From positions 1-45,976 of the forward strand of contig JAHFQV010000021.1 in assembly GCA_023259175.1 (NCBI GenBank): DNA of 45,976 bases, in the 5' to 3' direction. The position numbers and the translations under genes are program-made. This DNA is from Oxalobacteraceae bacterium (lineage in GTDB: Bacteria; Pseudomonadota; Gammaproteobacteria; Burkholderiales; Burkholderiaceae_D). How positions within the stretch are numbered: position 1 is the first letter of the stretch; each line of letters opens with the position of its first letter. The notes beneath the pieces were generated by a model. It saw only the letters and a program-made list of their open reading frames with translations, made no database searches and was not told where the DNA came from. Of the stretch, positions 1 to 45,976 are shown in pieces.

Positions 1-117
1 GTCTCTATCACAGTTAAATTGATCAACCCGATCGCGATGGAAGAAGGTCTCCGTTTCGCGATTCGTGAAGGTGGTCGTACTGTTGGTGCGGGTGTTGTTG
101 CTAAAATTATCGAGTAA
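1..117 (+). CDS. tuf: Elongation factor Tu, C-terminal end (partial)
   Basis: The first 38 codons, open at the window edge, encode the last part of the EF-Tu beta-barrel domain 3, including the typical [16 protein letters not shown] stretch, and end with IIE and a TAA stop. EF-Tu delivers aminoacyl-tRNA to the ribosome in the cytoplasm. The gene lies just upstream of tRNA-Trp and secE, the usual arrangement for one of the two tuf copies in betaproteobacteria. Only the 3' end is visible, so nothing can be said about its start or promoter. Confidence 0.97.
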
Positions 118-141
118 TATTGCAAGTTTTAGGTCAAAATG

Positions 142-168
142 GCGATCCAGCTTGGATCGCTGTTTTTG
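142..168 (+). terminator. Intrinsic terminator after tuf
   Basis: A perfect 8-bp stem (GCGATCCA / TGGATCGC) with a GCT loop is followed by TGTTTTTG, 24 bases after the tuf stop. It should end most tuf transcripts before the tRNA-Trp gene. Confidence 0.85.
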
Positions 169-236
169 CTTAAGTGGCTAAGTAGCTTCGTGGCGACTTG
201 GTTGAAGTTTAGGTTTAGTGAGTAGTTTTCAGGCGT

Positions 237-312
237 AGGGGTGTAGCTCAATTGGCAGAGCGTCGGTCTCCAAAACCGAAGGTTGGGGGTTCGATTCCCT
301 CCGCCCCTGCCA
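237..312 (+). tRNA. trpT: tRNA-Trp (anticodon CCA)
   Basis: The full cloverleaf can be folded: acceptor stem AGGGGTG (237-243) with CGCCCCT (302-308), a D arm around GCTC/GAGC, anticodon stem TCGGT/ACCGA (263-267, 275-279) with loop CTCCAAA and anticodon CCA at 270-272, and a T arm with the TTCGATT loop. The discriminator is G309 and CCA (310-312) is encoded. Its place between tuf and secE is conserved in many proteobacteria. Confidence 0.97.
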
Positions 313-347
313 CCATTTAAGGTCGCAGGGCATCGAAAGTAAATAGC

Positions 348-731
348 ATGTCAAACCAATCCATTCAAACTGTCAGCACTTCCAATGATAAAGTCAAACT
401 GATCTTGGCGATACTCCTGGCGGTTGCTGGCGTTGTTGCATTTTACGTTCTGAGAGATCAATCCAAATATGTGCGCATAGGCTCGCTATTGGGTGGCGTT
501 ACTTTGGCGATGGTTTTTGTATTGCTGTCGCAAATGGGGCGCGATTTGATTTCGTTCTCAAGAGAAGCGGTACGCGAAGCGAAAAAGGTCGTATGGCCAA
601 CGCGCAAAGAAGCGGGTCAAATGACGGCGGTGGTTTTTGGGTTTGTCGTTGTGATGGCGATCTTTTTGTGGGGCGCCGATAAGATTCTTGAGTATGTGCT
701 TTTGGATGTAATTCTTGGGTTAAAAAAATAA
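348..731 (+). CDS. secE: Preprotein translocase subunit SecE
   Basis: A 127-residue inner-membrane protein, the same length as E. coli SecE. Three hydrophobic segments are visible at about residues 16-36, 43-62 and 91-112. Before the third lies the conserved amphipathic region with [13 protein letters not shown], the family's hallmark, which clamps SecY in the SecYEG channel. The gene sits 35 bases after tRNA-Trp and its stop codon overlaps the nusG start by one base (TAATG), so the two are translationally coupled. The secE-nusG pair is nearly universal in bacteria. Confidence 0.97.
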
Positions 732-1324
732 TGAGTGATCAAATTCAGGATAATGGGCAAGACGGCGAAGCAGGGCTGTCTGTGCCAAAAAGCGCAAAAA
801 AATGGTATGCAGTGCATGCCTATTCTGGTATGGAGAAGAGTGTTCAACGTGCATTGACTGAGCGTATTGAGCGCGCGGAAATGCAGGATATGTTTGGGCA
901 AATCTTGGTGCCAACCGAAGAAGTCATTGAAGTAAAGAATGGTAAGAAAAGCGTCACCGAACGTCGCCTGTTTCCGAGTTATGTTTTCGTTGAAATGGAA
1001 ATGACGGATGACACTTGGCACTTGGTGAAAAACACCAGCAAGGTGACTGGGTTTATCGGTGGGAAATCAAATAAACCAGCGCCTATTCCGCGCCACGAAA
1101 TCGACAAGGTTCTGCAGCAAGTGCAAGACGGTGTTGAGAAACCAAGACCGAAAGTTTTGTACGAAGTGGGTGAGGTTGTGCGTATCAAAGAAGGTCCTTT
1201 TACTGACTTCAATGGTAACGTGGAAGAAGTCAATTACGCCAAATCAAAAGTGCGTGTCAATGTAACGATTTTCGGTCGTGCGACACCAGTGGATTTGGAT
1301 TTTGCGCAGGTAGAAAAAGTCTAA
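731..1324 (+). CDS. nusG: Transcription termination/antitermination factor NusG
   Basis: 197 residues. After a short variable tail (about 1-24) comes the NGN domain starting at [16 protein letters not shown], with the FPSYVFVEM segment, which binds the RNA polymerase clamp. A C-terminal KOW domain follows at about 140-197 ([16 protein letters not shown]), which binds Rho or ribosomal protein S10. NusG links transcription to translation and to Rho termination. The start overlaps the secE stop by one base. A 100-base gap leads to rplK and ends in a good Shine-Dalgarno (AAGGAG). Confidence 0.98.
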
Positions 1325-1424
1325 TTTAAGCGCCGCGCGGCACCGAGTTTTAAAGTAGTTTGTTTTGTTTTTTGTAGTCGAGGAGCCTGTTTTTAGGCGC
1401 TAATACTCATTTTAAGGAGCCATC

Positions 1425-1856
1425 ATGGCAAAGAAAATCATTGGTTTTATCAAGCTGCAAGTGCCAGCTGGTAAAGCAAATCCATCCCCACCTATCGGCC
1501 CAGCTTTAGGTCAACGCGGTTTGAATATCATGGAATTCTGCAAAGCGTTTAACGCGCAGACTCAAGGTATGGAACCCGGCATGCCTATCCCTGTTGTGAT
1601 CACCGCATTTGCTGACAAGTCCTTCACCTTCGTGATGAAGACGCCACCAGCGACTTACATGATCAAAAAAGCAGCTGGCATTACAAAAGGTTCTGCTAAG
1701 CCGCATACGGATAAGGTCGGTTCGATCACCCGTAAGCAAGCAGAAGAAATCGCAACAGTTAAGCAAAAAGACTTGACTGCAGCAGACATGGATGCAGCCG
1801 TGCGTACGATCGCCGGTTCTGCACGTTCCATGGGTATCACGGTGGAGGGTCTGTAA
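1425..1856 (+). CDS. rplK: 50S ribosomal protein L11
   Basis: 143 residues, standard length. The N-terminal domain carries the proline-rich [19 protein letters not shown] stretch, the thiostrepton and release-factor region, and the C-terminal rRNA-binding domain ends in [13 protein letters not shown]11 forms the GTPase-associated centre with 23S rRNA and L10/L12. AAGGAG precedes the ATG. The stop overlaps the rplA start (TAATG). In E. coli this pair is repressed by L1 binding the leader; I did not identify an L1 site with certainty here. Confidence 0.98.
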
Positions 1857-2551
1857 TGGCTAAGGTAACGAAAAAAGCAAAATTGCTGAAGACAAAAGTA
1901 GATCGTTTGAAGGTCTATCCATTCGACAATGCGATTGCATTGATCAAAGAATGTGCAACAGCAAAATTCAATGAATCCATCGACGTTTCCGTTCAATTGG
2001 GCGTTGATCCTAAGAAGTCTGACCAAGTTGTTCGCGGCGCGGTTGTTTTGCCAGCGGGTACAGGTAAGACCGTTCGCGTAGCGGTTTTTGCACAAGGTGC
2101 AAAGGCTGAAGAAGCGAAAGCAGCGGGCGCTGATATCGTTGGTATGGAAGATTTGGCAGAACGTGTTAAAGCAGGCGATATGCCGTTTGACATCGTCATC
2201 GCTTCTCCTGACACGATGCGTATCGTCGGTACTTTGGGTCAAATCTTGGGCCCACGTGGTTTAATGCCGAATCCAAAAGTCGGTACAGTGACACCGGACG
2301 TTGCAACAGCAGTTAAAAATGCTAAAGCAGGTCAAGTGCAATATCGTACAGACAAGGCCGGTATCATTCATTCCACCATTGGTCGCAAGTCTTTCGCTGA
2401 TGGCGATTTGAAAGCGAACTTGTTGGCACTGATCGAAGCTTTGAATAAAGCAAAGCCAGCTACCAGCAAAGGTGTTTATCTGCGTAAGATTTCTATCTCA
2501 TCCACTATGGGTGCAGGTGTGCGCGTAGATCACATTAATTTGGCTGCATAA
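1856..2551 (+). CDS. rplA: 50S ribosomal protein L1
   Basis: 231 residues, standard for bacterial L1. It carries the signature region [14 protein letters not shown] with the preceding [11 protein letters not shown], and ends in [12 protein letters not shown], as expected. L1 forms the mobile stalk at the ribosomal E site and autoregulates rplKA in E. coli. It is coupled to rplK by a TAATG overlap. The following 410 bases before rplJ are untranslated and hold the L10 leader and a degenerate repeat. Confidence 0.98.
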
Positions 2552-2569
2552 GAATCAAGTAAGAATCAA

Positions 2570-2655
2570 AAAAATAGCTGCAGAGGCGCAGAAGGCGTAG
2601 CGTTAATCACTTGTTTTCTCCGCTTATTTTGCATCTCTGTGCTTGAACTTTTGGA
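2570..2655. repeat. Degenerate inverted repeat of the 'gcagaggcgcagag' type
   Basis: Between rplA and the L10 leader, GCAGAGGCGCAGAAGGCG is followed about 40 bases later by CTCCGC...GCATCTCTGTG, roughly its reverse complement. The wording resembles the better-preserved element at 8329-8464 between rpoB and rpoC, so both may belong to one family. The pairing is imperfect and the borders are approximate. Confidence 0.35.
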
Positions 2656-2689
2656 TTTAAATGCAAAAGCAAGCTCGTAAGAATTAAGT

Positions 2690-2960
2690 CCTTTGAAATT
2701 TCAAAGGCGCATCTTTGGGTCGGTTGATATGCGCGCATATTGACCGAGCAATCAAAGACCGTTGGGGTGATTTGAGTAGTTGGCGAATGACTTAATTGCT
2801 AGTGAAGACTAGTCCCAACGCAGATGGTGTTCCCGAACAAGTTTTGGTGTGACCACTGGTTTTCCAGTGAAGCTCCTAACTTCGGACGCCGTGTTCGAAA
2901 CGATATGAGGGAAGTTCACCATCCTGGTGTATGGACTGATTATCATTATTGGAGGTTGAC
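2690..2960 (+). promoter_or_regulatory. rplJ (L10) leader region
   Basis: The region in front of rplJ is rich in structure: a perfect palindrome CCTTTGAAATTTCAAAGG (2690-2707), a near-perfect one around ATGCGCGCAT (2721-2746) enclosed by ATCTTTG/CAAAGA, then a long pairing region with GTTGGGG (2761-2767) against CCCAAC (2813-2818), and further hairpins up to the GGAGG ribosome site at 2951. In many bacteria this position holds the L10 leader, where the L10(L12)4 complex represses rplJL translation. I assign it by position and foldability, not by a model score. The promoter for rplJL probably lies near its 5' end but I could not fix it. Confidence 0.6.
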
Positions 2961-2961
2961 C

Positions 2962-3498
2962 GTGAGTCTCAATCTGAATGACAAAAAAGCCGTCGTCGCT
3001 GAAGTCAGTGCTGTAGTTAACAAAGCACAGACGATCGTCGTAGCTGAATATCGTGGCATCCAGGTCGGTCATTTGACGCAATTACGTGCTAGCGCACGTG
3101 CTCAAGGCGTATACATGCGCGTGTTGAAAAACACACTTGCACGTCGCGCTGTTGAGGGAACTGCATTTGCAAGCCTCGCTAACGAAATGACAGGTCCGTT
3201 GATCTATGCGATCTCGGAAGATGCTGTTGCTGCTGCTAAAGTCATTCAAGACTTTGCAAAAGGCAATGACAAGTTAGTCGTTAAAGCAGGTAACTATGCT
3301 GGCAAATCTTTGGATAAAGCCGGTGTCGTTGCATTAGCAAGTATTCCTAGCCGTGAAGTGTTGTTGGCGCAAGTGTTGGGCATGATGCAGGCTCCTGTAT
3401 CTGGCTTCGCACGTGCTTTGGCCGCGCTCGCAGCAAAACAAGAATCTGGCGCGCCAGCAGAGCCAGTAGCAGAAGCTACTGAAGCTGTTGCCGAATAA
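2962..3498 (+). CDS. rplJ: 50S ribosomal protein L10
   Basis: 178 residues from a GTG start. The reading frame stays open upstream to an ATG at 2824, but that would add 46 residues of leader-derived sequence. The GTG at 2962 follows GGAGG at 2951-2955 and gives the expected N-terminus [15 protein letters not shown]10 anchors L7/L12 dimers on the ribosomal stalk through its C-terminal helix. The middle part shows the typical VAEYRG and LKNTLARRA segments. The Ala/Glu-rich tail ([14 protein letters not shown]) is usual for beta- and gammaproteobacteria. It is cotranscribed with rplL 50 bases downstream. Confidence 0.97.
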
Positions 3499-3548
3499 GA
3501 TTTTTCGTCAAATACCGAATCAACGTAATTTAAATATTGGAGTTTCAA

Positions 3549-3917
3549 ATGGCAATTAGCAAAGACGATATCTTGGAAGCCGTAGGCGCGATGTCCGTAA
3601 TGGACTTGAACGACTTGGTAAAAGCTTTCGAAGAAAAATTCGGCGTATCCGCTGCTGCAATGTCCGCTGGTCCAGCGGCTGGTCCAGCTGCAGTTGTTGA
3701 AGAGCAAACAGAATTCAACGTTATTTTGGCTGAAGTTGGCGCAAATAAAGTTGGCGTCATTAAAGCAGTTCGTGAAATCACTGGTTTGGGCTTGAAAGAA
3801 GCTAAAGACTTAGTTGATGGCGCACCAAAAGCAGTTAAAGAAGCAGTATCCAAAGCGGATGCTGATGCTGCGAAGAAGAAATTGGAAGATGCTGGCGCGA
3901 AAGTTGACGTCAAGTAA
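3549..3917 (+). CDS. rplL: 50S ribosomal protein L7/L12
   Basis: 122 residues, standard. The N-terminal dimerisation helix ([20 protein letters not shown]) is followed by an Ala/Gly/Pro hinge at about 34-50 and the C-terminal factor-binding domain with [22 protein letters not shown] and the conserved [16 protein letters not shown]. The start is the ATG at 3549, preceded by TTGGAG; a start four codons upstream is possible in frame but lacks support. L7/L12 recruits and stimulates translational GTPases. Confidence 0.98.
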
Positions 3918-3970
3918 TTCCGTGTTATACTGGCAGACCTTCGGGTTTGTCTAGCGGGTTAGTCCAAGGC

Positions 3971-3998
3971 AGGAATCTTCTCGTGAGAGGAGGTTCCT
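3971..3998 (+). promoter_or_regulatory. rplL-rpoB intergenic hairpin (processing or attenuation site)
   Basis: A 12-pair stem (AGGAATCTTCTC with GAGGAGGTTCCT, two of the pairs G-U) and a GTGA loop sit 54 bases after rplL. CCAAG and CTTTGG extend it outward. There is no T run, so full termination is unlikely. In E. coli the same interval holds an attenuator and an RNase III site that set the ratio of ribosomal proteins to polymerase; the same role here is inference. No other gene was found in 3918-4197. Confidence 0.55.
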
Positions 3999-4197
3999 CT
4001 TTGGCTTCTCCGTCGTTCTTGTTTTAGCCGGTAGTCGTACTCTGCAGTACCGCAGTGTTTTTGTTCCTAAGCCAAATCCCATAAGGTGAGGGCTGAGACT
4101 TGAGGTTTCTTGATGTATTTTCTCGACGTTTGATTTACCTAGAAAAAAATTTTGAAATCTGAATTCTCCATCCTTCCTTGTCACTCACGGAGTGTCC

Positions 4198-7100
4198 ATG
4201 CACTACTCATTTACTGAGAAAAAGCGCATTCGTAAATCTTTTGCGAAACGCGCTAACGTCCACAACGTTCCGTTCCTGCTGGCGACCCAGCTTGAGTCCT
4301 ATTTGGGCTTCTTACAGCAAGACAAAGCACCGTCTATCCGTAAGAACGAAGGCCTGCAGTCGGCCTTTACGTCCATTTTCCCAATCGTGTCGCATAATGG
4401 GTTCGCTCGTTTAGAATTTCTGTCCTACGTTTTAGGCGATCCAGCCTTTGACGTCAAGGAATGTCAATTGCGCGGCTTAACTTTTGCGTCGCCTTTGCGC
4501 GCCAAAGTGCGTTTGGTCATTCTGGATAAAGAATCGCCAACCAAGCCTGTCGTCAAAGAAATGAAAGAGCAAGAAGTCTATATGGGCGAATTGCCGCTCA
4601 TGACGACCACGGGTTCTTTCGTCATTAACGGTACTGAGCGCGTCATCGTTTCTCAGTTGCACCGTTCGCCTGGCGTGTTCTTCGAGCATGATCGCGGCAA
4701 GACACACTCCTCTGGAAAATTATTATTCTCGGCTAGGATTATTCCTTACCGTGGTTCTTGGCTCGATTTTGAATTCGATCCTAAAGATATTTTGTTCTTC
4801 CGGATTGACCGTCGTCGTAAGATGCCAGTCACTATTTTGTTACGTGCCATCGGCATGAGCAATGAGCAGATTCTGGCTAACTTCTTCGTATTCGATAATT
4901 TTGTCTTGCACAATGATGGCGCTGAGATGGAATTTGTCGCCGAGCGTTTGCGTGGTGAAGTTGCGCGTTTCGATATTTCCGATAAGTCGGGCAAGTTGAT
5001 CGTTGCGAAAGACAAGCGCATCAATTCTAAGCATGTACGCGATATCGAAGCGGCAGGCGTGAAAGCGATTTCTGTTCCTGAAGATTATTTGCTGGGTCGC
5101 GTTTTGGCGAAAAACATCATTGATGCGGATACGGGCGAAGTCGTTGCCAATGCCAATGATGAATTGACGCCAGAATTGCTAGCGCGTTTGCGTGAAGCGA
5201 AGATCATGAATTTGCAAACCTTGTACACCAATGAGTTAGATCAAGGTGCCTACATTTCGCAAACTTTGCGGGCCGATGATACCGCCGACAAAATGGCTGC
5301 CCGCGTCGCAATTTACCGCATGATGCGTCCTGGTGAACCGCCTACAGAAGATTCCGTAGAAGCCTTGTTTAACGGTTTGTTCTACAACGAAGATCGCTAC
5401 GATTTGTCAGCGGTCGGTCGTATGAAATTCAACCGCCGCATTGGCCGTGATGAATTGACAGGTGCCATGACTTTGTCGGATGACGACGTATTAGCTGTGA
5501 TCAAAATTTTGGTTGAGTTGCGCAATGGTCGCGGCGAAGTCGATGATATCGATCACTTGGGTAATCGTCGTGTGCGTTGCGTCGGTGAATTGGCTGAGAA
5601 CCAATTCCGTGCCGGTTTGGTTCGGGTTGAGCGCGCTGTTAAAGAGCGTCTGGGTCAAGCCGAAGCCGATAACCTGATGCCGCATGACCTGATCAACTCC
5701 AAGCCGATCTCGGCTGCGATTCGTGAGTTCTTCGGTTCTTCGCAGTTGTCGCAGTTTATGGATCAAACCAATCCTTTGTCTGAGATCACGCATAAGCGTC
5801 GTATTTCGGCATTAGGACCGGGTGGTTTGACGCGTGAACGCGCAGGCTTTGAAGTACGTGACGTTCATCCTACCCACTATGGCCGTGTCTGCCCAATTGA
5901 AACGCCAGAGGGACCGAACATTGGTCTGATTAACTCCTTGGCTTTGTACGCCCGTTTGAATGAATATGGTTTCCTAGAAACGCCTTATCGCAAGGTCATC
6001 GACGGTAAAATCACGACGCAGATTGATTACCTTTCCGCGATTGAAGAAGGCCGTTACATCATCGCTCAGGCGAACGCCAGTATTGATGCTAAAGGTGGTT
6101 TGTGCGACGAATTAGTCTCCTCGCGTCAAGCCGGTGAGACCATTTTGGTTTCACCAGAACGCGTTCAGTATATGGACGTTGCAACCGGTCAGGTGGTGTC
6201 GGTTGCGGCTTCTTTGATTCCATTCTTGGAACACGATGATGCGAACCGTGCTTTGATGGGCGCCAACATGCAACGTCAAGCGGTGCCTTGCTTGCGTCCA
6301 GAAAAAGCGCTGGTCGGTACCGGTATCGAGCGTACAGTTGCAGTCGATTCCGGCACGACAGTGCAAGCTTTGCGCGGCGGTAAAGTTGACTATATCGACG
6401 CGGGTCGTATTGTGATTCGTGTTAATGACGCGGAAGCTTTGGCGGGCGAAGTCGGTGTGGATATTTACAATCTCATCAAATACACCCGTTCCAACCAAAA
6501 CACCAACATCAATCAACGTCCTATCGTTAAAGTCGGTGACGTGGTTGCCAAAGGCGACGTGTTGGCTGATGGCGCATCAACAGACTTGGGCGAATTAGCG
6601 CTCGGTCAAAACATGTTGATCGCGTTTATGCCGTGGAATGGTTATAACTTCGAAGATTCGATTTTGATCTCCGAAAAAGTGGTGGCTGACGATCGCTATA
6701 CCTCGATTCATATCGAAGAGTTGTCGGCGCAAGCGCGTGACACCAAATTGGGCGCAGAGGAAATTACCCGCGATATTTCCAACCTCGCTGAAAATCAATT
6801 AGCGCGTTTGGATGAATCAGGTATTGTCTACATTGGTGCAGAAGTGACCGCTGGTGATACGCTGGTCGGTAAAGTTACACCGAAAGGCGAGACCCAATTA
6901 ACGCCAGAAGAAAAACTCTTGCGCGCGATTTTCGGTGAAAAAGCCTCTGACGTTAAAGATACTTCCCTGCGCGTACCATCGGGCATGGTCGGTACGGTCA
7001 TTGACGTGCAAGTGTTCACCCGCGAAGGCATACAACGCGACAAACGTGCACAGCAAATTATCGATGATGAATTGAAGCGCTATCGCCTCGATTTGAACGA

Positions 7101-8304
7101 TCAGTTGCGTATTGTGGAAGGCGATGCCTTCGAACGTCTGCAACGGATGTTGGTCGGTAAAGTCGCCAACGGTGGCCCGAACAAGCTCGCTAAAGGCAGC
7201 AAAATCACCAAAGAATACTTGGTGGAAGTCGATAAATATCACTGGTTTGATATTCGCCCAGCGGACGAAGATGCAGCCCGTGCGATTGAAGCGATCAAAG
7301 ATTCTATTGCTGAAAAACGTCACCAGTTCGACCTCGCTTTTGAAGAGAAGCGCACCAAGTTAACCCAAGGCGATGAATTGCCACCGGGCGTGCAAAAAAT
7401 GGTTAAGGTGTATTTGGCCGTTAAACGCCGCCTGCAACCAGGTGACAAAATGGCGGGTCGTCACGGTAACAAAGGTGTGGTATCACGCATCGTTCCGGTT
7501 GAAGATATGCCTTACATGGCCGACGGTACGCCAGCGGACATCGTGTTGAACCCATTGGGTGTTCCATCACGGATGAACGTGGGTCAGGTTCTCGAAGTGC
7601 ATTTAGGCTGGGCTGCTAAAGGCTTGGGTTTACGTATCGGCGAAATGATTAAGGCGCAAGCCAAGGTTGAAGAGCTGCGTGGCTTCATGAAACAGATTTA
7701 TAACGAGTCTGGTAAGTCGGAAGACATCGATGGTTTGTCTGATCATGAAATCGCCGAATTGGCCAGCAACTTGAAGAACGGTGTGCCGTTTGCGACGCCA
7801 GTCTTCGACGGTGCGCATGAAAGTGAAATCCGTCGCATGTTGGATTTGGCTTACCCAGACAACATCGCTAAGCAACTCGGCATGACGCCATCGAAAAACC
7901 AAGTGACTTTGTATGACGGTCGCACCGGCGAAGCGTTTGAGCGCAATGTCACAGTCGGTTACATGCACGTCTTGAAATTGCACCATTTGGTCGACGATAA
8001 GATGCATGCCCGTTCCACTGGTCCTTACTCACTCGTGACTCAGCAACCATTGGGCGGTAAAGCGCAATTCGGTGGTCAGCGTTTCGGTGAGATGGAGGTG
8101 TGGGCACTGGAAGCATACGGCGCGTCGTATGTCTTGCAAGAGATGTTGACCGTCAAGTCCGATGACGTGAACGGTCGTACTAAAGTGTACGAAAATCTGG
8201 TAAAAGGCGATCACGTAATCGATGCCGGCATGCCTGAATCGTTCAACGTACTGGTCAAAGAGATCCGTTCTTTGGGTATCGACATTGATCTGGAACGTAA
8301 TTAA
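4198..8304 (+). CDS. rpoB: DNA-directed RNA polymerase subunit beta
   Basis: 1368 residues. I start at ATG 4198 ([15 protein letters not shown]) because the in-frame GTG at 4192 lies inside the Shine-Dalgarno GGAG (4189-4192). All expected blocks are present: the [22 protein letters not shown] segment near 140, rifampicin cluster I with wild-type D522, H532 and S537 (E. coli D516, H526, S531), the fork-loop region [24 protein letters not shown], the [11 protein letters not shown] block, the [11 protein letters not shown] catalytic region and the C-terminal [23 protein letters not shown]. It forms one side of the active-site cleft. rpoC follows after an unusually long 392-base spacer. Confidence 0.98.
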
Positions 8305-8328
8305 GTTTTAGATTAAGAAAAGAATTGT

Positions 8329-8464
8329 AAACCCCTCAACGCCGAGGCGCGGAGACGCAGAGAAAAACGGAGGAAAAGCGTATAGCTACAAACGCCCTTC
8401 TCTATTTGCAAGCATGAAATCTCTGCGCTCCTCAGCGTCTCTGCGCCTCGGCGTTGAGGGGTTT
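8329..8464. repeat. 136-bp inverted-repeat element between rpoB and rpoC
   Basis: The arms 8329-8350 and 8443-8464 are perfect 22-bp reverse complements (starting AAACCCCTCAACGCC), extended inward by about eight bases with one mismatch. The inner part repeats the words GAGACGCAGAG and CTCTGCG. It encodes nothing credible. The rest of the 8305-8696 spacer holds only the rpoC ribosome site. The element would form a long stem in rpoBC mRNA. It looks like a small non-autonomous repeat, with a possible degenerate relative near 2570. Confidence 0.8.
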
Positions 8465-8696
8465 TGATTTTAAGATCTGCAATATTTGTAGCAACCCATC
8501 GCCCGAATTTACTTCGGGCTTTGGTCATTCAGATGAAGCGTAATTTTTTGTGTTTTTTGTTCCCGGTATCAGCGGAACTTGCGTCGAACTCGATGTCGAC
8601 GAGGCTCTCCCGCTCATGCGAACAGGGTTAAACTTAAGATAGATTTAATTGCCTCATCAGCGCACCGCGATTCAACTCTTCACTGGAGTGATACAC

Positions 8697-11600
8697 ATGA
8701 AAGCCCTGCTCGATCTATTCAAGCAAGTTCAGCCCAACGAACAATTCGACGCGATCAAAATTGGTCTCGCATCACCCGAAAAAATTCGTTCATGGTCCTA
8801 TGGCGAAGTCAAAAAGCCAGAAACAATCAACTACCGTACTTTCAAACCTGAGCGTGATGGTTTGTTCTGCGCCAAAATTTTTGGCCCAATTAAAGATTAC
8901 GAATGCCTGTGCGGTAAATATAAACGTTTGAAGCATCGTGGTGTGATCTGCGAGAAGTGCGGCGTTGAAGTTACCTTGGCCAAAGTGCGTCGTGAACGCA
9001 TGGGTCATATCGAATTAGCGTCTCCTACTGCCCATATCTGGTTCTTGAAATCCCTGCCATCCCGTTTGGGTATGGTGCTCGACATGACCTTGCGCGACAT
9101 CGAACGCGTTTTGTATTTCGAGGCCTATGTTGTGACCGATCCAGGCATGACACCGCTGAAAAAATGCCAGATCATGTCAGAAGATGATTACGCAGCCAAA
9201 TATGAAGAGCATGGTGACGAATTCACCGCCTTCATGGGTGCCGAAGGTATCCGCGAATTATTGCGCTCAATTGATATCGACCGTGATGCTGAATCTTTGC
9301 GTACTGAACTCAAAGAATCCAAATCTGAAGCCAAGATCAAGAAATATTCCAAGCGCTTAAAAGTCTTGGAAGCCTTCCAGCGTTCTGGCATTAAGCCAGA
9401 CTGGATGATCATGGAAGTGTTGCCAGTCTTGCCGCCAGAATTGCGCCCATTGGTACCTTTGGATGGCGGACGTTTTGCGACTTCCGATTTGAACGATTTG
9501 TATCGTCGCGTGATTAACCGTAATAACCGTTTGAAGCGCCTGATGGAATTGCGCGCGCCGGAAATCATTACGCGTAATGAAAAGCGGATGTTGCAAGAAG
9601 CGGTCGATTCCTTGTTGGACAATGGTCGTCGCGGTAAAGCGATGACCGGTGCTAATAAGCGTCCATTGAAATCGCTGGCTGAAATGATCAAAGGTAAGGG
9701 CGGTCGTTTCCGTCAAAACTTGTTGGGTAAGCGCGTCGATTACTCCGGTCGTTCTGTGATCGTGGTCGGTCCACAACTGAAATTGCATCAATGCGGCTTG
9801 CCAAAATTGATGGCTTTGGAATTGTTCAAACCCTTCATTTTCAACAAATTAGAATTGATGGGTCTGGCAACGACCATCAAGGCGGCCAAGAAACTCGTTG
9901 AGATTCAAGAGCCGGTGGTGTGGGATATTCTGGAAGAAGTCATCCGCGAACATCCGATTATGTTGAACCGTGCGCCAACTTTGCACCGTTTAGGTATTCA
10001 AGCGTTTGAGCCAGTCCTGATTGAAGGTAAAGCGATCCAATTGCACCCACTGGTCTGCGCCGCATTCAACGCCGACTTTGACGGCGATCAAATGGCGGTA
10101 CACGTACCTTTGTCTATCGAAGCACAAATGGAAGCGCGCACTTTGATGCTCGCTTCGAACAATATTTTGTTCCCATCGAATGGCGAACCATCGATTGTTC
10201 CTTCGCAAGATATCGTCTTGGGTCTCTACTACGCAACCCGTGAGAAGATCAATGGCAAGGGCGAGGGCATGATGTTCCCGGATGTCTCTGAAGCGATACG
10301 CGCTTGGGACAATAAGGAAGTCGAGCTCACCACCCGTATCACAGTGCGTATTACTGAATTCCCGAAAGATAAAGACAGCGGCGAATTCGTTAAAACGATC
10401 AAACGTTATGAGACCACCGTCGGTCGTGCGATTTTGTCTGAGATCTTGCCAAAAGGCTTGCCATTCTCGGTCTTGAATCGCCCTCTGAAAAAGAAAGAAA
10501 TTTCTAAGTTGATCGATACCTCTTTCCGTAAGTGCGGTTTGCGCGCGACGGTGGTGTTTGCGGATCAATTGATGCAGTCAGGTTTCCGCTTAGCGACCCG
10601 CGCTGGTATTTCTATCTGTATCGACGACATGTTGGTACCACCACAAAAAGTCACCTTGTTGGCGACCGCTGAAAACGAAGTTAAACAAATCGAACAGCAA
10701 TATGCGTCCGGTTTGGTGACCGCAGGCGAGCGTTACAATAAAGTGGTCGACATCTGGGGCAAAACCGGTGATGAAGTCGGCAAGGCGATGATGGAACAAC
10801 TGAAAGTTGAACCCGTCACCCGTCGTGACGGCACAGTCGGTACGCAAGAGTCTTTCAACGCGATTTACATGATGGCTGACTCCGGTGCGCGTGGTTCTGC
10901 GGCACAGATTCGTCAGTTGGCTGGTATGCGGGGATTGATGGCGAAACCGGACGGTTCGATTATCGAAACACCGATTACCGCGAACTTCCGCGAAGGCTTG
11001 AACGTTCTGCAGTACTTTATTTCCACTCACGGTGCGCGTAAAGGTCTGGCCGATACGGCCTTGAAGACAGCGAACTCCGGTTACTTGACCCGTCGTTTGG
11101 TCGACGTTACGCAAGACTTGGTGGTGATCGAAGATGATTGCGGAACGGCCAATGGCGCCTCGATGAAAGCGATTGTTGAAGGTGGTGAAGTTAACGTTGC
11201 CTTACGTGATTTGATCTTGGGTCGCGTTGCTGCCAACGACATCATCAACCCAGAAACCCAAGCAACCTTGTATCCGGCTGGCACTTTGCTAGACGAAGTC
11301 ATGGTCGATGAAATCGAATCCCTGGGTATCGATGAAGTGAAAGTGCGTACTCCTTTGACTTGCGACACTCGCTACGGTCTGTGCGCCATGTGCTACGGTC
11401 GTGACTTGGGCCGCGGCTCTATGGTCAATGCTGGTGAAGCAGTCGGTGTGATCGCTGCGCAGTCTATCGGTGAACCAGGTACCCAGTTGACGATGCGTAC
11501 TTTCCACATCGGTGGTGCGGCTTCGCGAGCAGCGATTGCTTCTTCGGTAGAAGCGAAATCTAACGGTACCATCCGTTTCACAGCGACGATGCGTTATGTG

Positions 11601-12923
11601 ACGAACGGTAAGGGCGATCAAATCGTGATTTCCCGTTCCGGTGAAGTCTTGATCACGGATGATCATGGTCGTGAACGTGAACGTCATAAAGTGCCTTACG
11701 GTGCAACCTTGATCGTGAAAGACGGTATGACCATCAAAGCCGGTACCGATTTAGCGACTTGGGATCCATTGACCCGTCCTATCATTACCGAATACACCGG
11801 TAAAGTGAAGTTTGAAAACGTCGAAGAAGGCGTGACCGTGGCTAAGCAGGTTGACGATGTCACAGGCTTGTCAACCTTGGTTGCGATTGATGCGAAACGT
11901 CGTGGTTCTGCTGCGGGTAAAACTTTGCGTCCACAAGTTAAATTGTTGAACGAAGCTGGCGAAGAAGTGAAAATTTCGGGTACTGAGCATGCGGTAACGA
12001 TTGGCTTCCAGGTCGGCGCTTTGATTACTGTGAAAGACGGTCAGCAAGTACACGTCGGTGAAGTCTTGGCGCGTATCCCTACTGAATCACAGAAAACCCG
12101 TGATATTACCGGTGGTCTGCCACGCGTTGCTGAGTTGTTTGAAGCGCGCTCACCAAAAGACGCAGGTATGTTGGCTGAAGTCACCGGTACTGTGGCGTTT
12201 GGTAAAGAAACCAAAGGTAAGCAGCGTCTGGAAATCACTGACATGGACGGCGAGAAGCACGAATTCTTGATCACCAAAGACAAACAAGTCTTGGTGCATG
12301 ACGGTCAAGTCGTCAACAAAGGTGAGATGATTGTGGACGGCCCAGCTGATCCGCAAGACATTCTGCGTTTGTTGGGTATCGAAGCTTTGGCGCGTTACAT
12401 CGTTGACGAAGTTCAAGACGTGTATCGCTTGCAAGGTGTTAAGATCAATGACAAACACATTGAAGTGATCGTACGCCAAATGTTGCGTCGCGTTGTAGTT
12501 GTCAACCCAGGCGATGCTAACTACATCATGGGCGAACAAGTTGAGCGCTCTGAATTGTTAGACGAAAATGATCGCGTCAATAAAGCTGGCGGTATCCCTG
12601 CAACCTATGAAAATATTTTGCTCGGTATTACCAAAGCTTCTTTGTCGACTGATTCCTTCATCTCTGCAGCGTCCTTCCAGGAAACGACACGGGTTCTGAC
12701 AGAAGCGGCGATCATGGGCAAGAAAGATACCCTGCGTGGCTTGAAAGAAAACGTCATCGTCGGTCGCTTAATCCCAGCCGGTACCGGCTTGGCTTATCAC
12801 CGTGCTCGCAAAATGAAAGAAACGTGGGAAGCCGACGAACGTGCAGCATTGCTGGCGGCAGAGAAAGAAATTTTTGCTCCAGCACCGGAAGCGCTCGCAT
12901 CTAGCGCAGCGGGTGAAGCGTAA
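8697..12923 (+). CDS. rpoC: DNA-directed RNA polymerase subunit beta'
   Basis: 1408 residues from ATG 8697 ([23 protein letters not shown]), nine bases after GGAG; a longer frame from 8649 is not supported. The N-terminal zinc site has C70, C72, C85 and C88. The catalytic NADFDGDQM lies at 458-466 with D460, D462 and D464 binding Mg2+, the same numbers as E. coli. The second zinc site ([13 protein letters not shown]) and the bridge/trigger region ([20 protein letters not shown], then [16 protein letters not shown]) are intact. It completes the polymerase core with RpoB and ends the operon at a terminator 100 bases downstream. Confidence 0.98.
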
Positions 12924-13021
12924 TTTAGTAATTGATAGCTTATTTAAGTGGATTTCGAACTGAGCTTGTGACTTAAGCTTCTGAAGAAAACTAACTGAGT
13001 TTGTTATTATGAATGATCAAG

Positions 13022-13061
13022 AAAAAACGGTATCCAAACAAGTGTTGGCTACCGTTTTTTT
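13022..13061 (+). terminator. Intrinsic terminator after rpoC
   Basis: AAAAAACGGTA (13022-13032) pairs with TACCGTTTTTT (13050-13060); after one mismatch CCAA/TTGG extend the stem. The A tract on one side and T tract on the other make it usable from both directions, which suits the convergent GH1 gene. Confidence 0.9.
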
Positions 13062-13430
13062 CTTAAAATCACTCAAATGAGGCACAGGAAAAATCAGCAA
13101 AGTCACCGTGAAATCATGGGCTGATAGGCCAAATTAGTTTCTAGGTTGATTTCATTTTGTCTCATTTTTACATGGATGGCAGGATTATGTCGTAGGTTTT
13201 TGTCGGAGTGCGCCGATGGTCGAAATATCAGCGCACTTCCTAGTTTGTAAAGAATTTCCGTAGTAGCTCTTTCTCTGTAATGTCCGTCATTGAGCGGCTT
13301 TTTTGGGGCGGCGCAGAAAATCCTTAGATCGTGAGATGGCGTTAATCCATACCAGAATTTAGGCGCATCAGACGATCTGTGTCTTGGTCTGGCGTAGCCG
13401 AAATTTGGCATGAAGGCAGCGCGCCGCCAG
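13062..13430. other. Intergenic region between rpoC and the GH1 gene, no clear gene
   Basis: About 370 bases between convergent genes. A 121-codon frame (13103-13468, - strand) overlaps the 3' end of the GH1 gene; its composition (many Arg, His, Pro) and lack of a ribosome site argue against a gene, although its central part reads continuously. I see no repeat arms, RNA gene or further terminator. It marks the left border of the accessory locus. Confidence 0.5.
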
Positions 13431-14942
<1,512 letters not shown>

Positions 14943-14981
14943 TTATGGCGTGAAAATCCATTGCCAACCTACTTAGCGCTA

Positions 14982-15013
14982 AACGTATGTCCGTCTTGCG
15001 GCGAACATACGTT
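14982..15013 (-). terminator. Hairpin between the receptor and GH1 genes
   Basis: AACGTATGT (14982-14990) and ACATACGTT (15005-15013) form a perfect 9-bp stem, with only a short TTT after it on the - strand. It could terminate part of the receptor transcripts or act as a 3' stability element, which would lower GH1 expression relative to the receptor. Confidence 0.5.
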
Positions 15014-15038
15014 ACTGAACACTGCGATTGATTCTGAC

Positions 15039-17789
15039 TTAGAACGCTACCGTCGCTTCCAGCGAGATACGGCGGCCGTAGTACTGGTAACCACCCGACC
15101 CGTTCTTGTTACCTAGACGATTTGGCTGGTTGTCAATATAGGCACGGAACGGTGTGTTCGTCAGGTTGTTGACCGATAACTTGAGACGGACTTGGTCATT
15201 AATGCGCCAGCCAGCGTATAAGTCGACGGAAGCTTCGCTCTTTAGTCGCGACAACTGACTTGAATTCCAACCAAGAACATTGGTATATGGGCTGTGATAT
15301 TTGTAGCCAATCCCGACATCGAATGTGCCGTCGTTGTACCAAAAATCGGCTTCAGCGGTGTGCTTAGCTAGGCCGCTCAGTGGTAGTGGATTTCCGTCCG
15401 GCACCAATTCGTGCAAATTGGAATCGACAAACGAGTAGTTGGTGTTGATACCAAAATTTTCCATGTGCGGAATGAAGTACAAGGGCGTTTTGAAGGTCAG
15501 TTCCGCACCGTTGATATTCCCGCCATCGCCGTTGGCCGGAGCCGTCATCAAATAGTCGTGGCCGCCTAAAGTTTGGTGGGACTGCTTGTAACCGATGACC
15601 GACTTGACCCATTTTCGATAGACGGTAATTGCAGCCAGTGCTTCCTTGTGGAAGTACCACTCGTAAGACACGTCAAGCTGCTTGGCGCGGAAGGGATCGA
15701 GGTCTGGATTGCCGCCGCTACCATTGAGTTGATAATTACTTGAGTTTGGCGAAGGCATGTCGAGCGTACGACCGGTACGCAATTCGTCCAGTGGTGGTCG
15801 GGAGACCACTTTTGCTGTGGCGAGGCGCAGGATGTGGTCGTGATCGAGCATGAAATTGATCGTCGCGCTGGGCAGAACGTCGGTATATGATTTTTCCCAG
15901 CTTGATGGCGAGTACACAAAGGGATGTTGCAGCCAAACTCCGCCACCACTGTCGTACCAGCCACCGCCGACTCCATCGCTACCTTTACTTAGCGTATTGA
16001 CCTGAACCACGCGCACGCCAAAGTTACCGGTCACATTGACACCGAACAGGCGTGATTCGTAATTCGCTTTGGTGTAGGCCTCACGAACTTTCTCCTCCAC
16101 GCGCCAAGTAGCAAGCGGATCTTGGGTTGCCAGCGATGGATTCCAGCTACCGACAGCGATGCGTGAAATATCTTCCAAATTGCCTGCCATCATGGTCGGC
16201 ACGTTGAGTGTAGGCATGGAAAATTCGCGAATCAATCCAGTGTAAGCCGACATTGATTGGTTTATGACTGCCTGCTTCCATTCATAGTGACCATGTTGCT
16301 TTTCGCGGTTGGCGGCACGTACGCCGAACGCTATCGAAGTGATTGGCGAGTCGTCTATCTGGCGAGTTGCATTGAACGTAATCCCGTCAACCCGGTCACG
16401 CACGGTATCTGGCCCCCAATCGGTCGCTTCCATTCTCACATGACCCGCACTATCTGTCGGAAAGCTGATCGGACTGGTCGAGATCGTTGGCTTATTGAGG
16501 AAATTGTATGAGACTGTATCGGCCGTACCTTTGAAAGTGATCCCACGCCAAGTTCCGTCACGCCACGCGCGTGAGGTAGAAAGATCGGAGTCTAGCGTCC
16601 ACTGGTTGGCGCTCCACTTAAGATTGATACCGTAGGCATTGAGCGCCTTGTCTTCGACCCAGTGTCCAAAGGTGTAATCGACCTCCTTGTTGCTGTGCTT
16701 CATTGTGCCGCCTACAATATCACCATCCGACAAAATGTACGACGAACCAGGTGTTGAGTACGGATTGGCTCCCCAGCCTACGAACCAGTCATTGAACTTG
16801 GTCTGACTCTGCTGTGAATCGATACCAATCTTTGAGTACAGGGCATCGGCCTTGATTTTGAAATTCCCGGAACGCCATTCCACCGTTGCCAGCGCACCTT
16901 TACGTTCTTCTGTGCCGCGATTGAATTCGTCCGAACCGCCCCATGGTGACGGCGTGGGTTTGGTGCCGCCCCTAACATCGTCAGCATGGTCAATGTTGTA
17001 CCCTTCGCTACCTAGCGCTTCGCTGGCATTCTTTTGCTTCTGATAGGTCACGCCAAGCGCTACTGCAAGATTCTGATCGAAGCGTTTAACCCAGCTCGCT
17101 CCGAAACGTCCACCGAGTGGGTTGTAGTCTGGTGCGCCCTTGCCTTCAGTGTAATAAACCGGACCGCCAGTGAGCGTCACCGACTTGCCAGTGTGCTCAA
17201 GCGGGCTGACCGTACCGATGTCGATTGTCGCGCCGATACCACCTGCGACCATATCCGCAGACTGTGATTTGTAGACTTTTGCCGTTGAAACGACCTCGGT
17301 CGGAAAGATTTCCCAGCGCACGTTGCGACCCGGTTCCGACGAAGCGATCTCGCGGCCATTGACCAGACCAAGCGTCAAGCGCTGGCCGAGTCCGCGCACG
17401 GTCACCAGAGATTCATTGCCACGATCGCGCGCGCCGTTGACACCCGGCAGCCGGACCAAAGATTCAGCGACGCTCACATTGGGCATCACACCAAGGTTGT
17501 CGGCCGAGATGACTTCGACGATGAGATCGTCAGTCTTCTTTAAATTCAACGCGCGGTAGAAACTGCCGCGCGAGCCGGTAACGACGACCACGTTCGGGTC
17601 GGCCGGTTCATCCTTTTTCGCCTCAGCGTCTTTGCCCTTACTGGTTTGTTTTTGATCTGCGCCTTGTCCGCTGGTGTCGGATGCGACTTGGGCATGTGCG
17701 TAGCCGGTTGCGAGTGCTGCGGCAATGGCGACCGAGAGGATTGTGAGTGACGTGCCTAGCTGCGGCGAACGTGAATGATATGACGACAT
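15039..17789 (-). CDS. TonB-dependent outer-membrane receptor
   Basis: 916 residues from ATG 17789 (MSSYHSRSPQLGTSL), which has AGGAGA seven bases upstream; a TTG seven codons earlier is unlikely. A signal peptide ends near AHAQ, then a charged linker and the TonB-box-like VVVVTG lead into the plug domain (AESLVRLPGVNGARDRGNESLVTVRGLG, with GGIGATIDI). A large beta-barrel follows, ending in a terminal Phe (SLEATVAF), as outer-membrane barrels do. It resembles the Xanthomonas/Caulobacter type of receptor that takes up oligosaccharides with TonB-ExbBD energy. No STN signalling domain is seen, so it does not drive an anti-sigma relay. Its place beside glycosidases and a galactose symporter suggests a galactoside substrate (inference). 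Confidence 0.93.
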   Translation of the reverse strand: MSSYHSRSPQLGTSLTILSVAIAAALATGYAHAQVASDTSGQGADQKQTSKGKDAEAKKDEPADPNVVVVTGSRGSFYRALNLKKTDDLIVEVISADNLGVMPNVSVAESLVRLPGVNGARDRGNESLVTVRGLGQRLTLGLVNGREIASSEPGRNVRWEIFPTEVVSTAKVYKSQSADMVAGGIGATIDIGTVSPLEHTGKSVTLTGGPVYYTEGKGAPDYNPLGGRFGASWVKRFDQNLAVALGVTYQKQKNASEALGSEGYNIDHADDVRGGTKPTPSPWGGSDEFNRGTEERKGALATVEWRSGNFKIKADALYSKIGIDSQQSQTKFNDWFVGWGANPYSTPGSSYILSDGDIVGGTMKHSNKEVDYTFGHWVEDKALNAYGINLKWSANQWTLDSDLSTSRAWRDGTWRGITFKGTADTVSYNFLNKPTISTSPISFPTDSAGHVRMEATDWGPDTVRDRVDGITFNATRQIDDSPITSIAFGVRAANREKQHGHYEWKQAVINQSMSAYTGLIREFSMPTLNVPTMMAGNLEDISRIAVGSWNPSLATQDPLATWRVEEKVREAYTKANYESRLFGVNVTGNFGVRVVQVNTLSKGSDGVGGGWYDSGGGVWLQHPFVYSPSSWEKSYTDVLPSATINFMLDHDHILRLATAKVVSRPPLDELRTGRTLDMPSPNSSNYQLNGSGGNPDLDPFRAKQLDVSYEWYFHKEALAAITVYRKWVKSVIGYKQSHQTLGGHDYLMTAPANGDGGNINGAELTFKTPLYFIPHMENFGINTNYSFVDSNLHELVPDGNPLPLSGLAKHTAEADFWYNDGTFDVGIGYKYHSPYTNVLGWNSSQLSRLKSEASVDLYAGWRINDQVRLKLSVNNLTNTPFRAYIDNQPNRLGNKNGSGGYQYYGRRISLEATVAF

Positions 17790-18059
17790 GATTTCTCCTA
17801 TTGAAAACAACTATATTTGTAATATTCCGTTAAACCCTTTACGTCAATAGCATGCGGATTCTTCAGATTTTTTTTTGATTGATGTGGCACCGTAAGGTCA
17901 CTGCCTTGACCATTCAAATTTTTTTCATCTTCTTTGGTTCTTGAAGGTATTACCGGACGTAAATCGTGACCCAGCTTCAAGTCTGGCCGCGTTCCTTTTG
18001 ATCGAGACTGAAGCATAAAAGTGCAAAGCATGTCTTACAAATAAAATATTTTGCCTGAA

Positions 18060-18078
18060 CTATACGGATAAGGTATAG
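18060..18078 (-). promoter_or_regulatory. Candidate LysR-type operator upstream of the receptor gene
   Basis: CTATAC-GGATAAG-GTATAG is a perfect 6-7-6 inverted repeat that contains ATAC-N7-GTAT and so fits the T-N11-A rule for LysR-type boxes. On the - strand it lies about 270 bases before the receptor start and just upstream of an A/T-rich stretch (about 18036-18055) that could hold the -10. The local LysR protein at 31309 is the obvious candidate to bind it. No experiment supports this. Confidence 0.45.
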
Positions 18079-18267
18079 CTTGATGGGAGCGTGATTTTTA
18101 GTAACTTGGCTTGAAGTGAAACGGATGCTTTACCCTGAAAATGTGAACTGAGGCAGGATTACTCCTCTTGTTCTTTGCTGCGTCAGGGACATCACACATC
18201 ATGTGAAATTTCAGACGAGGTCCGCACTTCCCTAGGGACGCGCTAAAAAAAGATGGTGTGCTACCAA

Positions 18268-18331
18268 GCAAAGCTGGTATATGTTTTACCGTTTAATTTA
18301 TAGGTCGTTTCAGAAGCGCGACGCTAAACTT
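18268..18331 (+). promoter_or_regulatory. Shared 64-bp promoter block, symporter copy
   Basis: This stretch aligns without gaps to 27347-27410 on the - strand upstream of dgoD, with 51 of 64 bases identical by my count. Blocks in common are GCAAAG, GTATATGTTTT (18277-18287), ATAGGTCGTTT (18300-18310) and TAAACTT (18325-18331). TACC...GGTA (18262-18279) flanks the left end. It ends 245 bases before the symporter start, which implies a long 5' untranslated region. The rest of the 17790-18576 spacer has the LysR-type box and the hairpin listed separately, and no gene. Confidence 0.6.
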
Positions 18332-18522
18332 CCTTCAGCATCCTTTCGTTGACGCACATCATAGGACTAATTTCGTCGTTGATCGCGTTGTGCAAATTGT
18401 TTTACCAAGTTTAGTGAACATGGATAAACATAGGCGCGAGCGAATAGGATAAGGATGTAAACGGACTAATATTTTTGTCCGGGTTTATCTATGTTGGAAT
18501 CTTGCTTTTGTATGTAACGGTC

Positions 18523-18545
18523 AACCAGCCTCTGAGAGGCTGGTT
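18523..18545 (+). promoter_or_regulatory. Perfect 23-base inverted repeat in the symporter leader
   Basis: AACCAGCCTCT and AGAGGCTGGTT are perfect 11-base reverse complements around one G. As RNA it gives a 10-bp stem with a TGA loop, 31 bases before the symporter start and just before its AAGGAG site. No T run follows, so it is not an ordinary terminator. It may stabilise the message, be a processing site or be an operator. Confidence 0.55.
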
Positions 18546-18576
18546 CAGATTTGGTGATTGAAAAAGGAGTATAAAT

Positions 18577-20136
18577 ATGAAATTGTCGTGGCTAGACATG
18601 CTTATCGTGCTGACGTATCTCGTCGGTATCTTCGCGCTTGCGCAATGGGTATCTCGCGAAAAGGGCAACCATCAGAAGGATGCGAAGGATTACTTCCTTG
18701 CCAGCAAGGCGCTGCCTTGGTGGGCCATCGGCACGTCTTTGATTGCGGCGAACATTTCGGCCGAGCAGATTATCGGCATGTCGGGATCCGGCTATGCGCT
18801 CGGACTTGCGATTGCTTCCTATGAGTGGATGGCGGCATTCACCCTCCTGATTGTCGGCCGCTGGTTTCTGCCGGTGTTTTTGCGCAATAACATCAACACG
18901 ATGCCGCAGTTTCTTGAGGAGCGCTATGGTACCCGTATCCGCACCGTGATGGCGGTGTTCTGGCTGATCCTCTACGTCTTCGTTAATCTGACCTCGATTC
19001 TGTGGCTGGGCTCGATTGCAGTGAGTCAAGTCACCGGTATGGATCAGTTTGTGGCGCTCGTGTTATTGGGCGTGTTTTCGCTTGCTTACCAGCTCTACGG
19101 TGGCCTCAAGGCTGTTGCCCTGACCGACTTTGTTCAAGTGTCGCTGCTGGTGATTGGTGGCTTGTTTATTGCTGCGATCACGCTGGGTAAAATCGGTGGC
19201 GGTAGCGCATGGGCTGGATTCCACAGACTGTTCGAAATGCATCCAGCGCATTTCCATATGATCCTGTCGTCGGACAACCCCTACTACAAGGATTTACCTG
19301 GTATTGCTGTTCTCGCCGGCGGCCTGTGGGTCATGAACTTGAGTTATTGGGGTTTTAATCAGTACATCATTCAGCGCGGACTCGCGGCGAAGAATATAGT
19401 TGAGGCGCAGAAGGGCGTGTTGCTTGCGGCATTTATTAAGCTACTGATACCGCTCGTGGTGGTGGTGCCCGGCATTGCCGCGCTCGCGCTCGCGCCAGGA
19501 CTCGCGCGCCCCGACCAGGCTTATCCGACAATGATGGGTCTATTGCCCAGTGGCGTACTCGGACTTGTCTTTGCCGCCCTGGTTGCAGCCATTATGGCCT
19601 CGCTCGCTTCCAAGATTAATTCGATCTCGACGATCTTCACACTCGACTTCTATGCCAAGTTGAGTGGCCCTTGCGAGGATACACATCTAGTTCGCGTTGG
19701 CCGCATTGCGGCGGTTGTTGCGGTGGTGATTGGCGTGCTCAGTGCCAAGCCCTTACTTGGCAGTTTCGATCAAGCCTTTCAATACATTCAGGATTTCACT
19801 GGCTACTTCACGCCGGGCATCACCGTGATTTTTCTGATTGGCTTGTTTTGGTCGCGCGCAAACGAAACGGGGGCGCTCGCTGCGGCAATCGGTTCAGTTG
19901 TGCTATCGATTGCGATTCGTTTTGGCTTGCCAGCGATGCCTTTTATGAACCGTGTCGGTATTGTTTTCCTGCTGTCGCTGTTGCTTGCCATTGTCGTTTC
20001 TTTGCGAAGCAATAGCGTGACGACTAATAATCGCATCCGTACTGATGATGTCAGCTTTCAAACCTCAAAGGGCTTCAATATTGGAGCGCTTGCAGTTACA
20101 TTAATTTTGGTTTTACTCTACACCGTGTTTTGGTGA
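18577..20136 (+). CDS. Na+/galactose (glucose) symporter, SSS family, vSGLT-like
   Basis: 519 residues, about 14 membrane segments. It closely resembles Vibrio vSGLT as I remember it: LPWWAIGTSLIAANISAEQ, IGMSGSGY, GLAIASYEW, YVFVNLTS, PGIAVLAGGLW and SFNIGALAV-like C-terminus. Residues matching the vSGLT sugar site are visible: Q64 (vSGLT Q69), E83 (E88), N254 (N260), Y257 (the Y263 gate), W258 (W264) and K288 (K294). It should import galactose or glucose across the inner membrane with Na+. It lacks an insertion of about 25 residues that vSGLT has after the PGIAA segment. AAGGAG precedes the ATG. The GH5-like gene starts 21 bases downstream, so the two form an operon. Confidence 0.93.
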   Translation: MKLSWLDMLIVLTYLVGIFALAQWVSREKGNHQKDAKDYFLASKALPWWAIGTSLIAANISAEQIIGMSGSGYALGLAIASYEWMAAFTLLIVGRWFLPVFLRNNINTMPQFLEERYGTRIRTVMAVFWLILYVFVNLTSILWLGSIAVSQVTGMDQFVALVLLGVFSLAYQLYGGLKAVALTDFVQVSLLVIGGLFIAAITLGKIGGGSAWAGFHRLFEMHPAHFHMILSSDNPYYKDLPGIAVLAGGLWVMNLSYWGFNQYIIQRGLAAKNIVEAQKGVLLAAFIKLLIPLVVVVPGIAALALAPGLARPDQAYPTMMGLLPSGVLGLVFAALVAAIMASLASKINSISTIFTLDFYAKLSGPCEDTHLVRVGRIAAVVAVVIGVLSAKPLLGSFDQAFQYIQDFTGYFTPGITVIFLIGLFWSRANETGALAAAIGSVVLSIAIRFGLPAMPFMNRVGIVFLLSLLLAIVVSLRSNSVTTNNRIRTDDVSFQTSKGFNIGALAVTLILVLLYTVFW

Positions 20137-20157
20137 GATTTGAATTGCGAGAATTTA

Positions 20158-21369
20158 ATGCGAGAAAGAATTGCTTCTATTTGTTGGCAAAGCATCCTAC
20201 CTGGGTTACTGCTCTCGGTCTCTGCCTCCTTGGCGCAGGCAGGGGAAATAACAGCGCGCTGGAGCGAAACGAAAGCGAATGCGTGGTACGCCGAACAGAA
20301 ATGGATCATCGGGAGTAACTATCTACCAGCGAACGCGATCAATCAACTTGAAATGTGGCAGGCCGAGACATTCGATCCGCAACGTATCGACCTTGAGTTG
20401 GGCTGGGCGCAAAATTTGGGCATGACGACGATGCGCGTCTTCCTGCACAGCTTGTTGTGGCGACAGGACGTGCAGGGATTTGAGCAACGTGTGGCCCAAT
20501 TCCTTGCCATCGCGGACAAGCACGGTATCAAGCCGATATTTGTTCTATTTGACGCTTGTTGGGATCCAAAGCCTAAGCTCGGGCTGCAGCATGCGCCTGT
20601 GCGAGGTGTGCACAATTCGGGCTGGGTGCAGGATCCGGGCGCAGCCCTCACCGATCCAGACGCACTGGTGCAGATGGAGTCATATGTGAAGGGCATTGTC
20701 GGCGCCTTTGCCGACGACAAACGCATACTCGCTTGGGACGTCTGGAATGAGCCGGACAACCCGGGTGGCGGCAACTATGCAGCTTACGAGGTGGAGGCAA
20801 AAGCTAAACTGGTCGCAAAACTCCTGCCACAAGTGTTTGCCTGGGCGCGCAGCGTGAAACCAGTACAGCCGCTCACCAGCCCCTTGTGGCGAGCAGATGG
20901 CGAAAAGCGTACCAATGACTGGTCCGCAGTGAGCACGCTCAATTCGGTGGAACGCGCGCAGATCGAGCAATCGGATGTGGTCAGTTTCCATAGCTATGAG
21001 TGGCCGGAACTCTTCCAGTTGCGCGTGACGCAACTCGCCACCTACCACAGACCGGTGATTTGCACAGAGTATCTCGCGCGCGGCATCGGATCGACCATCG
21101 ACAATGTGTTGCCGCTGGCGAAGAAGCTCAACGTCGGCGCGGTCAATTGGGGTTTTGTCGATGGCAAGGAGCAGACACGTTTTCCCTGGGACTCGTGGGA
21201 CCATCCGTATGTCTCTGCTGAGCCTCTCGTCTGGCATCATGACCTGCTGCATGTCGACGGTACGCCGTACCGACGACACGAAGTTGACATTATCAGCGCG
21301 CTTACACATTCGCCGCGTGGCGAAGTACCGACCGATCCTTTATCGGTTGGGAACTCAAAACAAAAATAG
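20158..21369 (+). CDS. Secreted GH5-like (clan GH-A) glycoside hydrolase
   Basis: 403 residues from ATG 20158 (MRERIASICWQSILPGLLLSVSASLAQA), a clear signal peptide; the TTG at 20140 would put six polar residues before it. The catalytic domain reads NYLPANAINQLEMWQAETFD, TTMRVFLHSLLW, then WDVWNEPDNPG with acid/base E198 and VICTEYLARG with nucleophile E304, the spacing of clan GH-A. Relatives are usually labelled cellulase-family hydrolase or 1,4-beta-xylanase, but the true substrate is unknown to me. The gene follows the symporter by 21 bases and probably shares its transcript. In this locus a beta-linked galactan or mixed hemicellulose is a reasonable guess. Confidence 0.85.
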   Translation: MRERIASICWQSILPGLLLSVSASLAQAGEITARWSETKANAWYAEQKWIIGSNYLPANAINQLEMWQAETFDPQRIDLELGWAQNLGMTTMRVFLHSLLWRQDVQGFEQRVAQFLAIADKHGIKPIFVLFDACWDPKPKLGLQHAPVRGVHNSGWVQDPGAALTDPDALVQMESYVKGIVGAFADDKRILAWDVWNEPDNPGGGNYAAYEVEAKAKLVAKLLPQVFAWARSVKPVQPLTSPLWRADGEKRTNDWSAVSTLNSVERAQIEQSDVVSFHSYEWPELFQLRVTQLATYHRPVICTEYLARGIGSTIDNVLPLAKKLNVGAVNWGFVDGKEQTRFPWDSWDHPYVSAEPLVWHHDLLHVDGTPYRRHEVDIISALTHSPRGEVPTDPLSVGNSKQK

Positions 21370-21448
21370 AAATTTTCCGACTGAGCTTTCGCTGGAAAAG
21401 ACCTCGGCTGCTATTTTTGTGCGTAAGTGCGGCATGTCGCCAAAACTC

Positions 21449-21815
21449 TATTACTCGATGAATTCTGGCGCAGCGGAGAAAAATCAGCGTCCGATTTTCC
21501 CGCGCGCACGAGTTGGTAGAAATGCGCTTCCCTAGCGTACTCGGACTCCTTTTCCTGAATGACGAGCTTGCCATCGATCTCTCGGATGGTGCCAACTAGG
21601 ATGGTGCCAACCATGTGCAGTGCCATTTTTTCGCCAGTCGTCGACTCCGCGAAAATGCTCCAGGTTTGTAGATCTTTCTGCAGGAAATCAAATTCGGCAA
21701 AAATGGGGAGACCCCGTTCTGTCATCATGTCGAGTTCCGCGCTGATCGGTGCTGCACAATTGACCTGCACATGGAGATCAGCGTTCTGAACAAGTACCGT
21801 GTCTTTAACGGTACT
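21449..21815 (-). pseudogene. Decayed 3' fragment of a galactose dehydrogenase gene (galD copy)
   Basis: The - strand translates to a protein about 90 % identical to residues ~189-295 of the intact galD at 23644-24597 (shared CAAPISAELDMMTERGLP and FAEST). It has no Rossmann domain and no start. It carries a 15-base tandem duplication at about 21586-21615 (GGATGGTGCCAACTA-type unit, adding VGTIL/VGTIR), and an internal deletion of about 43 bases near 21472 between short GCT repeats that shifts the frame and destroys the PEFIE end. It lies directly downstream of the lipoprotein glycosidase, so with the intact gene it brackets that gene as a direct repeat. Confidence 0.9.
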
Positions 21816-22046
21816 GTCAAGTTAAAACCATCGCGTACGATACGGTAGAAATCTTCAAAGTAGGCCGTCATTTACTGGCAGCGAAAAATCATCGTGAACT
21901 GCTATGCAAGCGATTTACGCAATGGGCTGACATCGTTGACTCAGATTTCGCTTTTCATTGATTTACTCGAACATTCAAGAATTTATTCGTCCAGTTAAGC
22001 TGACAATGCCCTTGCGACATCAACGGATGCACCCGGACAAATAAGC
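21816..22046. other. Non-coding remnant region with a hairpin
   Basis: The galD similarity stops near 21815. On the + strand a frame of about 45 codons runs to a stop near 21960 (VEIFKVGRHLLAAKNHREL), with no start or ribosome site; it may be the tail of a lost gene, unrecognised. At 22030-22057 CACCCGG and CCGGGTG form a 7-bp stem that overlaps the stop codon of the lipoprotein gene on the - strand; without a T run it is only a possible terminator. Confidence 0.4.
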
Positions 22047-23525
22047 TTAGCCGGGTGTATTAAAATCGATTACGGTCACTGAAAGCGGAGGCAAATTAAC
22101 ATTGAATGTATTGCCTGTAACGCTCTGGGATGCGACTTTGGTCAATGTTGCGTCGGTCGACAGTGGGGTGGAGCCAGCATATACCCATTTTTCGTTCGCA
22201 TAACTGCCAGTATAAGCATTTATGGTGATAGCAATATCATTGGCGGAAGATTGTCCACGATTCAATAAAAATACGGACATTTTATTTTTGGTATCGTTAT
22301 GGGAAACCCACATGGTGACAGGGGCACTACTAGCCGCAACTTTAGGGCCAAGATTGTTATACAAATGTTTAGATATTGCCGGAAACGACCATCCCATAGA
22401 TGTTAATCCATAAGAAGGGCTAAATAAATTATAAGCTTTCGAAGCATCGTCATCCCATCTGGAAGTCCATCCCATTACCGCTTTCGTATACGGCTGACGC
22501 AAGGCTTCAAGGTTCATCTGGATATTGTGCAGCCCTTTCCAAGTAGAGTTGGTATTTGACGCACCCCATTCGTCTACATTGTAACTACTCAATTCAGTAA
22601 CAAACAATGAAAGGGGAGATCCAGGATTATTATTGATTCCTGCGGTGGCTTTTGTCACTTCTGCAACCCAATCCCAGCCCGCTTCGTTGGGATGCCACTC
22701 ATTGTATTGTGTATTTTTAAAAAAACTATAGTTATGTGCGACAAGAAATCCAGCGTTATTTTTTACCAAAGGAATGAGCTTGTTCCAACAATTCGCATCC
22801 ATAAATGACATCGCATTTGCACCAAGCTTGATGGTTGGATCGACAGCTTTTAACAGGGGTGCTATTTCATTGAATATTCCCGCATACAGATCATAAAATT
22901 GCGATTGCAGTATTCCCGTATTCCTCATTTCCAGATCGTCTTCATTGCCTATTTCCCAATATTTAACACCGTATCCTTTGGTAATGTTGGCATATCGAAC
23001 GAAATCTACAGCCGCCTGGATCACTTGTGCGCGTGTCATATTATCAGTGCCATTTTTTGCATAAATAGCCTGAATGCCAATGATTACGACCGGTTCGGCG
23101 CCAGCAGCTTTAGTTTTCGCTACAAATTCATCGAAATCGAATTCCGGTTGCGTTGTCCAGGTATTGGGAATGCGTGTCACGAAATTCAAAAAATGAGCGT
23201 TTGGATCGTGAATTCCAATATCGAATATCGCAGGATTATTTTTATTAAAATGAATTTTATTTCCGGTCATGCCTTCAGGCCATCTCATCGTTTTAGGGCC
23301 AACGTCGCTTATTACGGCTTGTGTTATTGCACCATCTTTCCATGCATTGCTTGAAAAGCCAACGGCATTGTCTGCATTTGAATTACCTCCGATTTGAGGG
23401 ATGGTAACGGTAAGCGATTGCCCTCCAGTAGTCACCACTGGGACTTGAGCAGTATCGCCGCCGCTACTGCCGCTGCCACAAGCGGCAAGGGTGAATGCAA
23501 TCAAGATCATCAACAAATTTTTCAT
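22047..23525 (-). CDS. Lipoprotein glycoside hydrolase, GH51/GH39-like (clan GH-A)
   Basis: 492 residues. The start MKNLLMILIAFTLAACGSG is a lipoprotein signal with lipobox LAAC and C16, so the enzyme is membrane-anchored. The barrel shows YWEIGNEDD with acid/base E195 and FVTELSSY with nucleophile E311, and a beta-sandwich end (about 395-492, finishing PPLSVTVIDF), the architecture of alpha-L-arabinofuranosidases (GH51) and some GH39 enzymes. The exact family is uncertain. Removal of arabinose side chains from arabinogalactan would fit the locus (inference). Its DNA is visibly richer in A and T than its neighbours, and copies of galD sequence lie on both sides, which suggests a later arrival. 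It follows galD by 118 bases on the same strand. Confidence 0.8.
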   Translation of the reverse strand: MKNLLMILIAFTLAACGSGSSGGDTAQVPVVTTGGQSLTVTIPQIGGNSNADNAVGFSSNAWKDGAITQAVISDVGPKTMRWPEGMTGNKIHFNKNNPAIFDIGIHDPNAHFLNFVTRIPNTWTTQPEFDFDEFVAKTKAAGAEPVVIIGIQAIYAKNGTDNMTRAQVIQAAVDFVRYANITKGYGVKYWEIGNEDDLEMRNTGILQSQFYDLYAGIFNEIAPLLKAVDPTIKLGANAMSFMDANCWNKLIPLVKNNAGFLVAHNYSFFKNTQYNEWHPNEAGWDWVAEVTKATAGINNNPGSPLSLFVTELSSYNVDEWGASNTNSTWKGLHNIQMNLEALRQPYTKAVMGWTSRWDDDASKAYNLFSPSYGLTSMGWSFPAISKHLYNNLGPKVAASSAPVTMWVSHNDTKNKMSVFLLNRGQSSANDIAITINAYTGSYANEKWVYAGSTPLSTDATLTKVASQSVTGNTFNVNLPPLSVTVIDFNTPG

Positions 23526-23643
23526 AGGTCTCTCAAAGGAATGCTGCGATTTTGTGGGTGCTTTGTGAAGGTTTTGTAATCTGAGTTTAATTGACCCGAA
23601 GAAGCGCGTTCATCGGTGGGCGGCACGTCTTTCGCGCTGTGTA

Positions 23644-24597
23644 CTACTCGATGAACTCTGGCGCAGCTATGGTTTTACCGATCATGAATGCATCGGCAAC
23701 GATGCGTAGCGGAGAAAAATCGGCGTCCGATTTTCCTGTGCGGACGAGCTGGTAAAAATGCGCATATAGCCCAGCGTACTCGGACTCCTTTTCCTGGAGG
23801 ACGAGCTTGCCGTCGATCTCTAGGATGGTGCCACCCATGTGCAGCGCCATCGTTTCGCCAGCCGTCGACTCCGCGAAAATGCTCCAGGTTTGTAGATCTT
23901 TCTGCAGGAAATCGAATTCGGCACGAATGGGGAGACCTCGTTCCGTCATCATGTCGAGCTCCGCGCTAATCGGTGCTGCGCAATTGAGCGGCACATGGAG
24001 ATCAGCCTTTTGAACCAGTACCGTGTCTTTAATAATCTGCGTCAGTATTGATAGTGCGTTGATTCCGGGATCGAATACGCCCATTCCGCCAGCGGTAAAA
24101 ATCCACTTCTGTCCCGGATGCCATTGCCGCACATTTTCCTTCCAGACGATGCGCAAAGACGTCAAAGTGCGCTGCGCAATCCATTCACGCGTCGTTTCCA
24201 CTGCCGGCGCGAATCGCGAGTGCCAGCTCGCTAGAAGCGAGACGCCGTTTGCCAGTGCCATATTTTTGATCGTTTCGGCTTCGTCTATCGTCGCCGCGGG
24301 CGGTTTCTCCAAGAATACGTGTTTGCCGGCAGCAATGGCTTCCATTGCGAGTGCCCTACGGATCTGCGGCGGCGTACAGATTGCCACCACCTCGATTTCG
24401 GGATGCATCTTCAGCATCTCATTGAGTGTTGAATAGGCGAGCACGTTCGGCGGACGGTCGTGTGGTGAACATCCCGCCACCAGTGTCAGCTTAGGGTTAC
24501 CGTGTATGGCAGGGATATGCTGATCCACAGCGATCTTGCCGAGGCCGACAAGGCCAATCTTCAATGTGCTAGCGGCGTTTGTTTTTTGATTTTGCAT
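23644..24597 (-). CDS. galD: D-galactose 1-dehydrogenase (Gfo/Idh/MocA family)
   Basis: 317 residues. An N-terminal Rossmann fold (LKIGLVGLGKIAVDQHIPAI, 12-31) binds NAD(P), EKPP at 97-100 holds the catalytic-region lysine K98, and a C-terminal alpha/beta domain follows. AWHSR-like SWHSRFAPAV, WHPGQKWI and GVFDPGINALSILT match the Pseudomonas fluorescens galactose dehydrogenase as I remember it. It oxidises D-galactose to galactonolactone, the first step of the pathway. Five bases separate it from dgoA upstream, so it belongs to the dgoD-dgoK-dgoA-galD operon. Its 3' third is duplicated as a pseudogene at 21449-21815. The family is diverse, so the substrate rests partly on context. Confidence 0.87.
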   Translation of the reverse strand: MQNQKTNAASTLKIGLVGLGKIAVDQHIPAIHGNPKLTLVAGCSPHDRPPNVLAYSTLNEMLKMHPEIEVVAICTPPQIRRALAMEAIAAGKHVFLEKPPAATIDEAETIKNMALANGVSLLASWHSRFAPAVETTREWIAQRTLTSLRIVWKENVRQWHPGQKWIFTAGGMGVFDPGINALSILTQIIKDTVLVQKADLHVPLNCAAPISAELDMMTERGLPIRAEFDFLQKDLQTWSIFAESTAGETMALHMGGTILEIDGKLVLQEKESEYAGLYAHFYQLVRTGKSDADFSPLRIVADAFMIGKTIAAPEFIE

Positions 24598-24602
24598 GAT
24601 GG

Positions 24603-25223
24603 CTAGGTCAATAATTCGTTCGCCGCGCTGATGAATTTATGCGCACGTTGTTTCAATTCAACGGGCGATAACTGTGGTGTATACAGTGCGGATCCAATAC
24701 CGAAACCCGTCGCGCCAGCCCGCGCCCATTGTAGCATCGACCCCGGCGTCACACCGCCCACAGGCCATACTACAGTCCCGTGTGGTAGCACCGCTTTCAT
24801 TGCCAGTAGGCTCGCCATGCCGACCATTTCGGCCGGGAAAATCTTCAAAGCATGCGCGCCAGCCTCGAGTGCCGCGAACGCTTCGCTGGGTGTTGCTACA
24901 CCCGGCGCGCACAACATGCCCGCGGCACGCGCATGCCGGATCACGGATGGATTGCAATTCGGAGCAACGAACAGTCGACCGCCTACAGCGGCGACGGCAT
25001 CGACGTTGGCTTCGGTCAGCATTGTACCGCCGCCGACGATGGCTCCCTCCGGTGCCATGCGCACGAGGGCCTCAATTGCTTCCAGCGCGCCGGGTCGGTT
25101 CAAGGGTACTTCGAGCAAGCGGAATCCCGCATCGAACAAGATAGCGCCAACGGTCGGCACTTCGGCCGCGGTCAGACCGCGCAGGATGGCGACGAGCGGC
25201 AGTCCGGTGTACTCAGCGAGCAT
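24603..25223 (-). CDS. dgoA: 2-dehydro-3-deoxy-6-phosphogalactonate aldolase
   Basis: 206 residues, a class I aldolase of the KDPG/KDPGal family. The Schiff-base lysine is K127 in HALKIFPAE and the catalytic glutamate E38 in LLEVPLNRP, matching E. coli DgoA K126 and E37. LPLVAILRGLT at the start and VGGVTPGSMLQWARAGATGFGIGS for the phosphate site are typical of DgoA rather than Eda. It cleaves KDPGal to pyruvate and glyceraldehyde 3-phosphate. The start overlaps the end of dgoK by 11 bases, indicating translational coupling. Confidence 0.95.
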   Translation of the reverse strand: MLAEYTGLPLVAILRGLTAAEVPTVGAILFDAGFRLLEVPLNRPGALEAIEALVRMAPEGAIVGGGTMLTEANVDAVAAVGGRLFVAPNCNPSVIRHARAAGMLCAPGVATPSEAFAALEAGAHALKIFPAEMVGMASLLAMKAVLPHGTVVWPVGGVTPGSMLQWARAGATGFGIGSALYTPQLSPVELKQRAHKFISAANELLT

Positions 25224-26136
25224 GAAAATTTCCTTGGGTTTGTACGCCTACAAAAATACGCGACAGCGCCGCGCAATAGACATCGTGTGGATCCATGATT
25301 TTGACTGCGATATTAAAGAGCGACGCAGCGCGTGCATAGCGTTGTACTAGCGCGTCCGAGCCGATCAGCGTGATCGATTCGCATACCGTATCACTGTCCT
25401 GTGCACCGACGAATTCAGTCCCGATCAATAGGCCACTGACAAAAGCACGCGCCTTCGTCGCAGGCATGGCGCCGCTAACAACACGTGCGCGTACCGAGAA
25501 CAATGCGTTTGTTAAGGTAAGACGTTTGCGCGCAAACACGATACCCGCATCGAAATCCGCCATGTCTTCATGCTCGACACCCACGCGAAGTAGGGATGAC
25601 AAAGTGCCTTCGCGCGACAGCATGGCAAACATTTCTCCGGTCATGTAGGTCGACCAGTGCGCCATGCGGCCAGAATTGATGTACACCCATTTACTGTGGG
25701 TGCCTGGCAATACGACCCAACCACTGCCATGACCGAGCGCAAGTGCGCCGAGCAGTTGCGTTTCTTCGCCTCGCATCACGTCGATTTCGTGGTCGGCATA
25801 ATAGTAACCCGGTACGATAAAACAGCTTTCACCAGCGGCGAGATCCTGCAAGGGTGACAGCGAACGCGGCAAATCACCTAATGAAACGTGGTTGCCGAGA
25901 TAGGCTACTTCCTGCCAGCCTTGCGCGCTGCCGACCATGCCGGACATCACGACGGGAATGTCGGGTGAGACACCCAGCTGCGTGCGTAGTGCGTTAAGCG
26001 ATGCTGCGAACTGACCGTTTTCGGCGAGGATGCCGCGATCATCTTCATGCCGGAGTAGACGCGAGCCAGATGCAGTGACAAGATAGGCGCGACGATTAGT
26101 GCTTCCCCAATCGATACCGAGTAGCTGTTCAGTCAT
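25213..26136 (-). CDS. dgoK: 2-dehydro-3-deoxygalactonokinase
   Basis: 307 residues of the DgoK family (ASKHA fold). The N-terminal phosphate loop LLGIDWGSTNRRAYLV, the SGMVGSAQGWQEVAYL segment, MRGEETQLLGAL, and LPGTHSKWV with GEMF are family signatures. It phosphorylates 2-keto-3-deoxygalactonate with ATP to give KDPGal in the cytoplasm. It lies 32 bases after dgoD and overlaps dgoA by 11 bases, the middle of the operon. Confidence 0.95.
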   Translation of the reverse strand: MTEQLLGIDWGSTNRRAYLVTASGSRLLRHEDDRGILAENGQFAASLNALRTQLGVSPDIPVVMSGMVGSAQGWQEVAYLGNHVSLGDLPRSLSPLQDLAAGESCFIVPGYYYADHEIDVMRGEETQLLGALALGHGSGWVVLPGTHSKWVYINSGRMAHWSTYMTGEMFAMLSREGTLSSLLRVGVEHEDMADFDAGIVFARKRLTLTNALFSVRARVVSGAMPATKARAFVSGLLIGTEFVGAQDSDTVCESITLIGSDALVQRYARAASLFNIAVKIMDPHDVYCAALSRIFVGVQTQGNFHAR

Positions 26137-26168
26137 ATTGAATTACCTCAATTCTACACGTCAGACGC

Positions 26169-27317
26169 TTACCATTCGGCGACGCTGCCGTCGGCATGAT
26201 GCCAGAGCGGATTGCGCCAGTCCGGGGCGTTTTTGCTGGCGGCAATCACTACATCTTCGTCGATCTCGACACCAAGACCCGGCTTCCTCAGCGGCGCAAA
26301 ATAGCCGTCGCGGATGCGGAAGTCTTCGCGGTTGACGACATAGTCGAGTAGTTCGGCACCCTGGTTGTAGTGTATTCCCATGCTCTGCTCTTGCAATACC
26401 GCGTTGTAGGACACGAAATCGACCTGTAGGCAGGCTGCCAGCGCGATAGGGCCAAGCGGGCAATGTGGCGCGAACGCCACGTCGTAGGCTTCGGCCATTG
26501 AAGCGATCTTCAAGCATTCGGTAATGCCGCCTGCGTGTGATAGGTCTGGCTGCGCGATGGCAATACCACCGTCTGAAAAAACACGCTTGAACTCAAAGCG
26601 TGAGAACATGCGTTCTCCCGCAGCCAGTGGGATAGAGGTTGTCTCGGCAAGACGGCGATAATATTCGGCTTGTTCAGCGAGCACGGGTTCCTCGACGAAC
26701 AGTGGGCGGAACGGTTCAAGTTCGCGCAACAGTACTTTGGCCATAGGCGCGGCAACTCGGCCATGAAAGTCGATCCCGAATTCGATGGTGCTGCCGAAGG
26801 TTTCGCGGATTTCGGCAATCCGCGACACCGCCTTATCGACTTTGTTCGCAGAGTCGATGATGCCGAGTTCTTCGGTGCCATTCATCTTGAAGGTGTCGAA
26901 GCCAATCTCCATCAGCGTGCGAATCCCGGTAATGACATCTGCGGGACGATCGCCACCGACCCAGCTGTAGGCTTTCATACGATCGCGCACTAGGCCGCCG
27001 AGCAGTTCGTAGACCGGTACGCCGAGTGCCTTACCCTTGATGTCCCACAATGCGTGGTCGATGCCAGCAATTGCGCTCATCAATATCGGTCCGCCACGGT
27101 AAAAACCCCCGCGATACATGGTTTGCCAGAGGTCGTTGATGCGCATCGGGTTCTGTCCGATAACATAGTGAGATAGTTCATGCACGGCCGCTTCCACTGT
27201 ACGAGCTTTTCCTTCAATAACAGGTTCGCCCCAGCCGACAATGCCTTCGTCGGTCTCGATTTTTAGGAACAGCCAGCGAGGTGCAACACGGTAGGTGGTG
27301 AGTTTAGTAATTCTCAT
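26169..27317 (-). CDS. dgoD: D-galactonate dehydratase
   Basis: 382 residues, the standard length and nearly collinear with E. coli DgoD. The enolase-superfamily residues are at the same numbers: metal ligands D183, E209 and E235, catalytic H185 and H285. [36 protein letters not shown] and ERMFSRF lie in the usual places, and the C-terminus [20 protein letters not shown] is diagnostic. It dehydrates galactonate to 2-keto-3-deoxygalactonate. It is the first gene of the - strand operon; a conserved promoter block ends 29 bases before its start. The LysR gene in this locus, not a GntR-type dgoR, is the nearest regulator. Confidence 0.97.
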
Positions 27318-27346
27318 AATGCCTGACTGAAAAAAGGGAACTGGGC

Positions 27347-27410
27347 AAGTTTACCGCCACGCCTTTAAAACGACCTATGAATAAAGCGCGAAAACATATA
27401 CAAACTTTGC
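27347..27410 (-). promoter_or_regulatory. Shared 64-bp promoter block, dgoD copy
   Basis: Read on the - strand this aligns without gaps to 18268-18331 upstream of the symporter (51 of 64 identical). Shared words lie at 27405-27410 (GCAAAG), 27391-27401 (GTATATGTTTT), 27368-27378 (ATAGGTCGTTT) and 27347-27353 (TAAACTT). ATAC/GTAT arms at 27398-27401 and 27411-27414, nine bases apart, overlap its upstream end. A TTCATA at 27376-27381 could be the -10, placing transcription start about 50-60 bases before dgoD. It probably contains the operon promoter plus an activator site. Confidence 0.6.
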
Positions 27411-27475
27411 GTATCTTCACGTAAAGTTTATTGGCAATGTCCGGTTTGAAGTGATTGTCTTCGAGTAGAACCCTG

Positions 27476-27491
27476 GGTAAGCATGGTTACC
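27476..27491. promoter_or_regulatory. Imperfect palindrome in the dgoD-GH2 spacer
   Basis: GGTAAGCATGGTTACC is a 16-bp palindrome with one mismatched pair, midway between the divergent dgoD and GH2 genes. It could be an operator for either side. There is no supporting copy elsewhere that I found. Confidence 0.3.
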
Positions 27492-27604
27492 TATATTCCA
27501 TTGATATAAGTTTGGCGAAAACTCACATAACTGTTCTCGCTCCGACTCACCTACCATCACACGCTGTAGTGATTTGCCGATTGGCACCATCCCGCAACAA
27601 TAGA

Positions 27605-27729
27605 ACTTACGCAAAACAGACGCTGGCGTTGTTGTGTTCGCCTTGTCGTACTAAAGTACGGCCTTCGGCTCCACGCCCCCGACTCAAGCATTCGAGGGCA
27701 GGCTCTAGCCAGCGCAATTTTGCGTAAGT
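27605..27729. repeat. 125-bp MITE-like element upstream of the GH2 gene
   Basis: The ends ACTTACGCAAAA (27605-27616) and TTTTGCGTAAGT (27718-27729) are perfect 12-bp inverted repeats; GCTGGC and GCCAGC continue the symmetry inside, and a central GTACT-AA-AGTAC stem is present. No coding frame. It ends 24 bases before the GH2 start, so the GH2 ribosome site (AAGGAG at 27741) lies just outside it. I recall similar sequences scattered in related genomes, but cannot verify copy number. Confidence 0.75.
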
Positions 27730-27753
27730 CCTAAATATAAAAGGAGTACAACT

Positions 27754-30162
27754 ATGCGGAAAGTTTTTGTTCTAGGATATGCGTGGCATCATTTGGTGCT
27801 GACGGTGTTGATTGCAATGATGTCCTTGCAGGTACATGCTGGCAACGGACGTGAGCGCCTGTCGCTCGACCACGACTGGCGTTTCCATCTAGGTGATATC
27901 GTCACGCCGGCGCCGACCACGCATGACGAGACCTATAATGCCACCAAGGCTGGGAATGCCCGCGGTGCGGCGGCCATTGGGTTCAAGGATTCGGACTGGC
28001 GCAAGCTCGACCTGCCGCACGACTGGATGGTTGAAGGTCCGTTCGACGAACATGCCAATATTGCGCAAGGATATCGCCAGCGCGGTATTGGTTGGTATCG
28101 TCGTACACTGATTTTGTCAGAGAGCGATAAGGGTCGGCATGTCGAACTCGAATTCGATGCCATCGCTACCCACGCTACAGTTTGGGTGAATGGTAATCTG
28201 GTCAATCGCAACTGGTCTGGTTACAACGAAATCCGCATTGACGTTACTCCCTACCTTACCTACGGGACCAAGAATCCTAATACCATCGCCATCCGGGTTG
28301 ATGCCGACGCGATGGAGGGGTGGTGGTATGAAGGTGCCGGCATGTATCGTCACACGTGGTTAATTAAGACCAATGCCGTGCACGTCGTTCCAGATGGAAT
28401 GAAGGTCACGCCGCAACAGCTCGACACCAATGCGTGGCAGATTCCTACCGCCATCACACTCGATAACGATGGCAAGCAGGCCGCGCGCGTCGAAGTCGAA
28501 GTGACCGTCACCGACCCCGATGGCAAGCAGATCGCACAACGCACTACATCGGTCAATGTGCCAGTGCTGACGCAAGTGACGGCGCAGTTGCCAATCAAAA
28601 TCCAGCGCCCACAACTGTGGACATTGGCAAAGACAAATCTTTATCGTGTGAGCGCCATTGTACGGCGGGGCGGCAAGGTGCTAGACCAGATTGCGCTCAA
28701 TACGGGCTTTCGCACGATCCGCTTCGATGCCACGAAGGGTCTTTTTGTGAATGGCGAACACGTCAAACTGCAAGGGGTCTGTATCCATCAGGATCACGCC
28801 GGTGTCGGTGTTGCCATCCCTGATGCGATCTGGGAATATCGCTTGCGCCGCCTGAAGGAGTTAGGTGCAAATGCGATCCGCTTCTCGCACAATGCACCGG
28901 CTGCCGAAGTGCTCGACATGGTTGATCGCATGGGTTTTTTGGTCATGGATGAGAATCGCAACTTCAATCCGTCGCCGGACTACATGCGTCAGTTCGAGTG
29001 GATGCTCAAGCGCGACCGCCATCATCCTTCCGTGATTTTGTGGTCGGTATTTAATGAAGAGCCGATGCAGGCGACTGAGGCCGGCTACGAAATGGCACGC
29101 CGTATGGTCGCCACGGCAAAGGCACTCGATGGCACGCGACCGACGACGGCCGCGATGAACGGCGGCTTTCTTACGCCCCTCAATGTCTCCCATGCAGTCG
29201 ATGTCGTCGGCGCAAATTACAACGTGCCGGAATACGATAAATTTCACGCAGCGTATCCAGATAAGCCTTTCACCAGTTCGGAAGATACCTCGGCCTTCAT
29301 GACGCGTGGCGAGTTCGCAACGGATGAGGTACGCCATTTTTCAACCAGCTACGATGACGATTTTACGCCATGGGGCAACAGCCATCGGGATGCGTGGCAG
29401 GCGATTGCTACACGCGATTTCGTTGCAGGTGGTTTCATCTGGACCGGCTTTGACTATCACGGCGAGCCAACACCGTTCAAGTGGCCCTCGGTCGGTTCTA
29501 GCTTTGGCATTATGGATATCAATGGCTTTCCTAAGGCCGCGTTTTACCTGCACCAGACGCAGTGGGTCAAAGATCGGCCGCTGCTGTATATCGCGCCACA
29601 CTGGAACTGGTCAGGTAAGGAAGGGCAGGAGATTCGCGTGATGGTGATGAGCAATGCCGAACGTGTGAAGCTCTTGCTCAATGGACGCGAAATCGGCGAG
29701 CAGGCGGTTGACAATTACCGCATGAATTTTTTCAAGGTGGCCTATGCGCCTGGCAAGCTGGAGGCCATCGCTTACAGCAATGGCAAGGAAGTGATGCGCA
29801 CCAGCGTAGAGACCACCGGTGCTGCCGTGGCAATTGAGCTTGTGCCAGATCGTTCAGTAATGACTGGCGATGGCCGTGATGCCATGCCGGTCACAGTTCG
29901 CGCAGTCGATACTGAAGGACGTGTCGTACCAGTTGAAAGTCTTGAGGTGCGCTTTGATGTTAGCGGTGCTGGCCGTTTACTTGGGCACGGCAATGGCGAT
30001 CCGACTTCGCATGAAGATGAACAAGGTAAGACGCGCAAGCTGTTTAATGGGTTGGCGCAACTGATCGTGCAAAGTAAGCCGGAAAGTCAAGGTAGTATCG
30101 TGATCAGTGTGACCGCTACAGGCATGAAATCCGCGACACTTACCATCCCCATTCAGAATTGA
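27754..30162 (+). CDS. GH2 family beta-galactosidase, exported
   Basis: 802 residues with a signal peptide (cleavage near VHAGNG, about 29). Order of domains: GH2 sugar-binding jelly roll (about 35-210, with LPHDWMVEGPF and GIGWYRRTL), an immunoglobulin-like domain (about 212-320), the TIM barrel (about 325-620) and C-terminal DUF4982 plus Ig-like domains. GVCIHQDHAGVG, IRFSHNAPAAEVLDM and VILWSVFNEEPMQ give acid/base E435; the nucleophile is most likely E510 in FTSSED. This type is usually a beta-galactosidase and could free galactose in the periplasm for the symporter. It heads a + strand group with the lactonase (101 bases on) and the LysR gene. Beta-glucuronidase activity is less likely given the pathway genes. 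Confidence 0.9.
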   Translation: MRKVFVLGYAWHHLVLTVLIAMMSLQVHAGNGRERLSLDHDWRFHLGDIVTPAPTTHDETYNATKAGNARGAAAIGFKDSDWRKLDLPHDWMVEGPFDEHANIAQGYRQRGIGWYRRTLILSESDKGRHVELEFDAIATHATVWVNGNLVNRNWSGYNEIRIDVTPYLTYGTKNPNTIAIRVDADAMEGWWYEGAGMYRHTWLIKTNAVHVVPDGMKVTPQQLDTNAWQIPTAITLDNDGKQAARVEVEVTVTDPDGKQIAQRTTSVNVPVLTQVTAQLPIKIQRPQLWTLAKTNLYRVSAIVRRGGKVLDQIALNTGFRTIRFDATKGLFVNGEHVKLQGVCIHQDHAGVGVAIPDAIWEYRLRRLKELGANAIRFSHNAPAAEVLDMVDRMGFLVMDENRNFNPSPDYMRQFEWMLKRDRHHPSVILWSVFNEEPMQATEAGYEMARRMVATAKALDGTRPTTAAMNGGFLTPLNVSHAVDVVGANYNVPEYDKFHAAYPDKPFTSSEDTSAFMTRGEFATDEVRHFSTSYDDDFTPWGNSHRDAWQAIATRDFVAGGFIWTGFDYHGEPTPFKWPSVGSSFGIMDINGFPKAAFYLHQTQWVKDRPLLYIAPHWNWSGKEGQEIRVMVMSNAERVKLLLNGREIGEQAVDNYRMNFFKVAYAPGKLEAIAYSNGKEVMRTSVETTGAAVAIELVPDRSVMTGDGRDAMPVTVRAVDTEGRVVPVESLEVRFDVSGAGRLLGHGNGDPTSHEDEQGKTRKLFNGLAQLIVQSKPESQGSIVISVTATGMKSATLTIPIQN

Positions 30163-30263
30163 AATGAGTAGCAGAGCAAAAGGCAGCGACGGCGTGTCGC
30201 ACGAGCGAGATGCTCATCTTATTAGCAATCGGCGCAGATCGCCGTGACAGAAAGGATCTAGAT

Positions 30264-31187
30264 ATGCAAGTAGACGTAATGTCTCTAGCACTGCGCCAAC
30301 AGGCGGCACTGGGTGAAGGACTCGTGTGGGATCAATCTCGCCAGTGCTGGTGGTGGACTGATATCGAGGCTGCCATGGTTTATTGCTGGGATGGTGTAAA
30401 TTCGCTTCAGAGTTGGCGTGCGCCGGACCGAGTGGGTTCACTGGTTCTATGTCAGTCGGGGGCTTTGTTACTGGGCATGTCCAAGCGCATTGGCTTAGCG
30501 CGTAAGCCTAGTGAAGGCGACGCATTGGAAGTGGAATTTTTAGCTGCAGTGGATTCGGCCGAACCGCGCACGCGCATCAATGATGGAAGAGTTGATCGTG
30601 CAGGCAACTACGTCTTTGGGACGCTCAATGAATCGACAGATCGGCGTCCAATCGGTAGCTTCTATCAGTTTTCCCGTCGTTTTGGCTTGCGCCGCCTGGC
30701 ATTGCCTGCAGTTTCGATTGCCAATAGTATTTGCTTTAGTCCAGACGGTGCGACCATGTACTTCAGCGACACCCTGCAAGGCATAATTCAGCAATGCGAT
30801 TACGATGCTGTTTCGGCCAAGGTGAGTCGGATCCGCCACTTCGCTCGGCCAGATATTTTGCAGGCGGCACCGGATGGCGCAATTGTGGACCGCGAGGGTT
30901 GCGTGTGGAATGCCGAGTGGGGTAGTGGCACGCTGGCACGGTATAATGTGCGCGGCGAATTACTGATGCGGGTAGCGCTGCCAGTTCCACAGCCGACTTG
31001 TCCGGCCATCGGTGGCGCACAGCTTAACAGGCTACTGGTTACTAGTGCACGTTGTGATCTGGATCGAGATGATTTGGCACGTTGGCCATTGTCGGGCAGC
31101 GTGTTTGGCTGTATGTTAGAACAGCCATTAGGCTTGGAAGATGCACTGTTCAATGACATTGAATCGGACAATGAACTTTCTATTTAA
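30264..31187 (+). CDS. SMP-30/gluconolactonase family lactonase, probable galactonolactonase
   Basis: 307 residues from ATG 30264, which follows AAAGGA; the in-frame ATG at 30210 has no ribosome site. The six-bladed propeller shows the metal ligands E18 (LGEGLVWD), N154 (IANSICFSPDG) and D204 (PDGAIVD), the same positions as in human SMP-30, and RINDGRVDRAGN with N106 for substrate binding. It should open the galactonolactone made by GalD to galactonate, filling the only missing step of the pathway. No signal peptide, so cytoplasmic. The gluconolactone- versus galactonolactone preference cannot be read from the sequence. Confidence 0.87.
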   Translation: MQVDVMSLALRQQAALGEGLVWDQSRQCWWWTDIEAAMVYCWDGVNSLQSWRAPDRVGSLVLCQSGALLLGMSKRIGLARKPSEGDALEVEFLAAVDSAEPRTRINDGRVDRAGNYVFGTLNESTDRRPIGSFYQFSRRFGLRRLALPAVSIANSICFSPDGATMYFSDTLQGIIQQCDYDAVSAKVSRIRHFARPDILQAAPDGAIVDREGCVWNAEWGSGTLARYNVRGELLMRVALPVPQPTCPAIGGAQLNRLLVTSARCDLDRDDLARWPLSGSVFGCMLEQPLGLEDALFNDIESDNELSI

Positions 31188-31199
31188 AAAACGACGTGA

Positions 31200-31224
31200 G
31201 CAAGTATAAGCGTCTACTACTTGC
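31200..31224. promoter_or_regulatory. Inverted repeat upstream of the LysR gene
   Basis: GCAAGTA (31200-31206) and TACTTGC (31218-31224) are perfect 7-bp arms 11 bases apart, 13 bases after the lactonase stop and 84 bases before the regulator. It may be an autoregulatory LysR site or a weak transcript-ending hairpin. Confidence 0.3.
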
Positions 31225-31308
31225 CATACCTCGGTGGATAGTGGTACATGTGCTGAACGCTTGACTGAAGGTGTGTCACGTCATTTGCCTCGACTTTTTG
31301 GAGTTATC

Positions 31309-32274
31309 ATGCATTTGCCCAGTTCTGACCGCTTCGTGCGTGCGCATTTGAAGACCCGTCACCTAGTGCTATTAGTTGAACTGGGTCGTCATAAGTCAAT
31401 TTTACACGCGGCCGTAGCAGCCAATATGACGCAGCCAGGTGCATCTAAGCTGTTGGCTGAACTTGAATATGCGCTCGGTGTACAGCTATTTGAACGAGTT
31501 GCCCGCGGCATTGTACCGACCTGGTATGGTGAGGTAATGATACGGCGCGCCGGATCCGCTTTAGCCGAGCTCGACGCGGCTCATCAGGAAGTGATGGAGC
31601 TAGTATCAGGGCTGTCCGGGCGGGTCGCAATCGGGAGTGTAATGACACCGTCAACACGGCTGCTTCCGGACGCGGTAAACTTGCTTAAGCAGCGCCACGC
31701 GCGACTACATGTTTCGATTGTGGTTGAGACCAGTAAGCTTCTATTGCAGCGTCTACGTGCTGGTGAACTGGACATGGTGATTGGTCGCGTACTGGACGGA
31801 AACTCACCCGATAGCTTGAATTTTGAGCCGCTCACCGATGAACCGCACAGCTTGATCGCGCGCGCCGGACATCCGTTGGCGCAGCACGAAAAACTAGGTT
31901 TGGCTGAATTGGCGGAGCAAGCCTGGATAGTGCCACCCGCCGGCAGCGTACTGCGTGACCGTTTGACGGCACTGTTCCTCGGGCAAGGTCTCGATCTTCC
32001 GAGTGAAACTGTAGAAACCATGTCGCTACCAGTTACCACCAGTTTGTTGATCGGGAGTGACATGGTGGCGGCGTTACCAGAGGAGCCAGTACGTACCTGG
32101 CTCGATGCCGGTTTGCTGACCGTGTTGCCGATTGACCTAGGTTTGCGGATGGACGTGTATGGCATCATTACTCGTCGCCAGCACCAACTTTCGCCGGGCG
32201 CGCAGGCGATGCTCAATGCACTGCACCAAATTTCGCTTAGATGTGATGGAACAAAGCTCGCAAATGAGGATTAG
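31309..32274 (+). CDS. LysR family transcriptional regulator of the galactose locus
   Basis: 321 residues from ATG 31309, which is preceded by TTGGAG; the frame is open 25 codons further but without support. An N-terminal winged helix-turn-helix (about 17-75, recognition part MTQPGASKLLAELEYALG) is followed by the two-lobe effector domain (about 98-310, GRVAIGSVMTPSTRLLP). It resembles the GbpR-type regulators that respond to galactose and related sugars in rhizobia. It lies 121 bases after the lactonase gene. As the only regulator within the locus it is the best candidate for the T-N11-A box at 18060 and the shared promoter blocks (inference). Confidence 0.87.
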   Translation: MHLPSSDRFVRAHLKTRHLVLLVELGRHKSILHAAVAANMTQPGASKLLAELEYALGVQLFERVARGIVPTWYGEVMIRRAGSALAELDAAHQEVMELVSGLSGRVAIGSVMTPSTRLLPDAVNLLKQRHARLHVSIVVETSKLLLQRLRAGELDMVIGRVLDGNSPDSLNFEPLTDEPHSLIARAGHPLAQHEKLGLAELAEQAWIVPPAGSVLRDRLTALFLGQGLDLPSETVETMSLPVTTSLLIGSDMVAALPEEPVRTWLDAGLLTVLPIDLGLRMDVYGIITRRQHQLSPGAQAMLNALHQISLRCDGTKLANED

Positions 32275-32281
32275 TGTATTG

Positions 32282-32457
32282 AACCGAGATTTTCCATTAG
32301 GCGCACCTGCGGCGCTATTTGTGCGTTGACGGCGCATTTTCGGCCATTTTTGTTGCTCTTCGTTGCCAATAGCTAGCTATTGGCGCCTCATTCGCAGCAA
32401 AACTGTCTCGAAAAGTGCATCCGTCATCATCACAAATCCTAATGGAAAATCTCGGTT
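32282..32457. repeat. 176-bp MITE-like element after the LysR gene
   Basis: Perfect 20-bp inverted ends at 32282-32301 (AACCGAGATTTTCC...) and 32438-32457 flank a non-coding core. Inside lies a 20-bp perfect palindrome at 32365-32384 centred on AGCTAGCT. It starts eight bases after the LysR stop and could serve as its terminator. No clear target duplication. The remaining bases to birA (32458-32647) hold no gene that I can see, only the presumed birA promoter. Confidence 0.8.
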
Positions 32458-32647
32458 GAAACTAAATTCTTAGATGTAGGCGCTGATAATTTATATGTCA
32501 TTAAGCCATGGATTTTAGGTTGATGCAGACTTTGGAATAGCCAGTGTTGTAGTTGCCGGCTCATAAATCAAAAAACCGTTGAATTTTGGATGAGCTCCGA
32601 CATCAGAAATTTTCCTAAATTGACACACAAAATGATGGAATCGACGC

Positions 32648-33457
32648 ATGCAATTGAATGCCGAAAAAATTCGAATCCGACTCAAGCAACTCCAGTTGAA
32701 GGAACATGATTTCAGCGCAGCTTTGACCAGTGTTCAAATCGAAGTGGTCGCGGAAACCGGGTCAACCAATACCGACCTGATGCGGCGCGCGCAGACTTTG
32801 GCTGGCCCCGTGCTCTTGGTGGCGCTGCATCAGACTGCTGGACGTGGCCGGGCAGGACGGACTTGGCATTCCGAAGCCGGGGCGGTGTTGACCTTTTCTT
32901 TGGCTTGGCATTTTTCATTGACGGCGCAGCAGTTGATGGGGCTACCTTTGGTGGTGGGTTTGGCGGTGGCAGAAACTTTGCGCGAAATGGGTGTGCCAGT
33001 GTCGCTTAAGTGGCCCAATGATATTTTGAAAGATGGAAAAAAATTAGGCGGCATTTTGCTGGAATCCTGTCCTGGTGCTGAGGGAGGAAGCTGGGCGGTG
33101 ATCGGTATTGGGCTCAATCTCTCGGTGCCGGACGCACTGGAAGCGCGTATTGGGCAAGCGGTCGCAGACGCGCTCTGGCTGGCACAAATGGATAGAAATC
33201 ATTTACTTGCCGCCTTGACTCATGCGCTACAGGTGCGCCTTGCTTATTTTGAACAAGTCGGTTTTGCGGGGTTTGTGGCACGTTGGAATCATTTACATGC
33301 GTTTGCGAATCAAGTCGTGACGGTGCAGGATCAAGGCCGCGTACTGCAGCAGGGCGTGGCCTTAGGGGTTGATGACAGTGCTTGTTTGTTGTTGCAGACG
33401 GAAACCGGACTGGCGCGGGTACATGCCGGGGATGTTTCGCTACGGCTTGTGGGGTAA
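32648..33457 (+). CDS. birA: Biotin--[acetyl-CoA-carboxylase] ligase
   Basis: 269 residues. The catalytic domain is complete: TGSTNTD, GRGRAGRTW at 65-73 for biotinyl-AMP formation, KWPNDI at 121-126 and GGILLE, then a C-terminal SH3-like domain (about 220-267). The N-terminal 30 residues are too short for the DNA-binding domain of E. coli BirA, so this is a monofunctional ligase that does not itself repress biotin genes. It attaches biotin to the AccB subunit. coaX follows after 48 bases; birA-coaX is a usual pair in Burkholderiales. Confidence 0.95.
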   Translation: MQLNAEKIRIRLKQLQLKEHDFSAALTSVQIEVVAETGSTNTDLMRRAQTLAGPVLLVALHQTAGRGRAGRTWHSEAGAVLTFSLAWHFSLTAQQLMGLPLVVGLAVAETLREMGVPVSLKWPNDILKDGKKLGGILLESCPGAEGGSWAVIGIGLNLSVPDALEARIGQAVADALWLAQMDRNHLLAALTHALQVRLAYFEQVGFAGFVARWNHLHAFANQVVTVQDQGRVLQQGVALGVDDSACLLLQTETGLARVHAGDVSLRLVG

Positions 33458-33505
33458 AATGAGATTTTTCTCGCCGCGCTGAAACTACAATGCGCTGAAA
33501 CCACG

Positions 33506-34342
33506 ATGTTGCTATTGATCGATGTTGGTAATACCCGCATTAAATGGGCCTATCATGCACAGGAAGTTAGCGCTGCCTCGACCTTGCGTGACAGCGGCTC
33601 TTTGCGTGAAGCTGTGCTGGGTGAAATTGATCGTGTGGATGTCGCTCAACTGGCACTTTTGCTGCCGTTTGCACAGATTGAACGCGTATTGATTTCTAAT
33701 GTGGCGGGTGCCGATCTGCAAGCCCAGCTCGAAGCGCTCTTGCTAACGCGTTACCCAGAGGCCGCGATACGACAATTTCACGCGCTGCCTTCTTGTGCCG
33801 GTTTGCAAAATTGCTACCAATATCCCGAAAAGCTGGGCAGCGATCGTTTTGCCTCGAGCATCGCTGCGCGGCATTTGTTTCCAGAAAAAGCCTTGATTGT
33901 GGCGACCTGCGGGACGGCAACGACCATCGATTGTGTGTCGGCACAAGCGCAATTTTTGGGCGGTATGATACTGCCAGGATTGCAAACGATGGCCAGTTCT
34001 TTGGCGCGTAATACTGCCCAGCTACCCGAAATTTTGCAAGGCTTTGTTCAGACTTCAGTGCCAACGGCATTTGCTTTAGAAACCCAGCAAGCGATCCGGA
34101 GCGGCTGTATTTTGGCGCAGACGGGGGCGATTCATGCAGCGCTCAAACAAATGGCAGAACTTAGCGGCGAAGTTCCGATTTTGCTCATTTCAGGTGGGGC
34201 GGCGGCTTATTTGAAATCCTCGCTGGATACTTCATTGTGCGACCGCCTAGAACACATCGACAATTTAGTGTTAATGGGTCTTTTAGTCGTGGCACAATAC
34301 GGCGAAACCGATGTAGCCGCTTCGTCCGCCATTTTCTCCTAA
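33506..34342 (+). CDS. coaX: Type III pantothenate kinase
   Basis: 278 residues of the CoaX family (ASKHA fold). It starts with the phosphate loop LLIDVGNTRIKWA (DVGNT at 6-10), has KLGSDRF with the catalytic D113, CGTATTIDCV at 135-144, and FLGGMILPGLQTM. It phosphorylates pantothenate, the first step of coenzyme A synthesis, is insensitive to CoA feedback and usually needs K+ or NH4+. It is downstream of birA and followed after 33 bases by a SPOR-domain gene on the same strand. Confidence 0.96.
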   Translation: MLLLIDVGNTRIKWAYHAQEVSAASTLRDSGSLREAVLGEIDRVDVAQLALLLPFAQIERVLISNVAGADLQAQLEALLLTRYPEAAIRQFHALPSCAGLQNCYQYPEKLGSDRFASSIAARHLFPEKALIVATCGTATTIDCVSAQAQFLGGMILPGLQTMASSLARNTAQLPEILQGFVQTSVPTAFALETQQAIRSGCILAQTGAIHAALKQMAELSGEVPILLISGGAAAYLKSSLDTSLCDRLEHIDNLVLMGLLVVAQYGETDVAASSAIFS

Positions 34343-34375
34343 CCGCCTTGCCAATCACTGAGATAGAAAAACTTT

Positions 34376-35074
34376 ATGTTGCGTTTCTTTTTTTGGATTT
34401 TATTGATTATCAATGCGGCCTTGGCGGCTGCTTTTTTCGGTGTGTTCGACCATTTTTTTGCGGATTTTTCACAAGAAAAACATGAGCCTGAACGCTTGAA
34501 ACAGGAAAAAAATCCCGAGCGTATGCAAATTTTGTCGGCCAGTTCCGCCCAAGCGATCTTGGATGCGCAAGTGAAAAAAGCGCAAGCACCGATCGCATGC
34601 TGGGAGGCGGGAAATTTCAATGCGGCGGACAGTAAAGTTTTTGAAGATCGCCTTAAATCTTTGGCTTTAGCTTCAAGGCAAACGCGTGCAGAAATCGCAG
34701 AAGTGGCCACGAATATGGTGTACTTGCCTTCCTTCGGTAGTAAAGATGCGGCGGACAAAAAAGTCGTCCAACTTAAAAAATTAGGCATCGAAGATATGTA
34801 CGTGGTGCAGGATCAATCCCCACTCAAATGGGGCATCTCACTGGGCGTATTTAAAACACCGGATGCGGCCAAGGCTTACCTAGCAAGTCTGGTCAAAAAA
34901 GGATTGAAAGAGGCGCGGATTGCCCCGCGCGCCGTGAGCGCTGCGAAGATGGTGTATCGTTTTCAAAATATCACGCCCGAAGAAAAAGCAGCGATAGAAC
35001 AAGCACGCGCCAATTTTGCCAGTGTCGAAACACATGAGTGCAAAATGAAAGCCGAAGAGCCGCTGGCAAAATAG
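34376..35074 (+). CDS. SPOR-domain membrane protein
   Basis: 232 residues. One N-terminal transmembrane segment (about 4-24, FFFWILLIINAALAAAFFG), a charged Lys/Glu linker, then a SPOR-like fold at about 110-195 (VYLPSFGSKDAADKKVVQLKKLGIEDMYVV and WGISLGVFKTPDAAKAYLASL). SPOR domains bind denuded septal peptidoglycan, so a role in the cell envelope or division is likely. The cytoplasm-to-periplasm orientation is presumed. It is in line with birA and coaX and may share their transcript. Confidence 0.8.
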   Translation: MLRFFFWILLIINAALAAAFFGVFDHFFADFSQEKHEPERLKQEKNPERMQILSASSAQAILDAQVKKAQAPIACWEAGNFNAADSKVFEDRLKSLALASRQTRAEIAEVATNMVYLPSFGSKDAADKKVVQLKKLGIEDMYVVQDQSPLKWGISLGVFKTPDAAKAYLASLVKKGLKEARIAPRAVSAAKMVYRFQNITPEEKAAIEQARANFASVETHECKMKAEEPLAK

Positions 35075-35121
35075 TTTGTGCTCCTTTGTGCTCATTTGCG
35101 TTCACCATTCGAAAGTAAAAC

Positions 35122-35961
35122 ATGCAAGCTGCATTTCATCTACAGCGTGGATCGACCCCTATTTTGGTGTCGATGCCGCATGTGGGAACCCATATTCCCG
35201 AGCGCATAGCGCAGCAACTTCTTCCTATCGCGCAGCAAAAAGCCGATACCGACTGGCATTTGCCTTTGCTCTACGATATGTTATCTGAGATGGGAATCTC
35301 CACCGTGCAGGCCACCCATTCACGTTACGTGATCGACCTTAATCGCCCTAAGGATGATGTCAACCTGTATCCGGGACAGGACACCACGGGTTTGTGTCCA
35401 CTCGATACCTTTGCTAAAGAAGCTTTGTATCGTGCGGGGAAAGAACCGAACGCGGCCGAGGTAAATCAGCGCGTAAGCGACCACTGGCAGGCCTATCACG
35501 ATACTTTGGAACAGGAATTGCAGCGCATCCGCGCCGAGCACGGCATTGCCATTTTATGGGATGCACATTCGATTGCGTCCCATGTGCCGCGTTTTTTTCA
35601 AGGCCGTTTGCCCGATCTTAATTTTGGTACAGCGAACGGAAATGCCTGCGCCGATTCTTTACAGACCGCACTCGCGCATTGTTTAGAAAATGCTGCGAGC
35701 GCCAATCCCGACTCAGCCTACACCCATGTTTTTAACGGACGATTTAAAGGTGGGTATATCACGCGCCATTACGGTCAGCCGCAAGCGAATATTCACGCCG
35801 TACAATTGGAGATGAGCCAATGCGTGTACATGGACGAGGCCGCGCCCTATGCTTATCGCCCTGATCTGGCGCAGAAGGTACAGCCACTATTACGCACGCT
35901 TTTACAAACTTGCCAAACTTGGGCAAATGCGTGGAAAAAAGAAAACGGGACAGTGCTATGA
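35122..35961 (+). CDS. hutG: N-formylglutamate amidohydrolase
   Basis: 279 residues of the N-formylglutamate deformylase family. Signatures visible: PILVSMPHVGTHIP, DTDWHLPLLYD, SRYVIDLNRP, ILWDAHSI and GGYITRHYG with QLEMSQCVYM, which together form the metal-dependent site. It releases formate from N-formylglutamate to give glutamate, the last step of the five-step histidine degradation route. It overlaps hutF by four bases (ATGA), which supplies its substrate. The rest of hut (hutH, hutU, hutI) is not in this window. Confidence 0.95.
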   Translation: MQAAFHLQRGSTPILVSMPHVGTHIPERIAQQLLPIAQQKADTDWHLPLLYDMLSEMGISTVQATHSRYVIDLNRPKDDVNLYPGQDTTGLCPLDTFAKEALYRAGKEPNAAEVNQRVSDHWQAYHDTLEQELQRIRAEHGIAILWDAHSIASHVPRFFQGRLPDLNFGTANGNACADSLQTALAHCLENAASANPDSAYTHVFNGRFKGGYITRHYGQPQANIHAVQLEMSQCVYMDEAAPYAYRPDLAQKVQPLLRTLLQTCQTWANAWKKENGTVL

Positions 35962-37337
35962 CATCGAACGAAAATTCCAGCCTGTTTGCACAACATATTT
36001 TGTTCTCGGACGGCTGGGCCAATAATGTGCGTCTGCATTGGGATAGCACAGGCAATATTTCTCAAATCGAGCGTGATGCCCAAGCGGGCGCGTTTGAAAA
36101 ACAGCAGACTTATGTACTGCCAGGGATGACCAATCTGCACTCGCATGCCTTCCAAAGAGCGATGGCCGGCATGACAGAAATAGCCGGTGAGGGACCCGAT
36201 AGCTTTTGGACTTGGCGCGACCTGATGTATCGTTTTGCGCTGGCCATCACGCCTGAGCAAATTCACGCGATTGCTGCGCAACTTTATACCGAATGTTTGC
36301 GTCACGGATATACCTCGGTCTGTGAATTTCATTACCTGCATCGGGCGGAAAATGGCGCGTTCTATGACAACCCAGCCGAGATGTCGGAACAGGTCATCGC
36401 CGCGGCGAATGTCACGGGAATGGGGCTCTCTATGCTGCCCGTTCTGTACAGTTACGCCGATTTCAATGAGCAGCCATTACGCGATGATCAGCGACGTTTC
36501 AAAACCGATGTGGCCTCGATTTTAGATTTAATTCACGCGCTAGAAAAACAGCGCAATGGGCAAATCGAAATTGGCGTGGCACCGCATTCTTTGCGGGCGG
36601 CCAGCATAGCGCAAATTCGTGAACTGGTGGGCGCTTTGCCCGCCAATCGACCGATCCATATTCACATCGCCGAACAGCAGCGTGAGGTGCAAGCTTGTTT
36701 AGCGGCGACTGGGCAGCGCCCGGTTGAATTACTGCTCGCCACGCAAGCGGTCGATGCGCGTTGGTGTTTGGTGCATGCAACTCATTTGACGGAACAGGAA
36801 GTCAAAGGCATGGCGACATCCGGTGCCGTGGCGGGGATTTGTACTAGCACCGAAGGTAATTTAGGTGATGGCTTTTTTGAGCTGCCCGATTACATCGCGC
36901 AAGGCGGTTATTTGGGAATAGGCACCGATAGCCATGTTTCGCAAAGCGTCGTCGAAGAAATTCGTTGGCTAGAATATGGACAACGTTTGCGCACACAAAA
37001 ACGTAACGTCGCCAGTCTTCCTGGGCAAAGACGGGTGGCGGACTTTTTGTGGCAGGCCTGCCTACAAGGTGGGGCGCGCGCCTCGGGACGTGCTGTGGGG
37101 GAAGTAGCTTTGCATAAACGCGCTGATCTTTTAATTCTCGATGATCAGCACCCTAATCTGCAAGATCTGCCCTCGGCGCAAGTATTGAGTAGTTTGATCT
37201 TTTCGGGGAACGATAGAATGATACGCGATGTCATAGTCGGTGGTCGTTGCGTTGTGCGGGAGGGTCGCCATGTTCTGCAAGATCAAGTGCAAACACAATT
37301 CGTCAATTGTATGCGACAACTACGTACATTGGCTTAG
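35958..37337 (+). CDS. hutF: Formimidoylglutamate deiminase
   Basis: 459 residues from ATG 35958, which overlaps the hutG stop; an upstream ATG at 35910 lies within hutG. Amidohydrolase fold with H61 and H63 (NLHSHAFQR), H236 (HIHIAEQ), E239, H273 (VHATHL) and D324 (GTDSH), which correspond with a shift of four or five to the zinc and catalytic residues of Pseudomonas aeruginosa HutF. It converts N-formimidoylglutamate to N-formylglutamate and ammonia, feeding HutG. The pair shows the organism uses the five-step histidine route rather than direct HutG-type formiminoglutamase. Confidence 0.95.
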   Translation: MTSNENSSLFAQHILFSDGWANNVRLHWDSTGNISQIERDAQAGAFEKQQTYVLPGMTNLHSHAFQRAMAGMTEIAGEGPDSFWTWRDLMYRFALAITPEQIHAIAAQLYTECLRHGYTSVCEFHYLHRAENGAFYDNPAEMSEQVIAAANVTGMGLSMLPVLYSYADFNEQPLRDDQRRFKTDVASILDLIHALEKQRNGQIEIGVAPHSLRAASIAQIRELVGALPANRPIHIHIAEQQREVQACLAATGQRPVELLLATQAVDARWCLVHATHLTEQEVKGMATSGAVAGICTSTEGNLGDGFFELPDYIAQGGYLGIGTDSHVSQSVVEEIRWLEYGQRLRTQKRNVASLPGQRRVADFLWQACLQGGARASGRAVGEVALHKRADLLILDDQHPNLQDLPSAQVLSSLIFSGNDRMIRDVIVGGRCVVREGRHVLQDQVQTQFVNCMRQLRTLA

Positions 37338-37374
37338 CTAAACTCGATTCAATCATAAAGAAAGTAAATATCGA

Positions 37375-39216
37375 ATGAAATTACAAAAACAACTGCAAAC
37401 GGGCTTAAGTGCCGGCCTAAGTGCGAGTTTGACCGCCACGGCCTTGTTTCTGGGCCTCTCTGGCTCAGCAGGTGCACTTGCAATAAGCAGCGCCGAAACG
37501 CCCAAGCAAAGCGTGGACAGTAAAAACTTAGCGCTAAGACTCACGCAATTAGAGGCCTTATTAGCCGAACATTGGGAGTACGGCTTAAGACATAACCCCG
37601 AGTACGCTTCTATGTTGGGTGACAAACGTTTTAACGATCAATTGCACGCGTTTTCGCAAGCCTCGATTGATGCCGATCACAAAGCCAGCCGTGAATTTCT
37701 GAAACGTTTCAAAGCCATCGACAGTCGCGGTTTTAGCGTTCAAGAAAAGCTCAATAAAGACTTGATGGTACGTCAATTGCAGGAAGAGTCTGAAGGCGAA
37801 AAATTCAAATCTTGGGAGATGCCGGTATTTCAAAATTCGGGACTTCATTTGGATTTGCCAGAGTTAGTGGGCATGCTCAGTTTTAGTTCCGTCAAGGATT
37901 ACGACGACTACATCGCACGCTTAAAACAAGTGCCGCGTTTGTTTGATCAAACGATGCTACAAATGCGTAAAGGCATGCACGACAAGATCATGCCGCCGGC
38001 GTTCTTGTTGCCTAAAATTGCCAAGCAATGCGATAGTTTAGTCGCACTTGGTTTGGATGACTCACCATTTGCTAAGCCCGTAAAACAATTCCCCGAAGGT
38101 TTTTCTGAAGTCGATCAAAAACGGCTTCGTGCCGCCGTCTTGGATGCGGTGAAAAATCAGGTCCTGCCAAGCTATCAGAAATTCGCAAAATTCGTTGCGC
38201 AGGAATACGCGCCGCTAGGGCGAAAAGACGTGGGTTTGTGGTCATTGCCTTCGGGTGAAGCGCGTTACCGTTATCAGGCAAAGACTCAAACAACGACCAA
38301 CAAAACACCGGAAGAGATTCATCAAATTGGCCTTAAAGAAGTCGCGAGAATTGAAGCCCAAATGCTAGAAACGGCCAAAAAAATAGGCTTTGCAGATCTC
38401 AAATCCTTCAATGCTTCTTTAGAAAAAAATTCAGCGGTGCATCCAAAATCTCGCCAAGAAATTCTGGATTTGTATAACAAGTACACCGACCAAATGTACA
38501 CCAAAATCCCGCAATTGTTTGGTCGCCTTCCCAAGGCAAAAGTGACGATCATGCAGGTAGAAGAGTATCGTGAAAAAGAAGCACCGGGCGCATCTTATAA
38601 CGAAGGTGCTCCCGATGGCTCACGTCCCGGGCATGTCATGGTCAACACGGGTGACTTTGAAAATCGCCTGACTTTGTCGATAGAAAGTACGGCATTGCAT
38701 GAAGGTGTGCCGGGACATCATATGCAAATTTCGATTGCACAGGAATTAGAAGGCATACCGATTTTCCGTCGCCAAGGTGGAAATAACGCCTATGTCGAAG
38801 GTTGGGCTTTGTATTCGGAACGCTTGGGTGAAGAGCTAGGATTCTATCAGGACCCATATAGCTATTACGGCCATTTGCAAGATGAAATGCTGCGTGCGAT
38901 TCGTCTTGTAGTGGACACAGGTTTGCATTATAAAAAATGGAGTCGCCAACAAGTCGTCGATTTTTTCCGTGACCATTCCGGTATCGAAGAAGTCGAAATT
39001 CAAAGTGAAACCGATCGTTACATCGTCTGGCCTGGTCAGGCACTTGGTTACAAAATGGGACAGCTTAAAATTCTAGAATTGCGTGACTATGCCACCAAGA
39101 GCTTAGGTGCGAAATTTGACATACGCGCATTCCATGATGAGATTTTAGGCGCAGGCGCTTTACCTTTAGACATCTTGGAAACGCGCATCCATAGCTGGGT
39201 TGCAGCGCAAAAATAG
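37375..39216 (+). CDS. DUF885 family metallopeptidase-like protein, exported
   Basis: 613 residues. A long hydrophobic signal (about 10-36, ending near SAGALA) suggests export. The body is the DUF885 fold, largely helical, with a zinc motif HEGVPGHH (H442, E443, H448) and a downstream YVEGWALYSERLGEE glutamate as third ligand. The family is widespread and considered to be M32/gluzincin-like peptidases of unknown substrate. It lies 37 bases after hutF but has no evident link to histidine use. A terminator follows 37 bases after the stop. Confidence 0.87.
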   Translation: MKLQKQLQTGLSAGLSASLTATALFLGLSGSAGALAISSAETPKQSVDSKNLALRLTQLEALLAEHWEYGLRHNPEYASMLGDKRFNDQLHAFSQASIDADHKASREFLKRFKAIDSRGFSVQEKLNKDLMVRQLQEESEGEKFKSWEMPVFQNSGLHLDLPELVGMLSFSSVKDYDDYIARLKQVPRLFDQTMLQMRKGMHDKIMPPAFLLPKIAKQCDSLVALGLDDSPFAKPVKQFPEGFSEVDQKRLRAAVLDAVKNQVLPSYQKFAKFVAQEYAPLGRKDVGLWSLPSGEARYRYQAKTQTTTNKTPEEIHQIGLKEVARIEAQMLETAKKIGFADLKSFNASLEKNSAVHPKSRQEILDLYNKYTDQMYTKIPQLFGRLPKAKVTIMQVEEYREKEAPGASYNEGAPDGSRPGHVMVNTGDFENRLTLSIESTALHEGVPGHHMQISIAQELEGIPIFRRQGGNNAYVEGWALYSERLGEELGFYQDPYSYYGHLQDEMLRAIRLVVDTGLHYKKWSRQQVVDFFRDHSGIEEVEIQSETDRYIVWPGQALGYKMGQLKILELRDYATKSLGAKFDIRAFHDEILGAGALPLDILETRIHSWVAAQK

Positions 39217-39252
39217 TGCTATGGCTATTGCGTTCGAGCGTAATTTGAAAAA

Positions 39253-39293
39253 GACACGCGCATCTGTGGTTTAAATGCTCGTGTCATTTTTTT
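39253..39293 (+). terminator. Intrinsic terminator after the DUF885 gene
   Basis: GACACG pairs with CGTGTC, and after one mismatch GCAT with ATGC; ATTTTTTT follows directly. It likely ends the transcript that includes hutG, hutF and the DUF885 gene. Confidence 0.8.
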
Positions 39294-39380
39294 AAATGCA
39301 GAGAATAAATTTGCATTCTCGAAATTAGCACGTAGAATCAAAAGCACACGCGGCGAGATTATTCCTTACAAGGAGTCAAG

Positions 39381-39656
39381 ATGAGTGCCTTTGCGATGCC
39401 AGTTTATATGTTGGATTTTACGCCCAAGACCATTTCCTCTTTACTATCCGAAAGTGCGATCGACGGTTCGGCCGTTGAACTGGACGTGTACGATCGCAAC
39501 AATTTGGAAGTCAAGCTTAGCGCGAGTGGACAAAGGCTGGCGATGGATCCCGATTTATTTCGTATCACCACAGAACATAATGGAGCCACCAATGTGCATG
39601 ATTGGAATTTCACAATCATTCGCGAATCGGCCGATCGTAGTCGCAAGAAAAAATGA
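39381..39656 (+). CDS. Small uncharacterised protein (91 aa)
   Basis: AAGGAG stands eight bases before the ATG, a very good start. The product is soluble, without signal or membrane segment; it alternates hydrophobic and acidic residues (SAVELDVYDRNNLEVKLSASGQ) and ends in a basic RSRKKK tail. I do not recognise a family. It lies alone between the DUF885 terminator and the convergent DUF882 gene. A slightly longer frame in another register over the same bases lacks a ribosome site and is taken as a shadow. Confidence 0.65.
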   Translation: MSAFAMPVYMLDFTPKTISSLLSESAIDGSAVELDVYDRNNLEVKLSASGQRLAMDPDLFRITTEHNGATNVHDWNFTIIRESADRSRKKK

Positions 39657-39700
39657 GCGGCGTAGCGTGTTCTTTGTCTGATTTTTTTGCAGGGGAGGGA

Positions 39701-40348
39701 TTATCCCTGCCAAGTTCGTTGTAAGCCTGTGTCGGTGTGTATCCATCCGCCGCGACTATTTGCGCGAAAATAGAAACCAACCCCGCCTTGTCGGAAACTC
39801 TGTATCAAATCCCCTAGGACTTCCTCATGCAAATGCGCGATGCGTATGTCGGCGGCACGGCCTTCCAAGTGGAGGGATTTTCGCGCCGCTGGAATTCCAT
39901 CTTCGCGTAATTTTTGATTGGTTTCAGGCGTGCGGTAGGCCGATAAAATTTCCAGCGGTTTGTTCATGCCAAATCGCTCGATAAATGCCTGGGTCGCCCA
40001 CAAAGTTTCTAATAATTTCGGATCGATAGGCACGGTTTTGTTGACCTGGGTGTCGCGTAAGAAATGACAGATTTCTTGGTAGGCTGAGTCAAGCATATCG
40101 CCATCTTTCCAATACAAAATCTGGATGCGCTCCGAACTACTCGGGCGGATTAAATTGAGCGTGCGCGGTTTGAGCCAAAATTCTAAATCCAATGCTTGTG
40201 CATCAAATAAATCAGGTGGCGGTGTAAACGCTGGTGCAGCAGATTTGCCCGCGCTGCTTTGCTGAGCATAATTAAAACGGGGAGTAAGAAAAAGGCCGCT
40301 GGCCGCGAGTAAGAGCGATTTTTTTAAGAGCTTACGTCGTGTCAGCAT
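39701..40348 (-). CDS. DUF882 / YcbK-type peptidase M15 family protein, Tat-exported
   Basis: 215 residues from ATG 40348 (MLTRRKLLKKSLLLAASGLFL), a twin-arginine signal; a TTG six codons upstream is possible. The C-terminal half has the M15-type zinc residues H160 and D167 (SLHLEGRAADIRI) and H204 (GWIHTD), with LSAYRTPETNQ before them. Relatives (E. coli MepK/YcbK) cleave peptidoglycan cross-links. Here the role is probably murein remodelling in the periplasm. It is convergent with the 91-residue gene, 44 bases apart. Confidence 0.87.
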   Translation of the reverse strand: MLTRRKLLKKSLLLAASGLFLTPRFNYAQQSSAGKSAAPAFTPPPDLFDAQALDLEFWLKPRTLNLIRPSSSERIQILYWKDGDMLDSAYQEICHFLRDTQVNKTVPIDPKLLETLWATQAFIERFGMNKPLEILSAYRTPETNQKLREDGIPAARKSLHLEGRAADIRIAHLHEEVLGDLIQSFRQGGVGFYFRANSRGGWIHTDTGLQRTWQG

Positions 40349-40449
40349 AGTGGTATTCGGGCGCAAAGTGCGGGTAGAAGCGATGCGGGCATTTTACACC
40401 AGTAAAAACGCCAAGCACATGCATCTGCCGCCAGTGCGTCATGGAAAAC

Positions 40450-40682
40450 CTAGGGAAACGCGGATTTATTCGGTATGCGCGTTCGAGCCCAAAATGGGAT
40501 GAGTTTGGTAGCAACATTTCCGAAGCTTGGCTGGTGCCAAGCAAGGGAATTTGCTGCCAAAATCGCCCATTTTGAGCCGAACCCGGAGGGAAACTCCATT
40601 TTTTCGTTTGAACAAGGTCGAAAATTCAGGTTCTTAAAAAAATGGTGTTTCGCGCTTATCGAATAAATCCGCGTTTCCCTAG
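40450..40682. repeat. 233-bp MITE-like element
   Basis: Perfect 23-bp inverted ends at 40450-40472 (CTAGGGAAACGCGG...) and 40660-40682, with partial symmetry continuing for 11 more bases (8 of 11). The core is non-coding and contains a GCTTGG/CCAAGC hairpin. It lies between the divergent DUF882 and dioxygenase genes (spacer 40349-40757). Each end starts with CTAG, so a target duplication is hard to define. Confidence 0.8.
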
Positions 40683-40757
40683 TAGTCACCGAGCTTCGTG
40701 AAGCAAAACAAGTTTAGTGGCACAATAGGCGACACCTTCAATTTTCTTTTTTATCTC

Positions 40758-41516
40758 ATGTTATCAGCTGCCCAGATTGCACAATTTGATCACGATGGTT
40801 ATTTGGTTTTGCCTGCTTTGAGTGACGCACACTACTGCCAACAAGTGCTTGCTTTTGCGCAGCAGGAATTAGATGCCGAGCATACACCGATTGAATACGA
40901 GGCCGACACGCGCTACCCAGGCGCGCCCGCTTCGCTTGATGCCGAAGGCGGACGCACAGCGCGACGTTTGCTGCAGGCTTACCAGCGTTCAGCTTTGTTG
41001 TCTGATTGGGCAAAAGGTGCTGTTTTGGGACAGGCGCTAGGTCAGCTTTTAGGGCCGGGTGTGCGTCTTTCGCAATCCCATCACAACTGCATTATGACTA
41101 AGCAAGCGCGTTTTTCCAGCCTCACTGGTTGGCATAGGGATAGCCGTTATTGGCACTTTCAACGACCCGAATTAATTACGGCATGGTTAGCGCTGCGTGA
41201 TGAGCGTGTCGAAAATGGTTGCCTTTTAGTGTTGCCCGGTTCACATCGCTGGGCCATCGAAGCGCATCAATTTGATGCGGCCCAATTCTTGCGCGCCGAT
41301 TTAGAACAAAATCAGGCCTTACTAAGTACAGCGCAAGCACTTACTCTGAAGCAGGGTGATGTGCTGCTTTTTTCCAGTAATTTATTTCATGCAGCAGGTT
41401 GCAATCAAACCGCCGAGACCAAGTTCTCCATGGTCTTTACTTACCGTGCAAAAGATAATCCGCCGCACGAAAATACCCGCTCTTGCGCCCTGCCTGAAAT
41501 CGAAATAAAAGCATAG
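40758..41516 (+). CDS. Phytanoyl-CoA dioxygenase (PhyH) family protein
   Basis: 252 residues from ATG 40758 (MLSAAQIAQFDHDGYLVLP), the usual beginning of this family; the frame is open 20 codons further to 40698. The Fe(II) site is H126-x-D128 (GWHRDSRYW) and H211 (SSNLFHAAG), with NGCLLVLPGSHRW between. Members are 2-oxoglutarate-dependent oxygenases acting on small molecules. The substrate is unknown. It is soluble and stands between a repeat element and the convergent K+ channel gene 20 bases on. Confidence 0.85.
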   Translation: MLSAAQIAQFDHDGYLVLPALSDAHYCQQVLAFAQQELDAEHTPIEYEADTRYPGAPASLDAEGGRTARRLLQAYQRSALLSDWAKGAVLGQALGQLLGPGVRLSQSHHNCIMTKQARFSSLTGWHRDSRYWHFQRPELITAWLALRDERVENGCLLVLPGSHRWAIEAHQFDAAQFLRADLEQNQALLSTAQALTLKQGDVLLFSSNLFHAAGCNQTAETKFSMVFTYRAKDNPPHENTRSCALPEIEIKA

Positions 41517-41536
41517 AAAGCTGATTGGAGTTTATT

Positions 41537-42508
41537 TTAATTTTCAGAATCATCAATTACGTCACGTAAAATTGCGTCGACCTCTTGCGTTTCGTGCATA
41601 CGCGAGAAATGAATCTCGCGTAGCGCACCATTTTCATTATGAAACATATCCACGTAGCGGTGGTTCCAGCGGATTTGTTCGCAGCGATAATATTGGTGCG
41701 CGTGTTGGGTTTGGTTAGCGGTTTCGTCCACGCCCGAGACACTCAAAATAAGGGCTGCATCGCGCGCTTTGAGCATCTCTAAAGTTTGCCCAAAGAGCGG
41801 ACTGTGTTCATCGATCACATGTAACAGCGTCCAGCCTAAAATAAAAATAGGATGCTCTTCGCGCTCTAATCTAAGGTCAAGGATTTTTCGAAACGGACGT
41901 TGGTGCGAGGTTTCTTCATCCCATATCAAGCGCAATTTGGCCGATGCTTCACTGATGACGTTTAAGCGTGAATTTGCGATGCGTATCATTAAGGTTGCTT
42001 GGCCTTTTTCTGTATGACAAACCGGATGATTCGCAAAAATGATACTGGAACGTGGCCGTGAAAAACGCGCGAAAATTAAGCCCGTCATTAATGCAATACC
42101 CGTCATGCCGACGAAGAGTTCTGTGGTCGAGATGAAGTGTCCGTAAATCGTCTGCGGATGCATATCGCCATAACCCACAGTCGCTAAAGTTTCAACGCTA
42201 AAAAAGAAAGCGCCAATGAAATTATTGGGCAGCATATTCCCTATCGCTTGATCACCCAGCATATACAGTCCGGCAAAGAAAATATTCACACAGAGGAATA
42301 AAAGCGCAAACACGCCGAAAAAAATCGGCCAACTAAAGGTCATCGCGTAGTAGTAAAAATCTTGCCAGAGATGGGTGTGCATGCCATAAGAAATGACATC
42401 GCGGCCAGATAAGTGTATGACTCTTTTGTGTTTCTTTTGGGGGCTAGTGGGCATATTTGAATTCGTTTCTGAGGTCGGGATACTTATAGTGTTGTATTTA
42501 TATTGCAC
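41537..42508 (-). CDS. Inward-rectifier potassium channel, KirBac type
   Basis: 323 residues from GTG 42508; an ATG at 42454 (MPTSPQKKHKR) is an equally credible start. The slide helix and first membrane segment (about 48-82), the pore with filter TVGYGD at 110-115 in FFFSVETLATVGYGDMHPQT, and the second segment (about 125-148) are followed by the cytoplasmic beta domain (HPIFILGWTLLHVIDEHSPLFGQ). It matches KirBac1.1 of Burkholderia as I remember it almost segment by segment. It passes K+ across the inner membrane. Divergent from the protease gene with a 123-base spacer. Confidence 0.95.
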   Translation of the reverse strand: MQYKYNTISIPTSETNSNMPTSPQKKHKRVIHLSGRDVISYGMHTHLWQDFYYYAMTFSWPIFFGVFALLFLCVNIFFAGLYMLGDQAIGNMLPNNFIGAFFFSVETLATVGYGDMHPQTIYGHFISTTELFVGMTGIALMTGLIFARFSRPRSSIIFANHPVCHTEKGQATLMIRIANSRLNVISEASAKLRLIWDEETSHQRPFRKILDLRLEREEHPIFILGWTLLHVIDEHSPLFGQTLEMLKARDAALILSVSGVDETANQTQHAHQYYRCEQIRWNHRYVDMFHNENGALREIHFSRMHETQEVDAILRDVIDDSEN

Positions 42509-42631
42509 TTACCTTGCATTTTGCTTTGAAAATATGTTTTATCAATATAATTCCCAGGCGGCGCGCATTTTTCGATGCGTTTCGTAAAAACAAAAATTTT
42601 ACTTAAAACCATAAAACCAAAGGGAGATATT

Positions 42632-44455
42632 ATGAATCAATATTCAGTACCGATCAGCATGCGGGCGCTACCACTACTTAAACGGCTCATTGTCGTCAGT
42701 GCGACGCTTAGTCTGGGGCTTGCTGCCTTCAACCTCAGCGCGCAAAGCGCAGCACCGCTCAAAGTCGATGCACAACTCATGCAAACGAGTATAGCGGGCA
42801 CTTTATCTGAAGGCTTGATTGAAGTGAAGTCCTTGAATCAATCTATCACGCTCGACGAAAACCAAAACTACCTCGACAAGCGTAAGGCCTGGGTTCAGCA
42901 TTTGCAAACCAATGCAAACCAGGCACAAGCGTCCTTGCTTAAATGGCTCAAAGCAAATCACGTTGAGCATAAAGTTTTTTGGATCAATAACACCATCTAT
43001 GTCCGTGCATCGCAAGCGACACTATTGAGTCTTGCCGCACGCGAGGATGTCGTCTTCATTTATGGCAATCCTAGTATTCCAGTGCGCCAGCCTCAGCACG
43101 ATTTGTTGGCACAAAAAGCGGCATTATTGGCCGGACCTGAGTGGGGGGTGACTAAGATTAATGCACCCAAAGTATGGGCTGCCGGCTTTACCGGACAAGG
43201 CGTGACGATTGCAGGTGAGGACACCGGGTATAAATGGGATCATCCCGCAATCAAAGCAAAATATCGCGGCTGGAACGGCAGCACCGCTAACCACAACTAC
43301 AACTGGCATGATGCGGCCCATAGTGGCACCTCCGTCTGTGCGCCGAATGGCTTAGTCCCTTGCGATGATCATGGTCATGGCACACATACCGTGGGTACGA
43401 TGGTGGGTGACGACGGCGCGGGGAATCAAATCGGTGTTGCGCCCGGTGCAAAATGGATAGGCTGCCGCAATATGATAGGCGGGGCCGGAACACCCGCTAC
43501 CTACATTGAATGTCTGCAATGGTTGATCGCACCCACTGATTTGAACGGCAATAACCCCGATCCTAGCAAAGCGCCCGACATCTCCAGTCATTCATGGGGC
43601 TGTACTGTGAGTGAAGGATGCACCTCAGCGAATGTATTGAAAGCCGCGGTGGATAATGTGGTCAAGGCGGGCATCATGGTGGTGGCGGCGGCCGGTAACG
43701 ATGGCTCAGGCTGCAACACTATTAGCGATGCGCCTGGCATTTACGATAGTGCCTTTACGATCGCTTCAACCACCAGCACCGATACCATGTCCAGCTTTTC
43801 TTCGCGTGGTCCGGTTGCAGGTGCATTGACCAATAAACCCGACGTCGCTGCACCCGGCTCCAACGTGCGCTCGGCGTGGAATAATAATGCCTACAACACC
43901 ATCAGCGGCACCAGTATGGCAACCCCGCACGTCGCTGGTGCAGCGGCCTTGTTAATCTCTGCCAATCCAGCCTTGCGCGGTCATCCCGATCAAATCGCAG
44001 CACTGCTGCGCGCGTCGGCAGTGACGACGGTATCGAACAGCCAATCCTGTGGCGGCATCGCAGCGACGAAGTTTCCCAACCCCGTAGTTGGCGCTGGACG
44101 TATCGACGCTTATGCGGCAGTCATGTTAGCCACATCCAAACCAACTGTCTTGACCAATGGCGTTGCCAAAACCGGACTCGCCGCGAGCAAAGACGCAGGT
44201 TTAAGTTTTACCCTGGATGTCACTGCAGGTGCGACAGGATTGAAATTTGTTTCTAGTGGCGGCACGGGCGATGCGGACATGTACGTCAAGTTTGGCAGCA
44301 TGCCCACCACCAGCACCTACGACTGCAAATCCGACGGCAGCTCCAACAGCGAAACCTGCAACATCGCCACCGCCAAGGCTGGCACCTATTACGTGCTAAT
44401 CAAAGCCTACGCGACATTTAGCGGCATGAGTTTGACCGGAAGTTTTGTGAAGTAA
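42632..44455 (+). CDS. Secreted S8 family serine protease (subtilase)
   Basis: 607 residues from ATG 42632 after GGGAGA; an upstream frame start at 42575 has none. A signal peptide (about 8-40) and a propeptide lead to the catalytic domain, with D197 (AGEDTGYKWDHP), H249 (DDHGHGTHTVGTM) and S428 (SGTSMATPHVAG). A C-terminal pre-peptidase (PPC) domain at about 515-607 (GDADMYVKFG) is usually removed on secretion. It is an extracellular protease for protein feeding. Several cysteine pairs suggest disulfides. Monocistronic, followed by a strong hairpin. Confidence 0.95.
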   Translation: MNQYSVPISMRALPLLKRLIVVSATLSLGLAAFNLSAQSAAPLKVDAQLMQTSIAGTLSEGLIEVKSLNQSITLDENQNYLDKRKAWVQHLQTNANQAQASLLKWLKANHVEHKVFWINNTIYVRASQATLLSLAAREDVVFIYGNPSIPVRQPQHDLLAQKAALLAGPEWGVTKINAPKVWAAGFTGQGVTIAGEDTGYKWDHPAIKAKYRGWNGSTANHNYNWHDAAHSGTSVCAPNGLVPCDDHGHGTHTVGTMVGDDGAGNQIGVAPGAKWIGCRNMIGGAGTPATYIECLQWLIAPTDLNGNNPDPSKAPDISSHSWGCTVSEGCTSANVLKAAVDNVVKAGIMVVAAAGNDGSGCNTISDAPGIYDSAFTIASTTSTDTMSSFSSRGPVAGALTNKPDVAAPGSNVRSAWNNNAYNTISGTSMATPHVAGAAALLISANPALRGHPDQIAALLRASAVTTVSNSQSCGGIAATKFPNPVVGAGRIDAYAAVMLATSKPTVLTNGVAKTGLAASKDAGLSFTLDVTAGATGLKFVSSGGTGDADMYVKFGSMPTTSTYDCKSDGSSNSETCNIATAKAGTYYVLIKAYATFSGMSLTGSFVK

Positions 44456-44481
44456 AGTCCAGAATTTTTCTGGGACAGTAG

Positions 44482-44509
44482 ACGGAGCGTAGCTTGGGCT
44501 ACGCTCCGT
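44482..44509 (+). terminator. Perfect 12-bp hairpin after the protease gene
   Basis: ACGGAGCGTAGC and GCTACGCTCCGT form a perfect stem with a TTGG loop, 26 bases after the stop. There is no T run, so it may be a REP-like palindrome or 3' stabiliser rather than a classical terminator. Confidence 0.6.
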
Positions 44510-44633
44510 GGGTGAGGGGTTCAAATTTCCGCTTGAGCTTCGGTGGTGAGGGAGTTTTCGAGATTGCTTTGGTGTTGTAATATCTAAGCTCGTAAGGGGT
44601 GGTTTATAGAATGTGAATCATAGGATAAATTTA

Positions 44634-45209
44634 ATGAATAATCGTTTTTGCTCCCAGTTTTTCTTGGGACTCGTTTTCACAATTTCGTGCACCTTGGACG
44701 TTGCTGCACTTGATCAACTTTCGGTTGATACTCCGCACGGGAAATTTGAGTGCATTAATAATAAGAGCACGAATTATGAGCAGCTTCTGAAACTTAATGG
44801 GAAAACTATTTTTCGAGAAATAAAGCAGCCGGATGGCATACGAGAGGGTGTGACATTGTCTTCAGGCATTGTCGATCAAAACTTTGGCTGCCCAACTATG
44901 GTATTAAACAAGGAAGGGTATTTAATAATCGTGCGCGACATTCAACCACCACATTTTGGAGTGCAAGGATACGCGGTCATCAATTTTAATAAAGTGGAGC
45001 CAGTTATTACATTATTGGGAGAGGGATTGAGACCAAGAGATGACAAAATTACTCATAAAGAGAGGATAAAATGGTCGGACAATGGATTCATTTTAAACTT
45101 CTATGGATATTTACTTGATCAGTCGGCTACCTCCTCTATGGCTGCGAAGCCACGACAGCACATAGTTAAGTTTGATTTTGCGGATCAAAAAATCGAAATC
45201 TTGAATTAA
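44634..45209 (+). CDS. Uncharacterised exported protein
   Basis: 191 residues from ATG 44634, seven bases after AGGAT; a GTG at 44613 is in frame but poorly placed. An N-terminal signal (MNNRFCSQFFLGLVFTISCTLDVAA) is followed by a soluble domain with two further cysteines (ECINN, FGCPTM) and beta-rich segments (YLIIVRDIQPPHFGVQGYAVINF). I do not recognise the family. The gene is AT-rich compared with the window's left part and lies close to the accessory right edge. Confidence 0.65.
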   Translation: MNNRFCSQFFLGLVFTISCTLDVAALDQLSVDTPHGKFECINNKSTNYEQLLKLNGKTIFREIKQPDGIREGVTLSSGIVDQNFGCPTMVLNKEGYLIIVRDIQPPHFGVQGYAVINFNKVEPVITLLGEGLRPRDDKITHKERIKWSDNGFILNFYGYLLDQSATSSMAAKPRQHIVKFDFADQKIEILN

Positions 45210-45855
45210 TTGAAGGATTGAATGCCGTATTAATCAGACTAATGGCAGCAGATCAATGATGTCTGAGTGAGATGATTTGAAATAAGATGGATCGCTCATG
45301 TAGGGTGTTCACGATTTTGTGTCCGCGCGCATTTGATATCCATCAAAATTTTTTGCGTATCGAGAAACGCGTACCCAAACACCGCCTCATCTGAATTCAA
45401 ACCTTGTTTGTATTGGTATGTTTATGATCGGTCTGATTGTGAGTATGCGTCGTTTTTTTTTGTTGCTTTTTCGATTGGGTGTCTCGTTGATTTGGTCGAA
45501 CAGAAAATGCAAAGCAAAGCCATGAGCCAAGGCAGCGCCATCGGGCAAATCGAGAGCCTCAAAGCCTACGCCGCCGCACTGAAAAAGCGTTGGGTACATG
45601 GCGTGAATTTAATCTCACCCCATTTAAGCACTGCGTAGCGATTCAAGCGAAATTGGGCAAGCAATTGAGTAAGACCGAATCGATGATCTAAACGAGATCG
45701 CGGACTGGTTTTTTTAACTAAAACTCAGGAGGCGATCAGAGATAGTAGAATTGATAGGGATGACGGTGACATTGCGGTGAAATTGAGGGACTTGGTGACG
45801 GAAGGTGAGGTAAGAACTGCGGGCTTAGGCTCGGTTTTTTTGTTGGTATTTTAGA
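45210..45855. other. Degraded intergenic region with an unassigned coding remnant
   Basis: About 650 bases without an intact gene. A frame at 45333-45638 (+) contains GQIESLKAYAAALKKRW, which reads like real protein and is more GC-rich than its surroundings, but the frame before it is low-quality and it stops early. Just after, in another register, RIDDLNEIADWF appears, so a frameshifted tail of a lost gene is possible. I cannot name it. From 45710 on nothing is seen until the intron edge. Confidence 0.4.
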
Positions 45856-45976
45856 GTCGCGGTAGGGACGCCAGTTACCTGACGCCCCCCGCACAGATCC
45901 GTACTTGCAGCATTACTGCATACGGCTCTTGTCAGCCATATTTGGCGTAAAACCTCTCTGATGGGTAGGGATGAGC
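45856..45976 (-). mobile_element. 3' end of a group II intron (continues beyond the right edge)
   Basis: On the - strand a domain V-like hairpin lies at 45928-45896: GAGCCGTATGCAG, loop TAAT, GCTGC, an AA bulge, GTACGGATC, with the catalytic AGC at its start. Next comes a domain VI-like stem (GGGGGGCG to GCGTCCC, about 45891-45862) and the intron would end in CCGCGAC, that is with the AY expected at the 3' splice site, at about 45856. These wordings recur downstream of LtrA-type maturase genes. The maturase itself would lie outside the window. One G-A mismatch near the base of domain V is noted. Confidence 0.72.

Follow-up and report, generated by a model that had tools for sequence, protein, structure and literature searches.

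A putative LysR-activated promoter module shared by galactose uptake and catabolism genes in an Oxalobacteraceae bacterium

A galactose gene cluster and its 64-bp block

The window analyzed here, a stretch of 45,976 nucleotides from an Oxalobacteraceae bacterium, carries a De Ley-Doudoroff gene set together with a sodium/sugar symporter and a galactose dehydrogenase. The genes concerned are:

15039..17789, minus strand: TonB-dependent receptor (TIGR01782, 596 bits; ATG at 17789 after AGGAGA)
18577..20136, plus strand: sodium/sugar symporter (PF00474; closest structures 2xq2 and 3dh4, 'sodium/glucose cotransporter', E 1.2e-153 and 5.1e-144)
23644..24597, minus strand: D-galactose (or L-arabinose) 1-dehydrogenase-like enzyme (PDB 4ew6, D-galactose-1-dehydrogenase, E 6.6e-95; 6jnk, L-arabinose 1-dehydrogenase, E 6e-90)
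24603..25223, minus strand: dgoA, 2-dehydro-3-deoxy-6-phosphogalactonate aldolase (NF006600, 247 bits)
25213..26136, minus strand: dgoK, 2-keto-3-deoxygalactonokinase (PF05035)
26169..27317, minus strand: dgoD, D-galactonate dehydratase, first gene of the putative dgo operon (NF010624, 679 bits)
27754..30162, plus strand: galA, GH2 beta-galactosidase (NF041462, 1093 bits; cut-off 900)
30210..31187, plus strand: SMP-30/gluconolactonase-like sugar lactonase, SGL (PF08450)
31309..32274, plus strand: LysR-type regulator, third gene of galA-SGL-lysR (Pfam HTH_1 and LysR_substrate)

The two structures closest to the symporter we take to be vSGLT, a bacterial sodium/galactose transporter. The lysR open reading frame was listed from a GTG at 31234, and its likely start is the ATG at 31309; orthologues of 65-75% identity are present in nine other genomes of the genus.

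A sequence-only reading of this DNA had described a block common to the control regions of the symporter and dgoD, and direct alignment bore this out: positions 18268-18331 (+) and 27347-27410 (-) are identical at 51 of 64 bases without gaps, the four identical runs it quoted are all present, and similarity fades rapidly outside the block, with only 53 and 51 of 150 bases matching on the two sides. The distances it gave to the start codons, 29 and 245 bases, were both correct, but their order relative to its blocks was swapped; the shorter leads to dgoD (start at 27317) and the longer to the symporter (start at 18577).

When the window was compared exhaustively with itself (ungapped 64-mers, both strands, the best pair of each diagonal, at least 44 matches), three pairs surpassed the block pair, all of them from one duplicated gene fragment (approximately 21.47-21.78 kb versus 23.70-24.00 kb). 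Apart from this duplication no comparable pair was found, and since about 2e-10 pairs as good are expected in the window, or 1e-8 given the block's own composition, a chance resemblance is virtually out of the question. A dispersed repeat, which the sequence-only reading had itself named as a finding that would overturn its view, or a mobile element might be suspected from a nearby repeat with inverted ends of 16 nt (27601-27733), which has 43 full or partial BLAST matches in the same genome. That repeat, however, stops approximately 190 bp short of the block, and the block itself has two copies in the genome, both within the cluster; searching all 4.03 Mb of the assembly, at E <= 0.001 and with the two long exact words, revealed no further one. 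The genome scans thus contradict the block being a dispersed repeat, an origin that we consider very improbable, and the sequence at 27601-27733 is a separate element. The block pattern had no exact match in viral contigs.

Four promoter modules in one register

The dgoD copy occupies the position of an ungapped 75-column promoter module that stands directly before dgoD in relatives, and a register check gave a mean identity of 31.9 of 75, versus 17.3 and 20.7 at one-base shifts. The ungapped alignment comprises 38 sites, including 34 that come from other genomes, with six invariant columns (A3, A16, T17, A37, T38 and A63). Four of these sites lie in the window:

18004..18078, minus strand: TonB-receptor module, with a perfect CTATAC-N7-GTATAG box and a predicted -10 TATGCT at 18012-18017
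18264..18338, plus strand: symporter module, containing the block copy at 18268-18331, with a predicted -10 TAAACT at 18325-18330
27340..27414, minus strand: dgo operon module, containing the block copy at 27347-27410, with a predicted -10 TAAACT at 27348-27353
27491..27565, plus strand: galA module, weaker, preceding the GalA ATG at 27754

The first and last had been overlooked by the sequence-only reading; they are more diverged and of the same kind, and the regulon is accordingly larger than it had described, with four promoters, the strongest being the TonB-receptor site.

The layout of the module is LysR-like: around -64 lies a TAT-N11-ATA box, around -35 the word CAT, and then a -10 hexamer. 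The spacing from the box centre (column 10) to the -10 (columns 62-67) is constant across the 38 sites, the start being placed from the -10. Of ten positions nearly invariant in the family, the symporter and dgoD copies each keep nine and the galA site all ten. The T-N11-A box, which has partial dyad symmetry, is present at the TonB-receptor and galA sites (T4 and A16). In the family register it fails in both block copies, where column 4 holds A in the symporter copy and C in the dgoD copy and the right half of the box is kept; both copies, without the left T, may therefore bind LysR weakly or belong to a different factor. Their assignment to the module goes through homology and register rather than through the T-N11-A box.

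A consensus scan found no sigma-70 promoter in the symporter or dgoD control region, an absence that is usual for activated promoters. A sigma-54 promoter (consensus GG-N10-GC at -24/-12) was rejected, as TGGC-N8-TTGC was seen by eye only in the dgoD copy, not in the symporter copy, and was taken as chance.

With a profile made from the 34 relatives' sites only, the four sites took ranks one to four in the window (TonB receptor 44.7, symporter 15.7, dgoD 10.8 and galA 8.3), and the fifth-ranked position scored 1.3. Among 300 column-permuted profiles, the best score had a mean of 1.7 (sd 4.0, maximum 19.4), the second best never exceeded 6.9 and the third best peaked at 4.5; in 100 Markov windows the best score did not rise above 12.7, nor the fourth best above -0.9. 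Single controls exceeded the symporter score (19.4 versus 15.7). Relatives-only models gave the TonB-receptor site an E of 1.7e-4 in the window and PWM scores of 29.5 and 44.7. An earlier PWM scan had likewise placed the symporter, dgoD and galA sites second, third and fourth in the window, but the ungapped score of the dgoD copy was then 1.1, inside the Markov range (maximum 3.0), and under the first model, R1, the two block copies reached no better than E 0.16 and 0.59 there. The whole-genome R1 scan, with stricter filters, returned neither copy at E <= 1 and matched the TonB-receptor site at E 0.015. This site is the top match in its own genome, where model R2, which includes these sites, found four sites at E < 0.05, all in this cluster.

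The module across the genus and family

Sixteen of the 23 upstream stretches of dgoD in relatives, chosen by eye, were taken into alignment A2. Locus L035, whose site lay beyond the stretch shown, was excluded from A2 and included in A3; six others (L046, L057, L070, L073, L087 and L090) had no module site directly before dgoD, which in these mostly follows dgoA. Alignment A3 holds 34 of the 45 matches scoring above 4, the 11 excluded being repeats from the same place or a close species, together with the weak matches L036 9928 and L172 12682. Reversed-sequence controls (194 scans) reached 14.6, 6.1 and 3.2, so that relatives' matches of approximately 4-15, among them those of Xanthomonas (4.1-6.2) and Pseudoxanthomonas (6.6), are individually weak.

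In 43 genomes of the genus, 12 module matches were obtained at E < 1e-3, all before dgoD or galactosidase-type genes. Eight preceded dgoD, six of these being already in the model; the other four, none of which was in the model, preceded GH35, GH27, GH27 and a TonB receptor-GH35 pair. The module co-occurs with the regulator: all eight genomes with such sites are among the ten that carry a LysR of at least 65% identity, and none is among the 33 others.

Module matches were present in 58 of 294 genomes of the family, our own included. Outside our own genome there were 90 matches at E <= 0.01, which include sites used in building R2; 84 of them, one doubtful case counted, lay before sugar-type genes (dgo, lactonase, galactosidase, TonB-receptor, sugar-transport and likely sugar-enzyme genes). 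For 73 of the 90 the downstream gene matched reference proteins, a count that includes the doubtful symporter-like L257 (29% over 176 aa and without an ungapped site) and some weak matches (GH2 at 24-25%, four dgoK-like at 27-29%, and, out of seven TonB receptors, two at 27-32% identity). Of the remaining 17, Pfam or NCBIfam marked 11 as sugar-related or likely so: three ChvE (the NCBIfam ChvE equivalog was run on L250, and L251 and L255 were taken as alike from ORF size), two YtfQ-like proteins that fall below the curated cut-off, two TonB receptors, two FAA hydrolases, one GH43, and one alpha/beta hydrolase with a TonB receptor next in line. Two matches preceded clearly unrelated genes (glutamate dehydrogenase and D-serine ammonia-lyase) and four preceded genes without identification (one, L264, unscanned). 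A LysR of 40-72% identity was present in 10 of 15 family genomes checked, which were chosen mainly for unusual matches; the five without it comprised two non-sugar matches, two doubtful or unidentified matches and one YtfQ-like gene.

The search of genome and relatives that the sequence-only reading had proposed thus placed the module mostly before galactose or galactoside genes. These comparisons also support its view of the block as an activator-plus-promoter module, with the LysR protein as the likely activator.

Regulation, origin of the two copies and related systems

It could be argued that a different regulator, specific to the lineage, acts on the block copies, that LysR controls only the TonB receptor and galA, and that the register match is residual; most of the block's private letters do not recur at the TonB-receptor and galA sites of this genome, and in both copies the LysR box has a degenerate left half. 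The dgoD copy, however, is positionally equivalent to 16 other dgoD promoters aligned with the module and falls in register; both copies keep nine of the ten nearly invariant positions, and the relatives-only profile puts them second and third in the window. Moreover, when 2.47 Mb of DNA (273 loci, redundant) was compared with the block, LysR-module sites made up 13 of the top 15 ungapped matches, and we regard a separate regulator as improbable. The likeness of the two copies to each other could also reflect constraint only, one regulator holding two independent sites alike; both are functional-looking sites within one genome, and a pair before dgoD and GH35 in another member of the genus, species G004, is similarly close (54 of 75, versus 53 of 75 here). 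Against this, the copies agree at 23 of 30 columns that are unconserved in the family, about the same rate as for the conserved columns (28 of 34), which suggests a copied promoter and does not support the 'separate conserved words' of the sequence-only reading, and four site pairs within other genomes share 9, 11, 17 and 18 of the 30 low-information columns. The identity at these columns exceeds the 31% expected (P 3e-7, a post hoc value, as the pair was found through its similarity and the 0.4-bit column cut was our choice); the TonB-receptor and galA sites share 4, 6 and 7 of the 30 with the block copies in three comparisons. Constraint without copying is, on this evidence, unlikely.

One of the symporter and dgoD promoters was thus probably copied from the other, and we infer that the dgoD promoter is the likelier source. 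No orthologue of the symporter was found in 42 other genomes of the genus (E <= 1e-60), nor did a sample of 398 further genomes across the order contain one (E <= 1e-150); the closest relative seen (L095, 86%) lies downstream of dgoK and is presumably co-transcribed with it, which would leave no separate promoter to compare. A symporter found in none of those 42 genomes may have joined a resident galactose regulon through a copy of dgoD's 64-bp regulator-plus-promoter footprint, a scenario to which we give slightly less than even chances. If it is true, the footprint alone would be the smallest unit through which LysR control can be transferred, and the GH35 gene of G004 may show the same event; if the copy reading holds, this would be a clear-cut example of a gene newly entering a regulon by duplication of a promoter footprint.

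We hold with good confidence that the block is a LysR-activated promoter, one of four modules that would switch uptake and catabolism together, with the symporter and dgoD copies related by duplication. The LysR protein probably sits on the upstream box near -64 (TAT-N11-ATA) and would reach a second element (CAT...T) around -35; given an inducer from the galactose pathway, it would then allow RNA polymerase to use a promoter that has a -10 and lacks a good -35. That it activates rather than represses, and that the genes form operons, we infer. The TonB-receptor module would switch on outer-membrane uptake, the symporter module inner-membrane uptake, the galA-SGL-lysR module galactoside cleavage, the lactonase and the regulator itself, and the dgo module De Ley-Doudoroff catabolism. 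Galactose import and breakdown are probably switched on together, as the sequence-only reading had proposed and as comparison supports. A single regulator would thereby link uptake across both membranes, galactosidases and De Ley-Doudoroff catabolism, and the module offers a concrete, testable candidate binding motif for a galactose-linked LysR group across one betaproteobacterial family.

In E. coli, DgoR is the name of a GntR-family regulator. The reconstructed DgoR regulon of Halomonas unites De Ley-Doudoroff genes with a lactonase of COG3386 and a galactose transporter of the SSS family (PMC5507952), and resembles ours in gene content, the level at which the two were compared. General LysR promoters have an RBS near -65 and an ABS at -35/-10 (PMC8407307); our module is similar to that outline, with its box near -64, a second element near -35 and no strong -35 hexamer, and the two block copies differ from it in the missing left T of T-N11-A.

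GamR is a LysR protein linked to galactose metabolism (PMC7831014, PMC8245568). At all eight Xanthomonas loci fetched, a LysR approximately 50% identical to ours lies near dgoA-dgoD-SGL-dgoK, and in seven of the eight a weak module-like site stands beside it (4.1-6.2 bits, within reach of the reversed controls); these genes are presumably GamR (XAC1767). GbpR of Agrobacterium is described as a LysR protein controlling the gene for a sugar-binding protein (chvE) when sugars are present (PMC4086400). In three genomes the module precedes a chvE-type gene, with a LysR of 43-44% identity approximately 10 kb away on the same contig; the LysR that adjoins chvE there (L265-L267) is only 23-26% identical and was rejected as the regulator. 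Unlike the GbpR system, our cluster has no chvE noted in it, and it is to the described role of GbpR that the likeness was drawn. The regulon is a new example of a known, GamR/GbpR-like kind.

The paired block and its gene cluster

The sequence-only reading had described a 64-bp block common to two control regions, and the pair proved to be real: 18268-18331 (+) and 27347-27410 (-) align without gaps at 51 of 64 positions, with about 1e-8 pairs as good expected by chance in the window. The reported fading outside the block was likewise borne out; the flanks match at 53/150 and 51/150 positions, and the likeness ends at the block edges. The block lies upstream of both genes, 245 bases from the symporter gene start (18577) and 29 bases from that of dgoD (27317). 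No third copy was found in the genome's own assembly (4.03 Mb, 233 contigs; BLAST at E <= 0.001 plus two long exact words), and the best match to either copy in 2.47 Mb of fetched DNA was at most 39/64.

The De Ley-Doudoroff galactose gene set is present in the window, comprising a galactose (or arabinose) dehydrogenase-like enzyme (PDB 4ew6 top, 6jnk a close second), a lactonase-like protein, dgoD, dgoK and dgoA. Further cluster members are a sodium symporter (gene 18577), whose nearest solved structures are the sodium/glucose cotransporters 2xq2/3dh4, known as vSGLT; a TonB-dependent receptor; the GH2 beta-galactosidase GalA; a GH1 enzyme; and a LysR regulator, the final gene in galA-SGL-lysR. 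Its ORF probably starts at ATG 31309 rather than GTG 31234; the 25 extra residues encoded by 31234-31308 are without counterpart in most aligned relatives.

Features of the cluster
18004-18078 (-), module site, TonB-receptor promoter
18264-18338 (+), module site, symporter promoter
20140-21369 (+), protein without a convincing family; GH10 match below threshold
21449-21776, incomplete copy of the galactose dehydrogenase gene's 3' portion (23642-24000), pieces 88-92% identical
22047-23525 (-), protein without a convincing family; weak ArfA-like match
27340-27414 (-), module site, dgoD promoter
27491-27565 (+), module site upstream of galA
27601-27733, repeat inside the predicted galA leader; its 16-nt inverted ends (TAGAACTTACGCAAAA) are 94% complementary
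31309-32274 (+), LysR regulator

Neither protein without a family matched any solved structure in a structure-database comparison. The partial dehydrogenase copy lies on the opposite flank of the 22047-23525 ORF from 23642-24000, and the ORF is placed as if brought in with a duplication. The repeat gave 43 BLAST matches, full or partial, across the genome and resembles a small element, either mobile or REP-like.

A promoter module in the family

An ungapped promoter module was seen upstream of dgoD in 16 of the 23 relatives' stretches examined, and a 17th (locus L035) lies just beyond the stretch examined. Its pattern is TAT-N11-ATA, about 18 bases, CAT-N3-T, about 20 bases, TANNCT, and an alignment of 38 sites (34 from relatives and the four of the window) is still gap-free over 75 columns. 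If TANNCT is taken as the -10, the box is centred near -64 and the CAT-N3-T word falls near -35, matching the LysR promoter layout given in the introduction to PMC8407307. In register, the window's dgoD copy averages 31.9/75 identity to the relatives' dgoD sites; shifted by one base either way, it averages 17.3 and 20.7 per 75. The dgoD block belongs to a promoter module found across the family.

The window was scored with models built solely from relatives' sites. With the 16-site model, the highest ungapped scores fell on the TonB-receptor (29.5), symporter (13.9), dgoD (1.1) and galA (-1.7) sites, followed by a fifth position at -9.5; the best scores in 60 Markov windows had a mean of -4.2 and a maximum of 3.0. 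The same four led with the 34-site model (44.7, 15.7, 10.8 and 8.3; fifth, 1.3), for which 300 column-permuted profiles gave best scores averaging 1.7 and reaching 19.4, second scores up to 6.9 and third up to 4.5, and 100 Markov windows gave best scores up to 12.7 and fourth-best up to -0.9. Judged singly, the TonB-receptor site alone exceeds every control. At each of the symporter, dgoD and galA sites the score is equalled by some single control, but no control yields second, third and fourth scores comparable to the window's. All four sites are intergenic and oriented toward cluster genes.

A search of the window with the first profile, made from relatives' sites only, was led by the same four, of which the last three had weak E values (0.16, 0.59 and 0.86); under the stricter filters of a genus-wide scan, this profile gave just two matches in the same genome, one at the TonB-receptor site (E 0.015) and the other elsewhere (E 0.41). 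The 38-site model found four sites at E < 0.05 in this genome, all in this cluster, and one elsewhere at E 0.37, a scan not independent of the four because the model contains them.

Among 43 genus genomes, eight of 12 matches at E < 1e-3 precede dgoD (6 of the 8 being in the model); the others precede a GH35 beta-galactosidase, two GH27 alpha-galactosidases, and a TonB receptor followed by GH35. A weaker match (E 0.05) precedes a TonB receptor and then a GH53 galactanase. The eight genomes with E < 1e-3 sites all fall within the 10 carrying this LysR at 65% identity or more.

Across 294 family genomes, 58 had a match at E <= 0.01, this genome counted. The 90 matches in the others lie before dgoD (39), SGL genes (12, many followed by lysR), TonB receptors (7), dgoK or dgoK-like genes (6), GH2-like (4), GH35 (2) and GH27 (1) genes, a short-chain dehydrogenase followed by GH35 (1) and a doubtful symporter-like gene (1); the 17 without a reference match include chvE-type genes (3), YtfQ-like binding proteins (2), TonB receptors (2), FAA hydrolases (2), GH43 and an alpha/beta hydrolase. 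The expectation that only galactoside genes would follow thus held in the main, most profile matches preceding galactose or galactoside genes, but two of the 90 precede unrelated genes and four precede genes left unclassified. A LysR of 40-72% identity was present in 10 of 15 genomes checked, mainly those with unusual matches; the five without it include both genomes with unrelated matches.

In three genomes of one other genus (loci L250, L251 and L255), two modules per locus stand before chvE-type genes (chvE tested in L250), with a LysR of 43-44% identity about 10 kb away; these offer a lead to a GbpR-type operator. A weaker form precedes FAA-hydrolase or dgoK-like genes in six loci of other genera, with a LysR on the opposite side in L221, L234, L236 and L254 (44 and 47% identity where measured in full, in L269 and L271) and none seen within the short stretches examined of L258 and L261; this may be a sister regulon serving a different sugar.

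Copying or constraint at the symporter and dgoD promoters

At the family-conserved columns of the block, the two copies agree at 28 of 34. The separately conserved words proposed earlier were not upheld, since the copies agree as well off these columns, at 23 of the 30 unconserved ones. The family expectation there is 31% (P 3e-7, a value after the fact because similarity was what drew attention to the pair, and dependent on a conservation cut of 0.4 bits, the analyst's choice). Three comparisons involving the TonB-receptor and galA sites gave 4, 6 and 7 of the 30 columns in common, and four pairs inside other genomes gave 9, 11, 17 and 18. The symporter and dgoD copies are thus alike beyond the apparent need of the regulator, and this excess fits a single copying of one promoter segment. 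The symporter is absent from 42/42 other genus genomes and, at E <= 1e-150, from 398 other order-sampled genomes; because dgoD promoters are widespread and the symporter occurs in none of those genomes, we infer that dgoD is the likelier source. In another genome of the genus (G004; loci L036/L170), the dgoD and GH35 promoters match at 54/75, a comparably close pair and a possible second case.

Proposed activation and known systems

Most likely, the LysR would bind the box near -64 and, together with an inducer derived from galactose or from its oxidation, contact the -35 element and activate the promoter. A consensus scan found no sigma-70 consensus in either block region, as would suit a promoter that depends on an activator. 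Both block copies lack the left T of the box, and the TonB-receptor site carries a perfect CTATAC-N7-GTATAG; with that T lost, the copies' predicted affinity for LysR may therefore be lower than that of the TonB-receptor site.

The literature searched, subscription papers being mostly out of reach, yielded neither a motif nor a regulon published for this LysR in this family. The regulator may be akin to GamR (XAC1767), sharing about 50% identity with the LysR beside dgo genes in fetched Xanthomonas loci; a possible likeness to Agrobacterium GbpR lies in the module's place upstream of chvE-type genes in three genomes of the family. The four-promoter galactose regulon would be a further example of an already-known regulon type, with the possible promoter copying as its newer part.
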